In this document: in pieces, positions 1 through 51,538 of the stretch
Layout: each line of letters starts with the position of its first letter
Numbering within the stretch: the first letter of the stretch is position 1
Source: Clostridia bacterium
Lineage (GTDB): Bacteria; Bacillota; Clostridia; Oscillospirales; CAG-272
DNA length: 51,538 nucleotides
Assembly: GCA_017462545.1 (NCBI GenBank)
Contig: JAFTQX010000034.1
Coordinates: forward strand, 1-51,538
Direction: 5' to 3'
Program-made: the position numbers and the translations under genes
Notes under the pieces: model-generated
Told to the model about the DNA's origin: nothing
The model's input: only the letters and a program-made list of their open reading frames with translations
Databases searched by the model: none

Positions 1-2
1 GT

Positions 3-107
3 TCTTATGATCATATTATAAGAAACCGTGAAGATTATGAGGAGCACTTGAAATACATTTACGAAAATCCGCTTTGCTGGTATTATGATCAACTGTATTC
101 TGAATGA
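3..107 (+). CDS. C-terminal end of a REP-associated tyrosine transposase (RAYT, Y1_Tnp family), cut by the window edge
   Basis: Frame 3 is open from the window edge to a TGA at 105-107. It encodes a 34-residue tail containing SYDHIIRNREDYEEHLKYI followed by YENPLCWYYDQLYSE. The pattern SYxDHIIRNxxDYxxxxxYIxxNPxxW is the hallmark C-terminus of RAYT/transposase IS200-like (COG1943) proteins. These proteins use a Tyr-HUH mechanism and are usually single-copy domesticated transposases linked to short palindromic repeats. The catalytic HUH and Tyr lie upstream of the window and cannot be checked. Family assignment is from recall of the motif. Confidence 0.8.
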   Translation, partial: SYDHIIRNREDYEEHLKYIYENPLCWYYDQLYSE

Positions 108-137
108 TCAGGCTTGCAATATTGAAAGGAGCATCTT

Positions 138-575
138 ATGCTGAATGTTAAAGAGGCTATGGAGCAGTTAAAGGGAAGAACACTTCAAGATATTCATCTT
201 ATGTGCGAGATGTTGGTTTTTGATTTTGGCGACTGCGCCATTCACGCACAATGCTTTACAAGGATTGTGAAAGGGAATGCTGTTCTGCTGACAACGTTAG
301 ATTATCAGAATTGGGATGGTGAGACGGCAGAGAACAACGACGAATGGTATCATTTGAAAAAATACAAGGCTTGTATTATCCACCATATGGTAAGGGAAAT
401 AGAATGGACAGCAACTGCTGATTTGCTGCTATATTTGGAAAATGACATCTGTATTCAGTTATATGTGTCAAACGGCTTGCCGCATTATGTGGAGGATAAC
501 GAGCAATGGCGCGTGATATGGAATAAAGAAAATCATCATATTGTTGTTAACAGAAAAGAGATTGTATATGAATGA
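138..575 (+). CDS. Hypothetical protein, 145 aa
   Basis: I do not recognise this protein. The ATG at 138 follows an AAAGGAG ribosome site at 124-130, and the gene ends in the strong bidirectional hairpin at 579-605. The product is acidic, has no signal peptide or membrane segment, and alternates short beta-prone stretches (LMCEMLVFDFG, DLLLYLENDICIQLYV) with polar loops. It has four tryptophans (WD, WYH, EWT and EQWRVIW). Size and texture resemble small cytoplasmic immunity-like or DUF proteins of gut Firmicutes, but there is no motif that decides. It lies 30 bp downstream of the RAYT tail and convergent with the ABC-F gene, so there is no operon context. Confidence 0.7.
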   Translation: MLNVKEAMEQLKGRTLQDIHLMCEMLVFDFGDCAIHAQCFTRIVKGNAVLLTTLDYQNWDGETAENNDEWYHLKKYKACIIHHMVREIEWTATADLLLYLENDICIQLYVSNGLPHYVEDNEQWRVIWNKENHHIVVNRKEIVYE

Positions 576-578
576 AAA

Positions 579-605
579 CCGCCCCGACAAGCCTTGTCGG
601 GGCGG
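579..605. terminator. Bidirectional intrinsic terminator
   Basis: A perfect inverted repeat, CCGCCCCGACAAG then CTTGTCGGGGCGG, with A-rich flanks on the left and T-rich flanks on the right. It lies between the stops of the convergent genes at 138-575 and 614-2227 and probably serves both. Confidence 0.85.
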
Positions 606-613
606 ATTTCTTG

Positions 614-2227
614 TTACAGCGCGATATTGGTCTCGCCTTTTGATTTCTTAAAGGCGACAAATTCCTCATAGGTGCCTTGGTAGTCGGTGATGCTGCCGTC
701 CGGCTTGATCTCAATGATGCGGTTGGCTACGGTGTTGACGATCTCGTAGTCGTGCGAGGTAAAGAGAATATTGCCATGGAAGGCGGAAAGCCCCTCGTTG
801 ACGGCCGTGATCGACTCCAGGTCGAGGTGGTCGGTCGGGCGGTCAAGCAGCAGGACGTTAGAACCGAAGAGCATCATGCGCGAGAACATACAGCGCACCT
901 TCTCACCACCCGAGAGGACATTGACCGGCTTGAAGATGCTGTCGCCTGAGAAGAGCATGCGGCCAAGAAAGCCGCGCAGATAGGTCTCGGTCGTATCCTT
1001 GGAGTATTGGCGCATCCAGTCAAGGATCGAGAGCTGTACCCCATCAAAATAGGCGGTGTTATCATGCGGGAAGTAGGATTGGCTGGTGCTGATGCCCCAT
1101 TTAAAGCTGCCGTCTGTGGGCTGCTCCTCCTCCATCAGGATGCGGAACAGGGCGGTAATGGCCAGCTCGTTACCAACGAAGGCGATCTTGTCACCCTTGG
1201 CAAGCGAAAAGGAAACGTCAGAGAGCAGGGTACGGTCTCCCGCGATATAGGAAAGCTCCTTCACGGTGAGAATATCCTTGCCCGCCTCACGCTCCATGTC
1301 AAAGCCGATAAAGGGATAGCGGCGGGAGGAGGCAGGCAGCTCCTCAATGGTCAGCTTGTCCAGCAGCTTGCGGCGGGAGGTTGCCTGGCGAGATTTCGAT
1401 TTGTTGGCCGAGAAACGGGCAATAAAGGCCTGCAGCTCGGCAATCTTTTCCTCTGCCTTTTTGTTCTGCTGCTTGATCATGCGCTGAATGAGCTGGCTGG
1501 ATTCATACCAGAACTCATAGTTACCAACGTACATTTTAATGCCGCTGTAATCAATATCCACAATGCCGGTGCACACGTTGTTGAGGAAGTGGCGGTCGTG
1601 CGAGACGACCAGCACCGTGCCGAAATAGTCGGAGAGAAAGTCCTCTAACCACTCGGTCGCCTCCAGATCAAGACCGTTGGTCGGCTCGTCCAGCAAAATG
1701 ATATCCGGGTTGCCGAACAGCGCCTGCGCCAAAAGGATCTTTACCTTCTCGCTCTCGCGCAGATCGGCCATCAGCCATGTCATTTTTTCTTCTTCAATGC
1801 CAAGCCCCTGTACCAGGCGTGAGGCCTCCGATTCTGCCTCCCAGCCGCCAAGCTCGGCAAATTCCGCCTCTAGCTCCGAGGCGCGGATGCCATCCTCATC
1901 CGAAAAGTCCTCCTTTTCGTAGATAGCGTCCTTTTCCTTCATCACATCGTAAAGGTGGCGGTTGCCCATAATCACGGTGTCCTGCACGGTGTAGTCGTCA
2001 AAGGCAAAGTGATCCTGCCGTAAGACCGACATGCGTGCCGTAGAAGGGATTGAGATCTCGCCGTGCGTGGGCTCCAGCTCACGGCACAGCAGCTTGAGAA
2101 AGGTTGATTTGCCGGCACCGTTGGCGCCGATAACGCCGTAGCAGTTGCCCTCGGTAAACATTAAGTCTACATCCTTAAACAGCAGCTGCCCGCCAAATTG
2201 AAAGCTTACGTTTGTTACGGTAATCAT
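614..2227 (-). CDS. ABC-F family ATPase (YkpA/YbiT-like), degenerate second ATP site
   Basis: A 537-aa soluble protein with two ABC domains and no membrane segments, typical of ABC-F translation factors that act on the ribosome. NBD1 has Walker A GANGAGKST (34-42) and Walker B LLDEPTNGLD (about 178-187), but its signature reads LRESE instead of LSGGE. The inter-domain linker (about 250-300) is charged and helical, as expected. NBD2 keeps the signature LSGGEKVR. Its Walker A is eroded to VGNELAITALF, without the invariant GK[ST], and its Walker B reads LLLDRPTDHLDLES, with Arg in place of the catalytic Glu. It has its own promoter at 2262-2290 and the RBS CGGAGGAAC. It is not clear whether it regulates translation or gives antibiotic protection. 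Part of the degeneracy may be normal for its clade. Confidence 0.9.
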   Translation of the reverse strand: MITVTNVSFQFGGQLLFKDVDLMFTEGNCYGVIGANGAGKSTFLKLLCRELEPTHGEISIPSTARMSVLRQDHFAFDDYTVQDTVIMGNRHLYDVMKEKDAIYEKEDFSDEDGIRASELEAEFAELGGWEAESEASRLVQGLGIEEEKMTWLMADLRESEKVKILLAQALFGNPDIILLDEPTNGLDLEATEWLEDFLSDYFGTVLVVSHDRHFLNNVCTGIVDIDYSGIKMYVGNYEFWYESSQLIQRMIKQQNKKAEEKIAELQAFIARFSANKSKSRQATSRRKLLDKLTIEELPASSRRYPFIGFDMEREAGKDILTVKELSYIAGDRTLLSDVSFSLAKGDKIAFVGNELAITALFRILMEEEQPTDGSFKWGISTSQSYFPHDNTAYFDGVQLSILDWMRQYSKDTTETYLRGFLGRMLFSGDSIFKPVNVLSGGEKVRCMFSRMMLFGSNVLLLDRPTDHLDLESITAVNEGLSAFHGNILFTSHDYEIVNTVANRIIEIKPDGSITDYQGTYEEFVAFKKSKGETNIAL

Positions 2228-2261
2228 ATCCGTTCCTCCGTTTTATAGTCACAACCTGTTT

Positions 2262-2290
2262 ATTATACCATGCTTTGGCAAAAAGGTCAA
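2262..2290 (-). promoter_or_regulatory. Sigma-A promoter of the ABC-F gene
   Basis: Reading the minus strand: TTGACC, a 17-bp spacer, then TATAAT, about 35 bp before the start codon. Confidence 0.75.
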
Positions 2291-2349
2291 CCACCTTTTA
2301 TAAAGGAAAGTTTTTACAAAAAATTCACCGTTTGCCCCCCGCGCGTTAC

Positions 2350-2378
2350 TTGACTATAAATTATAAAGTTGTTATAAT
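2350..2378 (+). promoter_or_regulatory. Sigma-A promoter of the ABC exporter operon
   Basis: TTGACT, 17-bp spacer, TATAAT. It is followed by the AAAAGGAGG ribosome site at 2403-2411. Confidence 0.8.
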
Positions 2379-2418
2379 ATAAAATGTTTCTCCAATACAG
2401 AGAAAAGGAGGATATGTG

Positions 2419-4092
2419 ATGTTAAAAAAACTGATGGGCGCAGTGCGGGAATATAAGCGCCCTTCGATTCTTGCCCCCATCATCGTTTCGCTTGAGGTTG
2501 TGGCCGAGTGCTTGATCCCGTTCTTCACCGCCGACCTTATTAAGGCGATTGAGGACAATTTGGGCATTCCCACCGTGCTGAAGTACGGCTTGATCCTGCT
2601 TGGTATGGCACTTCTGTCGCTCACCTTTGGCATTCTTGCCGGCTATTTCTGCTCGGTGGCGGCCTGCGGCTTTGCCAAAAATCTGCGGCATGATCTGTTT
2701 GCCCGTATTGGTACCTATTCCTTTGCCAATATAGACCGTTTCTCCACCTCCAGCCTTGTTACACGCTTGACCACCGACGTGGCCAACGTGCAGAACGCGT
2801 ACATGATGATCATCCGCACGGCCATCCGCTGTCCGTTTATGCTCATCTTTTCCTTTGTCATGTCTATCCGTTTGGGTGGTAGCCTGGCTTGGATCTTTGC
2901 GGGTATTTTGCCTGTGCTGGGATTTGCGCTGTTCTATATCATCGGCAAGGTCATGCCCCTTTTTCGTCATGTGTTCAAAAAATATGATAAGCTTAACGAA
3001 TCGGTGCAGGAGAATATCGTTGGCATGCGCGTGGTCAAATCCTTTGTGCGTGAAGACTACGAGAGGGAAAAGTTCAACCGCGCCTCTGACGACGTATGCG
3101 CCGACTTTACCCGTGCAGAAAAAATTCTGGCATTTAACAATCCCATCATGCAGCTTTGCATTTATACCGCGCTGATTCTTATTTCCTATTTCTGCTCCAA
3201 GATCGTCATTTCGCAGTTTGGGCAGACCTCCATGCACGTTGGTACGCTTTCCAGCATGTTGACCTATTCGATGCAGATCATGATGAGCATGATGATGGTT
3301 TCTATGGTCTTTGTCATGATCACCATGGCAACTGAATCGGCACGCCGTATCTCCGAGGTTCTTTCTGAGGAGAGCACGCTGCAGAATCCGGAAAATCCGA
3401 TCACCGCGGTGGAAAACGGTGAGATCGTGTTTGACAATGTCTCCTTCAAGTATTCCGAAAAAGCGGAGAAAAACGCCCTTTCCGGCATTGATCTGCACAT
3501 CGCCTCGGGCGAGACGATCGGCATTATCGGCGGCACAGGCTCCTCGAAAACCTCGCTTGTCAATCTCATCTCTCGCCTTTACGACGCAACTGAGGGATGC
3601 GTGCGTGTTGGCGGGCATGACGTACGCGAATACGACCTGCAAACATTGCGCAATGCCGTGGCCGTTGTTTTGCAGAAAAATGTTCTTTTCTCGGGCAGTA
3701 TCAAGGAGAATTTGCGTTGGGGTGACCCTGACGCAACCGATGAGGAGCTGGTGCACGCCTGCCGCCTGGCACAGGCGGATGCGTTTATCCGTTCCTTCCC
3801 CGATGGGTATGATACCCAAATCGAGCAGGGCGGCTCCAATGTCTCCGGTGGGCAGAAGCAGCGTCTGTGCATTGCCCGTGCGCTGTTGAAAAAGCCGAAA
3901 ATCTTGATTCTTGACGACTCGACCTCGGCGGTCGATACCCATACCGATGCGCTGATTCGCCGCGCCATGCGGGAGGAAATTCCGGGCACGACCAAGATCA
4001 TCATCGCCCAGCGAACCTCTTCGGTGCAGGATGCAGACCGCATTGTGGTCATGGAAAACGGTATGATCGAATCCTGCGGCACGCATGCCTAG
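2419..4092 (+). CDS. ABC exporter half-transporter, degenerate-NBD subunit, ending early at an amber codon
   Basis: A type-IV ABC exporter subunit of 557 aa: an N-terminal six-helix membrane domain (about 1-320) followed by an ATPase domain. Walker A is GGTGSSKTS, with Ser in place of the last Gly. The signature is VSGGQKQR, and Walker B LILDDSTSAVD has Asp in place of the catalytic Glu. This is the usual non-hydrolytic partner of a heterodimer. ATG 2419 is preferred over GTG 2416 because of RBS spacing. The frame stops at TAG 4090-4092 inside the conserved GTHxELL tail. The same frame continues for 22 codons (LLEKSPIYREVYESQTKAGG...) to a TGA at 4159-4161 that overlaps the next ATG. The natural gene end is therefore probably 4161, and TAG is a nonsense mutation, a readthrough site or an error. 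Confidence 0.88.
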   Translation: MLKKLMGAVREYKRPSILAPIIVSLEVVAECLIPFFTADLIKAIEDNLGIPTVLKYGLILLGMALLSLTFGILAGYFCSVAACGFAKNLRHDLFARIGTYSFANIDRFSTSSLVTRLTTDVANVQNAYMMIIRTAIRCPFMLIFSFVMSIRLGGSLAWIFAGILPVLGFALFYIIGKVMPLFRHVFKKYDKLNESVQENIVGMRVVKSFVREDYEREKFNRASDDVCADFTRAEKILAFNNPIMQLCIYTALILISYFCSKIVISQFGQTSMHVGTLSSMLTYSMQIMMSMMMVSMVFVMITMATESARRISEVLSEESTLQNPENPITAVENGEIVFDNVSFKYSEKAEKNALSGIDLHIASGETIGIIGGTGSSKTSLVNLISRLYDATEGCVRVGGHDVREYDLQTLRNAVAVVLQKNVLFSGSIKENLRWGDPDATDEELVHACRLAQADAFIRSFPDGYDTQIEQGGSNVSGGQKQRLCIARALLKKPKILILDDSTSAVDTHTDALIRRAMREEIPGTTKIIIAQRTSSVQDADRIVVMENGMIESCGTHA

Positions 4093-4160
4093 CTGCTGGA
4101 GAAGAGTCCTATTTACCGTGAGGTATATGAATCGCAGACCAAAGCAGGAGGTGATGACTG

Positions 4161-6116
4161 ATGGCAGCACCACGTATGAGAGGTGACGGCCGTCGCGCCA
4201 AGAACGCAAAGGGAACGCTTGCGCGCTTGATCAGCCTGCTCTTCACCTATTACAAAAAAGAAGTTTTTGTTGTTCTTGCCTGCATTATCGTGGTGGCATT
4301 GGTCGGTGTCGCGCCTGCCGTGTATATTCAGACCATTGCTTCCTATATCGAGCAGGGCGTGGCCATGGCCAAGGGGGGCATACCGGGGCCGGAGGCCTAT
4401 GCCGCCATTGCCCCCGCGATCTTAAAGTCGCTTGCGTTGATGGCCGGCGTTTATCTCATTGGCCTTGTGGCCAGCTTTACCAGCACACGTCTTGGCGCTG
4501 TGATTACACAAGGATTTTTGAACAAGCTGCGCCAGCGGATGTTTGGTTCGATGCAAAGCCTACCCATTCGCTATTTTGATACGCACAACCGTGGTGACAT
4601 CATGTCCCACTACACCAACGATATTGATACGATTCGTCAGCTGATCTCCCAGTCGATCCCCACCGTATTCCAGGCGGGGCTGACACTGATCGCGCTGGTT
4701 GCTGTCATGCTCTACTTCAGCGTGTGGATGACGCTGGTCGTCTTCTGCGCTGTGCTGCTGATGCTGTTTGTTACCCGCTTTGTAGGGGGCAATTCGGCCA
4801 AGTACTTTGTCCGCCAGCAGCAGTCGCTTGGGCGTGAGGAGGGCTTTATCGAGGAGATGATGAACGGTCAAAAGGTCGTGAAGGTCTTCTGCCACGAGGC
4901 GGCAAGCCAGGCAGATTTTGATCGTCTGAACAATCAACTCTGCTCGGATGCTACTCGTGCCAACATCTTTGCCAATACGCTGATGCCCATTATGGGCAAC
5001 ATCGGCAACATCTTTTACGTGTTGGTCGCCTTTGTCGGCGCGCTGTTGATCGCGTTTGAGGCACCGGACGTTTCGTTGCACGCGCTCTTTGGCATCGAGC
5101 TTTCCATGCTCACCATTGTGGTCACCTTCCTTGGTATGACCAAGCAGTTTGTCAACAATGTCAGCCAGGTCTCGCAGCAGATCAACTTTGTAGTCATGGC
5201 ATTGGCGGGGGCAGAGCGTGTGTTTGAGCTGATGGATGAAACGCCCGAGACGGACGATGGCTATGTGACACTGGTCAATGCCTGTGTGGCGGAGGACGGC
5301 AGCGTGAGTGAATGCGCTGAGCGTACCGGCCACTGGGCGTGGAAACACCCGCACGAGGATGGCAGCGTGACTTACACGCCGCTTACGGGTGATGTGCGCA
5401 TGGTAAAGGTGGACTTTGGCTATGTGCCCGAAAAGATCGTGTTGCACGATGTGACGCTGTATGCCGAGCCGGGACAAAAGGTTGCCTTTGTCGGCGCGAC
5501 GGGCGCGGGCAAGACCACCATCACCAATCTCATCAACCGCTTCTATGATATTGCCGACGGCAAGATCCGCTATGACGGCATCAATATCAATAAGATCCGC
5601 AAGGCTGATTTGCGCCGCTCGCTTGGAATCGTCTTGCAGGATACCAACCTCTTTACCGGCACGGTGATGGAGAATATCCGCTACGGTAAGCTGGATGCCA
5701 CCGATGAGGAGTGCATCGCGGCCGCCAAGCTCGCCAACGCGCACGATTTTATCACCCGCCTGCCGGATGGGTATCAAACCGCCCTGACAGCCAATGGTGC
5801 CAATCTCTCCCAAGGTCAGCGGCAGCTGCTTTCCATTGCCCGTGCGGCGGTGGCAGATCCGCCTGTTATGATCTTGGATGAGGCGACCTCCTCCATTGAT
5901 ACGCGTACCGAGGCGATCGTGCAACGCGGCATGGACAGCTTGATGCACGGTCGTACGGTCTTCGTCATTGCTCACCGTCTTTCCACCGTCCGCAATTCGG
6001 ATGTGATCATGGTGCTGGAGCAGGGCCGCATTATTGAGCGCGGCGATCACGAAAAGCTGATTGCCGAGCACGGCAAATATTATCAGCTGTATACCGGTGC
6101 CTTTGAACTGGAATAA
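4161..6116 (+). CDS. ABC exporter half-transporter, catalytic-NBD subunit
   Basis: A 651-aa partner of the preceding gene. The membrane domain occupies about 1-340, with membrane segments such as VFVVLACIIVVALVGV, and the ATPase domain about 400-640. All ATPase motifs look intact: GATGAGKTT (Walker A), NLSQGQRQ (signature), MILDEATSSID (Walker B with catalytic Glu) and IAHRLSTV (H-loop). The linker before the NBD is about 50 residues longer than usual (YVTLVNACVAEDG...). The start ATG overlaps the ancestral TGA of the upstream subunit (TGATG), so the two are translationally coupled. Such heterodimers export lipids, peptides or drugs in Firmicutes; the substrate cannot be read from sequence. 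Confidence 0.92.
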   Translation: MAAPRMRGDGRRAKNAKGTLARLISLLFTYYKKEVFVVLACIIVVALVGVAPAVYIQTIASYIEQGVAMAKGGIPGPEAYAAIAPAILKSLALMAGVYLIGLVASFTSTRLGAVITQGFLNKLRQRMFGSMQSLPIRYFDTHNRGDIMSHYTNDIDTIRQLISQSIPTVFQAGLTLIALVAVMLYFSVWMTLVVFCAVLLMLFVTRFVGGNSAKYFVRQQQSLGREEGFIEEMMNGQKVVKVFCHEAASQADFDRLNNQLCSDATRANIFANTLMPIMGNIGNIFYVLVAFVGALLIAFEAPDVSLHALFGIELSMLTIVVTFLGMTKQFVNNVSQVSQQINFVVMALAGAERVFELMDETPETDDGYVTLVNACVAEDGSVSECAERTGHWAWKHPHEDGSVTYTPLTGDVRMVKVDFGYVPEKIVLHDVTLYAEPGQKVAFVGATGAGKTTITNLINRFYDIADGKIRYDGININKIRKADLRRSLGIVLQDTNLFTGTVMENIRYGKLDATDEECIAAAKLANAHDFITRLPDGYQTALTANGANLSQGQRQLLSIARAAVADPPVMILDEATSSIDTRTEAIVQRGMDSLMHGRTVFVIAHRLSTVRNSDVIMVLEQGRIIERGDHEKLIAEHGKYYQLYTGAFELE

Positions 6117-6126
6117 AAGAAAAGTC

Positions 6127-6153
6127 CCACGGCGAAATTTTTTCGCCGTGGGT
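6127..6153 (+). terminator. Terminator of the ABC exporter operon
   Basis: CCCACGGCGAAA and TTTCGCCGTGGG around a short T loop, followed by a T-rich run. Confidence 0.85.
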
Positions 6154-6208
6154 TGTTTTTTACCGGAACATGTGATAAAATGAACACAAAACAAAGGAGA
6201 AGTCTACC

Positions 6209-7117
6209 ATGACAGATGTACAGCGTATACAGAATTTAAAAGTTCCCAGCGGCGTGATCGATGCCGTGCTGGATACCGATGCCTTTAACGAGGTAGACGA
6301 TCAGTTTGCCATCTCGCTCTTTCTCCGCCTGCCCGAGCGTATTCGCCCGTTGGCGCTTTATGCCGCCCCGTTTTATAACAGCAATTCAAGCGGCCCGGCC
6401 GACGGCATGGAAAAAAGCTACGAGGAGCTTGCTCGCCTGTTGCCGCTCCTTGGGCGTGAAGATGTTCCTGTTTTTCGCGGCTCTGACCGCTACCTGCCCT
6501 CCGAGACCGAGGTGGTAGACTCTCCCGCCGTGCGGGATCTCGTTGCCCGCGCCAAGCAGTATTCGCCCGAAAAACCGCTTTATGTGGTGGCCATCGGCGC
6601 GATCACCAACGTGGCCTCGGCACTCCTGCTCGCTCCGGAAATCAAAGAGAACATCGTGGTCGTCTGGCTTGGCGGACACTCGCTTAACTGGGAGCACACC
6701 AAGGAATTCAACATGGTGCAGGACATTGCCGCCGCGCGTGTGGTCATGGGCTGTGGTGTACCCTTTGTGCAGCTGCCCTGCATGGGTGTGGTAGATGCCT
6801 TTGCCATCTCCAAGCCGGAGCTCGAGAAGTGGCTTGTCGGCCGCACCCCCATTGCCGATTATCTGGCCAAAACCGTGATCAAGGCACAGCAGAATTCCGA
6901 CCTCGTTTGGTCGCGCGTCATTTGGGACGTGACAGCCGTTGCCTGGTTGTTTAATGATGGGGAGCGCTTTATGCAAAGCAAGCTCATTCCCACGCCGTTA
7001 CCTGCCTATGACGGGCTTTATGAGCACCGCGCAAACGCGCCGCTTTGCCGCTATGTGCACCACATCAGTCGTGACGCGCTGATGTATGAGCTCATTGACC
7101 GCCTGACAAAGGAATAA
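6209..7117 (+). CDS. Nucleoside hydrolase (IUNH family)
   Basis: A 302-aa cytoplasmic enzyme expected to split the N-glycosidic bond of a ribonucleoside to base plus ribose, using a bound calcium. The N-terminal signature VLDTDAFNEVDDQFAI (about 20-35) is the calcium-binding DTDxxNExDD motif of the family. VAIGAITNVASALL (about 130-143) is the conserved central strand and helix. WDVTAVAWL (about 238-246) supplies the C-terminal Asp. Length is normal for the family. The ATG follows AAAGGAG. Four bases separate its stop from the PfkB kinase start, so nucleoside cleavage and sugar phosphorylation are in one operon. Base specificity cannot be assigned. Confidence 0.9.
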   Translation: MTDVQRIQNLKVPSGVIDAVLDTDAFNEVDDQFAISLFLRLPERIRPLALYAAPFYNSNSSGPADGMEKSYEELARLLPLLGREDVPVFRGSDRYLPSETEVVDSPAVRDLVARAKQYSPEKPLYVVAIGAITNVASALLLAPEIKENIVVVWLGGHSLNWEHTKEFNMVQDIAAARVVMGCGVPFVQLPCMGVVDAFAISKPELEKWLVGRTPIADYLAKTVIKAQQNSDLVWSRVIWDVTAVAWLFNDGERFMQSKLIPTPLPAYDGLYEHRANAPLCRYVHHISRDALMYELIDRLTKE

Positions 7118-7120
7118 CAT

Positions 7121-8007
7121 ATGAAAATATTGAATTACGGATCGCTGAATATTGACGAAACCTACGCCGTGCCCCACTTTGTACAGGCGGGGAGACGCTG
7201 GCTCCCACCGCCTTTGCCCGCAATACGGGCGGCAAGGGGCTGAACCAGTCTGTGGCGCTGCGCCGCGCGGGGGCAGAGGTGTATCACGCCGGTTGTATCG
7301 GTGAGGACGGTAGCTTTTTGACCGATTTTTTGACGGCAGCCGGTGTGGATTGCCGCTTTGTGCGCCGTGTGGATACTCCTACCGGGCGGGCCATCATTCA
7401 GGTGGTGCCTGCGGGGCAAAATTGCATTTTGCTGTTTGGCGGGGCAAACCAAGCCCAGCGCGAGGCAGATATGCGGGAAACGCTTGCCCACTTCGGGGCA
7501 GGGGATGCTCTCCTGCTGCAAAACGAGATCAACGGCATTGATTTTCTTGTGCGCGAGGCACACGCACGCGGTATGCGCGTGGTGCTGAACCCATCCCCCT
7601 TTGATGAAAGCCTGCTTGCGCTCCCGTGTGACGCGATCGACCTTTTCATCCTCAATGAGGTAGAGGCCGCCGCCATGAGTGGGGAGAGTGCGCCGCATGC
7701 CGCCCTGCGCGCCCTGCGGGTGCGCTACCCGCATGCCGATGTGCTGCTCACGCTTGGCAGTCAAGGCTCGCTGTACAGCGGCAAGGAGGGGGATTTTGCA
7801 CAAAAGGCCTACCGCGTACAAGCCGTGGATACCACGGGGGCAGGGGATACCTTTACCGGCTATTTCCTCGCCTCGGTCAGCGCGGGCATGCCCGTGCCGC
7901 AGGCCATGGAGCTTGCCGCTCGCGCCTCGGCTGTAGCCGTGACGCGCCCGGGCGCTGCCGCCGCCGTGCCTACGCCTGCCGAAATTAAGACCTATGATTT
8001 TTCATAA
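7121..8007 (+). pseudogene. PfkB/ribokinase-family sugar kinase with a frameshift near its N-terminus
   Basis: ATG 7121 opens with MKILNYGSLNIDETYAV, a typical PfkB start, but the frame breaks at the G run 7189-7192. The other frame then supplies the expected continuation (GETLAPTAFARNTGGKGLNQ, with the substrate-binding GGKGxN). One extra G there would restore a continuous kinase of about 295 aa. Downstream all motifs are present: NEVEAAAM, and VDTTGAGDTFTGYFL with the catalytic Asp and anion hole. The longest intact frame starts at GTG 7252 and would lack the N-terminal strands and GGKG, so it should be inactive alone. By family and operon it would phosphorylate ribose released by the nucleoside hydrolase. 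The frameshift could be genuine or an error in a homopolymer. Confidence 0.85.
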
Positions 8008-8022
8008 ATATTTGACTTTCCT

Positions 8023-8051
8023 TTGACAATTGACAAAAGACATGCTATAAT
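8023..8051 (+). promoter_or_regulatory. Consensus sigma-A promoter of galT
   Basis: TTGACA, 17-bp spacer, TATAAT. Both hexamers match consensus exactly, 16 bp after the kinase stop. An overlapping second TTGACA lies at 8030-8035. Confidence 0.88.
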
Positions 8052-8086
8052 AATAGCATTAATTAAAGTAAGAAGGTAGAAACAGG

Positions 8087-9583
8087 ATGGAGAACATGAA
8101 CAAACCGATCAAACAACTGGTAGAATACGCCATTGCAAACGGCCTGATCGAAACAGAGGATCGCGCCTATGCCACCAACTCGCTCCTTGCGATGCTGCAT
8201 ATCTCCGAGTATGAGGATGTCGATGTCGAGCCGGCCGCGCTGGAGGATATTCTGAAAAAGATCAATGATTATGCCGTCAAAACCGGCTTGATCGAGGAGG
8301 ACAGCGTTGTCTACCGCGATCTGTTTGATACCGCTGTCATGGGTGTGCTGACCCCTCGTCCGAGTGAGGTCATTCGTCGCTTCCGCGAGCTGTATCGCGA
8401 GAGCCCCGAAAAGGCGACCAACTATTTCTACAAGCTTAGCCGCGACTGCGACTATATCCGTACATACCGTGTAGCCAAGGACTTAAAGTGGACGGCCCCC
8501 AGCGAGTATGGTGAGATCGATATTACCATCAACCTCTCCAAGCCCGAAAAGGACCCCAAGGCCATTGCCGCCGCCAAGCTCATGCCCCAAAGCGGCTACC
8601 CCAAGTGCCTGCTCTGCCATGAGAATGAGGGCTATGCCGGTAACGTGCGTCATCCCGCCCGCCAGAATTTGCGTATGATCCCCTTTAAGATGGCCGGCTC
8701 GGATTGGTATCTCCAGTATTCTCCCTATGTCTATTATAATGAGCACTGCATCGCCCTCAGCGGCTCTCACACGCCCATGAAGATCGACCGCAGCAGCTTT
8801 GCCAAGCTCCTCAATTTTGTAGAGCAGTTCCCGCATTATTTCATCGGCTCGAACGCCGATCTGCCCATCGTTGGCGGCTCTATTCTCGCGCATGACCACA
8901 TGCAGGGCGGCCGTTACACCTTTGCTATGGCCAAGGCCCCCTATGAAAAGATGCTGACCTTTGCCGGCTTTGGCGATGTAGAGGCAGGCATCGTCCGTTG
9001 GCCGATGTCAGTTATCCGTCTGCGCGGTACCGAGAAGGAGCGCCTTGTCGCCCTGGCCGATAAGATCCTGCACGCATGGCGCGCCTATTCCGATCCCGCC
9101 GCCTTCGTCTATGCAGAGACGGACGGCGAGCCGCACAACACCATTACCCCCATCGCGCGTTGCCGCGACGGCAAGTTTGAGTTGGATCTTGTGCTGCGTA
9201 ACAACATCACCACCGAGGAGCATCCGCTTGGCGTATTCCACCCGCACGCCGCCTACCATAATATCAAAAAGGAAAATATCGGTCTGATCGAGGTCATGGG
9301 CCTTGCCGTGCTTCCCTCTCGCCTGAAGGCAGAGATCGAGCAGATGGCAGACGCCATCCTCTCCGGTCGTGATTTTGCCGATACCCCCAGCATTGAAAAG
9401 CATAAGGCGTGGTATGAGGCATTCCGCGACAATTACACCTTCAACGCAGGTAACGTGCGCGATATCCTGAAAAAGGAGATCGGTATCACCTTCACCCACG
9501 TGCTGGAGGATGCCGGTGTCTTCAAGTGCACCGAAGAGGGCAGAGCCGCCTTCCTGCGCTTTGTAGACGCTGTTAATGCGTAA
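8087..9583 (+). CDS. galT: UDP-glucose--hexose-1-phosphate uridylyltransferase, Firmicutes type 2
   Basis: A 498-aa Leloir-pathway enzyme that exchanges UMP between UDP-glucose and galactose-1-phosphate. Length and architecture fit the type-2 (GalT_N/GalT_C) branch of Firmicutes rather than the 350-aa E. coli form. Recognisable blocks are PKCLLCHENEGYAGN (about 172-186), HPARQNLR, SILAHDHMQGGRY with the HxHxQ-type nucleotidyl site (about 265-277), and GVFHPHAAYHNIKKENIGLI near 385-405. It stands alone between its own consensus promoter and a strong terminator. No galK or galE is adjacent. The ATG at 8087 follows an AAGAAGG stretch; a second ATG lies three codons on. Confidence 0.93.
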   Translation: MENMNKPIKQLVEYAIANGLIETEDRAYATNSLLAMLHISEYEDVDVEPAALEDILKKINDYAVKTGLIEEDSVVYRDLFDTAVMGVLTPRPSEVIRRFRELYRESPEKATNYFYKLSRDCDYIRTYRVAKDLKWTAPSEYGEIDITINLSKPEKDPKAIAAAKLMPQSGYPKCLLCHENEGYAGNVRHPARQNLRMIPFKMAGSDWYLQYSPYVYYNEHCIALSGSHTPMKIDRSSFAKLLNFVEQFPHYFIGSNADLPIVGGSILAHDHMQGGRYTFAMAKAPYEKMLTFAGFGDVEAGIVRWPMSVIRLRGTEKERLVALADKILHAWRAYSDPAAFVYAETDGEPHNTITPIARCRDGKFELDLVLRNNITTEEHPLGVFHPHAAYHNIKKENIGLIEVMGLAVLPSRLKAEIEQMADAILSGRDFADTPSIEKHKAWYEAFRDNYTFNAGNVRDILKKEIGITFTHVLEDAGVFKCTEEGRAAFLRFVDAVNA

Positions 9584-9586
9584 ACG

Positions 9587-9624
9587 AGCATCCCACCATC
9601 CGACAAGTCGGATGGTGGGATGCT
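9587..9624. terminator. Strong terminator after galT
   Basis: An 18-bp perfect stem (AGCATCCCACCATCCGAC and its complement) with a two-base loop, then TTT. It lies between two convergent genes. Confidence 0.88.
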
Positions 9625-9625
9625 T

Positions 9626-10642
9626 TTATGTTGCTTTGTTGCCCACGATGAAATTGTAGATCAGCACCTCGGTGCCGGTGTACTTTGGATTTGTGCTGGG
9701 CACGGTGATGATCTCTGCCTCGTGCCGACCGGGCGAGAGGTGAAAGGTGGCGTAGCCCTGCACCAATTGGTAGGTGGCGATATCGGCATATACGGGATGA
9801 ATGGTTTCTACAAGCTGCCCGTCGATATACAGCTCGTACATACAGCTTTTTGCATGCAGACCGTGCTCAACGGCAAAAATGCTCCCCTCAAACGAAAGAC
9901 GCAGACGGTCGCCCACCGTGGTGGTCTTGGCAAAGGGACGGTCGGGACGTGTCCCTCCTGTTTCCCACGCACCGATTCGCTCCACCTCGTTCCCGGCGGA
10001 GGAGATAAAGCGCATATCTACCGCGCCGCTGGCCGCGATCCGTTTTTCTCGTTTTTGTGCTTTTTTGAAATATTCTCCGGTCGAGAGGCAACGCACGATC
10101 TCACGGAAGTAGACCGCGTGGCCGGCGTCAGCCGGATGCACCGCATCGGTAAAATAGCCGCACTCACGCGGGTTTTTGCCGTCCAGCTCGCGATGGAGGG
10201 CATCCTTCAGGCTGATCTCGGGAATGCCATAATGTGCGGCAAGATCTGCGTGATATTTGGTCTCGGTCGAGTAGACCTCATTGGTGGTGTAGAGAAAAAT
10301 GATATAGGGGTCAACTGTTTCCTGCAGGCTGCGAACAATGCTCTCCATATACACTCGTGTGTCCTCACCGCCGTCATTAACGGCAAATTCGATAAACACC
10401 AGGTCGGGATTGTTAGCAATCACATCGCGCGAAAGCCTTAGCAGTCCGTACTGCGACGGCGTGCCGCCTACCCCCTTATTGTAGCAATTGACGATGCGAC
10501 CGTTTTGGCCGAAGGTCTCCTTCAGCCACGCGCTTGTAAGAGAGGCGTAGCAGTTTTCGTTGATCGAGGCGTGTGCCCCCTCGGTGATCGAGCCACCAAG
10601 AAAGACCACGTTGATTTCCTGTTTATCAAAAAAATCATCCAT
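9626..10642 (-). CDS. SGNH/GDSL-family hydrolase with C-terminal beta domain
   Basis: A 338-aa protein without a signal peptide, presumably cytoplasmic. The SGNH blocks are visible: block I VVFLGGSITEGA (Ser nucleophile, about 12-23), block II GVGGTPSQYG (about 58-67), block III FIEFAVNDGG (about 83-92), and block V DAVHPADAGH (Asp/His, about 165-174). After about residue 205 the chain becomes beta-rich, resembling the jelly-roll accessory domain of carbohydrate esterases. The probable substrate is an acylated sugar or oligosaccharide; a deacetylase role is inference. Its promoter (10666-10693, minus strand) lies back-to-back with that of pnuC. Confidence 0.88.
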   Translation of the reverse strand: MDDFFDKQEINVVFLGGSITEGAHASINENCYASLTSAWLKETFGQNGRIVNCYNKGVGGTPSQYGLLRLSRDVIANNPDLVFIEFAVNDGGEDTRVYMESIVRSLQETVDPYIIFLYTTNEVYSTETKYHADLAAHYGIPEISLKDALHRELDGKNPRECGYFTDAVHPADAGHAVYFREIVRCLSTGEYFKKAQKREKRIAASGAVDMRFISSAGNEVERIGAWETGGTRPDRPFAKTTTVGDRLRLSFEGSIFAVEHGLHAKSCMYELYIDGQLVETIHPVYADIATYQLVQGYATFHLSPGRHEAEIITVPSTNPKYTGTEVLIYNFIVGNKAT

Positions 10643-10665
10643 ATCGGTGTCCTCCTTTTTCTTCC

Positions 10666-10693
10666 ATTATACATGTTTTTTCGCAAAAATCAA
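10666..10693 (-). promoter_or_regulatory. Promoter of the SGNH hydrolase gene
   Basis: Minus strand TTGATT, 16-bp spacer, TATAAT, then AAAGGAGG before the start codon. Confidence 0.7.
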
Positions 10694-10722
10694 TTGACTT
10701 TTTGGCATGGATGTGGTATAAT
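10694..10722 (+). promoter_or_regulatory. Promoter of pnuC
   Basis: TTGACT, 17-bp spacer, TATAAT. Its -35 abuts that of the divergent SGNH gene, so the two transcription units may influence each other. Confidence 0.8.
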
Positions 10723-10750
10723 TTATCATATATCTGCCACCGGGTAGAGA

Positions 10751-10806
10751 ATGCTATGCATTCGTTTGTGCATCGTTAGGTCTTTGAAGATGCGCAACGG
10801 GTGCTT
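10751..10806 (+). promoter_or_regulatory. Structured 5' leader of pnuC, candidate riboswitch
   Basis: Between promoter and RBS the RNA can form one long hairpin: GCA 10758-10760 with TGC 10802-10804, CGTT 10763-10766 with AACG 10796-10799, and GCATC 10770-10774 with GATGC 10789-10793, separated by small internal loops and capped by a 14-base loop. An alternative small hairpin AATGC-tat-GCATT overlaps its 5' side. pnuC genes of Firmicutes are known to carry small NAD+-sensing leaders (NAD+-II/pnuC motif). The position fits, but I cannot confirm the consensus from memory. Confidence 0.45.
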
Positions 10807-10828
10807 TCTTTTGTTTTTTGGAGGTTTT

Positions 10829-11554
10829 ATGAAAAAGCCGCACAATCCTTTTCGTGATCTGTCACGCTTGGAATGGGTTCTTTGGATAGGCTCGCTGCTT
10901 GGTGTGGGGTGCTCCTATCTGTTTTCCCCTACGGCAGATCTGCTATCGATGCTTGCCTCGCTTATCGGCGTGACGGCGCTGATCTTTGTGGCCAAGGGGT
11001 ATGTGCTTGGGCAGGTCCTGACGGTGGTGTTTGCCGCTTTTTACGGCATCATTTCCTTTCATTTTCAATATTACGGCGAAATGATCACCTACCTCGGCAT
11101 GACCGCGCCCATGGCTGTTGTTGCCGTGATCTCTTGGTTGCGCCACCCCTATGAGGAGAGCGCCGAGGTGGCTGTACATCATCTCTCACGGCGTGCGTGG
11201 CTTCTTCTTTCGCTGGTCACGGCACTCGTCACGGCAGCCTTTTATTTTCTGCTTGCCCTGCTTGGCAATGCCAATCTGATCGTAAGCACCGTGTCGGTCA
11301 CCACCAGCTTTCTTGCCTCCGCCCTCACCTTTTTGCGCAGCCCGTACTATGCGCTGGCCTATGCGGCCAATGACATCGTGCTGATCGTCCTGTGGATCGC
11401 GGCAGCCATGCGGGATATTTCTTATATTCCCATGGTGATCTGCTTTGTCATGTTTTTTCTCAATGACATGTACGGCTTGTACAACTGGCGGCGCATGGCA
11501 CGCAGGCAACGGCTAAAAATGATAGAACCTGTCGAAAATGTGAACAACAGGTGA
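10829..11554 (+). CDS. pnuC: PnuC-family nicotinamide riboside/mononucleotide transporter
   Basis: A 241-aa integral membrane protein with about seven hydrophobic segments and a positive C-terminus. Family blocks are SLIGVTALIFVAKGYVLGQ (about 45-63), FQYYGEMITYLGMTAPMAVV (about 84-103) and the signature NDMYGLYNWRRM (about 219-230). PnuC is a facilitator that takes up a vitamin B3 nucleoside, which is trapped by phosphorylation inside the cell. The ATG at 10829 is chosen because GGAGG at 10820-10824 precedes it. An in-frame ATG at 10751 lies in the leader hairpin and has no RBS. No nadR or kinase gene is adjacent. Confidence 0.9.
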   Translation: MKKPHNPFRDLSRLEWVLWIGSLLGVGCSYLFSPTADLLSMLASLIGVTALIFVAKGYVLGQVLTVVFAAFYGIISFHFQYYGEMITYLGMTAPMAVVAVISWLRHPYEESAEVAVHHLSRRAWLLLSLVTALVTAAFYFLLALLGNANLIVSTVSVTTSFLASALTFLRSPYYALAYAANDIVLIVLWIAAAMRDISYIPMVICFVMFFLNDMYGLYNWRRMARRQRLKMIEPVENVNNR

Positions 11555-11668
11555 AAAATTGTCGCACGAAAATCCATATTTCCTTCACAGTTATTTCATT
11601 TTGTTCATATCGTGTTCATATTTATGGTGTAGAATATAAATGAACAAAAAGAAGGGAGGAATCATTCC

Positions 11669-11905
11669 ATGCGCCGGTTTTCTGTTGGTATGTTTTGCTT
11701 GCAGCTTGGCTTTTTGCTGTTTGTGCTCTGCCTTTCCGTATATTCGGTTATTGGCACAGTCATTTCATCCCTTCATCTCAGCTTTGTTGAGACCGCGGCA
11801 AGAACCGATCTGGTCTTAAGTGCGATTTCTGCCTTGCTGGTGATGGCAATCAGTGCTTTTTTTGCCTATATTCGGCATCGTCGTCGTCGGCAAGCAAATG
11901 GTTGA
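11669..11905 (+). CDS. Small two-helix membrane protein, 78 aa
   Basis: I do not recognise a family. The ATG follows a clear AAGGGAGGA site, and a terminator lies six bases after the stop, so it is a complete monocistronic gene. It has two predicted membrane helices (about 8-33, rich in Leu/Val/Phe, and 47-68) joined by a short loop SFVETAARTD, and a strongly basic cytoplasmic tail RHRRRRQ. A sequence upstream (TGTAGAAT near 11628-11635) resembles a -10 region. The next gene is htpG, but that has its own CIRCE promoter. Confidence 0.72.
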   Translation: MRRFSVGMFCLQLGFLLFVLCLSVYSVIGTVISSLHLSFVETAARTDLVLSAISALLVMAISAFFAYIRHRRRRQANG

Positions 11906-11910
11906 GGAAC

Positions 11911-11933
11911 AGCCCCCGAGAAGATCGGGGGCT
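11911..11933 (+). terminator. Intrinsic terminator of the small membrane protein gene
   Basis: AGCCCCCGA, five-base loop, TCGGGGGCT, followed by six T. Confidence 0.9.
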
Positions 11934-11970
11934 TTTTTGTGTCTATTTTTTGAATTCTTGCAAAGACCTC

Positions 11971-11999
11971 TTGACAAGTACGGGAAAAATTGCTATACT
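11971..11999 (+). promoter_or_regulatory. Sigma-A promoter of htpG
   Basis: TTGACA, 17-bp spacer, TATACT, directly upstream of the CIRCE element, which would cover the transcription start. Confidence 0.88.
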
Positions 12000-12002
12000 G
12001 GA

Positions 12003-12029
12003 TTAGCACTCAAAACAAGAGAGTGCTAA
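12003..12029 (+). promoter_or_regulatory. CIRCE operator (HrcA binding site)
   Basis: TTAGCACTC, nine-base spacer, GAGTGCTAA: an exact match to the consensus inverted repeat bound by the heat-shock repressor HrcA. It lies three bases after the -10, so HrcA should block htpG transcription when GroEL/S is abundant. Confidence 0.95.
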
Positions 12030-12052
12030 AATGCAAAAGCGAGGCAAGAAAA

Positions 12053-13948
12053 ATGGCAAAAAAGCAATTTAAAACAGAGTCCAAAAAATTGTTGGACATG
12101 ATGATCAATTCGATCTATACCCATAAGGAGATCTTTCTGCGTGAGCTGATCTCTAACGCAAGTGATGCGCTGGATAAGCTCTATTATCGCTCCTTGACCG
12201 ATGCAAGCGTTACGCTGACGAGAGAGGACTATACCATTGAGCTTGCGCGTGATAAGGATGCGCGCACGCTTACCATTGCCGACAATGGCTGCGGCATGAC
12301 AAAGGAGGAGTTAGAAAACAATCTTGGCACCATCGCCAAGAGCGGCTCCTATGATTTCAAGCAGGATGAGGCGGCAAAGGAAAAGGTGGATATCATCGGC
12401 CAGTTTGGTGTAGGCTTTTACTCGGCCTTTATGGTGGCCTCTCGTATCACCGTGCGCTCGCGCGTGTTCGGCGCAGCCGAGGCGTGGGAGTGGCAATCTG
12501 AGGGGGCAGACGGCTATACCGTAGAGCCCTGCGAGAAGGAGACGCACGGTACCGAGATCACCCTGTACCTGCTGCCCGATAACGATGACGAGCGTTACAG
12601 CGATTTTTTGGAGGAATATAAAATTCGCGAGCTGGTGCGCAAGTATTCCGATTATATCCGCTATCCCATCCGTATGGAGGTAGAGGAGCACCGTCCGAAG
12701 GAGGGCGGGGAAGAAGGAAAGGCACCCGAATATGAGACGATCAAGACAATCGCCACCCTCAACAGCATGGTGCCGCTATGGAAGCGCCCTGCCTCCGAGA
12801 TCACCGAGGAGGAGTATAACACCTTCTACCGCGAGAAGTTTTATGATTATGAGGCTCCCGTCAAGACCATCCATACGGTCAGCGAGGGCACAGCCTCCTT
12901 CCATTCGCTGCTCTTTATCCCCTCGCACGCCCCCTTTGATTATTACACCAAGAGCTACGAAAAGGGTCTCTGCCTCTATTCCAGCGGTGTGATGATCATG
13001 GAAAAATGCGCCGACCTGGTGCCCGATTACTTCAGCTTTGTGCGCGGCCTCGTAGACAGCGCCGATCTCTCGCTCAATATCTCGCGTGAGATGCTGCAGC
13101 ATGACCGCCAGCTCAAGCTCATCGCCCGCACAGTGGAAAAGAAGATCAAGAGCGAGCTGCTCAAGCTGCTGGAGAGTGACCGTGAGAGGTATGAGAAGTT
13201 TTACGGCGCGTTTGGTCTGCAGCTGAAATACGGTGTATACAGCGATTATGGGATGCACAAGGATGTGCTCTCTGACCTGCTGATGTTCACCTCCTCGAAC
13301 GAGAAAAAGCTCGTTACGCTGAAGGAGTATGTTTCTCGCATGAAGGAGGAGCAAAAGCCGATCTACTACGCCTGCGGCGAGACCGCAGATGCCGCTGCCA
13401 TGCTGCCGCAGGCAGAGGCGGTGGTCGATCGTGGCTTTGAGGTGCTCTACCTCTCGGACGATGTGGACGAGTTTGCTCTCCGTGCCATCGGCACCTATGC
13501 CGAGCACACCTTTGTCAATGTCTCGGACGAATCACTGGATATCGCTACCGACGAAGAAAAGGAAAAGCTCAAGGCCGAGAATGAAAGCGCAGAGGAGATG
13601 CTGAAATTTATGAAGGAGACGCTGGGAGACAAGGTCAGCGCCGTCCGTTTCTCCGGTAGTCTGAAAAATCACCCCGTGTGCCTTGCAAGCGAGGGTGGCA
13701 TCTCGCTTGGCATGGAAAAGGTGCTGAATGAAATGCCGAACAGCAACGGTGCCATCAAGGCAGAGACCGTGCTGGAGATCAATCTCAACCATCCGCTCGC
13801 CGCCCGCTTGCGTGTGCTTTATGAGGGGGAGCGCGATCGGCTGGCTGCTTGCACCAAGATCCTGTACGCTCAAGCACGTCTGATCGGCGGTATGAGCGTA
13901 GAAAATCCTACGGAATTAAGCAATCTGGTTTGCGACCTGATGCTGTAA
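12053..13948 (+). CDS. htpG: Chaperone protein HtpG (bacterial Hsp90)
   Basis: A 631-aa cytosolic ATP-dependent chaperone. The N-terminal GHKL ATPase blocks are intact: EIFLRELISNASDALDK (about 23-39), IADNGCGMTKEEL (about 75-87), LGTIAKSGS, and GQFGVGFYSAFMVA (about 117-130). The middle-domain motif LYSSGVMIMEKCADLVPDYF and SLNISREMLQ (about 340-350) are also typical. The ATG 12053 is chosen because MAKKQFKTESKKLLDMM is the family start, with GAGG eight bases upstream; ATG 12031 just after CIRCE is out of frame. It is monocistronic, heat-regulated through CIRCE, and ended by a strong terminator. Confidence 0.97.
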   Translation: MAKKQFKTESKKLLDMMINSIYTHKEIFLRELISNASDALDKLYYRSLTDASVTLTREDYTIELARDKDARTLTIADNGCGMTKEELENNLGTIAKSGSYDFKQDEAAKEKVDIIGQFGVGFYSAFMVASRITVRSRVFGAAEAWEWQSEGADGYTVEPCEKETHGTEITLYLLPDNDDERYSDFLEEYKIRELVRKYSDYIRYPIRMEVEEHRPKEGGEEGKAPEYETIKTIATLNSMVPLWKRPASEITEEEYNTFYREKFYDYEAPVKTIHTVSEGTASFHSLLFIPSHAPFDYYTKSYEKGLCLYSSGVMIMEKCADLVPDYFSFVRGLVDSADLSLNISREMLQHDRQLKLIARTVEKKIKSELLKLLESDRERYEKFYGAFGLQLKYGVYSDYGMHKDVLSDLLMFTSSNEKKLVTLKEYVSRMKEEQKPIYYACGETADAAAMLPQAEAVVDRGFEVLYLSDDVDEFALRAIGTYAEHTFVNVSDESLDIATDEEKEKLKAENESAEEMLKFMKETLGDKVSAVRFSGSLKNHPVCLASEGGISLGMEKVLNEMPNSNGAIKAETVLEINLNHPLAARLRVLYEGERDRLAACTKILYAQARLIGGMSVENPTELSNLVCDLML

Positions 13949-13953
13949 AAGCA

Positions 13954-13991
13954 AAAATGTCACCCAATCAAAGACGATTGGGTGACATTTT
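13954..13991 (+). terminator. Terminator of htpG
   Basis: AAAATGTCACCCAATC, six-base loop, GATTGGGTGACATTTT. Confidence 0.88.
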
Positions 13992-14007
13992 GCTCGGCAA
14001 GAAAGCC

Positions 14008-14036
14008 TTGACAAGCACTCCGGAATATGTTAAACT
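14008..14036 (+). promoter_or_regulatory. Promoter of the 354-aa secreted protein gene
   Basis: TTGACA, 17-bp spacer, TAAACT preceded by TGt (extended -10). Confidence 0.72.
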
Positions 14037-14068
14037 AACAAAAAAGAGAAAAAAGGGAGGAGCATACC

Positions 14069-15133
14069 GTGAAAAAAATGCTCTGCTGCTTGCTGGCACT
14101 GCTGCTGCTTTTGTCGTCTTTGGGGGGTATGACCGTGCTTGCCATCAGCGATGAGGATGCCGTGCAGGAGGAAGAGGCCCTTCCTGAGGTGGTCGGCACT
14201 CGTCTCAGTCTTACCGAAAATTTCTTGGTTCGCTTTTACTTCCGTCTGCCGGAGGGGGGACATTCTCCTTATGCCTATGTGGATGGTGTTATTCATGAGG
14301 CGCGGGAAACAGAGGAGCCGGGGCTTTATGAGGTGATCTATGAGGGGCTGGCCGTGGATGCCATGGTCAAGCAGGTGAAAATGATACCTGTATGCCGCGT
14401 GGAGGATAAAAACCTACAGGGGCTGCCCTATTATTTTTCTGTGCGGGATTATGCGATGCGCTTGCTGGTGCAGGATGATCTGATGCCCGAGCTGCGCCGC
14501 GTGCTGGTTGCGATGCTGAATTTTGGCGCGGCTGCGCAGCTTTACAACCAAGAGCAGGTATATAATCTGGCCAATGATTATCTTTCGGCTGAGGATAAGA
14601 TCGTTCCCACCCGCGAGTATAACTCCGTGCTGGCTGCGCACGGAAAGGCAACACAGTATTTTGCCACGATCACGCAAGCCTCTCTGGTTGTCAACGACAG
14701 TGCTTGCCTGAAGATTTATGTGAACCTGGAGGGGCAGGAGCAGCTACGTGTCAACGGCGGTACCGGTTTCCCCGAGTGGCAGCATCTTTCCAAGGATGCC
14801 GAAGCGGCCAGGTTGGCTAAGGATGTATGGGCCGAGGTAGCCGATAATCCCAATTTTGAAAATGCCTCCGTTTTTCCCTTGGAAAAGATCAAAACGATGG
14901 ATTGCTATCGTGTTGTTAGCTCCGGTATTTATGCCAATCGGTATAGCGATTCGTATTATATCCGCGTTTGTACACCGACCGGGGTCAGCCAGACTCTGCA
15001 GTACGGCGCAGAGACCTATGTGGCCAGAAATCTGAACGCCTCGGATATGACCGAGGAGGGACGTAAGATGGTTATTGCGATGATCGCGTACGGTGACGCG
15101 GTGCTTGCGTATGAACAGAAACAAGCCGCATAA
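14069..15133 (+). CDS. Secreted protein, 354 aa, stand-alone copy of the C-terminal module of the following family
   Basis: The start is GTG 14069, eight bases after GGGAGG. The signal peptide VKKMLCCLLALLLLLSSLGG... is cleaved near VLA-IS (about residue 27). No family name is recognised. The pattern LSLTENFLVRFYFRL ... YEGLAVDAMVKQVKMIPV ... FSVRDYAMRLL ... LVAMLNFGAAAQLYN ... LANDYL (about 50-170) matches the C-terminal part of the three large secreted proteins downstream (DITISEDLGFNFYV ... GISAKKMADLIYVRP ... FSVQKYADAAF ... LLTYGAQTQVLFG). The last third contains a second diverged half (CLKIYVNLE ... YYIRVCT ... TYVARNL). It has its own promoter and terminator. It may be a cell-surface or secreted binding module; no catalytic motif is seen. 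Confidence 0.82.
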   Translation: MKKMLCCLLALLLLLSSLGGMTVLAISDEDAVQEEEALPEVVGTRLSLTENFLVRFYFRLPEGGHSPYAYVDGVIHEARETEEPGLYEVIYEGLAVDAMVKQVKMIPVCRVEDKNLQGLPYYFSVRDYAMRLLVQDDLMPELRRVLVAMLNFGAAAQLYNQEQVYNLANDYLSAEDKIVPTREYNSVLAAHGKATQYFATITQASLVVNDSACLKIYVNLEGQEQLRVNGGTGFPEWQHLSKDAEAARLAKDVWAEVADNPNFENASVFPLEKIKTMDCYRVVSSGIYANRYSDSYYIRVCTPTGVSQTLQYGAETYVARNLNASDMTEEGRKMVIAMIAYGDAVLAYEQKQAA

Positions 15134-15141
15134 TCATGTAA

Positions 15142-15186
15142 AAACAAAGGGCAAACGGCCAAACAGAGGCCGTTTGCCCTTTGTTT
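15142..15186 (+). terminator. Terminator of the 354-aa secreted protein gene
   Basis: A 19-bp perfect stem (AAACAAAGGGCAAACGGCC and its complement) with a seven-base loop. Confidence 0.88.
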
Positions 15187-15250
15187 GTTGTGAAAATAAA
15201 CAAAAAAACCATGCTGAATTTGATGAAAATGCCGAAAATTCATAAGTCCG

Positions 15251-15279
15251 TTGACTTTTTTCGGTTCCTGTGTTACAAT
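15251..15279 (+). promoter_or_regulatory. Promoter of the first large secreted protein gene
   Basis: TTGACT, 17-bp spacer, TACAAT with a TG one base before it (extended -10). It has the same TTGACTT plus extended -10 layout as the promoters at 18259 and 21067. Confidence 0.8.
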
Positions 15280-15330
15280 AAGGCAGTAAGGTTTATAGCC
15301 TGCAAATTTTTTAGGAAGGATGCATATTTT

Positions 15331-18006
15331 ATGAAAAAGTTCCTTAGCTTTTTCCTCGTGCTTTGCATGCTCATCTCTGCCGTTCCGGCACTGCTGCTGC
15401 CTGTATTTGCTGAGGATACGGGAGACGATGAGGTAAAGGTACTGGCCGAGTACAGCTTCATCGAAGAATTCGCGCCCGGCATTACCTATACGGTCTCTGA
15501 AAATGAGAAGAACAACCCGATCGGAGGCACCCCCTTCGCGTCGAATGAGGAGTACCTTGAGTGGCTGCTCAGCGACGGTGTATTTGCCGTCGGTCAGGGC
15601 GATAGCAACTGGAAGGTTGGCGAATATGATGTCAAGACCGGTGTGCTTGACCTCTTCAGCCGTCTCGCCTTCGGTACCGGTGATACGGCCGATGGCCACG
15701 ATATGAACTGGGTCGTAACCGAATCGGTTTATGAAAGACTGGCTACCAATTATGTTGAGTCCGGCTCTCCCTCCGGCGGTTCCATTTGGAATGGTAACGG
15801 TATTTGGCACCTGCATGCAGGTAGCAATTGGAAGGCAGAAAACGGCATTATTGAGAAGGCCACTCCCTTGGCTCCCGGCCGTATCACCACCTCCGGCACC
15901 GGCTTCTATTCCGCTATTCAGTACACCGTTGCCGAAAAGGGCACTTACGGTGTGCAGCTTGGTGCTTTCTCTGAGTCTGCCACCAATGGTCACGTGCTTG
16001 CCATTATGGTAAACGGCGAGCCTGTATGGCCGCTTGGCGCACAGAAGACCAACTCCAGAACCTGGTATTCTACCGCAACCGCAACGCTGGATAAGATCAA
16101 CACCGCGCTGATCCCCCTTGCTATCAAGTTGAATGCAGGTGATAAGGTCTCCTTTGTTGTTGGTAACTCCGGTGACGCCGTTGTGATCGAGCCGATCATG
16201 CGCCGTCTGGAGGGTATGCCGATCTATGTATCCCTGTCGGATCCCAATGGTCCTAATACCGCTTCCTACAAGGTCGCTCCCAACTCTACCTTCGTTATCC
16301 CCACTTACCAGGGTGATAACATCTTCTTCGGTTGGGATTCCAATGGTGATGGTGCGGTTGATTACGGCGATGGCGCCGAGATCGCCGTAGGCGAGGACGG
16401 CATTACGCTGAACGCTGTGATCCTCGAGCCCTCCAAGTTCTATGACGAAAAGCCCTACTGGGATGAAACCGCACAGGAGGTTGTATTCCCCGGTGACTGG
16501 TCTCTCGGCGTATGGGATAAGACCACGGGTGAGTACCTGCCTGTTCAGTACCACAACAAGCCCTTCATTACTCCTGTACAGGGCGGTCCTTGGAACACCA
16601 CCGGCGGCGGTATGTATGATACCGAGCGTCCCGGCGTTATCGTTTCTACCGGCACCCTGGATTATGAGGGTGGCTACACCGGTGATAAGGAAGAGGGTAA
16701 CTACATTACTGCTATTCAGTACACCGCTGCTTATAACGGCACCGTTTCTCTGGATTTTGAGCAGTTTATCATCAAGCGTGAGCTGAACACCTCCGAGGCA
16801 AGCGAGCCCGCTCCGATTCAGGCCGGCTTTGCCGTTTATGTAGACGGCGAAAAGGTATGGCCTGAAGGCGAAAATGAATACTACTGGTTCTCCAGCGCCG
16901 ATGTTCTTGCAGAGTCGGAAAACGGCGGTATCTTTGATGGTCTGTCCGGTCAGTGCGACTTCTTGACTGAGATGACCAAGGCCGGTACTTGGCCCTTCCC
17001 GCTGCAGATCGAGGATGTTTCTCTTGGCTCTGTGATCGATATCCGTGCGGTACGCGGCAACCCCTACAACTGGGGCTTCTATCTTCGTCCTACTGCTACC
17101 TTTACCGCACTGGACGAGACGCCTACCGTTTCTCACACCTCTGTTGATATCGCAGAGGACTTCACCCTGAATATTTACGCCAATGTTCTTGGTATTGAGG
17201 AAGGCTCCGGTGTTGGCATGGAGTACTGGACCAGCAATCCGTCCGCGGCTGCGCTGATGAACGGCGGTAAGAAGCTGGAGCTGATTGCCGAGGAGAATGG
17301 TCTTTACAAGTTTGCTTATGCCGGCCTGACCGCAAAGCAGATGACCGATACCATCTATGTGCGCGCTTACACCACCGATAAGGAAACCGGTGAAGAGAAG
17401 GCATACGGTACGGTTGAGGCTGTCAGCATTCAGCAGTATGCAATGGCCGCTATGGGTCAGAATGCAACGCTGGATAACCTGCTGATCGCTATGCTGAACT
17501 ACGGCTCTGAGGCACAGACGCTCTTTGGTTATAAGACCGACAATCGTGCAAATGCTCTTCTTGATAAGGATCAGAGAGCACAAAGCGCCGATGTAAGCGC
17601 GCTGGTTGATTCCTACAGCCAGTCCGGTGAGGACAACAAGATCAAGTATGTCAGCCTGCTGCTGGGTACCGATATCGGTATGAAGTACGTCATTGATGTC
17701 GTAGAGGGCGCAGAGACCTACGAGCTTGAGTATTCCAAGAATGCAGACTTCACCGATTCCACCAAGATCCCCATGACCCTCACGAAGGAAGGTCTGGAGA
17801 TGAAGGCGATCTACAACATCTCCTTCAGCGAGCTGCAGGATGTCTTCTACGTTCGTGTGATCATTGATGGTGAAGAAGGCGCAACGCTGACCTACAGTGT
17901 AGAGTCTTACGTTCTTCGTATCAGCGATGAGTGCAGCGACGGCATGTATAATGCTGCTATGGCTCTGGCTTATCTTGGTCAAGCACTTGAGGCATACAAG
18001 GCTTAA
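15331..18006 (+). CDS. Large secreted protein, family member 1 (891 aa)
   Basis: ATG 15331 follows TTAGGAAGGA and begins a clear signal peptide (MKKFLSFFLVLCMLISAVPA... cleaved near VFA-ED). Layout seen: an N-terminal beta-rich region with repeated ISTSGTGFYSAIQYT/AAYNGT blocks; a DSNGDGAVD loop (about 338-346) resembling a calcium-binding dockerin/EF-hand loop; a second copy of the beta block (SLGVWDKTTGEYLPV ... GGPWNTTGGGMYD, about 390-430); and a C-terminal module from about 605 to the end (FTLNIYANVLGIEEG ... MLNYGSEAQTLFGY ... ESYVLRISDE). There is no sortase motif, membrane anchor or catalytic signature, so it is likely released or bound non-covalently. A 46-aa peptide gene follows 17 bases later. 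Function unknown. Confidence 0.85.
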   Translation: MKKFLSFFLVLCMLISAVPALLLPVFAEDTGDDEVKVLAEYSFIEEFAPGITYTVSENEKNNPIGGTPFASNEEYLEWLLSDGVFAVGQGDSNWKVGEYDVKTGVLDLFSRLAFGTGDTADGHDMNWVVTESVYERLATNYVESGSPSGGSIWNGNGIWHLHAGSNWKAENGIIEKATPLAPGRITTSGTGFYSAIQYTVAEKGTYGVQLGAFSESATNGHVLAIMVNGEPVWPLGAQKTNSRTWYSTATATLDKINTALIPLAIKLNAGDKVSFVVGNSGDAVVIEPIMRRLEGMPIYVSLSDPNGPNTASYKVAPNSTFVIPTYQGDNIFFGWDSNGDGAVDYGDGAEIAVGEDGITLNAVILEPSKFYDEKPYWDETAQEVVFPGDWSLGVWDKTTGEYLPVQYHNKPFITPVQGGPWNTTGGGMYDTERPGVIVSTGTLDYEGGYTGDKEEGNYITAIQYTAAYNGTVSLDFEQFIIKRELNTSEASEPAPIQAGFAVYVDGEKVWPEGENEYYWFSSADVLAESENGGIFDGLSGQCDFLTEMTKAGTWPFPLQIEDVSLGSVIDIRAVRGNPYNWGFYLRPTATFTALDETPTVSHTSVDIAEDFTLNIYANVLGIEEGSGVGMEYWTSNPSAAALMNGGKKLELIAEENGLYKFAYAGLTAKQMTDTIYVRAYTTDKETGEEKAYGTVEAVSIQQYAMAAMGQNATLDNLLIAMLNYGSEAQTLFGYKTDNRANALLDKDQRAQSADVSALVDSYSQSGEDNKIKYVSLLLGTDIGMKYVIDVVEGAETYELEYSKNADFTDSTKIPMTLTKEGLEMKAIYNISFSELQDVFYVRVIIDGEEGATLTYSVESYVLRISDECSDGMYNAAMALAYLGQALEAYKA

Positions 18007-18023
18007 GAAAGGGGTATAACAAC

Positions 18024-18164
18024 ATGAAAAAGTATGAAAGACCCGAATGGGCTATGGCCGCATTCGATATGATGGATGTTTTGATGGCATCCGATGAAAA
18101 CGAGACGGATAAGGACTATGTAGACAACGAGAGCATCGTTGTAGAAAACATCGCTAATATCTGA
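18024..18164 (+). CDS. 46-aa peptide, copy 1 of a paralogous pair
   Basis: A short ORF with a good start: GAAAGGGG at 18006-18013 is 10 bases before ATG 18024. The product begins MKKYERPEWAMAAFD and contains DVLMASDENETDK at 18-30, then YVDNESIVVENIANI. It has no signal peptide and no membrane segment and is strongly acidic in its C-terminal half. A second gene at 23686 encodes a peptide of identical length with all of residues 18-30 conserved, and its codons there are almost the same. It is cotranscribed with the large secreted protein and followed by a strong terminator. The MKxYExP...DVLxxS layout resembles unnamed short proteins common in gut Clostridia (recall, not checked); a precursor peptide or small adaptor is possible. 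Confidence 0.78.
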   Translation: MKKYERPEWAMAAFDMMDVLMASDENETDKDYVDNESIVVENIANI

Positions 18165-18171
18165 ACTCCCA

Positions 18172-18203
18172 AGAGAGCCAAGCGGCATGCCGCTTGGCTC
18201 TCT
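18172..18203 (+). terminator. Terminator of the first secreted-protein/peptide operon
   Basis: A 32-bp perfect palindrome (AGAGAGCCAAGCGGCA and its complement), ending in TTTTTT. Confidence 0.92.
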
Positions 18204-18214
18204 TTTTTCCTGTA

Positions 18215-18287
18215 CAAGTTGAACAAATCAGAGTGCCGATTTCTGTTGAAAATGCGACTTGACTTTTTCCCCGAAAGATGATATGCT
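18215..18287 (+). promoter_or_regulatory. Promoter and conserved upstream element of family member 2
   Basis: The core promoter is TTGACT 18259-18264, 17-bp spacer, TATGCT 18282-18287 with an upstream TG. The bases before it (TGTACAAGTTGAACAAA near 18213-18229 and AAAATGCGACTTGACTT near 18250-18265) recur almost unchanged upstream of family member 3 at 21019-21073. Either a duplicated promoter or a shared regulator site explains this. Confidence 0.7.
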
Positions 18288-18326
18288 ATGACTGGTATAT
18301 AACATTTTTTTAAAAGGAGAAAACTC

Positions 18327-20822
18327 ATGAAAAAACGCATTTTCAGCTTGTTTCTTGCTTGCGTGATGCTCCTTTCCGCAGTGCCGGTGCTCTTTCTTGT
18401 CAGCGGCGCAGAGGAAGGGGAGGTCTCGTTTACCTCGTCCTTCTGGGAGGAGGCACAGGCCGGCAAGATCACCTATGATGCCGAGGCAGGCACCGTTACC
18501 TATGGTGGCGCTTGGCAGGCCGCCTTCTACATGCAAAGCGGCACTACCTACACCCCTGTTCCGCTTTCCCACCTCGATCCTACCATGCGATACGGCAATG
18601 TGGCGGTTACCGAGCCGTGCCACAGTTCCTTGCTGGAGCATCCCACTTGGGATCTTTTCTACTGGGGCTCTCCGAATGGTTCGGATGCTATGAGATTGAA
18701 TGATTATGCCATCGTTTTTGGTAATGAAAACTGCATCCCGCTATACTTGTATACCGTAACAGAAGAGGGCGAGTTTGACATCTCTGTTGAGATCGAAAAC
18801 TTCATCACACCGGAGGCCGGTCGTGAATACTTCTTCTCCATCATGGTCAACGAGCAGATGATCTGGCCCGTTTACGGCGCATCCTTCGCCTATACCAGCG
18901 CTCGCGATTTGTTTACAGATGAAGAGGGGGCGTGGTATCATGTAACAAGCGAAACAACGGCAGAGACCTTGAACGAGGCACTGCAGACGCTGCGCATGAC
19001 CGCCGGTAAGGGTGACCGTATTGAATTCTGCTACCGCTATGGTGCTGCATCTTATTCAAAGGATCCCTTCGCCTCCGCTATGCCGAAGATCACGGCAAAG
19101 CCTGCCAGCGGTGAAAAGATCCACTATGCCATTGTGCAGCAGGATGGCAAGATCACAAGTGCAAAGCCGATTGAAAACAATCTCTTCGTTTTCCCCGAAT
19201 ATACCGGTGAGGCGACCTTTATCGGTTGGGACATCAATGGCGATGGCATGGTTGATGCCTTCCCCGGCGCGACGCTTGATGTGTCCGGTTATTCAAACGA
19301 GGTGCTGACGGTTACCTCTATTTCAGTAGGTATTTCCCGTTGGTTTGATAATTTCCCCGTCATCGATGATGTTGGCATTCCCACCTATGTAGGCGGTTGG
19401 CAGACTGGTGCTTTTAACAAGAGTGAGGGTCTCTTCTATCCTTATGGCGGTGCCAGAGACAAGTTCGGCATCCACAGCATCAACGATTCTCCTTGGGGCG
19501 GCACCGGTGGTGGCCTATATTGTGTTGGCAGCCGCGGTCAGGTTGCGCTTTCCGGCTGTACGGCTGAGGGGGATTTCCTTGGCGAGATTAACTATACCGC
19601 CGGCTATAACGGTATCATCGAATTTGGTCTTGACCAGATGATTTTGGAGCGCGAGGGCGGTTCAGGCGAGGATTACATTGCTTATGATTTCGCCGTTTAC
19701 AAAAATGGCGAGAAAATCTGGCCTGCTGATAGCGAGTGGTTCCATGCCTCAAGTGCGGAGACCAATTCTACCGGATCCGGCACATATGACGCGTTGGCTG
19801 ATTTCTATGCAGCAGGCTTCCCGCTCACCATTGAGGTGGAGAAGGATGATGTGATCGCACTTCGTACGCAGCAGAGCAACAGCATTACCTGGATGCTGCA
19901 TCCGAAGCCTACGGTAACCTATACCACACTTTCTGAAACACCCATGGCAGCGAAGGCAGATATTACAATTTCCGAGGATCTTGGCTTTAATTTCTATGTT
20001 TGCGTGGTTAACGCGCGTGAGGACGTAGAGGTAGGCTTGGAGTATTGGACGTCTAAGCCGAATGAAACCCTGCTGATGAGAGGCGGCACCCCGCTGGATG
20101 GCACATATGACGACAAAACCGGCTTCTATAAGTTCACCTATGACGGCATTTCTGCCAAGAAGATGGCTGACCTGATTTATGTTCGTCCGTACTCCTATGT
20201 AGGCGAAGATATCATTTACGGCGCTGTAGCTGAATTCAGCGTGCAGAAATATGCAGATGCTGCCTTTGGCCAGTCGGATACCTTGGATAAGCTGCTTGGT
20301 GCGTTGCTGACCTACGGTGCCCAGACACAGGTGCTCTTTGGCTATAACAACGCAACCGAAAAGCTGGCTAATACAAATGTGCCCGTTGCGCTTCGTCCCA
20401 GCACCTTTAATGACAATCTGAACAATGTATACGCGCAGGGTGAAGGGGAAAATCCCATTACCGGTGCCAGCCTGCTGTTGAACAATCGCCTGGGCTTTAA
20501 GTTCGTGGTTGAGGATGTAGAGGGGGCGGAGAGCTATGTGCTTGAATATGCCGAGTCGGCCGATTTTGCCGATTCGAAAACGGTGGATATGGTTGCCACC
20601 AAGACCGAGGCACAGCATAAGGCATCCTTCGATATCAGCTTTGCCGAGCTTGGCAAGACCTTCTATGTGCGTGCTGTCATCGACGGTGAGGCCGGTGCCA
20701 CGCTGACCTACAGCTTTGAGAGCTATTTTGATCGTGTCCAGGATGATTGCGATTTTGGTCTTTACTATGCGCTTTCTGCACTGGCAACCTATGAGCGCGC
20801 ATTGGCGGAGTATCTCGGGTAA
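18327..20822 (+). CDS. Large secreted protein, family member 2 (831 aa)
   Basis: A signal peptide (MKKRIFSLFLACVMLLSAVP... cleaved near SGA-EE) opens the protein; RBS AAAAGGAGA. It shares its whole layout with member 3 (21145), including VSFTSSFWEEAQAGKITYD, the repeated GGAWQAAFYMQSG/GGWQTGAFNKSEG blocks (about 50 and 355), the DINGDGMVD loop (about 308-316), GEDYIAYDFAVYKNGEKIWP, and the C-terminal module from about 545 (LGFNFYVCVVNARED ... YWTSKPNETLL ... LLTYGAQTQVLFGYN ... FKFVVEDVEGAESYVLEYA ... SYFDRVQDDC). There is no anchor or catalytic motif. Instead of an intact 46-aa peptide gene, a decayed copy follows. Confidence 0.85.
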   Translation: MKKRIFSLFLACVMLLSAVPVLFLVSGAEEGEVSFTSSFWEEAQAGKITYDAEAGTVTYGGAWQAAFYMQSGTTYTPVPLSHLDPTMRYGNVAVTEPCHSSLLEHPTWDLFYWGSPNGSDAMRLNDYAIVFGNENCIPLYLYTVTEEGEFDISVEIENFITPEAGREYFFSIMVNEQMIWPVYGASFAYTSARDLFTDEEGAWYHVTSETTAETLNEALQTLRMTAGKGDRIEFCYRYGAASYSKDPFASAMPKITAKPASGEKIHYAIVQQDGKITSAKPIENNLFVFPEYTGEATFIGWDINGDGMVDAFPGATLDVSGYSNEVLTVTSISVGISRWFDNFPVIDDVGIPTYVGGWQTGAFNKSEGLFYPYGGARDKFGIHSINDSPWGGTGGGLYCVGSRGQVALSGCTAEGDFLGEINYTAGYNGIIEFGLDQMILEREGGSGEDYIAYDFAVYKNGEKIWPADSEWFHASSAETNSTGSGTYDALADFYAAGFPLTIEVEKDDVIALRTQQSNSITWMLHPKPTVTYTTLSETPMAAKADITISEDLGFNFYVCVVNAREDVEVGLEYWTSKPNETLLMRGGTPLDGTYDDKTGFYKFTYDGISAKKMADLIYVRPYSYVGEDIIYGAVAEFSVQKYADAAFGQSDTLDKLLGALLTYGAQTQVLFGYNNATEKLANTNVPVALRPSTFNDNLNNVYAQGEGENPITGASLLLNNRLGFKFVVEDVEGAESYVLEYAESADFADSKTVDMVATKTEAQHKASFDISFAELGKTFYVRAVIDGEAGATLTYSFESYFDRVQDDCDFGLYYALSALATYERALAEYLG

Positions 20823-20885
20823 GAAGGGATCATCCCCCCCTAGAATCATAGGAAAGAGCCGAATGGGCAAGCTTTGATCACTATA
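20823..20885 (+). pseudogene. Decayed copy of the 46-aa peptide gene
   Basis: After the stop of family member 2 the sequence still starts TAAGAAGGG, like the other two operons. Bases 20851-20868 (GGAAAGAGCCGAATGGGC) match 16 of 18 bases of copy 1 at 18034-18051, which encode ERPEWA. The start codon is replaced by CTAGAATCAT, and similarity fades after 20885, before the conserved DVLMASDENETDK segment. The part left is therefore non-coding. Confidence 0.65.
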
Positions 20886-20912
20886 TTAAAACCGTTCGGC
20901 AACAACCAAATG

Positions 20913-20943
20913 CGCCACCGCAAGCAATTTGCTTGCGGTGGCG
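20913..20943 (+). terminator. Terminator after family member 2
   Basis: CGCCACCGCAAGC, five-base loop, GCTTGCGGTGGCG, then six T. A second GC-rich hairpin without a T run lies at 20989-21007. Confidence 0.9.
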
Positions 20944-21018
20944 TTTTTTGCATTTACAAACCTGACAGTAGAGAGACTCGCTCCAAAGCCACCGGCACGG
21001 CCGGTGGTCGTGTCTTCT

Positions 21019-21095
21019 TGTACAAATTGAACAAAAGCGGCAGAAAAAAACTGTCCAAAATGCGACTTGACTTCTAAAAGAAAAAATGGTATTCT
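21019..21095 (+). promoter_or_regulatory. Promoter and conserved upstream element of family member 3
   Basis: TTGACT 21067-21072, 17-bp spacer, TATTCT 21090-21095 preceded by TGG (extended -10). The upstream sequence repeats that of family member 2: TTGTACAAATTGAACAAA, then AAAATGCGACTTGACTT. Confidence 0.7.
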
Positions 21096-21144
21096 ATTGT
21101 CGAGGGATACTTCCCTGCAACGATTTTTTAGAAGGAGTACATTC

Positions 21145-23667
21145 ATGAAAACACGCATTTTCAGCTTGATCCTTGCTTGTATCATGCTTCTGTCCGTTGT
21201 GCCGGCTCTGTTTTTGGTAGCAGGCGCAGAGGGGGAGGCTGAGGTTGCATTTACCTCGTCTTTCTATGAAGAGGCACAGGCAGGCAAAATCACCTATGAC
21301 GCCGAGGCACAGACCGTTGCCTATGGCGGCGCATGGCAGGCAGCCATTTTGGCTCCCGGCAACTATGCTCCCATCATTCTTGATCGAATGAACCCCCGTA
21401 TGGAGGGTGACGATGCCGAGGGATATTGGGCAATCACGCCTACTGCTAATGAGGGCATCAACGCGAACGGCTGGTCGCAGTGGTGGTGGGGCTCTCTTCC
21501 CGGCGCGGGACTTATGAACCTGGAGACCTATACCATTGGTTTTTCTAACCCGCAGGGCATTTCTACCTATGTGTATACGGTGACGGAGGAGGGCGAATTT
21601 GACATCTCGATGGAGATTGACAATTTTGTTGCTCCTGTTGATGAGAATAACCAGTTCTTTATGTCCATTATGGTCAACGAGAAGATGGTATGGCCGTCCT
21701 ATGGCGGTACCTATCGTTATGCTATTACTCCGGATAGCTCCGGTAATGTGGCGCAAACCATATTTCAAGGAGACGGCAACTGGTATAAGGTAACCCCCGA
21801 AACAACGATAGAGACCTTGAATGAGGCACTTTCTTCTCTTTCTGCAAGAGTAAAGGAAGGCGATCGTATTGAGGTTTGCTACCGTTTGGCTCCGTATACC
21901 ACCTATGTGCATGCCGAGGCGACCGCTATGCCTAAGATCACGGGTACGGTTGCTACCGGTGAGCGCGCGATACAGTACCTTGCCATTTGCGAAAACGGTG
22001 AGGTGCTCAGCACCAGCAAGATCGAGGGTGGCGCTGTTGTGCTGCCGGAATACACCGGCACACAGCTGTTCCGTGGCTGGGATGTCAACGGCGACGGTGT
22101 CGCTGACATTCGCGCAGGCGCGACGCTGGATGCAACAACCTTTGATGCGGATATCATTTACGCGAATGCTGTAACGGTTGGTACCACAAAATGGGCTGAT
22201 CATATTCCCACGTTGGATGCCAACAACATGCCGATCTTTACCGGCAACTGGCAGACCGGTGTGTTTGATACCTCCACCGGCACATTTGCTTTGTTTGGTG
22301 CCGAGGCAGATGCTTACCGTATTATTACAACAAGTGGCTCTGTATGGGGTGGTGCAGGCGGTGGTCTTTATGTGGATAATGGTAAGATTGCTTTCTCCGG
22401 TTGCACGGCAGAGGACAGTTTTATGAACGAGATCAACTATACCGCCGAATACAGTGGTAATGTCCAGTTTGATTTGGATAAGCTGGTTCTGCGCCGCGAG
22501 GGGGCAAAGGCAGAGGACTATATTTCCTTCAACTTTGCTGTATATGTGAATGACGAGAAGGTTTGGCCTGCGGATGCTGATATGTTCAACATCACCAGCC
22601 CCAATATGTATAGCGATGCTACCTGCGACTATGATGGCCTGGCTGATATCAAGGCCGGCGGCTTCCCGCTTTCGATGACGCTGGAGAAGGGCGATGTTGT
22701 TTCTCTGCGTACCCAGCTGGGGAACGCCAACAACTGGATGGCGTATATTCATCCTACCGTTACCTATCAGACATTGAATGAAACGCCCCTTGCCGTGAGT
22801 GCTGACGTGACGATTGGCACTGACCTTGGTCTCAACTTCTATGTAGAGATCGTGGCTCCTCGTGAGGGCGTACAGGCCGGTCTTGAGTACTGGACCAACA
22901 AGCCGAGCTCTGCACAGATCCTGCGCGGCGGCACGCCGCTTGAGGGCATCTATGATGAGACCACCGGCTTCTACAAGTTCACCTATGGGGACCTGTCTGC
23001 CAAGGAGATGACAAAGCTGATCTACGTCCGCCCCTACTCATATGTGGGTGAGGAGGATATCATCTATGGAGATATCGTTCCCTTCAGCATTCAGATGTAT
23101 GCTGACAAGGCGTTCGGTCGCTCTGCCAAGCTGGATAAGGTGCTGGCTACCATGCTTACCTACGGTGGCAATGCCCAGTCCAACTTTGGTTACGGCATGC
23201 AAAACATGGCCAATGCCAACGTTCCTGCTGATCTGCGTCCCGGCATTTTTAACGGTCTGCTGAATGACGTATATGCACAGGGCGAGGGCGAAAATCCCAT
23301 TACCGGTGCTAGCCTGTTGCTGGACAATCAGCTCGGCTTTAAGTTCACCATCGGCAATATCGAAGGGGCAGAGAAGTATGTTCTCGAGTTTGCCGATAAT
23401 CCTGAATTTACCGATGCTGTCACGGTCGATATGGTTACCACAAAGGAAGGCTTGGAGCAGAAGGCTTCTGTATTTGTTAACCTCAGCGAGCTGGATAAGA
23501 CCTACTATGTTCGCGTTGTAGTAGACGAGGTTCCCGGCGCAACGCTGACCTACAGCATGGAGTCCTATGTTGCTCGCATCAGCAATACCGATTGCTCGGA
23601 GGGGATGTATCAGGTTCTGATTTCTCTTGTGCAGTTCAGCCGCGCAATTGAAGAGTACCTGGCATAA
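21145..23667 (+). CDS. Large secreted protein, family member 3 (840 aa)
   Basis: ATG 21145 follows AGAAGGAG and opens a signal peptide (MKTRIFSLILACIMLLSVVP... cleaved near AGA-EG). It is the close paralogue of member 2: AEVAFTSSFYEEAQAGKITY, GGAWQAAILAPGN, an extra Trp-rich insert (NGWSQWWWGS, about 115-124), the DVNGDGVAD loop (about 315-323), TGNWQTGVFDTSTGTF, EDYISFNFAVYVNDEKVWP, and the C-terminal module from about 565 (LGLNFYVEIVAPREG ... MLTYGGNAQSNFGYG ... FKFTIGNIEGAEKYVLEFA ... SYVARISN). Synonymous divergence from member 2 is substantial, so the duplication is not very recent. A 46-aa peptide gene follows 18 bases later in the same operon. Function unknown. Confidence 0.85.
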   Translation: MKTRIFSLILACIMLLSVVPALFLVAGAEGEAEVAFTSSFYEEAQAGKITYDAEAQTVAYGGAWQAAILAPGNYAPIILDRMNPRMEGDDAEGYWAITPTANEGINANGWSQWWWGSLPGAGLMNLETYTIGFSNPQGISTYVYTVTEEGEFDISMEIDNFVAPVDENNQFFMSIMVNEKMVWPSYGGTYRYAITPDSSGNVAQTIFQGDGNWYKVTPETTIETLNEALSSLSARVKEGDRIEVCYRLAPYTTYVHAEATAMPKITGTVATGERAIQYLAICENGEVLSTSKIEGGAVVLPEYTGTQLFRGWDVNGDGVADIRAGATLDATTFDADIIYANAVTVGTTKWADHIPTLDANNMPIFTGNWQTGVFDTSTGTFALFGAEADAYRIITTSGSVWGGAGGGLYVDNGKIAFSGCTAEDSFMNEINYTAEYSGNVQFDLDKLVLRREGAKAEDYISFNFAVYVNDEKVWPADADMFNITSPNMYSDATCDYDGLADIKAGGFPLSMTLEKGDVVSLRTQLGNANNWMAYIHPTVTYQTLNETPLAVSADVTIGTDLGLNFYVEIVAPREGVQAGLEYWTNKPSSAQILRGGTPLEGIYDETTGFYKFTYGDLSAKEMTKLIYVRPYSYVGEEDIIYGDIVPFSIQMYADKAFGRSAKLDKVLATMLTYGGNAQSNFGYGMQNMANANVPADLRPGIFNGLLNDVYAQGEGENPITGASLLLDNQLGFKFTIGNIEGAEKYVLEFADNPEFTDAVTVDMVTTKEGLEQKASVFVNLSELDKTYYVRVVVDEVPGATLTYSMESYVARISNTDCSEGMYQVLISLVQFSRAIEEYLA

Positions 23668-23685
23668 GAAAGGAGTATATCCGGT

Positions 23686-23826
23686 ATGAAGCCTTATGAA
23701 AGACCCGTTTGGGCGATCGTTTCGTTTGAGCGATGCGATGTTTTGATGGCATCGGATGAAAACGAGACGGATAAGGAGTATGTAGATGGCAACGAGCTCG
23801 TTGTCAACAACATCAACAGTATCTAA
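23686..23826 (+). CDS. 46-aa peptide, copy 2 of a paralogous pair
   Basis: It starts at ATG 23686 behind AAAGGAG. The peptide begins MKPYERPVWAIVSFERC and shares DVLMASDENETDK (18-30) exactly with copy 1. Bases coding for that core differ at only one position, while codons 8-17 have diverged strongly. The one Cys (position 17) is not conserved. It has no signal peptide. Its position directly after family member 3, with a terminator just behind, repeats the arrangement of the first operon. This makes a functional link between peptide and secreted protein likely, but the role is unknown. Confidence 0.78.
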   Translation: MKPYERPVWAIVSFERCDVLMASDENETDKEYVDGNELVVNNINSI

Positions 23827-23833
23827 CGAAAAG

Positions 23834-23854
23834 CCCCGCTGCATAGCAGCGGGG
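23834..23854 (+). terminator. Terminator of the third secreted-protein operon
   Basis: CCCCGCTGC, three-base loop, GCAGCGGGG, then TTCTTTTG. Confidence 0.88.
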
Positions 23855-23931
23855 TTCTTTTGTTCGGAATGTGCGGGAAATAAATTTACATTTTTTGTCG
23901 ATATTTTTCCGTCTTTTCTCTTGTTCGGTTG

Positions 23932-23960
23932 TTGCTTTTTGTATGCAGGTATGGTATAAT
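23932..23960 (+). promoter_or_regulatory. Promoter of the 2028-aa surface protein gene
   Basis: TTGCTT, 17-bp spacer, TATAAT. It gives a leader of about 130 bases containing a 41-codon open frame (23973-24098) that overlaps the surface-protein start as ATGA but has no RBS. Confidence 0.72.
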
Positions 23961-24094
23961 TTATCATGTAATATGAAGACGCTTGACGAAGGAAAAAAGA
24001 TCGTGTCCGCAGGCTCTTTGCAGCTTGTGTGGTTGCCCGGAGGGGGCGCCTCGGATTTTCTTTTGTCAGCGAATGATGAGAGAGGATGTATAAG

Positions 24095-27000
24095 ATGAAA
24101 AAACAATGTAAGCGCTTTTTGTTTCCTGTTCTGCTGACCTTGGCGATGGTGCTTGTTGCCATCCCCTTTTTCGTGCAGGCGGCGGCTGTTGAGCCCTATC
24201 ACAGCACGCATGATACCCCTTGGGAAGCAACAAGCGGCATCATTTCCGGCGGTGAGGGCTGCAATTATTATTTAACGGGTGATTTGACCGCAACGGCAGA
24301 CATTGTTGTGGTGGGCAAGGTCAATTTGTGCTTGAATGGCCACACGTTGAATATGGGTGAAAGCAGTATCCGTCCCGGGGCGGGGGCTGAGATCAATATT
24401 TGTGATTGCTCTGCTGAGGGAAAAGGAACCATTATTTCGGACGAGATTGCCATTTACGCGGATTCCTATCATGGATATAATGGCGATGTGACTGTTTATA
24501 GCGGCAATATCACGGGCAGAACGGCCATTTCCAACAAAGGAACGGGTACTATTTCTGTTTTGGGAGGCTCTTTGCAGGGTGTTCAGTACGGCATTGATAA
24601 CATCACCGGCACTACGGTTGTTTCGGCCGGTACTGTATCGGCTGTGCGTGAGGCCGCTATTCAAAATACAGGCACCTTGATTGTAAACGGCGGTACGGTA
24701 CATAGTGAGAAGGGATTGGCCGTAAAGGTTATTAGCGGCGGCAGCTTTTCTCTTTCCGGTGCGCCCGCTGTCTATGGTGGTGTAGATGTGACCGGGCAAA
24801 CGATGGACGATATCGAGCTGCCTGTCTCTACGAAAATTGCGATTACTGCTCCGCTGACATACGGCAAGGAGAACAAGCTCTCCGTGTACGTTTCCAATGC
24901 GACCTATCCCTGCACCTTTACCTCCGGTTGGCAGGTGAATATGGGTGAGGCTGCCTTTGATGATTATTTTGAAGGATCTCGCTTATATGTTGACAAATAT
25001 AAGCTCCGTAAGGGGGCGGATGGCGAGCTGCAGTTTACCGAGCACATGCACTCTTGGACCTATGAGGTGCAAGACAATGTGCTGACAGCGCGCTGCACGC
25101 GCGAGGACGGCCTTGCATGCCCGCTTGTCGATTGCTTTGGCGGTACGTTGACCGTGAATGCGCCTGCCGATCTTGTATATAATATGCAGGAAAAAACGGC
25201 GACTATGGAAAACACGCTGATCGGCGGTGTGCCGGCGATCCTTTCCGAGATCACCTATGAAAAGAACAACGGTGAGGGGTGGGAATCTTCCTCCACGCCT
25301 GTGGCCGTTGGCGAGTATCGGGCGATTTTGACGATCGATGCGGGCTTGACAAGCGAGACCCGCGTCATGGTTGCCTTTGCGATTGCGTATTTGGATACCG
25401 CAGATACGGCCGAGATTTCTTGTGATGCAGGAAACGGCTTGGTTGGCGGTGTTACCTGGTATAAGGGGGATGTTACGCTGCAAGCGCCTGTCGGCTACAC
25501 CATCAGCGCGCTTGGCACAGAGTATGTCGATGCAATTACCGTGAGCGGCGATCGGGAAGGGGACTATCCCTATTACCTGAAGGACAGCGAGGGGTATATT
25601 GCCAAGAAGACGGTCTCGATCTGCATTGATACGCAGGGACCCCTGATCTCTTCTACCAGCACGGGTGTTCCCGGCACATCGACCTTTACCGTTGCTGTCA
25701 GCGCTACAGATCCTCGCGGCGTTGCGGAATACCGCATGACCTATTGGAAGAGCGCAACCCCGGCAAGTGTGACGACGATTTCCTCGCAAAACGGCTCGTT
25801 CTATCTGACGGGCTTGGATGTATACACCGCATACAGCTATAGCATTGTAGCGGTGGACAAGCTTGGCAATGTGTCGGAAGAAAAGATTGGTGATTTCCAG
25901 ACTGCCAAGCCGAGCATTGAGGGCGCGACGATTTTGATCGGCGGCAGTTATGTTTATAACGGAACGGAGATCCTTCCCGCCGATGTGACGGTCATGCTCG
26001 GTGGTCAGGTGATTGATGCCGGCCAGTACCTTGTGTCGGTGTATGATAATGTTCATGCCGGCACGGCTACCCTGATCGTGACCGCGAAGGAGGGCAGCAG
26101 CTATTCCGGCTCGGTCAGCACAAAATTTGAGATCGCTCCCTGCCCTTTGGCAGGCGCGAATGCCACCATTGATACGCCCTCGTTTTCCTACAACGGTATG
26201 GCGCAAGCTCCTACTCTGACTGTAACAGCAAACGGGGAAACGCTTGGTGAGGATGATTACACCATTCGCTATCTGCGCAACGGCATGGAAACGACCGATA
26301 TTACCTCGGCCGGTACGATTACCGTTTGCCTTGTCGGCAAAGGAAACTATACCGGTGAAAAGGAGATCGGCAATTATACCATTGCCCGCGTGGCATTGAT
26401 TATTCAAGCCAACATGCAGGCAGTTCGTCTTGGTGAGAGCATCGGCACGGGGCTTGATGCGGTTACCATAAACGGCTTGGTTGGTGGTGATGTGCTGGTA
26501 TCCATTACCATGGTACAGAGCACCCATCTGGTTCAATGCAGCAATGCTGTGCTGACCAATGCGGCAGGCGACGACGTTCTTTCCAACTATGTGATCGAAT
26601 ATCGAGCAGGTCTGTGCCATACGTTAGAATGGGATCCGACTCACGGCAAGCTTTGCTGCACCGACGAGGAATGCGATTATAAGCAGGGCGAGGCTGATGT
26701 CGATGCTCCCACAGGCACATTGACCGTAACCGATGGTAGCTATAGCACTACCGTAAACGGCTTTTACAGCAGCATTCCCGAGAACTGGTTTACAAACAAG
26801 GAGCTGATGGTGACCATCACGGCACAGGACGCTCTTTCCGGTCTGGCCAAGGTGGAGTACCTTTGGGGCTATGATGCCGCCGTGCAGACCGAACAGCAAT
26901 TGGCTGCCCGCACCGATTGGTTGACCTGCCCGTCGGAGGGCTTTGCGATCGCGGTGAAGGATGGCGCAAGAGTTGTGGTTTATGCCCGCCTGACCGATAA

Positions 27001-30000
27001 AGCAGGAAACGTGACCTATCTCTCGTTTGACCGTGGTGTCGTGTTTGATACCACACCGCCCGAGATCGGCGGTGTGGAAAGCGGAAAGACCTATTACGTC
27101 ACACAGCAGATTACGATTGCTGATCTTTTCAGCGGTATTCAGCTAAGCGATCTTGTCAATTGCGGTTGGGAGCTTACCTCTGTGAACGGCAAGCTTCATG
27201 CGGTGCTGACGCTGGCAGGCGATACCGACTGTGTTTATCAGTTCCGCCTGTCGGATATGGTGGGCAATGCAGCTGCAAACGGAGAGCTCTTTGTCATCAC
27301 GATGAAGCCTATTTCGGCACTCTCGCAGCCCATTGATCATCTTACCATCGACAATGTCACAGGTTATGATGCCAAAATCCTGCGCGAGGTGCGCGATGCC
27401 GTTGTCAGCGTAGATACGACATTCGCTACCGATGGTGAAAAGGCAGCCTTGAAGGCCATTCTTGATAAATGTGATATGTTGCTTGCCAAGGTGCAAAATG
27501 TGGAGGAGGTCATCAAGCACGCCTCCGATCTGTTGGCAGGCTACGATATTGATACCGTTACCTCGGCAGACCGCGCGGTCATTGCCCAGGTTGCTGATGA
27601 TCTTGTTGCGACAGAGGCGGGCAATGATTTGACCGACGAGCAACGGGAGGCGCTGATTCCCCTGCAGGAGAAGGCCGCGGCCTTGCTTGGAAGAATTGAT
27701 GAAACCGCTGCCGAGCTGACACGCATAAAGAACATAGCAAATGGGTACGATCCGGATACGGTTACGCTGGACGATAGAGCAGTCCTGAATGCGCTCTTGT
27801 CGGATATCGATGCCTTGTTGGTGGGTAAAAATCTGACCACCACCGAGCGCGCAGAGCTGATCGCCCTGCGCGGGGGCATCACCCTGATGCTCGATCAGCT
27901 GGTGGATGTTGCAGCCGAGATCGCGCGTTTGGCCGCTGCGCTTGCGCAATACCATGAGGATACCGTCAAATCGTCTGACAAAGCTGCGATTGATGAAATT
28001 CTCTTGGCCATTGACGAGCTGCTTGGTAGCCGCGGGGTGACCGAAGGGGAAAAAGCGGAACTGACCGCACTTCGCTCACAGGCGGTTGCTCTGTTGAATA
28101 AGATCGCCGCTGTTGCAGCCGAGATCGATCGTCTTACGCAAGCGACTGCTTCTTATGATATTGATACGGTCACCACACGGGAATATTCTCCCTTGCAGAA
28201 ACTGTCGCTGGATTTTTCAGAGATTCTTGATGGTCAAAACTTGACAGAGACAGAGCGGAATGCGCTGCTCACCTCGCGCAATGTGATCAGTGCTTGCCTT
28301 GTGCGGTTGGATAGTATAGAGGCAGAAAGAAAGCGGGTCAACGCGCTCTACGCAAGCTATGAAACGGCCAATCTGAAGGAATCGGATCGTGCAAGTATTC
28401 TACGCTTGATTGATTCGATTGATGTATTGCTCTCCTATACCAACCACACAGAGGAGGAGCGTGCCGCGTTGGAGGCACTTCGTGTGTCGACTGTGGCATT
28501 GCTGGATAAAATCGGTCAGACCGATGATGATAATGCGCTGCTTGATCAGCTGTATGCGTATAAGACCGAGAGCGTGAAATCCTCGGATAAGCAGGCGATT
28601 TCCGACATGTTGGCAGAGATCCATGCTCTGTGCGAGGATACCGGTCTGACTGATGAACAGCGCACCGATCTTGAAAACGGTGCAAAGTATGCCAATGCGT
28701 TGCTTAATAAAATTGCTGCTACGCTGGCAGAGCTGGATCGCGTGACAAAGGCTGTGGCGGGGTATGATGCCGCTACCGTTACCTCTGCCGATCGCGATGC
28801 CATTGCGTTGCTGATTGCTAACATGCAGACGCTTTTGAACGGCGACAATCTGACCGCAGACGAAAGAGGCGCGCTGAATGAATCGTTGCAAAATGCGAAT
28901 GCGTTGCTTGCCGAGATTGATCAGAACCTGACCGAGCTGGATCGCCTGCATACCGCTATTGGCGCGTATGATGTGGATACGGTGGCCTCTGCCGATCGTG
29001 CTGCCATTGAGCAGTTGATTGCTGATATCAATGCGTTGCTTGACGGTAGCAATCTGACGGATGACGAGCGTGCTACGCTGGCAGAGGATCTCGCTACGGC
29101 CAACGCGCTGCTTGCCGAGATTGAAAAGGATGAAAATGCCGGCTCGGAGGATCCCGAAAAGCCGGAAGACCCTGTTGATCCGATAGATCCGCTGGAGGAG
29201 CTTTCGCGTCTGCTTGCCGCTGTGAACGGCTATGATATTGAAACCGTCAAGTCCACCGATCGTGCGGATATTGAAACGCTGATTGCGGATATGGACAAGC
29301 TTGCCCAAAGTACCGGCTTGAGCGACACGGATCGTGCAAGTCTCGCCGAGGGAAGAGAAAAGGCAGATGCCCTGCTTGCTCGTATTGAGGCGGCAGCACA
29401 GGCACCGATCACCGAGAATACGCAGGCGGCAGCGGGCATCACCGCCGAAAACTTTGCGCTTGCCGATCGTCAAACGCTGAAGGCCGCCAAGGCGGATATT
29501 GAAAAGGCACTTGCCGATTATGATGGCAACTATACCGATGCTGAAAAGCAGGCGTTGCGCGACGAGATGGCGCGCCTGGATGCCGTGATGCACGCGATGG
29601 ATCGTGTAGAGGCGGTGCAGGAGGCTTTGGATTCGTTGCCCGAGGCAGAGAACTTTAACCGCAACGATATTACCGTCAAAGAGCTGATCGAAGCGATTGA
29701 GAAGGCGTATGCCCAGCTGACTGAGCGCGAATTGGAGCTGGTAGACAGAAGCCGCTTGGATGCAATTCTTGCTATCCTTGCCGATTACGATATCGTGGTT
29801 GGTAATGGCAACAGCTGGCAGAAGGGCTCGAATTTCTCGCTCTCCTTCCAGGCAAACGGCCCGTATGAGGAGTTTGTGGGTGTGAAGATCGATGGCGTCT
29901 TGCTTGATGCGTCGAATTATCTAGTCTTGAATCGCGATACCGCTGTCAACCTGCTGCCCGCCTATTTGGAAACCTTGGCGACAGGTGAGCACACGATCAC

Positions 30001-30181
30001 GATCCTGTATGTCGATGATGAAGCCGCAGGCACCTTCCGCATTACCGAAGCGGTTGCCGGTAATGAGGGGAACAACTACCTTTGGATCATCATTGTGATT
30101 ATTATTCTATGTCTTGCCGGCGGTGCTGTTGCTGTCTACTTCGTGATGAAGAAAGAACGCAAGCCCGGCAAGAAATCCTAA
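24095..30181 (+). CDS. Giant membrane-anchored surface protein with tandem helical repeats (2028 aa)
   Basis: ATG 24095 is preferred over 24086 because AGAGAGGA then has a normal eight-base spacing. Layout: signal peptide (about 1-28); a beta-helix-like region (about 30-240) with NYYLTGDLTATADIVV and short Gly-rich turns; Ig/MBG-like beta domains (about 245-780), including YTGEKEIGNYTIARV and SSYSGSVSTKFEIAP; another Ig-like pair (about 870-1080) with FDTTPPEIGG; nine 68-residue helical repeats (1149-1769) with the pattern YDxDTVxSxDRxxIxxLxxxIxxLL...NLTxxERxxL...ALLxxI; further diverged repeats; and a C-terminal beta domain. It ends in a membrane helix (LWIIIVIIILCLAGGAVAVYF) with a basic tail. 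There is no LPXTG. It is likely an adhesin or structural surface protein. Confidence 0.88.
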   Translation: MKKQCKRFLFPVLLTLAMVLVAIPFFVQAAAVEPYHSTHDTPWEATSGIISGGEGCNYYLTGDLTATADIVVVGKVNLCLNGHTLNMGESSIRPGAGAEINICDCSAEGKGTIISDEIAIYADSYHGYNGDVTVYSGNITGRTAISNKGTGTISVLGGSLQGVQYGIDNITGTTVVSAGTVSAVREAAIQNTGTLIVNGGTVHSEKGLAVKVISGGSFSLSGAPAVYGGVDVTGQTMDDIELPVSTKIAITAPLTYGKENKLSVYVSNATYPCTFTSGWQVNMGEAAFDDYFEGSRLYVDKYKLRKGADGELQFTEHMHSWTYEVQDNVLTARCTREDGLACPLVDCFGGTLTVNAPADLVYNMQEKTATMENTLIGGVPAILSEITYEKNNGEGWESSSTPVAVGEYRAILTIDAGLTSETRVMVAFAIAYLDTADTAEISCDAGNGLVGGVTWYKGDVTLQAPVGYTISALGTEYVDAITVSGDREGDYPYYLKDSEGYIAKKTVSICIDTQGPLISSTSTGVPGTSTFTVAVSATDPRGVAEYRMTYWKSATPASVTTISSQNGSFYLTGLDVYTAYSYSIVAVDKLGNVSEEKIGDFQTAKPSIEGATILIGGSYVYNGTEILPADVTVMLGGQVIDAGQYLVSVYDNVHAGTATLIVTAKEGSSYSGSVSTKFEIAPCPLAGANATIDTPSFSYNGMAQAPTLTVTANGETLGEDDYTIRYLRNGMETTDITSAGTITVCLVGKGNYTGEKEIGNYTIARVALIIQANMQAVRLGESIGTGLDAVTINGLVGGDVLVSITMVQSTHLVQCSNAVLTNAAGDDVLSNYVIEYRAGLCHTLEWDPTHGKLCCTDEECDYKQGEADVDAPTGTLTVTDGSYSTTVNGFYSSIPENWFTNKELMVTITAQDALSGLAKVEYLWGYDAAVQTEQQLAARTDWLTCPSEGFAIAVKDGARVVVYARLTDKAGNVTYLSFDRGVVFDTTPPEIGGVESGKTYYVTQQITIADLFSGIQLSDLVNCGWELTSVNGKLHAVLTLAGDTDCVYQFRLSDMVGNAAANGELFVITMKPISALSQPIDHLTIDNVTGYDAKILREVRDAVVSVDTTFATDGEKAALKAILDKCDMLLAKVQNVEEVIKHASDLLAGYDIDTVTSADRAVIAQVADDLVATEAGNDLTDEQREALIPLQEKAAALLGRIDETAAELTRIKNIANGYDPDTVTLDDRAVLNALLSDIDALLVGKNLTTTERAELIALRGGITLMLDQLVDVAAEIARLAAALAQYHEDTVKSSDKAAIDEILLAIDELLGSRGVTEGEKAELTALRSQAVALLNKIAAVAAEIDRLTQATASYDIDTVTTREYSPLQKLSLDFSEILDGQNLTETERNALLTSRNVISACLVRLDSIEAERKRVNALYASYETANLKESDRASILRLIDSIDVLLSYTNHTEEERAALEALRVSTVALLDKIGQTDDDNALLDQLYAYKTESVKSSDKQAISDMLAEIHALCEDTGLTDEQRTDLENGAKYANALLNKIAATLAELDRVTKAVAGYDAATVTSADRDAIALLIANMQTLLNGDNLTADERGALNESLQNANALLAEIDQNLTELDRLHTAIGAYDVDTVASADRAAIEQLIADINALLDGSNLTDDERATLAEDLATANALLAEIEKDENAGSEDPEKPEDPVDPIDPLEELSRLLAAVNGYDIETVKSTDRADIETLIADMDKLAQSTGLSDTDRASLAEGREKADALLARIEAAAQAPITENTQAAAGITAENFALADRQTLKAAKADIEKALADYDGNYTDAEKQALRDEMARLDAVMHAMDRVEAVQEALDSLPEAENFNRNDITVKELIEAIEKAYAQLTERELELVDRSRLDAILAILADYDIVVGNGNSWQKGSNFSLSFQANGPYEEFVGVKIDGVLLDASNYLVLNRDTAVNLLPAYLETLATGEHTITILYVDDEAAGTFRITEAVAGNEGNNYLWIIIVIIILCLAGGAVAVYFVMKKERKPGKKS
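27539..29401 (+). repeat. Nine tandem ~68-codon repeats inside the giant surface protein
   Basis: Units begin near Y[DEHK]xxTV at regular 68-residue steps, with the consensus SxDRxxIxxL...L...NLTxxER...ALLxxI. Unit 8 carries a 20-residue acidic, Pro-rich insert (SEDPEKPEDPVDPIDP). Repeats differ at many residues, so they are old, apart from units 7 and 8, which are noticeably closer to each other. Confidence 0.85.
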
Positions 30182-30244
30182 ACTTCTAGCGTGAGGTTGT
30201 CTCATTAAAATGCAGCATGCATATGCTTTTTTGCGCAGCAAAAA

Positions 30245-30268
30245 GGGCGAGAAATGCTTTTCTCGCCC
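30245..30268 (+). terminator. Terminator of the giant surface protein gene
   Basis: GGGCGAGAAA and TTTCTCGCCC, followed by GCATTTTT, about 65 bases after the stop. Confidence 0.82.
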
Positions 30269-30311
30269 GCATTTTTATGTGTAGCAGAGGCTCGGCGGAT
30301 TTTGAGCAGAA

Positions 30312-30369
30312 ATCTTCGTTTTACACCCGATAGCCGTATTGACATACGGCGAGGGTGGAAAACGGAGAT
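30312..30369. repeat. Imperfect 58-bp palindrome in the 339-bp intergenic gap
   Basis: Nested arms ATCTTCGTTTT/AAAACGGAGAT, CACCC/GGGTG and CCGTAT/ATACGG around a TGAC loop. There is no T run, so it is not a terminator. The rest of 30182-30520 holds the two terminators for the flanking convergent genes and no credible gene. It may be a REP- or MITE-like element. Confidence 0.5.
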
Positions 30370-30460
30370 AGTAAACAAAAAATAAATAAAAATGGAGAAA
30401 ACCGTAGGTTTTCTACCTTAGAACAATGTGAAAAGGATAGTTTCTTTGATAGCAAAAGAG

Positions 30461-30489
30461 AAAGAGGGAAGAAATTTTCTTCCCTCTTT
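30461..30489 (-). terminator. Terminator of thiI
   Basis: AAAGAGGGAAGAAA and its complement almost abutting. The minus-strand 3' side is followed by T-rich sequence (TTTGCTATC...), 30 bases after the thiI stop. It could also stop plus-strand transcripts (CTTTTTG). Confidence 0.7.
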
Positions 30490-30520
30490 TTGTTTACGGT
30501 TATGCCAAAATGCGACAGCT

Positions 30521-31714
30521 TCATCGTTCTTCCTTCAGTGTGCAGGTCTCGGTGTACATGGTGTTCCATGCTTCCTCGACCAACGCGTCAAAGTCTACCT
30601 TTGCCTGTTGGGCAAGTACCTTTTCCAGTACCGGGCGGGTTCGCGGGTGGCGGGGGGTAAATACCGTACAGCAATCCTCATAAGGCAAAATCGAGGTCTC
30701 AAAGGTGCCGATCTGTCGTGCGATCTGCACGATCTCTTCTTTATCCATACCAATACAGGGGCGGAAGACGGGAATGTTGACTACCTCATTGGTCACGTTC
30801 AGGGCCTCCATCGTTTGGCTGGCCACCTGCCCAAGGCTCTCGCCCGTGATCAGCGCGCCGCACTTGTAGGTGCGGGCACAGCGCTCTGCCAGTGTCATCA
30901 TAAAGCGGCGCAGCAGCAGGGTGAAGTAATCCTCCTCGCACTTGTCGCGCAGCTCCTCTTGAATGTGCGTCAGCGAAATGACGTGTACATGGATCTTGGT
31001 GCAATATTCACACAGCTCGCTTGCCAGCTGCATCACCTTTTCCTTCGCACGCTCACTCGTATAGGGGAAACTTTCAAAATGCAATGCCTCAATCTCGACG
31101 CCGCGCTTGGCCATCATGTAGCCGGCTACCGGGCTGTCAATACCACCCGAGAGCAGCAACAGCCCGCGCCCATTGGAGCGGATGGGCATACCGCCCGCGC
31201 CCTTCTCCTGGTCGGCATGAATATAGGCGGCCGTCTCGCGAATTTCTACACGAATGCGGCAATCCGGCTCGTGTAGGTCTACCTTCCATTTGGGATTAAC
31301 AGACAACAGCGCGCCGCCTACCTCACCCGCGATCTCAGGCGAGGGAAGGGGGAATTTTTTGTCTGCGCGCTTGGCATCCACACGGAAGGTGCGCTTGCCA
31401 ACCATCTGTGCAGGCAGGTATCCCTTTGCCACGCGCAGAATGTCCTCCATATTCTTTTCGGCCACCGCTGCCCGCGTAATACCCACAATGCCGAACACGC
31501 GCCGTGCCGAGGCCAGCATGCCGTCAAGATCGCAATCCTCCTCAAGCGGCTCAATGTACAGCGTGCTTTGCACATGGTAGATGTTAAACTTGCCGTGCCG
31601 ACGGGCACGCGCCTTCATCTCCTTGACGAGAAGGCTCTCAAAAAAAGAGAGGTTTGCCCCTTTTAAGACAAGCTCTCCGTATTTACACAAAATCACTTCG
31701 CGAAACTCACTCAT
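30521..31714 (-). CDS. thiI: tRNA 4-thiouridine synthase ThiI
   Basis: A 397-aa cytosolic enzyme that adenylates U8 of tRNA for sulfur transfer (s4U); in bacteria it may also serve thiazole synthesis. Layout: N-terminal ferredoxin-like and THUMP domains (about 1-165), then the PP-loop ATPase domain with LLLLSGGIDSPVAGYMM (about 185-201). VISLTHIQEELRDKCEEDYF and ALITGESLGQVASQTMEAL (about 288-306) are typical ThiI blocks. It ends without the rhodanese domain found in E. coli ThiI, as usual in Firmicutes. A partner cysteine desulfurase is not adjacent. It has a good promoter and RBS (GGAGGAAAG), and is transcribed alone. Confidence 0.95.
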   Translation of the reverse strand: MSEFREVILCKYGELVLKGANLSFFESLLVKEMKARARRHGKFNIYHVQSTLYIEPLEEDCDLDGMLASARRVFGIVGITRAAVAEKNMEDILRVAKGYLPAQMVGKRTFRVDAKRADKKFPLPSPEIAGEVGGALLSVNPKWKVDLHEPDCRIRVEIRETAAYIHADQEKGAGGMPIRSNGRGLLLLSGGIDSPVAGYMMAKRGVEIEALHFESFPYTSERAKEKVMQLASELCEYCTKIHVHVISLTHIQEELRDKCEEDYFTLLLRRFMMTLAERCARTYKCGALITGESLGQVASQTMEALNVTNEVVNIPVFRPCIGMDKEEIVQIARQIGTFETSILPYEDCCTVFTPRHPRTRPVLEKVLAQQAKVDFDALVEEAWNTMYTETCTLKEER

Positions 31715-31746
31715 GGTCTTTCCTCCAAGACGTTCTTATCACGTTT

Positions 31747-31775
31747 ATTGTATCACATTTTCTTGTGCTTTGCAA
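31747..31775 (-). promoter_or_regulatory. Promoter of thiI
   Basis: Minus strand TTGCAA, 17-bp spacer, TACAAT with an upstream TG. Confidence 0.65.
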
Positions 31776-31791
31776 TCATTTTTGCAAAACT

Positions 31792-31823
31792 ATTCCCCCG
31801 TTGCCGTGCGGCAACGGGGGAAT
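31792..31823 (-). terminator. Terminator of the sialidase-like/GH20 operon
   Basis: A 14-bp perfect stem (ATTCCCCCGTTGCC and its complement) with a GTGC loop, five bases beyond the GH20 stop. The minus-strand tail is T-rich (TAGTTTTG). Confidence 0.8.
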
Positions 31824-31828
31824 ATCGT

Positions 31829-33727
31829 TTATTCAATGGTGAACTCGGCAGCGTCCTTGATGTTTTCGTTTCCGTCGGCTTTGATGGCGCAGGGCGTACC
31901 GAAGTCAAAGGACTTGGTAAAGACAGGGAAATCTTCCTTAATCGCCAGATAGCGGAATCCCACGATCTGCTTTTCAGGGTGCGGGTTCTCATAGGTGCAG
32001 GCGTAATAATAGGTATCACCGTGCTTTTCGGGCATGGTGGTGTAGCTCACCTCGCGGAAGGCGTTGCTGTTCATTGCGTTTTCAATATTGCCGCAGGTGA
32101 TATTGGTGCCGTAGCGCACGGGCAGATAGGCAATCGTGCCATCGGCATAGGTCAACTCATAGCGGCCGATATTGTATTCCTCGTCCTCAATAAACACGCC
32201 GTCATAGAAGGTCTTGTAGGGCATACGGCCTGTGGTGGTGTGTACCACCGTCAGCGGGTGCTTGATCTTGTTGCGATACAGACGGTTGCACTCAAGAAGA
32301 GAAAGGGTGACGTATTTTTCCTTTTTCTTATCGGTAAAATCAGGGCACCAGAAGGCATAGGCAGCAGAAACAAGCGAGAGATACTGCAGGTTGCGCTGCA
32401 TATACTCCTCATGGAAGGAGCCCCAGTTGGAGACATATCCGCCGCGTGCACCCCAGCGGATACGCTTTTGCCAGTTGGGGAAGGAGAGGGCAACAAAATT
32501 GCCGTATACCATATCATACCCGCGGTCATGGTACACCTTGTCGTGATGATCGCCAAAGCGCCAGTACCAATGGAGGTAATGTACCCCCTCCGGCAGCTTG
32601 TCGCGGCAGGGCCACAGGGCGGGCACCGTGCAAATGCCGCCGTTCATCGGTCGGCTCCAACCCGCGCCGCCGCAGGCGCAGCCGTTTTCCTCAACGGCAT
32701 CCAGCAGCTTTTCGCCCCACATCCAGGTCTCAATGCCGTGTGCGTCGAGGAACTCTTTGTTTTTCTTGATGTCATCTACGTACAGTTGAACGGGATCCTG
32801 TCCCTTGCAACGCTCGCACAGGCCAATCGAGTACATTTCGTCATGCCCGATGTTGATCTTTTTCGGCGCAAAGACTTCAATGGCCTCCTCCAGCAGATCA
32901 AAGACCAGCGGATAGGTATCCGGGTGGTTGGGGCAATAGGTGTCCGGGTAGTCGTCGTTATGCCGCTCGGCCAGCTCGGGGTGGGCAAGGCAAATGTAGT
33001 CAGAGTGGCTCATGGTCGGGCATTCTGGCACGACCTCTAACCCGCGGGAAACGCAATAGTCGCGCAGGGCACGGCATTCCTCCTGCGTTAGCACGCCGCC
33101 GTCACCGTTGTCGCAATGGATCGAGTTCTTGGCCCACGGATAGGTGCGTTGTTGAATTTCGGTGGCACGACCATGCTTGCTGTGTACCTCGTGGCAGAAC
33201 TTCAGCCACGCCTCATTGATCTCCGGGTGACGCTTGTATTCCATCGCGCCGCCGATCTCCAAAATGATGGCGTTGTACTTGTAGTAGGCAAGCAGGTCTA
33301 CCATCGCCTGGAAGGTGGGAATATTCTCACGCCCCGGCAAAAAGACACGATAGCCGCGCACGTCGCAGACCGGGCGGTCATACAGCACACCTGCCTTTAG
33401 ATCGCCGCATTCCTGCAGCTGTAGCAGCGTGACCGTGGCATAGAGCAGGCCCTGCTCGCTCTCGGCGTATAGGTCGACAGCTGTTTCACCGATGACCAAC
33501 GCAAAGGCCTCATCGTGCTTTTGATACGCCTTACCAACCGCAGCGGCCAGCTTGGCCGGCATGCCGATGTGGTAGCGTAGCGTGGTAATGCTACCGCCCT
33601 TGCACGAGGCAAGCGTGGTATGAATAAACTCTTCAAATTTGGCAGGGCAACCGGTCATTTTCAAATCGTTTGCCAAAGAAAGCGTGGTCTTTCCCTCTTT
33701 CTTGTAAAAGCGCGGCTTAAAAAACAT
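31829..33727 (-). CDS. Glycoside hydrolase family 20-like protein (632 aa)
   Basis: Expected to be an exo-beta-N-acetylhexosaminidase-type enzyme. The N-terminal part (about 1-115) resembles the non-catalytic alpha/beta domain of GH20. The catalytic barrel begins at DVRGYRVFLPGRENIP (about 120-135), and KINIGHDEMYSIGLCERC (about 292-309) contains the Asp-Glu pair used in substrate-assisted catalysis. Other barrel strands are RGLEVVPECPTMSH and IETWMWGEKLLD. There is no signal peptide, so the enzyme probably works on imported oligosaccharides. It follows the sialidase-like gene by 13 bases behind a perfect AAAGGAGG. Its Trp- and His-rich late barrel (YLHWYWRFGDHHDKV) suggests a sugar-binding cleft. 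The exact linkage is unknown. Confidence 0.85.
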   Translation of the reverse strand: MFFKPRFYKKEGKTTLSLANDLKMTGCPAKFEEFIHTTLASCKGGSITTLRYHIGMPAKLAAAVGKAYQKHDEAFALVIGETAVDLYAESEQGLLYATVTLLQLQECGDLKAGVLYDRPVCDVRGYRVFLPGRENIPTFQAMVDLLAYYKYNAIILEIGGAMEYKRHPEINEAWLKFCHEVHSKHGRATEIQQRTYPWAKNSIHCDNGDGGVLTQEECRALRDYCVSRGLEVVPECPTMSHSDYICLAHPELAERHNDDYPDTYCPNHPDTYPLVFDLLEEAIEVFAPKKINIGHDEMYSIGLCERCKGQDPVQLYVDDIKKNKEFLDAHGIETWMWGEKLLDAVEENGCACGGAGWSRPMNGGICTVPALWPCRDKLPEGVHYLHWYWRFGDHHDKVYHDRGYDMVYGNFVALSFPNWQKRIRWGARGGYVSNWGSFHEEYMQRNLQYLSLVSAAYAFWCPDFTDKKKEKYVTLSLLECNRLYRNKIKHPLTVVHTTTGRMPYKTFYDGVFIEDEEYNIGRYELTYADGTIAYLPVRYGTNITCGNIENAMNSNAFREVSYTTMPEKHGDTYYYACTYENPHPEKQIVGFRYLAIKEDFPVFTKSFDFGTPCAIKADGNENIKDAAEFTIE

Positions 33728-33740
33728 GAGAGTTCCTCCT

Positions 33741-35024
33741 TTAATAGATAAGCTTGCGGAAATTCTTCACACGGTGGAAGGTGGAGAGGTTGGTGTTATG
33801 GGCAGAAAGGGTGTTCTGATCACCCGAGCGGCTGACAATCACCAGATCCTCGCCGTCTATCGCCATACAAGCGTAGTGCCTTGACTGCTTTTCGCTATCC
33901 CCCTTGGCAACGATGCCGGCAAAGCACCAGTCCACCATGTTGCGCGAGAAGGAGAGCTGCATGCGGTCGCGCTCGTCACAAGGGATGTTGTACCGCTCGG
34001 CAGAGAGCAGCTCACGGCGACGCATGGTGTCGGTTGCCTGGGTGGAAAGCAGCCAGTAGAGCTTGGTCTGCTCGTCCCACAGGATGTGAAACCGCATCTG
34101 CCCACCCGGCATGGGCAGATAGATGACCTTACGCCCGGAGGGGTTTTGCTCAGGCTGCACGGTAATCACCTCATGCCCATCCTCCTCGGTGATGACCGCC
34201 TTCATTATGCAGCAGTAGCCGCTGCCTGCGGTGTGGGCACGCATAAAGAGGTGGAAGGTCTTGCCGCTTTCGTCATACCAGTAATGCGCGGGGTCGGTGA
34301 TACGTACGATATTGGTTTCAAGCCACCCGGAGATCTCGGCAAGATAGGTGTTGGCGGGGTAATCCTTCGGGTGTAGCTTGGTGGGGTAGAAGGGAATGCC
34401 GTGCATGTCAAGCTCGTCCTCGTTTACCATGTCACGGAAGCGGATACGGTTAGAAAACGTCCAGCTCTCACGCTTGGACAGATCGGCGTCTGTCTTGGCG
34501 CGCATCACAACCGGTGCCATGTCTGCCACCGGCCAACCGGAATGAACCTCGCCCTCTGCAAACCAGCGCACCTCCATCACCAACGTGATATAGCCCTCCT
34601 CCACCCACACGTTGCAGGCAGATTGGTGCCAATTTTCGCCCTCGGTCAGAAAATGTCCCTCGTCCCAGGTATCTCCCTCGTCGTCCGAGCGGTAGATGAC
34701 CAGATCATCGCAGTGGCCAAGAATGTATACGTGACCACCTGCTTCAAACGGGCGCGCATGGACAAAGGGGCGGGCGCAGCGATACTGCCAAGTCTTGCCC
34801 TTGTCGTCTGAGGTGTAGATCTGCCCGCATCGCGGCTTGCCGCCATGCGGGGCAAGCTGCATGCCCTTAAATTGCGGTTGGGCAGGGGCATCCGGACCGA
34901 TGAGGTCGTTGGTAAAAACATAGCGGCCACTCTCTAATACACAGATGGCGGGTGTACAGGCGTAGATCGTTTCGGGACTTGGGGAAGAATATATTGTTTC
35001 AAAATCGTTTGCTAAAAATTGCAT
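33741..35024 (-). CDS. Sialidase-superfamily (Asp-box, BNR) protein
   Basis: A 427-aa six-bladed-propeller-like protein. Two clear Asp boxes are seen, YTSDDKGKTW and YRSDDEGDTW (about 63-72 and 107-116), with strands such as VYILGHCDDLVIY between. There is no signal peptide or anchor, so it is probably cytoplasmic. CAT 35022-35024 gives the start MQFLANDFETIYSS, behind AAGGGGGAC; an upstream in-frame extension lies in the promoter. A sialidase Arg triad cannot be confirmed by eye, so the substrate may be another glycan. It is the first gene of an operon with the GH20-like enzyme, suggesting stepwise trimming of a host-type glycan. Confidence 0.8.
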   Translation of the reverse strand: MQFLANDFETIYSSPSPETIYACTPAICVLESGRYVFTNDLIGPDAPAQPQFKGMQLAPHGGKPRCGQIYTSDDKGKTWQYRCARPFVHARPFEAGGHVYILGHCDDLVIYRSDDEGDTWDEGHFLTEGENWHQSACNVWVEEGYITLVMEVRWFAEGEVHSGWPVADMAPVVMRAKTDADLSKRESWTFSNRIRFRDMVNEDELDMHGIPFYPTKLHPKDYPANTYLAEISGWLETNIVRITDPAHYWYDESGKTFHLFMRAHTAGSGYCCIMKAVITEEDGHEVITVQPEQNPSGRKVIYLPMPGGQMRFHILWDEQTKLYWLLSTQATDTMRRRELLSAERYNIPCDERDRMQLSFSRNMVDWCFAGIVAKGDSEKQSRHYACMAIDGEDLVIVSRSGDQNTLSAHNTNLSTFHRVKNFRKLIY

Positions 35025-35054
35025 GGCCGTCCCCCTTGCCTTTTTGTTATTCCT

Positions 35055-35083
35055 ATTATATTGTAAATGAAAGCAAAAGTCAA
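35055..35083 (-). promoter_or_regulatory. Promoter of the sialidase-like/GH20 operon
   Basis: Minus strand TTGACT, 17-bp spacer, TATAAT. Confidence 0.82.
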
Positions 35084-35124
35084 TGAAAATATATTGCAAA
35101 AACTATCAGGATATTGCAAAAAAA

Positions 35125-35147
35125 GGCGGCAACCATCGGTTGCCGCC
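35125..35147 (-). terminator. Terminator of thrS
   Basis: GGCGGCAACC, three-base loop, GGTTGCCGCC, followed on the minus strand by seven T. Confidence 0.92.
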
Positions 35148-35155
35148 TAGGGATA

Positions 35156-36934
35156 TTAGAATTCAGTCTTCAGTGTAAGAGCATTGGCCTTGACCATCTC
35201 GCGGCAGGCCTCAACAAAGGTGTCAAGCGGGATGTCGTTTGCACCTGCACCACCGCGGATCTTGAGCGAAACGGTGCCCTCTGCCATCTCCTTGTCACCA
35301 ACGATGACAGTATAGGGAACCTTGTCTTGGCGGTATTTCTTGACCTTGGCACCCATCATCTCATCCTCATAGTCTACATCGGTACGGATGCCGGCCGCCT
35401 GCAAAGCGGCGGTAACCTTAGCCGCGTACTCGTTGTGCTCGGGACGAACGGGAACTACACCAACCTGTGTTGCGCTGATCCAGAAGGGAAGCGCGCCGGC
35501 GTATTTCTCGATCAGGAGCGCCAGCGTTCTCTGATAGCAGCCAAGCGAGGTGCGGTGGATGATATAGGGGCGTACCTTCTTACCCTCACGGTCGGTATAC
35601 TCCATGCCGAATTTCTCGGCCAGCAGCATGTCGATCTGGATGGTAATAATGGTATCCTCCTTGCCAAACACGTTCTTGCACTGGATATCCAGCTTCGGAC
35701 CGTAGAAGGCGGCCTCGTCAATGCCGATCTCATAGTTGATACCGATGTGGTCAAGGATCTCGCCCATGATGCGCTGTGCCTCATCCCATTGCTCGGCTGT
35801 GCCCTCATACTTGTCGGTACGGGCAGGATCCCACTGCGAGAAACGGAAGGTGCAGTCCTCGCGCAGACCAACGGCATCCAGCATGTACATGGCCAGATCC
35901 ACGCAGCCGCGGAACTCTTCCTCCAGCTGATCGGGGCGCAGCACCAGGTGTCCCTCGGAGATGGTGAACTGGCGCACACGGATCAGACCGTGCATCTCGC
36001 CCGAATCCTCGTTGCGGAAGAGGGTAGAGGTCTCACCAAAGCGCATCGGCAGCTCACGGTAGGAGCGCGGGCGGTTCAGATATACCTGGTACTGGAAGGG
36101 GCAGGTCATCGGGCGCAGGGCAAAGCACTCCTTGGTCTCGTCATGCGGGTCGCCAAGGATAAACATGCCGTCCAGATAGTGATCCCAGTGACCGGAGATC
36201 TTGTACAGCTCTCTCTTGGCCATCAAGGGGGTCATGGTCAGCGTGTAGCCACGGCGTGCCTCCTCGTCCTCTACAAAGCGCTGCAGGGTCTGAATAACCT
36301 TGGCACCCTTCGGCAGCAGGATGGGCAGACCCTGGCCAATGCTGTCAACGGTGGTAAAATACTCCAGCTCGCGGCCAAGCTTGTTATGGTCGCGCTTCTT
36401 GGCCTCCTCAACCGCCGTGACGTGTTCCTTCAGCTCCTGCTTGTTCGGGAAGGCGTATACATAAATGCGCTGCAGCATGGGGCGGGTAGAGTCGCCACGC
36501 CAGTAGGCACCGGTAGCCGAGTAGATCTTAAAGGCCCAGCTGCGCAGCTCACGCGCGTTTTGTACATGAGGGCCACGGCAGAGGTCAACAAAGTCCTCCC
36601 CCGTGTAGTACAGGGTGATCTTCTCGTCAGCAAGCCCCTCAATCAGCTCCAGCTTGTAGGGCTGAGCGGAAAAGATCGCCTTTGCCTCGTCTACGCTCAC
36701 CTCGCGGCAAACGAAGTCCTCGCCACGCTTGAGAATTTCCTGCATTTTGGCGGTGATGGCATCAAAATCGTCAGCGGTGATCGAACGCGGCAGATCAAAA
36801 TCGTAATAGAAGCCGGTGTCGATGGCCGGGCCGATGGCCAGCTTAACGTCGTCGTACAGCTCGCAGACGGCCTTGGCTAAAATGTGCGAGAGGGAGTGTC
36901 TCGCCATCTCAATGGGATTCACTTGGTTTTCCAT
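35156..36934 (-). CDS. thrS: Threonyl-tRNA synthetase, short form lacking the TGS domain
   Basis: A 592-aa class II synthetase that charges tRNA-Thr. The start MENQVNPIEMARHS (CAT 36932-36934, GAGG upstream) leads directly into the editing/SAD domain, with HSLSHILAKAV (HxxxH) at about 14-24 and the second metal motif near DLCRGPHVQN (about 160). The usual 60-residue N-terminal TGS domain is absent. The catalytic core shows ALRPMTCPFQ (zinc Cys), YRELPMRFGETSTLFRNEDSGEMHG (motif 2 region, here abbreviated) and motif 3 LGCYQRTLALLIEKY. The anticodon-binding domain follows (VVPVRPEHNEYA). The likely control is the T-box leader at 37319-37536, although 380 bases separate the two. Confidence 0.95.
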   Translation of the reverse strand: MENQVNPIEMARHSLSHILAKAVCELYDDVKLAIGPAIDTGFYYDFDLPRSITADDFDAITAKMQEILKRGEDFVCREVSVDEAKAIFSAQPYKLELIEGLADEKITLYYTGEDFVDLCRGPHVQNARELRSWAFKIYSATGAYWRGDSTRPMLQRIYVYAFPNKQELKEHVTAVEEAKKRDHNKLGRELEYFTTVDSIGQGLPILLPKGAKVIQTLQRFVEDEEARRGYTLTMTPLMAKRELYKISGHWDHYLDGMFILGDPHDETKECFALRPMTCPFQYQVYLNRPRSYRELPMRFGETSTLFRNEDSGEMHGLIRVRQFTISEGHLVLRPDQLEEEFRGCVDLAMYMLDAVGLREDCTFRFSQWDPARTDKYEGTAEQWDEAQRIMGEILDHIGINYEIGIDEAAFYGPKLDIQCKNVFGKEDTIITIQIDMLLAEKFGMEYTDREGKKVRPYIIHRTSLGCYQRTLALLIEKYAGALPFWISATQVGVVPVRPEHNEYAAKVTAALQAAGIRTDVDYEDEMMGAKVKKYRQDKVPYTVIVGDKEMAEGTVSLKIRGGAGANDIPLDTFVEACREMVKANALTLKTEF

Positions 36935-36973
36935 ATATATAACCTCACTAAAAAATATTAACAAAAGAAAATG

Positions 36974-37002
36974 TTGACATTTGCGAAAAGGTGTGCTATA
37001 AT
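36974..37002 (+). promoter_or_regulatory. Promoter of the tRNA-Gln gene
   Basis: TTGACA, 17-bp spacer, TATAAT with TGc before it. It is close to consensus, 11 bases before the mature tRNA. Confidence 0.88.
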
Positions 37003-37013
37003 AAAGCAGTTAT

Positions 37014-37090
37014 TGGGGTGTCGCCAAATTGGTTAAGGCACAGGACTTTGACTCCTGCACTCGCTGGTTCGAATCCAGTCACCCCAGCCA
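37014..37090 (+). tRNA. tRNA-Gln (anticodon TTG)
   Basis: The acceptor stem TGGGGTG pairs with CACCCCA. The anticodon arm is CAGGA-CTTTGAC-TCCTG with TTG at positions 34-36. The T arm is CTGG-TTCGAAT-CCAG, with discriminator G and an encoded CCA. It has its own promoter and terminator and is transcribed opposite to thrS. Confidence 0.95.
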
Positions 37091-37091
37091 G

Positions 37092-37123
37092 AAAAAAGCA
37101 CGCACGCAAGGGCGTGCTTTTTT
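37092..37123 (+). terminator. Terminator of tRNA-Gln
   Basis: AAAAAAGCACGC and GCGTGCTTTTTT around an eight-base loop. The A and T runs would allow termination in both directions. Confidence 0.88.
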
Positions 37124-37128
37124 CAACG

Positions 37129-37304
37129 AAATTTGCCCTGCGGGCAAGTGAAATATTTCTGCGAAATGTGAAATACGCCTGCGGCGTGTGAAATGTTCGC
37201 TGACGCGAACGTGGGCAAATTTCATTTCACATCGAACGATGAGAGATATTTCACAATTTCTGTAAGGAAAATATTTTACATTCGGCGTAAGCCGAATATT
37301 TCAC
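37129..37304. repeat. Hairpin-array repeat with GTGAAAT/ATTTCAC spacers
   Basis: A series of short perfect hairpins, most with loop TGC (TTGCCCtgcGGGCAA, ATTTCtgcGAAAT, ACGCCtgcGGCGT, GTTCGCtgacGCGAAC), is separated by GTGAAAT at 37148, 37168 and 37188, exactly 20 bases apart. An outer stem GAAATTTGCCC (37129-37139)/GGGCAAATTTC (37213-37223) encloses the array. The inverted spacer ATTTCAC follows at 37224, 37248 and 37298, the last after TTCGGCgtaaGCCGAA. No gene is seen here. Confidence 0.75.
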
Positions 37305-37318
37305 TCAAAAACAAAAAA

Positions 37319-37536
37319 CACCCATAGCAACTAAAGTTGCCAAGGGTGCATAGCACGGTTCCACCTTGTCTTTCACTCAGGCCGGTCAGCCATATCCCTT
37401 AACGCGGGAGGACGGCAACGCTTATCGCGCGCAGCTCGGGAGTGGTTTTCACCGCCGCCACCGTGAGGAATTCTCAGCCACATCCTCTCTCTGTCCGGCT
37501 TTTGATCGGTTACTCGTTCCGTCATTGCTTTTTTTG
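37319..37536 (-). promoter_or_regulatory. T-box riboswitch leader (probably threonine) with terminator
   Basis: On the minus strand, the T-box core GGTGGAACCGTGCTATGCACCC (plus 37344-37365) is followed by a terminator hairpin (37319-37331 with 37336-37348) and six T. The upstream 150 bases can form stem I, with an AGAGAGGATG element and a terminal GGTGGCGGCGGTG region. A Thr codon (ACC or ACT, plus 37441-37446) lies on the 3' side of stem I, where a specifier is expected; I could not fix it exactly. The next gene in this direction is thrS. Confidence 0.88.
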
Positions 37537-37537
37537 T

Positions 37538-37566
37538 ATTATAGCACGGCTTTGCCTTTTTGTCAA
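37538..37566 (-). promoter_or_regulatory. Promoter of the T-box leader
   Basis: Minus strand TTGACA, 17-bp spacer, TATAAT with TGc: full consensus. Confidence 0.88.
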
Positions 37567-37602
37567 GAGTCGTGCCGATTTTTTTATATTCCCGCGCTGC
37601 TC

Positions 37603-37631
37603 TTGCATTTTTTGATAAAGTATGTTATACT
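37603..37631 (+). promoter_or_regulatory. Promoter of queT
   Basis: TTGCAT, 17-bp spacer, TATACT with an upstream TG. The transcript has only about 20 leader bases, too short for a preQ1 riboswitch. Confidence 0.72.
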
Positions 37632-37659
37632 AATAAAAAAGGAAGAGGGAGGTGTTGCT

Positions 37660-38163
37660 ATGCGTAAAGTCGGTAAAAAAACGCGGTTTATTACACAGGC
37701 TGCCATGATTGCCGCCATTTATGCCATGCTGACCTATGCATGTGCGCTCTTCTCGCAGGGTATCTTCCAATTCCGCATCGGTGAGGCAATGATGGTCCTG
37801 CCATTTTTTACGCCTGCGGCGATCCCGGGGCTGTTTGTCGGTTACCTTATCGGTTATTTTTTGCTCGGCAGCCTGTGGGATGCGATCTTTGGCTCGCTTG
37901 GCGCGTTGGTGGCCGCTTTTCTTACATGGCTGATCGGTCGCTATCTCGGCAAATATCGTGTGGCGCGCTTTCTCGCCTCTATCCCCCCCATTGTCATGAC
38001 TGCCATCGTCATGCCCCCTATTTTGATGTACGTTTACGGTAGCCAAGAGGTGTATTGGCTGATTCTTGCCATGGTCATTGGCGGCGAAAGCTTGACTTGT
38101 ATCGGCCTTGGCCAGCTATTTTTCCAGCTTGTTCGCCGTTATGAGCGGCATCTTCTTCTGTAA
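37660..38163 (+). CDS. queT: QueT-family ECF transporter substrate-binding subunit (queuosine precursor)
   Basis: A 167-aa membrane protein with five to six hydrophobic helices. The start ATG 37660 follows GAGGGAGG. The N-terminal ITQAAMIAAIYAMLTYA (about 10-26) carries the AAMIAA-type motif with which ECF S-components contact the energising module. FRIGEAMMVLPFFTPAAIPGLFVG (about 37-60, key words RIGEA and PFFTPAAIPG) and the DAIFGSLGALVAAFLTW block are typical of QueT (formerly DUF988). It would bind preQ0, preQ1 or queuine and dock onto shared EcfA/A'/T proteins, none of which are encoded here. Confidence 0.85.
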   Translation: MRKVGKKTRFITQAAMIAAIYAMLTYACALFSQGIFQFRIGEAMMVLPFFTPAAIPGLFVGYLIGYFLLGSLWDAIFGSLGALVAAFLTWLIGRYLGKYRVARFLASIPPIVMTAIVMPPILMYVYGSQEVYWLILAMVIGGESLTCIGLGQLFFQLVRRYERHLLL

Positions 38164-38235
38164 AAAGAACAAGCTTCGGCGTGTGCACTGTGAACGAAAA
38201 ACGATATTTATGCAAACAAATGAATAAAAATTCGA

Positions 38236-38260
38236 GAGATGCATGGCGAATATGCATCTC
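38236..38260 (+). terminator. Terminator of queT
   Basis: GAGATGCAT, seven-base loop, ATGCATCTC, then six T, about 70 bases after the stop. Confidence 0.9.
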
Positions 38261-38359
38261 TTTTTTATTGCTGTGTGAACGGACAATGTACATTACTAAT
38301 AAAAATTCGCTTTTGATGATAAAAAGCGAGATAAAAATGAAAAAGTTTTACAAAAAGGC

Positions 38360-38388
38360 TTGACATGTGAATATTCATGCGTTATAAT
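38360..38388 (+). promoter_or_regulatory. Promoter of the amino-acid ABC uptake operon
   Basis: TTGACA, 17-bp spacer, TATAAT: full consensus. Confidence 0.9.
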
Positions 38389-38445
38389 ATACAAGTCCAA
38401 TAAAAGGGCAGGTAATGCCCAAACGAAATGTTAAGGAGAAATATC

Positions 38446-39312
38446 ATGAAAAAGATTCTTTCCATTATGCTGGTCGCGCTCATGCTGGTTGGCACGCTTG
38501 CGCTTGGCTCTTGCGGTGCCTCCAATACCATCATCGTGCAGACCAATGCGTACTTTGCTCCCTTTGAGTATCTTGACGGTGGCGAGGTCAAGGGCGTTGA
38601 CGTTGAGATTATGAACAAGGTTGGCGAAAAGCTCGGCAAGACGGTAGAGTTCAAGAATGTTGAGTTCTCTGTGATCATCGACAATGTTTCTGCCGGCAAG
38701 ATCTGTGACGCCGGTGCTGCCGGTATCACCATCACCGATGCCCGTAAGGAGAAGGTAGATTTTTCTATCCCCTACTACACCTCGGTGCAGTATGTCATCT
38801 TTGCTGCTGATGATGCTGTAGAAACCAAGACGGTTGATGGCGTTGAGTACATCGTTTGGGAGGCGTTGGCCGGCAAGGTCATCGGTACGCAGACCGATAC
38901 GACCGGTTGGATCTACACCGATGGTGAGATCAATGCGCAGGAGAGCGATCCCGACTACGGTTATAACGGTGTTTTGTACGGCACCAATACGACCATGAAG
39001 AGCTACGATACCGCCCAGATCGCGGCTGATGCAATCGGCACGCACGTTGATTATGTAATCATCGACGAGCTGCCCGCTCAGTACATCGTAGCCAAGAATA
39101 GCGGTCTGAAGTGCCTGCCCCTGTACTACACCGGTACGGATGGCGAGGCTGATGCTCCCGTAGAAGAGGAGTATGCCATCTGTGTAACGAAGGGCAATAC
39201 CGCTCTGCTGACGGCCATCAACGAGGTGCTTGAGGAGCTGCTTGTTGAAGGCGAGAACGGCAAGACGAAGGTCGAAGAGCTCGTGATGAAGCACATGGGC
39301 CTTGACGGCTAA
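38446..39312 (+). CDS. Polar amino-acid ABC transporter, substrate-binding lipoprotein
   Basis: A 288-aa extracytoplasmic receptor. ATG 38446 follows AAGGAG. The signal MKKILSIMLVALMLVGTLA ends in the lipobox LGSC (Cys about 22), so it is lipid-anchored outside the membrane. The SBP_bac_3 pattern is clear: TNAYFAPFEYLDGGEVKGVDVE-type lobe 1 start, AAGITITDARKEKVDFSIPYY (GxTxTxxRxxxxxFSxPY family signature), and the second lobe with SYDTAQIAADAIGTHVDYVIIDE. An atypical 30-residue stretch (TDGEINAQESDPDYG) is inserted in lobe 2. It is the first gene of the SBP-permease-ATPase operon. Substrate is probably a polar amino acid. Confidence 0.93.
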   Translation: MKKILSIMLVALMLVGTLALGSCGASNTIIVQTNAYFAPFEYLDGGEVKGVDVEIMNKVGEKLGKTVEFKNVEFSVIIDNVSAGKICDAGAAGITITDARKEKVDFSIPYYTSVQYVIFAADDAVETKTVDGVEYIVWEALAGKVIGTQTDTTGWIYTDGEINAQESDPDYGYNGVLYGTNTTMKSYDTAQIAADAIGTHVDYVIIDELPAQYIVAKNSGLKCLPLYYTGTDGEADAPVEEEYAICVTKGNTALLTAINEVLEELLVEGENGKTKVEELVMKHMGLDG

Positions 39313-39325
39313 TATTTAGCAATAT

Positions 39326-39365
39326 GCGAAAAAGAACTATGCTTTACAGCACAGTTCTTTTTCGC
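39326..39365 (+). terminator. Internal attenuating hairpin between binding protein and permease
   Basis: GCGAAAAAGAACT and AGTTCTTTTTCGC arms around an inner TGC/GCA. T-rich 3' arm. A partly efficient terminator here would give more binding protein than permease. Confidence 0.75.
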
Positions 39366-39391
39366 TATTCTGTACCAAAAAAGGAAACATC

Positions 39392-40084
39392 ATGAATTTT
39401 TTTGATAAGCTCATTGAGTTGTTTTCCTCGGCTAAGTACATGGAATCCATGTTCAAGGGGCTGGGGGCAACTGTTCTGATTTCTGCTGCGGCAGCTGTAC
39501 TCGGTCTGATTCTTGGTACCATTGTGGCATTTGTTACCATTGCCAAGGATAGTCGTGCCATGAAATTACCCAAGCTGCTTTGCAACATCTATATTACTGT
39601 GATTCGCGGTACGCCGATGGCACTACAGCTCTTTATCATGGTTTATATTATATTTGCCATCAAGGGTTTCCCGGAAATGATTACGGCCATTCTTGCCTTT
39701 GGCATCAACTCCGGTGCCTATGTTGCCGAGAATATCCGCGCCGGCATTCTTTCTGTTGATATCGGTCAAACTGAGGCCGGACGTGCGCTGGGCTTGCCCG
39801 GCAGAACCACCATGCTGCGCATTGTTGTACCGCAGGCCATTAAAAACGTGATTCCCGCCATTGGCAACGAGCTGATCGCCCTTATCAAGGAGACCTCGAT
39901 TGTCAGCATGGTTAGCGTGTATGACTTGACGATGGCTGCCAAGGATATCGGTAGCGGTAAAAACTTGGCTAGCTATTTGGTGCCTATGCTGGTGGCCGCG
40001 CTCTTCTACTTGGTAATCGTATATTTGTTGACCTTTGTCATTAAAATGATCGAAAGGAGGCTGCGCGCCGGTGATAAGCGTTAA
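39392..40084 (+). CDS. Polar amino-acid ABC transporter, permease
   Basis: A 230-aa HisM/GlnP-type inner-membrane subunit with about five helices. The N-terminal [18 protein letters not shown] is the usual first helix, followed by [16 protein letters not shown] (family RGTPxxVQ). The EAA loop [22 protein letters not shown] (EAxxALG...PQA, about 129-150) contacts the ATPase, and [16 protein letters not shown] follows. Only one permease gene is present, so it would act as a homodimer. Its last 14 bases overlap the ATPase gene, which implies translational coupling. Confidence 0.94.
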
Positions 40085-41000
40085 GGATATTCATAAGAAA
40101 TTCGGCGATCTACATGTTTTGCGCGGTGTCTCCTGCGAGATCAAGGATGGGGAGCGAGTTGCGATCATTGGCCCTTCAGGCAGCGGCAAGAGTACCTTGC
40201 TGCGCTGTATGAACCTGTTGGAGGAGCCAAGCGGCGGTGAAATTTGGCTGGGGGATTCTCTGCTGACGCCGATAGATCCTTATCAGCATGCGGATATCAT
40301 CCGTCTTTCCAATACCTATGCTACCCTGTTGGCTGAAGAACGGGCAAACGCTGCCAATGCAGGGAAAACGGCAGCTGTGCTGTCTTCTGAGATCTGCGAG
40401 AGGATCATCCACGGTCGCTTGCTGAAAAAGCGAGAAGGGAAGGCTTTTGCTACTGCCCTGAAGGCCTGTGAAAAGCAAAAGCGCATTGATATCAATTTGG
40501 CCCGCCGTAACATGGGCATGGTATTCCAGCATTTTAACCTGTTTAACAACCTGACTGTGCTCGGCAATATGATGCTGGCTCCCGTAGAGCTCAAGATCAT
40601 GAGCCGCGAGGAGGCAGAGGCAACAGCCATGCGTCTTCTCGAGCGTATTGGTCTTTCTGACAAGCGTGATGTCTACCCCTCCACCCTGTCGGGCGGGCAG
40701 AAGCAGCGTATTGCCATCGTGCGTGCGTTGGCCATGAACCCCAAGGTGCTGCTGTTTGACGAGCCGACCTCTGCCCTCGACCCCGAAATGGTAGGCGAGG
40801 TGCTTGATCTGATTCGCGAGCTGGCAGACGAGGGCATGACCATGGTCATCGTGACACATGAGATGGGCTTTGCCCGTGAGGTGGCCAATCGTGTGCTGTT
40901 TATGGATGGCGGCAAGATCGCCGAGGAGGGCACCCCCGAGGAGCTCTTTGAGCATCCGTGCAATCCGCGCACGCAGCAATTCTTGAAGGCTGTTCTGTAA
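40071..41000 (+). CDS. Polar amino-acid ABC transporter, ATP-binding protein with a central insertion
   Basis: A 309-aa GlnQ/HisP-type ATPase. The start is GTG 40071, with AAAGGAGG ten bases upstream. Walker [10 protein letters not shown] (33-41), Q-loop [11 protein letters not shown], signature [11 protein letters not shown], Walker [12 protein letters not shown] and the H-loop VTHEM are intact. The protein is about 60 residues longer than usual because a charged helical segment (about 66-128, [18 protein letters not shown] ... [16 protein letters not shown]) sits between Walker A and the Q-loop. The insertion is open and has normal codon use, so it is not a frameshift. It would power uptake together with the two preceding genes. 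Confidence 0.93.
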
Positions 41001-41001
41001 A

Positions 41002-41045
41002 GCAATAAGAAAAGGAGCACATCTGTGCTCCTTTTCTTATTGCTT
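41002..41045. terminator. Bidirectional terminator between the ABC operon and the XRE regulator
   Basis: A 21-bp perfect stem (AGCAATAAGAAAAGGAGCAC...) with a two-base loop. It overlaps the last codons of the convergent XRE gene. Confidence 0.88.
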
Positions 41046-41336
41046 CTTTTTGCGCAAACAATCAATCAAACGATAAACGACCTCTTGCTCCTCATGATCA
41101 AGATCGCTGATGTCAAGTGATACTTGACCGGAAAGCGTCAACAGATAATCTGAGGAAACATGGAAAATTTGTGTCAGCTCTACGATGTTGGCGATGGACG
41201 GTGAGGATAATGACATCTCCCAAGAGTTGACTGCGCTGCGAGATATTCCTAGTTTTTTAGCCAGATCTGTCTGCGTCATGCCGCTTTTTTCACGCAGATC
41301 ACGAATGCGGTCGGCAAAGTTAATAATCATCCCCAT
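41037..41336 (-). CDS. XRE-family helix-turn-helix regulator, 99 aa
   Basis: A small DNA-binding repressor-like protein. The HTH_3 fold spans about 6-65: FADRIRDLREKSGMTQTDLA, KKLGISRSAVNSWEMSLSSP (turn and recognition helix), then IVELTQIFHVSSDYLLTL. The remaining 30 residues (LDHEEQEVVYRLIDCLRKKKQ, in part) form a helical tail that may dimerise. The start is CAT 41334-41336 with AAAGGAAA upstream. A 22-bp A/T-rich palindrome at 41385-41406, between this gene and the divergent DUF2752 gene, is the obvious candidate operator. The targets may be itself and the DUF2752/TM2 pair. Confidence 0.9.
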   Translation of the reverse strand: MGMIINFADRIRDLREKSGMTQTDLAKKLGISRSAVNSWEMSLSSPSIANIVELTQIFHVSSDYLLTLSGQVSLDISDLDHEEQEVVYRLIDCLRKKKQ

Positions 41337-41384
41337 ACGTTTCCTTTCTCTTTTTTATTATTTTACCTTGTTATAAATGATTTA

Positions 41385-41406
41385 TAATTATCATTAATGA
41401 TAATTA
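41385..41406. promoter_or_regulatory. Palindromic candidate operator in the divergent XRE/DUF2752 region
   Basis: A perfect inverted repeat with half-site TAATTATCATT. Just to its right TTGACA (41411-41416) and TATAAT (41430-41435) are only 13 bp apart, but the -10 has an upstream TG, so an extended -10 promoter for the DUF2752 gene is likely. Confidence 0.6.
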
Positions 41407-41454
41407 ATACTTGACACAAAAAACATTGCTATAATTGAGGAAAAGAGGTGGGGT

Positions 41455-41823
41455 ATGAATCAGCGAAAGCTCATTTTCGTAAATTGGAAGGTAAGCGTTT
41501 GTCGGCTAATGCTCCTTTGTGCGCTGCTTGCTGTATTGGTCATCGTTGGCTGCCCGTTTTATCGGTTTTTTGAGACACCTTGTCCTGCATGCGGCGTAAC
41601 ACGCGCATGGCTTGCCCTTCTGCATGGTAATGTGCGGCTGGCATTTTCATATCATCCACTTTTTTGGCTCCTGCCGTTTTTGCCGTTAGCCCTCCTTTGG
41701 CGTCGGCATATACAAGGCGGGAGGAGGCATTTTGTCCCGCTCTGTCTGGGAATTCTGGTCTTTCTTGTCTATCTCGTCCGCCTGATTGGAACAAGATGCG
41801 GCTATCCTTTTTTTCCGGAGTGA
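41455..41823 (+). CDS. DUF2752 membrane protein
   Basis: A 122-aa protein with three predicted helices (about 15-36, 66-84, 94-112). The family signature PCPACGVTRAWLALLHGN (about 42-59), a CPxCGxTR motif preceding a hydrophobic hairpin, is diagnostic for DUF2752. RBS AAAGAGGTGGGG. The function is unknown in all members I know of; proximity to TM2 proteins is common and is repeated here, with a 30-base gap to the next gene. Confidence 0.85.
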   Translation: MNQRKLIFVNWKVSVCRLMLLCALLAVLVIVGCPFYRFFETPCPACGVTRAWLALLHGNVRLAFSYHPLFWLLPFLPLALLWRRHIQGGRRHFVPLCLGILVFLVYLVRLIGTRCGYPFFPE

Positions 41824-41853
41824 GGGGATATATTTTTGACATTGGAGGTATGT

Positions 41854-42189
41854 ATGGATTCCAACAAAGTGGATATGTTTTTTGCAGCGCATCAAAAAGA
41901 ATTTCCGCACGACAAGTTGTTTTTGCTGCGTGAAAAGATGCTTGCAGCTGATGAGGGCAAGTATCAGGTCGTTTCAATGATGTCATTTAAGGATCCCACG
42001 GTGCTTTTGGTAATCTCTCTGTTTCTCGGCAGCTTTGGTATTGATCGTTTTATGCTCGGAGATACCGGGCTTGGCGTTCTGAAGCTGTTGACCTGTGGTG
42101 TATGCGGCATTATGACCATCATTGATTGGTTTACTGTCAGCGGCAAGGCAAAGGAAAAAAATTTTCAAGATCTCATGGCAATGCTGTGA
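41854..42189 (+). CDS. TM2-domain membrane protein
   Basis: A 111-aa protein. The N-terminal half (about 1-45) is soluble and helical (MDSNKVDMFFAAHQKEFP, then KLFLLREKMLAADEGKYQ). The C-terminal half is a TM2 domain: PTVLLVISLFLGSFGIDRFM (helix 1), the connecting DRFxLGxxxLGxLKL motif with the conserved Asp-Arg, then LLTCGVCGIMTIIDWF (helix 2 ending in the Trp-Phe signature). ATG 41854 is in frame behind GGAGG; a nearer ATG at 41850 is out of frame. It forms an operon with the DUF2752 gene. Function unknown. Confidence 0.87.
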   Translation: MDSNKVDMFFAAHQKEFPHDKLFLLREKMLAADEGKYQVVSMMSFKDPTVLLVISLFLGSFGIDRFMLGDTGLGVLKLLTCGVCGIMTIIDWFTVSGKAKEKNFQDLMAML

Positions 42190-42219
42190 TTCTTCGTGGG
42201 GCGGACAACGAGGATGCAG

Positions 42220-42245
42220 AAAAGAGCGGCTTTCGCCGCTCTTTT
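42220..42245 (+). terminator. Terminator of the DUF2752/TM2 operon
   Basis: AAAAGAGCGGC, loop TTTC, GCCGCTCTTTT. Confidence 0.88.
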
Positions 42246-42325
42246 CTTATGTAATTTTCAGAGAAGGTCTTTCTTTTTTATATACTTTGTGCTATACTAA
42301 TAGCATAAAAAGGAGGATTTTTCTT

Positions 42326-43759
42326 ATGCTGGAACATTGTACACCTCGTGAGGTGTTTTCTATATTTGAGGAGTTTTGCGCATTGCCGCACCCCTCGCGT
42401 AATACCAAGGCCGCAACCGATTACTGTGTCCGCTTTGCCAAGGCTCACGGTCTTGCCTACCGCACCGACGAGGCCGGGAACGTCATCATCCGCAAGCCGG
42501 CTACCCCCGGCAAAGAAACGGCACCAACAGTCATTTTGCAAGGGCATCTCGACATGGTTGCCGAAAAAGAGCCGGATTGCCCGATCAATTTTGATACAGA
42601 CGGTCTCTCGCTCTTTTTGGATGGCGACTTGATCGGCGCGCACGGCACTACCCTCGGTGGTGATGATGGGGTAGCCGTTGCGATGGTACTGGCCATCTTG
42701 GCTGACACCACACTCTCTCACCCCGCCATTGAGGCTGTTTTCACCACAGACGAGGAAATTGGCATGCTGGGGGCAGAGGCCATGGATATGTCCGACCTTC
42801 TTGGCCGTTATATGATCAACATCGACTCCGAGGAGGAGGGCATCCTTACCGTTTCCTGCGCGGGTGGCGCACAGGCGGATATCCACCTGCCCGTGTGTCG
42901 CGAGGCGGCCTCCGGTCATGTTGTTTCTGTCTTGCTGGATGGCATGAGCGGCGGTCATTCGGGTGCTGAAATTCATAAAAACCGTGCCAATGCCGACCGC
43001 GTGGCGGCCATGCTGCTCGCCGCAGTTGGTGCTGTGTGCGGGGTGCGTCTGATTGCGATTGAGGGAGGAACCAAGGATAATGCCATCCCTTGCCGTGCTA
43101 CCTGCCGTTTCTATGTGGATGATGTGGCGGCAGCCGAGGCCGCAATCGGTGCTTTCCGTGAAACGATTCAAGCGACCTATGCCGAATCCGATCCCGGTCT
43201 TACGCTTACCTATGAGATCAGGGAAGAGAACACCCCCGCTTTGACAGAAGAGGGCACCCGTGTGTTGCAAAGCCTGCTGTTGGATATTCCCTGCGGTGTG
43301 CAAAAGATGAGCACGGATATTCCCGGGCTTGTGCAGACCTCGCTCAATCTTGGCATTCTAACGACAAGCGACACGGACATGCATGCTGTCTATTCTGTGC
43401 GCTCCTCGGTTGGCGAGGAAAAGCGCGAGCTGCTTGCGCGCATGCGTGCGCTTGCCATGGCAGCGGGCGCTTCGTTTGCAGTAGAAGGGGAGTACCCTGC
43501 TTGGGAATACAAAAAGGTATCGCCTTTGCGGGACACCGTGGTGGATACCTATCGCCGCCTGTACGGGCGCGAGATGAAGGTGGAGGCCATCCACGCCGGC
43601 CTGGAGTGTGGTCTGTTCAGCGATCGTATTCCGGGGCTGGAGTGTGTTTCGCTTGGCCCGAATATGCAGGATATCCACACCACCAGAGAGCGGCTTTCGG
43701 TTTCCTCTGTCCGCCGCACCTATGAATTTGTATGTGCGATCCTCGCGTCTATTGCATAA
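42326..43759 (+). CDS. pepD: Aminoacyl-histidine dipeptidase (PepD, M20 peptidase)
   Basis: A 477-aa di-zinc cytosolic dipeptidase that cleaves Xaa-His and other dipeptides. The start ATG 42326 follows AAAGGAGGA. Metal and catalytic residues are visible: VILQGHLDMVAEKEPD (His and catalytic Asp, about 72-87), HGTTLGGDDGVAVAMV (bridging Asp, about 108-123), VFTTDEEIGMLGA (catalytic base Glu-Glu, about 138-150), NIDSEEEG (Asp ligand, about 165), and the C-terminal His in LGPNMQDIHTTRERL (about 452). SGGHSGAEIHKNRANA marks the PepD lid domain. A TATACT -10 with TG lies at 42293-42298. It is followed 13 bases later by an M24 peptidase gene, so the two form a peptide-salvage operon. Confidence 0.95.
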   Translation: MLEHCTPREVFSIFEEFCALPHPSRNTKAATDYCVRFAKAHGLAYRTDEAGNVIIRKPATPGKETAPTVILQGHLDMVAEKEPDCPINFDTDGLSLFLDGDLIGAHGTTLGGDDGVAVAMVLAILADTTLSHPAIEAVFTTDEEIGMLGAEAMDMSDLLGRYMINIDSEEEGILTVSCAGGAQADIHLPVCREAASGHVVSVLLDGMSGGHSGAEIHKNRANADRVAAMLLAAVGAVCGVRLIAIEGGTKDNAIPCRATCRFYVDDVAAAEAAIGAFRETIQATYAESDPGLTLTYEIREENTPALTEEGTRVLQSLLLDIPCGVQKMSTDIPGLVQTSLNLGILTTSDTDMHAVYSVRSSVGEEKRELLARMRALAMAAGASFAVEGEYPAWEYKKVSPLRDTVVDTYRRLYGREMKVEAIHAGLECGLFSDRIPGLECVSLGPNMQDIHTTRERLSVSSVRRTYEFVCAILASIA

Positions 43760-43772
43760 AGGAGTAAAGAAC

Positions 43773-44840
43773 ATGAAAGAAAGAATTGAGCAGGTACGCG
43801 CCGCGCTGGCCGTCAATGAGGCAGCCTTGATCGAAAGCGGGGCAAACCGTTTTTATCTCACCGGCTTTCCGTCCTCTGCCGGGCAGCTGCTGATTACCCC
43901 GCAGGACGCGTATTTTATTATCGATTTCCGTTATGTGGAGAAGGCACGCGCCACGGTAAAGACGGCAAACGTGATCCTGATGGAAAACAGCCGTGAGCAG
44001 ATCGCCCGCCTGCTTGCGCAGGATGGTGCTACTCACCTGTATGTAGAGGCAGAAAGCACCTCGCTTTCTCGCTTTGCTGCCCTGCGTGATGGTCTGCCCG
44101 GGGTAACCCTCTGCGAGGGGGATAAGATCGACCGTGCGCTGGTAGAGGCGCGTGCGATCAAGACGCGTGAGGAATTGGCCAATATTGTGGCCGCGCAGCA
44201 GATGACCGATGAGACCTTCACCTACATCCTTGACCGCATCACCCCCGGTCGTACCGAGCGTGAGGTCATGCTGGATATGGAATTTTATATGCGTCGCCTG
44301 GGCAGCGAGGGCGTTTCCTTTGATTTCATTGTCGTTTCGGGTAAAAATTCTTCCTTGCCGCACGGTGTGCCTACCGATAAAAAGATCGAGCGTGGCGACT
44401 TTGTAACGATGGACTTTGGTGCTGTGGTCAACGGCTATCATTCGGATATGACGCGTACTGTGGCCGTTGGTACCGTGAGCGAGGAGCAAAGACGCGTGTA
44501 TGACACCGTTTATGCCGCACAGGCGGCCGCCCTAGACTTCATTCGCCCCGGTGTTGCCTGTATCGAGGTTGACCGTGTAGCGCGTGATCTGATCTATGGA
44601 GCGGGGTATGAAGGGTGCTTTGGCCATGGACTTGGCCACAGCGTCGGCGTGGAGATTCACGAAAATCCCTCCTGCAATACCCGTTGCCAAGAGATCCTGC
44701 GCCCCGGCATCGTGATGACGATTGAGCCGGGTATCTATCTTGAAAACAAGTTCGGCGTCCGCATTGAGGATATGGTCTACCTGACCGAGAACGGCACCGA
44801 AAATTTGACCAAGAGTGAGAAAAAGCTGCTGATCGTGTAA
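43773..44840 (+). CDS. M24-family Xaa-Pro peptidase (aminopeptidase P/prolidase type)
   Basis: A 355-aa cytosolic metallopeptidase. The start ATG 43773 follows AAAGGAG. The N-terminal creatinase-like domain (about 1-125) includes NRFYLTGFPSSAGQLLI. The pita-bread catalytic domain has the metal ligands in order: MDFGAVVNGYHSDMTRT (two Asp, about 212-228), GHGLGHSVGVEIHENP (His, about 287-302), TIEPGIYL (Glu, about 317-324) and VRIEDMVYLT (Glu, about 331-340). Length and motifs fit YpdF/PapA-type enzymes of Firmicutes. Coupled with PepD it would finish degradation of proline-containing peptides. Confidence 0.93.
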   Translation: MKERIEQVRAALAVNEAALIESGANRFYLTGFPSSAGQLLITPQDAYFIIDFRYVEKARATVKTANVILMENSREQIARLLAQDGATHLYVEAESTSLSRFAALRDGLPGVTLCEGDKIDRALVEARAIKTREELANIVAAQQMTDETFTYILDRITPGRTEREVMLDMEFYMRRLGSEGVSFDFIVVSGKNSSLPHGVPTDKKIERGDFVTMDFGAVVNGYHSDMTRTVAVGTVSEEQRRVYDTVYAAQAAALDFIRPGVACIEVDRVARDLIYGAGYEGCFGHGLGHSVGVEIHENPSCNTRCQEILRPGIVMTIEPGIYLENKFGVRIEDMVYLTENGTENLTKSEKKLLIV

Positions 44841-44841
44841 T

Positions 44842-44876
44842 AAAAACAGGCGAGGAATGTTTCCTCGCCTGTTTTT
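44842..44876. terminator. Bidirectional terminator between convergent genes
   Basis: AAAAACAGGCGAGGAA, three-base loop, TTCCTCGCCTGTTTTT. It serves the peptidase operon and the DMT transporter. Confidence 0.9.
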
Positions 44877-45729
44877 ATAGCTTCAAGAAGACAACCGCTA
44901 ATATGCCGGCGCCCAGTGCCAGCCAATGCGGCGCCCTTAATCGCTCGCGGAAGATCACCATACCGCAAAGAAGCGAAAGCAAGATCGTTCCCGCAGAGAT
45001 GGCAGGAAAGAGAACAGAGGCATTCTCCATTCCCGAAAGTGCCAGCGTGCAATAGTTGGCAAGCCCGTTGGTGATGCCGGATAGAAGACCGTATCGCTTG
45101 CCGCGCAGGGCACGAAGTTGGTTCGGCTTGATCTGCACAGCGGCGATCGCCAAAAACACGATCATGCAAACCAGCATAGCAAAGAGCATGAATTCCGATA
45201 AATACAATCCGGGATACAGCAATTGGTGCTGCTTTTGCAGAACAGAGCAAAAGCCGTTGCTGAGGAAGGTGAGTAAAATAAAGAAGATCCATTTGGGGTA
45301 ATCGGTTTTTTGCTGTGATGCGTGTCCTTTTCCCACATTGGCTGCGATCAGGGCAACCACCAAAGCGGCAAGCCCCAATCCCTTGAACAAGCTAAGCTCT
45401 TCATGGCAGAATGCCAGACCATACAAGAGCGGCAGCACAACGGAAAAAGAAACGATCAGACTGGTCAGCGACATGGGGCCAAGTCCCAGTGCGCGAAAGC
45501 CGGCGTACATCGAAAGACACATCAGCGCACCGTATCCAAGCCCATACAGCATGGTGGACAGATGAAAGGTAAAATGCCCGATGCAAAGAAGACCAAATAA
45601 TAAACAAGCGCTGCTTGCCTTCAGGGCATTAAATGCGGCGGCATTGTGTGCTACGCGCTGATATTGCTTGGTGCTGGCCGATTGAGTAACCGTGGTCAGC
45701 AGAATGCAGCAGTATAACAGAATTGCCAT
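44875..45729 (-). CDS. DMT-superfamily (EamA-like) transporter
   Basis: A 284-aa protein with ten hydrophobic segments in two EamA-like halves (about 1-130 and 150-284). The pairs LGLGPMSLTSLIVSFSVVLPLLYG (end of half one) and SVLFPAISAGTILLSLLCGMVIFRERL (end of half two, with the typical ER-L) are characteristic (segments abbreviated). The substrate cannot be read; such proteins move sugars, amino acids or nucleotide derivatives. Its start overlaps the stop of the upstream GH20-like gene (TGATG on the minus strand), so it is translationally coupled to it and may move the sugar released or the substrate. Confidence 0.88.
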   Translation of the reverse strand: MAILLYCCILLTTVTQSASTKQYQRVAHNAAAFNALKASSACLLFGLLCIGHFTFHLSTMLYGLGYGALMCLSMYAGFRALGLGPMSLTSLIVSFSVVLPLLYGLAFCHEELSLFKGLGLAALVVALIAANVGKGHASQQKTDYPKWIFFILLTFLSNGFCSVLQKQHQLLYPGLYLSEFMLFAMLVCMIVFLAIAAVQIKPNQLRALRGKRYGLLSGITNGLANYCTLALSGMENASVLFPAISAGTILLSLLCGMVIFRERLRAPHWLALGAGILAVVFLKL

Positions 45730-47102
45730 CAGGTTCTCACCCCAATCTGATGCTTTGCCCAGCCGGCCTGCTCATATTGCCCGTTTGCGGGGAAGGACTT
45801 GCGCAGCAAAGAGGCACTCTTTGCAGAGAGGGCTGCACCGTTATCCGGCTGCTCCTGCCAGCAGTACTGGGCAGATTTTGCTACCTGCGGCATCGCGGCA
45901 GACAGGGTATGCCAGGTCGTGTGCAAAACGCCGTACAGTCCTTCCTGAGAGACAGTTTTTAGGCAGGCATCCGGCTGCTCCCAGGGGCAGAGAAGACAAT
46001 CAAAGCCTGCCTCACGGAAGATAAGTGCCGTCTCGATCGGTACAATCGGCGCGTGATATTGCCAGTCGGCAATGATGATGCGGCGATCTAGCCGTGAGAG
46101 CAGGTATTCTTCGCATGCCTCGCTCGGTGCGGCAGCGGTATAGTAGCGGGATTGGAAGCTTGGACGGTTGTATACCAGCATGTCTCCCCAAGCGATTGCG
46201 CGGCGGCCGATGGCGGCTAATTCATCGCATACGTCGTTCAAAAAGTCGCAGATAAAATCCATTTCCTCTTTGGAATAGGTAAAATCGTATGCCTCATCAC
46301 AGCCAATGTGAAAATAGTCTCCCTCGCCGCACAGTTCGATCAGCTCCGCACGGATCTTGCGCAGCAGTGCGCGTGTCTTTTGACGGCGAATATCCCAGCA
46401 CCATCCCGTATCGGTAAAATAGACCTGCAGCGTAGGGTTCTGATCTAACACTACATGCTTGCCGTGCATAATGCGGGAGGCGGAGGCGTGCCCCCAATGA
46501 TTGAACATGGGAATGACCTGCATGCCGAGCGTGCGAGCCGTTTCAATAATCGGAGCGATCTCTTGCTTTTGAAAGGCGTGCGACCAGGATAATTCCTTCA
46601 AGCAATCATAATGCAGCATCCCCCAGAATTCCAGTATGATATGTGTGTATTTCAGTGCCCCGCAAAAGCGGACGAATTTTTCCAATTCCCATAGCTCGGT
46701 TTCGGGGAATATGCAAAAGTGTACCATGCGGTTTTGAATCAGTGGTTGCTCGCGAAGCTCGCAGCAGGGGATCTCTGCGCCCGCTTCGCCGGCGCGTATC
46801 ATATCCAGCAGGGTGATGTAGCCGAAAATCAGATCCTGCTCTGTGCCGGCGCGTACAGAAACGCCTTGCGGTGTAACGGTGATGGCATAGGCGTATCCGT
46901 CCGTTGAGGGGCAGGGGGCTTGTCCCATGCAGAAGCATAGCTCCTGCGTATTGGTTATAGAAAGTGTGGAGAGATGAAAACTAAAGGATTGAAAGAATTC
47001 CTGCAGCACCGGTGCTTGCAGGCAGGCATGCGCGGTGGCTTGCGCATTGTCGGGAATGGAGAAAACACCGTCTTGGTAGCAGCTTTGATCGTGAAAAAAC
47101 AT
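45729..47102 (-). CDS. Glycoside hydrolase family 20-like protein (457 aa)
   Basis: A shorter second GH20-like enzyme without signal peptide. The barrel starts near IQNRMVHFCIFPETELWELE (about 118-137). HIILEFWGMLHYD, MQVIPMFNHWGHAS and DYFHIGCDEAYDFTYS (about 262-277, Asp-Glu catalytic pair) are typical family strands. The N-terminal domain is reduced to about 115 residues. RBS AGGAGGTAG lies before the CAT at 47100-47102. It is the first gene of an operon with the DMT transporter and is divergent from an AraC regulator. This arrangement points to sugar-responsive control of N-acetylhexosamine or related glycoside use. Confidence 0.82.
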   Translation of the reverse strand: MFFHDQSCYQDGVFSIPDNAQATAHACLQAPVLQEFFQSFSFHLSTLSITNTQELCFCMGQAPCPSTDGYAYAITVTPQGVSVRAGTEQDLIFGYITLLDMIRAGEAGAEIPCCELREQPLIQNRMVHFCIFPETELWELEKFVRFCGALKYTHIILEFWGMLHYDCLKELSWSHAFQKQEIAPIIETARTLGMQVIPMFNHWGHASASRIMHGKHVVLDQNPTLQVYFTDTGWCWDIRRQKTRALLRKIRAELIELCGEGDYFHIGCDEAYDFTYSKEEMDFICDFLNDVCDELAAIGRRAIAWGDMLVYNRPSFQSRYYTAAAPSEACEEYLLSRLDRRIIIADWQYHAPIVPIETALIFREAGFDCLLCPWEQPDACLKTVSQEGLYGVLHTTWHTLSAAMPQVAKSAQYCWQEQPDNGAALSAKSASLLRKSFPANGQYEQAGWAKHQIGVRT

Positions 47103-47217
47103 ATCTCTACCTCCTTTTTTCTTATTGTAAAAGATTTATGATCGATATGCCACCTCTTTTTCAATCAAAAGGGTGGATTTTTCGATCAGATGTGGTATAA
47201 TACATTGAGGTGATGAT

Positions 47218-47952
47218 ATGCTGTATAATGAAGATGATCTGTGCTTCAACATTCTGTCTGTTGGTAATTACGTTCATCGAAATGGTGAAATTTTCGTGCA
47301 TGCGCGGCCATATGCGGCACTTTCTCTGCGTCTTTGCGGGAGTGGACTCTTTACCGTAGACGGCGAGGAGTGCCTTTCTTCCCCCGGGGACGTGATGTTT
47401 ATCCCTGCGGGGCTTGCCTACCGTGTGATCTATACGGATAGTGAGAGCCTGGTGGTGCATTTGACGGCGTGTGATTATGACCGTGCGGAGTTTTATAGCG
47501 GCTGCTTTGGCATGCTTCCGCTCTTTGAGGCGGTGCGCGAGCATTGGCAGCAGAATGCTGTCAATCGGGTAAAAGCGGGTGTTTATGAGATTCTTGCCCG
47601 CTTGGAGGAGGCATCGGCACCGCATGTAGATCCTGCTGTTTTGGCATGCAAGGCGCATCTAGACCGCTGTTATACCGATGCTTTTCTTCGTCTTTCCGAT
47701 GTGTGTCGGGAAGGCGGCATCAGCCAGCCCGTTTTTCGGCGTAGGTTTCACATGTATTACGGCTCCTCACCCATGCAGTATTTGACCAAGCTGCGCATGC
47801 AGCGTGCGGCAACGTTGCTGTCAACGGGGCGTTACGGTGTGAAGGCGGTTGCACCGCTGTGCGGTTTTTCGGATGAAAAGTATTTTTCACGCGCATTTCA
47901 TGCTTATTATGGGGAAAGCCCTTCTGCTTTTTGTAAACGCATAAAAATGTAA
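47218..47952 (+). CDS. AraC-family transcriptional regulator
   Basis: A 244-aa regulator. The N-terminal cupin-like sensor (about 1-110) includes LFTVDGEECLSSPGDVMFIPAG, typical of AraC_binding domains (segment abbreviated). The C-terminal double HTH spans about 145-244: LDRCYTDAFLRLSDVCREGGIS, PVFRRRFHMYYGSSPMQYL, and FSDEKYFSRAFHAYYGESPSAF (family signature FxxxxYFxRxFKxxxGxSP). The TATAAT at 47196-47201 is 16 bases before the start, so the leader is very short. Its divergent position suggests it activates the GH20-like/DMT operon in response to a sugar. Confidence 0.92.
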   Translation: MLYNEDDLCFNILSVGNYVHRNGEIFVHARPYAALSLRLCGSGLFTVDGEECLSSPGDVMFIPAGLAYRVIYTDSESLVVHLTACDYDRAEFYSGCFGMLPLFEAVREHWQQNAVNRVKAGVYEILARLEEASAPHVDPAVLACKAHLDRCYTDAFLRLSDVCREGGISQPVFRRRFHMYYGSSPMQYLTKLRMQRAATLLSTGRYGVKAVAPLCGFSDEKYFSRAFHAYYGESPSAFCKRIKM

Positions 47953-47971
47953 TATTTTTTTGATGTAGATA

Positions 47972-48000
47972 TTGTATTTTGTAAAGGAACGTGCTATAAT
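47972..48000 (+). promoter_or_regulatory. Promoter of the THF riboswitch/folT transcript
   Basis: TTGTAT, 17-bp spacer, TATAAT with TGc. Confidence 0.82.
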
Positions 48001-48024
48001 ACCATCATCTATTTTTTATAGTAG

Positions 48025-48131
48025 AACAGAGTAGAGGGTCGCGCGTGAAGTGCCTGCCGGACGGGGAGTTGCCTGCAGGACGAAAATGCCACTTGGCATT
48101 GCGGTGCGGTCTTCGCATCCCGCTGTCTGTT
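48025..48131 (+). promoter_or_regulatory. Tetrahydrofolate (THF) riboswitch
   Basis: P1 forms between AACAGA 48025-48030 and TCTGTT 48126-48131. The core matches known THF aptamers in order: AGAGTAGA, then GCGTGAAGTG, GGGGAGTTG, GACGAA, GCGGTG, and GCATCCCGCT at the 3' side. The position upstream of a FolT-type gene agrees with the established distribution of this riboswitch in Clostridia. Confidence 0.88.
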
Positions 48132-48150
48132 ATGGGGCATTTTTTCTATG

Positions 48151-48187
48151 CTTCCCGTCTCAGAGCGAGAATCTGTGATACGGGAGG
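48151..48187 (+). promoter_or_regulatory. Shine-Dalgarno sequestering hairpin of folT
   Basis: CTTCCCGT 48151-48158 pairs with ACGGGAGG 48180-48187, which is the ribosome site of folT. An inner CAGA/TCTG extends the stem. This suggests that folate binding turns off translation, though GGGGCATTTTTT at 48135-48145 could alternatively be part of a terminator. Confidence 0.65.
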
Positions 48188-48196
48188 TATTTTTAT

Positions 48197-48721
48197 ATGC
48201 AAAACACACGTCGTTTGGTTTTGGACGCGATGCTGGTCGCTCTGTATGTGGTGTTTGCCACGGTCTTTTCTTTTGAGACGCCGCTTTTTAAGGTTTCGCT
48301 GACCAGCCTGCCCATTCTGCTGTCTGCCTGCCTGTTTGGCATCAAGGATACGGTAGCTGTTGCATTCCTTGGTAGCTTTATTGACCAGCTGCTGTACGGC
48401 CTTGGGGGCACGACACCTTTATGGATAGCACCGGTGGTTCTTTTTGCGATCGTGGCATCCTTGGCGTTTTGGTTGGTTAAACAAAACAATTGGTTGCCGT
48501 TTTTCCTGTTGGCGATTATTTTTTCTGAATTTGTGTTAACCGCGGGCAATTCTATAGCGATATATATTGATAACTACCTGAAGGGGAATGTAACCGAGGT
48601 AGCAACGATTTTCACGACCACGCGCATCATCAATTGGGGGGCGCGTACCGCAATTTCCTGCATTTTGGTACCGCTTCTTTTGCCGCCGCTTCGTGCTTTG
48701 GTTGGCAGAACTAAATATTAA
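48197..48721 (+). CDS. folT: Folate ECF transporter substrate-binding subunit FolT
   Basis: A 174-aa membrane protein with about six helices. The start ATG 48197 follows GGGAGG. The N-terminal NTRRLVLDAMLVALYVVFATV has the A-rich helix used by S-components to dock on EcfT (segment abbreviated). LTSLPILLSACLFGIKDTVAVAFLGSFIDQLL, in its parts, matches the folate/thiamine S-component pattern of helices 2-3 (SLPILLxxxxFGxxxG...GxxxDxL). Folate specificity comes mainly from the THF riboswitch just upstream. The shared EcfA/A'/T module is not in the window. Confidence 0.85.
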   Translation: MQNTRRLVLDAMLVALYVVFATVFSFETPLFKVSLTSLPILLSACLFGIKDTVAVAFLGSFIDQLLYGLGGTTPLWIAPVVLFAIVASLAFWLVKQNNWLPFFLLAIIFSEFVLTAGNSIAIYIDNYLKGNVTEVATIFTTTRIINWGARTAISCILVPLLLPPLRALVGRTKY

Positions 48722-48763
48722 AACAACGCGCAGCCGTGTTCCCCCACGGCTGCGCGTTGTTTA
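48722..48763. terminator. Bidirectional terminator between folT and the GtrA gene
   Basis: An 18-bp perfect stem (AAACAACGCGCAGCCGTG and its complement) with a six-base loop and T-rich tails both ways. Confidence 0.9.
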
Positions 48764-49222
48764 TTTCTTGATAAAAACGAAAAATTTGCTCAATACATAA
48801 TTCAGAATAAGCACCACGACATTTCCCGCGATCTTGACCACCATGGCTTCCAGCGTCAGCCATGTCACAAAAACGAAAAGGATCAGCTCTTCAATCCCCA
48901 GCGTGACCAAGCGGCTGGCAAAAAATTTACCCATCTCGGGCAAAAAGGCTTGTTTCTTGCCGGAGAATACCCAAGTGCGGTTAGAGAGAAAGGCAAACAG
49001 CACCGCCGCGATCCAGGAAAGGACATTGGCCAGCAGCTCGTTCATCGTAAGCGGGTAATGTAACAGATAAAAGCTGCCCCAGCTGATGGCGGTGGTCAGC
49101 GCTCCAAAAAAGAGATAGAGCAGCACCTCGCGGTGGCGGTTATAAAAGGGGGCAAACACGCGCAGAATCGGCAGCGCCAACAGGCGATCAAAGATATCGC
49201 GGCGCGGAGAGTGGTCGTTCAT
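48761..49222 (-). CDS. GtrA-family membrane protein
   Basis: A 153-aa protein with four helices. The pattern LLYLFFGALTTAISWGSFYLL (helix 1, with the FxxVGxxxT-type start), ANVLSWIAAVLFAFLSNRTWVF (helix 2 ending in the family word NRxWVF), and LNYVLSKFFVFIKK at the end (NYxxSKxxVF) identifies GtrA/DPMS-like proteins (segments abbreviated). These help flip or transfer lipid-linked sugars for cell-wall teichoic or glycan decoration. The start CAT 49220-49222 follows AAAGGAC. It is monocistronic; no glycosyltransferase is adjacent. Confidence 0.9.
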   Translation of the reverse strand: MNDHSPRRDIFDRLLALPILRVFAPFYNRHREVLLYLFFGALTTAISWGSFYLLHYPLTMNELLANVLSWIAAVLFAFLSNRTWVFSGKKQAFLPEMGKFFASRLVTLGIEELILFVFVTWLTLEAMVVKIAGNVVVLILNYVLSKFFVFIKK

Positions 49223-49290
49223 GTAGGAGTCCTTTCGGGAAAAGTGGCTGTTTTGACTATTGTATCATATATTGCTGAAAAATGCAAGAA

Positions 49291-49318
49291 AAACCGGAGA
49301 ACAAGTGTTCTCCGGTTT
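49291..49318 (-). terminator. Terminator of the SLH protein gene
   Basis: AAACCGGAGAAC, loop, GTTCTCCGGTTT. The minus-strand tail is TTTCTTGC. Confidence 0.78.
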
Positions 49319-49323
49319 GTGTT

Positions 49324-50613
49324 TTATCCCTCGTACTGCATCAGGGCATACAGCGCGGCGGCGGTATCTGCACGCGTCATGGTAGCATTGGCTGCCATGG
49401 CACCATCCTCGGTCACGGTAAAGATCTCGGCATCGTACAGCGCGTAGATGGCATCTCTTGCCCAGCCGGGGATATCAGAGGCATCGGCTACGGTGGGCAG
49501 TACAGTGGGGGTGGCAACATCCAGAATATTGTTCAATATAACGGCGGCCTCGGCGCGGGTGATGCTCTTATCCGCGTTAAAATACAATCCCTTGCCGTCA
49601 AAGCTGCCGTTCACGTAGCCGTAGAGCTGGGCGGTGGCCACGTATTTTTTTATCGTTTCCGGGATGGCAGCATCATCATCAAACCAGGTCTTTTCTACGC
49701 CTGCGGCAGGCTGAATGCCGGCGCTCTTCATCGCCATGACCAAAAATTCGCCGCGGCTGACCTCCTTGCCCGGGTGAAAATACATGTTGTCTCCCTCAAG
49801 CGATCCAAGCATGATGTTGTTTTCTGCCATAACAAGTGCGGCGTTGTAAGCGGCATGGTTCTGCATGTCCGCATAGACCAGGCTGCTCTTGCGCGCGCTG
49901 ACGGTAATATTCATCGTTGCAATGGCAGAGTAGTTGCCATAGGCATCCCGCGCGACATAAGAAAAGCTGTCGTTTCCGGTCATGCCGGCCTGCGGCGCGT
50001 AGCGGAATTCGCCGCTTCCGCTGTCAAGCACGGTCAGGCTGCCCTTTTGGGGATAGGCAATGACCAGATAGGTCAGCGCATCCCCCTCCGGATCCTCTGC
50101 CTTCATCTGCCCGTAAACACCGATCTCCTTTTGTGTGTGCACGGAGAGGGAGGCCTCTGTCAGCGTGGCAACGGTGGGCGCATAATTTACGCGCTCTGCC
50201 GTGCGCAGGGTGCAGGTCAGTGCTGTGGTGCCTGATGGGGTGTTGGCACAAAATTGGAAGGTGGTGCTTTCCATGCCGTCATTTGCCGGGGTAAAGGTCA
50301 GCTTGGCGATCTCGCCGCGGGAGATGATCTGCCCGCCAACGACGGGGTTGCCGTTTAGCTTCAACACGCCGTCGGTTGCGGGGGGGAGCGAGAGAATGGT
50401 GACGTTATCAATCTTTGTCACCCCAAGTGCCTGCTTGAAGTCGGTTTCGGAAAAAGAGAAGGTGTCACCGCGCAGGGCGGTTTTGATCAGCTCGGCCTGC
50501 TCTGCAAGGTGGTCAGCACCGTAGCTGATGCGCACATATGCCGCAGCGGGGAGAACGGCCAACGTGCCGATGAGCAGACAAAGGATCAGAATACAGGAGA
50601 GCTTTTGTTTCAT
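49324..50613 (-). CDS. Secreted S-layer-homology protein with Ig/cadherin-like domains
   Basis: A 429-aa exported protein. The signal peptide MKQKLSCILILCLLIGTLA is cleaved near PAAA-YV (about 25). A first beta domain (about 40-135) is followed by a cadherin/Big-like domain (about 140-235: AEDPEGDALTYLV, GEFRYAPQAGMTGNDSFSY, ARDAYGNYS). Three SLH repeats follow: VYADMQNHAAYNAALVMAEN with VSRGEFLVMAM; IPETIKKYVATAQLYGYVNG with ITRAEAAVILNNIL; and IPGWARDAIYALYDAEIF with MTRADTAAALYALM. SLH trios bind pyruvylated secondary cell-wall polymer, so this is a wall-attached protein. It stands between groEL and GtrA; it is transcribed alone as far as can be seen. Confidence 0.93.
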   Translation of the reverse strand: MKQKLSCILILCLLIGTLAVLPAAAYVRISYGADHLAEQAELIKTALRGDTFSFSETDFKQALGVTKIDNVTILSLPPATDGVLKLNGNPVVGGQIISRGEIAKLTFTPANDGMESTTFQFCANTPSGTTALTCTLRTAERVNYAPTVATLTEASLSVHTQKEIGVYGQMKAEDPEGDALTYLVIAYPQKGSLTVLDSGSGEFRYAPQAGMTGNDSFSYVARDAYGNYSAIATMNITVSARKSSLVYADMQNHAAYNAALVMAENNIMLGSLEGDNMYFHPGKEVSRGEFLVMAMKSAGIQPAAGVEKTWFDDDAAIPETIKKYVATAQLYGYVNGSFDGKGLYFNADKSITRAEAAVILNNILDVATPTVLPTVADASDIPGWARDAIYALYDAEIFTVTEDGAMAANATMTRADTAAALYALMQYEG

Positions 50614-50683
50614 GTTCTTGTTTCCTTTCAGGAGTTTTTTTCGTCAATAGTGTTCACCGCAGACATGGTATTTATGCAAAAAA

Positions 50684-50710
50684 ATCCCTACGGATTTTGT
50701 CCGTAGGGAT
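50684..50710 (-). terminator. Terminator of groEL
   Basis: ATCCCTACGGA, five-base loop, TCCGTAGGGAT, then seven T on the minus strand. Confidence 0.9.
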
Positions 50711-50735
50711 CTTACTCTTTATCAAGAAGAACGGC

Positions 50736-51538
50736 TTAATACATACCGCCCATGCCGCCGCCCATACCGGGAGCTGCAGCGGGTGCGGGATTTTCTTCCT
50801 TCTTATCCGAAACAACAGCCTCGGTGGTCAGCACGGTCGCGGCAACCGATGCGGCATTCTGCAGGGCGCTTCTCGTTACCTTGGTCGGGTCAACGATACC
50901 GCTCTCTACCATGTCGGTATATACCTCGCGCGCTGCGTCAAAGCCGTAACCGGGCTTTTCTGCGGTCTTGATCTTGTCGATGATGACGCCGCCGTCAAAG
51001 CCTGCGTTCTCGGCAATCTGGCGCATGGGAGCCTCCAGCGCCTTGGCAACGATGCGCGCGCCAACCTTCTCCTCGCCATCCAGCGTAGCGATCAGCTTTT
51101 CTACCTCGCCGATAACATTCACAAAGGCAGTACCGCCGCCGGCAACGATGCCCTCTTCAACAGCAGCCTTGGTTGCGTTGAGCGCGTCCTCGATGCGCAG
51201 CTTCTTTTCCTTCATCTCGGTTTCGGTAGCAGCACCAACCTTGATGACGGCTACGCCGCCTGCCAGCTTTGCAAGACGCTCCTGCAGCTTCTCGCGATCA
51301 AAGTCAGAGGTGGTGGTCTCCAGCGCGGCACGGATCTGTGCGACACGCGCGCGGATCTCGTCAGCCTCACCGGCACCGTCAACGATGATGGTGTTCTCCT
51401 TGGTGATCTTGACCTGTCTTGCACGGCCAAGCTGAGCGATCGAGGTCTCCTTGAGGTCGAGGCCGAGCTCGTCGGTGATCACCTCGCCGCCCGTCAGGAT
51501 TGCAATATCGCGGAGCATCTCCTTGCGGCGGTCGCCGA
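50736..51538 (-). CDS. groEL: Chaperonin GroEL, C-terminal half, truncated by the window edge
   Basis: The open frame continues past the right edge. The visible 267 codons begin [20 protein letters not shown], which in GroEL is preceded by KAPGFG. They include the apical-to-intermediate return and the equatorial ATP-site blocks [21 protein letters not shown] (segment abbreviated), [19 protein letters not shown] and [17 protein letters not shown]. The protein ends with the Gly-Gly-Met tail [10 protein letters not shown], as in other GroEL subunits. groES and a CIRCE element would be expected beyond the window. Confidence 0.97.

Follow-up and report, generated by a model that had tools for sequence, protein, structure and literature searches.

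Organization of the array

The window (the whole 51,538-nucleotide stretch that we analysed, from contig JAFTQX010000034.1 of a Clostridia bacterium) carries on its forward strand three consecutive genes for large exported proteins: A (positions 15331..18006, 891 aa), B (18327..20822, 831 aa) and C (21145..23667, 840 aa counted from its ATG, the mechanical open reading frame beginning upstream at 21067). Each has a signal peptide, and no anchor was seen in any of them. They are paralogues, with identities over the aligned parts of 52% between B and C, 36% between A and B and 35% between A and C. Two are directly followed by a gene for a 46-aa peptide on the same strand, peptide 1 (18024..18164) after a gap of 17 bp behind A and peptide 2 (23686..23826) after 18 bp behind C, the two peptides being 65% identical. 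Behind B lies a remnant of such a gene, about 21 nt long and without an open frame (20848..20868, borders drawn by eye), which by eye corresponds to codons 4-10 of peptide 1. Its Smith-Waterman score is 30 against peptide 1 (reached by 0/500 shuffles) and 20 against peptide 2 (reached by 15/500). The preliminary description of this locus, with three paralogues in a row, a 46-codon gene behind two of them and a decayed copy behind the third, is borne out in these respects.

Each unit was also said to have its own promoter and terminator, and every unit has a candidate site of each kind. Promoter-like sites, recognised by consensus match only, precede A (15251..15279, TTGACT-17-TACAAT), B (18259..18287, TTGACT-17-TATGCT) and C (21067..21095, TTGACT-17-TATTCT), and terminator-like hairpins follow peptide 1 (18171..18204), the second unit (20912..20944) and peptide 2 (23832..23856), all on the forward strand. 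Terminator-like sites are in excess across the region (20 against a shuffle mean of 8.2), but an excess of promoter-like sites is not clear (13 against 10.3 in shuffles).

No Pfam or NCBIfam model matches A, B, C or either peptide above its cut-off. For protein C, an AlphaFold2 model (three rows) is beta-rich but of low confidence (mean pLDDT 48), and its Foldseek matches were scattered, mostly Ig- or Fn3-like, with query TM-scores near 0.1; we therefore draw no function from it.

The peptide family

Peptide 1 has a leader motif of the type to which a RiPP recognition element (RRE) binds (Y4 and P7), D18, a conserved Ser23 that is the predicted modified residue, and an acidic tail; the peptides lack a signal peptide. 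The pattern Y-x-x-P...D-x4-S recurs in nearly all members of the family. In an alignment of 37 members Y4 and D18 never vary, and P7 and S23 are kept in at least 90%. The loci from the order and the genus yielded 53 members, and of the 49 distinct ones that could be parsed 47 have Ser at D+5 and 32 have Thr at D+3. A search of the PDB with the peptide profile gave nothing meaningful (best E 1.2).

The short genes lie right ahead of a terminator-like hairpin, as might be expected of a regulatory leader peptide or a chance open reading frame in a 3' untranslated region. Such an origin is extremely improbable, as the family is conserved throughout the order and a 38-aa sister peptide with eight copies in the same genome has a pN/pS of 0.23 overall and 0.046 over residues 23-38, its tail. 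The low ratio among these copies means that purifying selection acts on the frame as a protein; peptides 1 and 2 alone give 0.56. Neither the peptide nor its linkage to a larger gene is a product of chance.

Linkage to exported proteins

The genome encodes 18 members of the family. Thirteen lie directly behind a large open reading frame, starting -4 to +20 bp after it (measured from the ATG nearest the motif), and three directly ahead of a gene for an exported protein. With 16/18 members adjoining a large or exported protein, the family in this genome is mostly found with an exported protein; the opposite case, a peptide mostly without the secreted protein, had been named in the preliminary description as what would speak against the pairing. 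The wider family is more evenly divided, an open reading frame of at least 250 aa lying just upstream of 51/98 peptides, i.e. about half. Among intergenic small open reading frames in sampled loci of the genome, one of at least 450 aa lies just ahead of 9/16 family members and of 26/674 others (odds ratio 32, p 7e-9).

The family occurs in 78/295 genomes of the order. In a sample of 29 genomes, each represented by its top match, 16 peptides follow an open reading frame of at least 200 aa at -8 to +38 bp, another three precede an exported-looking protein at no more than about 40 bp, and one could not be placed. The peptide of L106/L052 lies near a contig end and was not placed automatically. 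In a related genome, G028, four peptide genes of this kind follow one another; three have whole partner genes, whose products share 47-57% identity with whichever of A, B and C is closest, and the partner gene of the fourth is cut by the contig end. Among genomes of the same genus, 14/35 gave a match at E<=0.1 to a first, 15-member model, 13 of these being weak. The linkage of peptide and exported protein is real and general. We found no report of such pairing in the literature, which was searched mostly at abstract level and so gives no proof of absence.

A single shared domain is not the ground of the pairing. A C-terminal domain is present in 27/51 upstream partners and in 12/13 of the set from this genome, yet in 0/9 of the set from genome G304, and the region is also matched by an unpaired protein of 354 aa at 14069.

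The lack of an anchor could be a more general property of the partners. By crude rules, 20/22 proteins whose gene is followed by a peptide gene lack an anchor (the other two are doubtful lipobox calls), against 36/77 unpaired proteins; for all pairings the figures are 23/28 against 36/77 (p 0.001). The loci had been selected by their peptides or kinases, some partners, including A, were lost by the simple gene picker, and some of the 'free' unpaired proteins are doubtful, so that a restriction of pairing to unanchored exported proteins is suggestive only.

Co-occurrence with an RRE and candidate maturation enzymes

We compared the distribution of the peptides with that of RREs of the PqqD fold. 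PqqD matches occur in 51/51 peptide-positive genera against 30/97 other genera. By genome, this one excluded, the counts are 71/77 of the peptide-positive against 55/217 of the negative, PqqD at E<=1e-5 being missing from six of the positive genomes. Within the family to which the genome belongs they are 14/15 against 7/14 (p 0.013), and within its genus 34/35 genomes have a PqqD match despite the few peptide matches there. PqqD serves other pathways too.

One discrete RRE was found in the genome itself, on contig C64 (PF05402, E 7e-18, above the cut-off). Four bp upstream of its gene is that of a 238-aa P-loop protein resembling HprK/ScmC-like kinases, with matches to ScmC (E 1.5e-6) and HprK_rel_A (E 5e-4) that are both below the curated cut-off; it carries the invariants of our kinase alignment, and the kinase profile had a single weak match in the PDB, PEP carboxykinase (E 0.062). 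A candidate archaeal-type signal peptidase (SpI) is encoded at an orphan locus on contig C55 (E 6e-29 to our SpI alignment). The model sigpep_I_arch matches 3/3 scanned members of that alignment below its cut-off, and 12/12 have the same residues at the positions of the catalytic Ser, His and Asp. An NTP transferase (NTP_transf_5, E 7e-47, above the cut-off) is found on contig C54. The candidate enzymes are thus spread over three separate loci, with no SpI and no ABC exporter of the LPP kind beside the RRE and no member of the peptide family on the RRE contig.

In LppB, the RRE of a recently described pathway, N33, Y60, D70 and F74 hold the Tyr and Pro of the leader, Y60 and F74 forming the walls of the pocket (PMC13381572). 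N35, Y62, D72 and F76 of the RRE studied here align with them, and among 18 RREs these four are kept in 15, 16, 15 and 14 respectively. Judged from this alignment, the RRE has a predicted pocket of the Tyr type, matching the Y-x-x-P leader.

The best PDB match of this RRE is TbiB1 (E 0.002), ahead of PbaB1 (0.15) and LppB (0.2), and both the leader motif and the RRE are of the type known from lasso peptides. A lasso peptide system is nevertheless very unlikely and we have set it aside for lack of leader peptidase B2: Transglut_core3 (PF13471) does not exceed its cut-off in this genome and is borderline in just 1/13 genomes, SpI filling the place of the peptidase.

One-locus forms in relatives

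In three relatives (G104/L131, the one-contig genome G043/L099, and L259, a Ruminococcus sp. MAG) the genes for an exported protein, the peptide, the kinase, the RRE, SpI, an ABC transporter and NTP_transf_5 lie together, with the exported protein at the head. The precursor gene of L133 is likewise inside the enzyme cluster. Over 80 kinase loci, an RRE follows in 55 and SpI in 38; 17 of the loci have a peptide within 6 kb, and the other 63 have none within that distance. An ABC transporter was recognised in 1/80 by a motif that is too strict, missing that of L259 as well. The kinase loci contain 23 peptides at E<0.01, as against none in 222 kb of control stretches from the genome studied here and none in shuffled loci. 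L136, one of the loci next to an RRE, has a different PqqD protein and was not counted for the cluster. Elsewhere, precursors also occur alone, beside the enzymes or beside a radical SAM gene.

These loci bear on whether the peptide might stay unmodified in the cytoplasm and serve the large protein as a cofactor or chaperone in its export, with no tie to RiPP enzymes. Tight spacing behind exported proteins, the lack of a signal peptide and a conserved sequence would all suit such a role. We consider it improbable given the presence of an RRE in every peptide-positive genus, the kinase, RRE and SpI genes adjoining peptides in part of the loci, the half of the family without a large open reading frame just upstream, and a leader that appears to fit the RRE pocket. 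The preliminary description had left the choice between a dedicated partner, a precursor and a secretion cofactor; 'precursor' is now well supported by the leader motif, the co-occurrence with the RRE and the LPP-like operon neighbours.

Comparison with LPP RiPPs and a proposed function

It had also been supposed that no nameable system covers these genes, which is not supported: the enzymes correspond to those of the linear polyphosphorylated peptides or LPP RiPPs (Popov et al. 2026, PMC13381572). These have a discrete RRE, an HprK-like kinase, an archaeal-type SpI-like leader peptidase, an NTP transferase and an MsbA-like exporter. The first four have counterparts in the genome studied here, and an MsbA-like exporter is present in the clusters of the relatives L131, L099 and L259 but not beside the RRE in this genome. 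The precursors are similarly short, with a Y-x-x-P leader, a conserved Ser after Thr and a variable tail. Of the published leader consensus YxxPxVLxHQxIxFETxxS, YxxP and Ser are matched, unlike HQ and FE. In the window peptides a Trp occupies a position given as [LVIAFY] in the published motif, and Met stands at the position of the cleavage-site Thr in 18/21 members from this genome and G028.

In contrast to LPP RiPPs, which are from Bacilli, the present family is found mainly in gut Clostridia, its precursors are many per genome and mostly outside the enzyme cluster (none is inside it in this genome, unlike in L131, L099, L259 and L133), and they are paired with large exported proteins, a partner of which the available text of PMC13381572 makes no mention. 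Phosphorylated lasso peptides of the paeninodin type also combine an RRE and an HprK-like kinase with a short precursor, but have a Trp motif, B2 and a cyclase (PMC13381572), as opposed to the Tyr motif and the lack of B2 above cut-off in this genome.

It seems probable that the 46-aa genes encode precursors of an LPP-like RiPP (a peptide made on ribosomes and then modified by enzymes), present as scattered copies that are matured in trans and paired with an exported protein. The leader (Y-x-x-P...D) would dock on the one discrete RRE of the genome, the neighbouring HprK-like kinase would add phosphate to the Ser that is conserved in D-V-[LI]-[MT]-x-S, and the separately encoded SpI would cut the leader near that Ser, after which the short acidic core could be exported. 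The precursor genes have been multiplied and scattered, to 18 in this case, and one small enzyme set would serve all of them. Most are sited for joint production with an exported protein that is large and usually lacks an anchor. We infer that the mature peptide acts together with this partner outside the cell, where it most likely keeps the protein at the surface or organises it there.

A classical RiPP, acting as a signal or antimicrobial, is a possible but less likely alternative, in which sites behind exported-protein genes are merely where copies landed and get expressed. It would account for precursors that lie alone, beside the enzymes or beside a radical SAM gene, and the patchy occurrence of LPPs in Bacilli has been read as conflict-like (discussion of PMC13381572). 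Less easily reconciled with it are the similar spacing across many genera, the same type of peptide with the same type of partner in two species, and the exported protein that comes first in the one-locus forms.

If the precursors are indeed matured in trans for their partners, one could speculate, with due caution, that a single RRE-kinase-peptidase set, acting on as many as 18 precursors, provides genome-wide peptide tagging of the exported proteome, every modified peptide serving the exported protein encoded with it as a dedicated extracellular partner (a tether, ligand or assembly factor). This, if true, would add a new mechanism for dealing with surface proteins that have no anchor, and it would give a first function to LPP-type RiPPs, whose role is given as unknown in the one paper on them that we found (PMC13381572). 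Operons of probable precursor and exported protein in gut Clostridia offer a first clue to a possible role of this new class of peptides; their presence in many genera turns that question into whether the modified peptide binds or places the protein, and many unnamed exported proteins of these bacteria may have a partner system in common. A genome can encode a large number of RiPP precursors at a distance from the enzymes, and genome mining based on clusters would therefore miss such precursors.

Related clusters with a radical SAM gene

Radical SAM RiPP clusters from Faecalibacterium and its relatives, with the leader YEKAxAEVIxFxNSDVITTSG, were found in L218, L132, L135 and L238 (Radical_SAM was confirmed by Pfam for L218 only). 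They differ from the present family in that no large exported protein was seen adjoining them, Ala replaces Pro in the leader, the cores are Cys-rich and a radical SAM gene directly follows the precursor. The ending of the leader and the kinase, RRE and SpI genes are shared by both.

Exported paralogues and their small genes

Three paralogous exported proteins are encoded in a row in the window (A, 891 aa, 15331-18006; B, 831 aa, 18327-20822; C, 840 aa, 21145-23667), and 46-codon genes lie 17 bp downstream of A (peptide 1, 18024-18164) and 18 bp downstream of C (peptide 2, 23686-23826), as the preliminary description had placed them. The two peptides are 65% identical. The decayed third copy that it proposed is also real: a short remnant of the peptide gene follows B, with a Smith-Waterman score of 30 against peptide 1 (reached by 0/500 shuffles) and of 20 against peptide 2 (15/500). 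Each unit is bordered by promoter-like and terminator-like sites as described there, but only the terminators are in clear excess over shuffles. Neither the three proteins nor the two peptides matched a Pfam or NCBIfam model over its cut-off. Nearby, a 354-aa exported protein (14069-15133) is similar to the C-terminal region of A, B and C and has no peptide gene downstream, and two half ABC transporters, MsbA-like in look, are encoded some 9 kb before the array (2416-6116).

Profiles built from the window's two peptides, then from 15 own-genome members, recovered 18 family members in the own genome (2.0 Mb, 81% complete). Eight of these share a nearly invariant tail, DENELAIDKLSSIFD[FL], and their low pN/pS (0.23 overall, 0.046 in the tail) shows that they are coding genes. 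Taking the ATG closest to the motif as the start, 13 of the 18 begin -4 to +20 bp past the stop of a large ORF (~490 to 2045 aa; for the partners on contigs C67 and C54 the gene start is beyond the stretch read, so that a signal peptide is not visible). Three others (on C25, C37 and C76) are directly upstream of an exported-protein gene; on C76 (L024, 9991-12200) this partner is interrupted, giving two ORFs, and is either a pseudogene or an assembly error. One member is a second copy, ~200 bp downstream of another peptide, and one is solitary (C65:31491). The latter, of 57 aa (L022, 9992-10165), has a long Gly/Asp-rich tail and lies on the strand opposite to another peptide-protein pair of the same contig. 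The small intergenic ORFs in the sampled own loci served as a null: an ORF of 450 aa or more is directly upstream of 9/16 members vs 26/674 non-members, the members missed including those placed before their partner and those whose partner was dropped by the simple gene picker. The related genome G028 has 13 family matches; four form a tandem array whose protein and peptide types are those of the window.

Distribution across the order

In a 37-member alignment, Y4 and D18 are invariant and P7 and S23 at least 90% conserved. Searched at E<=0.01 against 295 genomes of the order, this alignment matched 78, among them the own genome. When the single top match was sampled in each of 29 genomes, 16 had an ORF of 200 aa or more upstream (spacing -8 to +38 bp), three (L102, L105, L122) were upstream of an exported-looking protein, ~40 bp away at most, and one (L106) could not be placed. 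In eleven loci of genome G304, an exported-protein gene is upstream of 8/10 peptides. The linkage that the preliminary description proposed to check by profile search holds for most members in the own genome; over all 183 loci read with the 37-member model, 51/98 peptides have just upstream an ORF of 250 aa or more. A lipoprotein-like gene follows the exported protein and peptide in five loci (L259, 7366-7848; L198, after 7478; L139; L140; L143).

Leader motif and co-occurrence with a recognition element

According to PMC13381572, the discrete RiPP recognition elements (RREs, PqqD fold) of lasso and linear polyphosphorylated peptide (LPP) RiPPs bind the leader [Y/W]xxPx[L/V/I/A/F/Y]. Because the family leader, Y-x-x-P-x-[hydrophobic], corresponds to this motif (the window peptides match Y-x-x-P, with Trp at the last place), the same 295 genomes were tested for an RRE (PF05402, E<=1e-5). 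PqqD is present in 127 of them: own excluded, in 71/77 peptide-positive vs 55/217 negative genomes (p 5e-26, uncorrected for kinship), by genus in 51/51 vs 30/97, and within the own family in 14/15 vs 7/14 (p 0.013). PqqD is missing from six peptide-positive genomes (G059, G079, G123, G139, G179 and G266). In a first survey of 35 same-genus genomes, 34 had a PqqD match (E<=0.1) and 14 matched the first, narrower peptide model. The residues with which LppB, the RRE of the LPP system, grips the leader Tyr and Pro (N33, Y60, D70 and F74 in PMC13381572) are kept in the aligned own RRE, and in 15, 16, 15 and 14 of 18 aligned RREs, respectively.

Enzyme genes and likeness to LPP systems

The one PqqD protein found in the own genome (88 aa, E 7e-18, contig C64) is encoded 4 bp downstream of a 238-aa P-loop kinase, nearest to ScmC and HprK-related kinases with scores below their cut-offs. 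Next comes a membrane protein, of 190 aa in the own genome (L090, 9298-9870) and, over this copy and that of G028 (L091, 10126-10704), of 190-192 aa, which in the own genome has no Pfam or NCBIfam match and occupies the slot where several relatives have a signal peptidase. A relative of the archaeal-type signal peptidase (SpI) is at a separate locus (C55, E 6e-29), as is an NTP_transf_5 protein (C54, E 7e-47). The genes for kinase, RRE and peptidase adjoin in several relatives, in some of which NTP_transf_5 and an MsbA-like ABC transporter are present as well.

Other loci tie together exported protein, peptide and enzymes. In G104 (L131) an exported 1677-aa protein is followed after 13 bp by a 35-aa peptide, an SLH protein, kinase, RRE, SpI, ABC and NTP_transf_5; in the one-contig genome G043 (L099), exported 1355-aa and 1089-aa proteins, 13 bp and a 32-aa peptide precede by ~450 bp the same run from kinase to NTP_transf_5. 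In a Ruminococcus sp. MAG (L259), the order is exported 1349-aa protein, peptide, lipoprotein and another peptide, with a stop that overlaps the start of the kinase gene, then RRE, SpI, ABC and NTP_transf_5.

A kinase query against an 84,980-species genome collection gave at least 595 candidate stretches, 582 being confirmed among the matches listed and 80 kept. In these 80 loci, among the matches listed, an RRE follows in 55, SpI in 38, and a peptide is within 6 kb in 17; 23 peptides at E<0.01 occur in 19 of them, against zero in control stretches of the own genome (222 kb) and zero in codon-shuffled loci. In Blautia schinkii (L216), peptide, kinase, RRE, SpI and NTP_transf_5 adjoin a Polysacc_synt_2 protein, as described earlier at the capsule loci of Bacilli; their neighbours in Faecalibacterium gallinarum (L218) are a radical SAM enzyme and precursors rich in Cys. 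L218 (strain JCM 17207), L132, L135 and L238 carry related precursors between the kinase-RRE-SpI genes and a radical SAM gene; the leaders of these read Y-x-K-A or similar, and their cores are Cys-rich. In L242 (7983-12487), on a contig labelled Spirochaetales, outside Bacillota, kinase, RRE, SpI, ABC transporter and NTP_transf_5 are consecutive, with two peptide genes on the opposite strand.

The enzyme genes described here correspond to the set that, in PMC13381572, defines LPP systems (SpI, RRE, HprK-like kinase, NTP transferase, MsbA-like transporter). The preliminary interpretation is therefore right in part, its claim that no nameable system applies being unsupported. The arrangement probably works like an LPP system, and we treat it as a candidate rather than a proven member: it is known at the level of genes, the own-genome precursors lie outside the enzyme cluster, and the leader agrees with the LPP consensus only in part.

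Proposed maturation and role

At the level of sequence, the family, selection on it, linkage, co-occurrence, shared loci and pocket are established. For the LPP system, PMC13381572 demonstrated that the leader is bound, that Ser3 of the core is phosphorylated and that an SpI-like peptidase cuts after a Thr. By analogy, the peptide leader would dock on the RRE, the kinase would phosphorylate the Ser in D-[VIL]-[IL]-[TM]-x-S, and the peptide would be cleaved next to this Ser and exported. The Ser is at D+5 in 47/49 parsed members of the order and genus loci (4/53 hits being unparsed or duplicate) and in 21/21 of the own-genome and G028 set (1/22 hits likewise). D+3 is Thr in 32/49 of the former and Met in 18/21 of the latter, so the cleavage site in the own set may differ from the Thr-type.

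The paired proteins are large, and those examined are beta-rich or carry Ig-like modules. By crude rules, 23/28 are unanchored vs 36/77 of their unpaired counterparts (exported proteins, 350 aa or longer; p 0.001, with loci non-randomly chosen). A single 38-aa peptide type accompanies several domain arrangements, and the 46-aa type accompanies an A/B/C-type protein in two species. This combination of varied and fixed partners, mostly unanchored, leads us to the tentative guess that the peptide might serve its various partners in a common way outside the cell, for example by tethering or assembly, and not be a ligand made for one protein. Next to the array, a 2031-aa exported protein (24086-30181) carries a membrane anchor at its C-terminus and is not paired with a peptide, in keeping with the idea that anchored proteins go without one.
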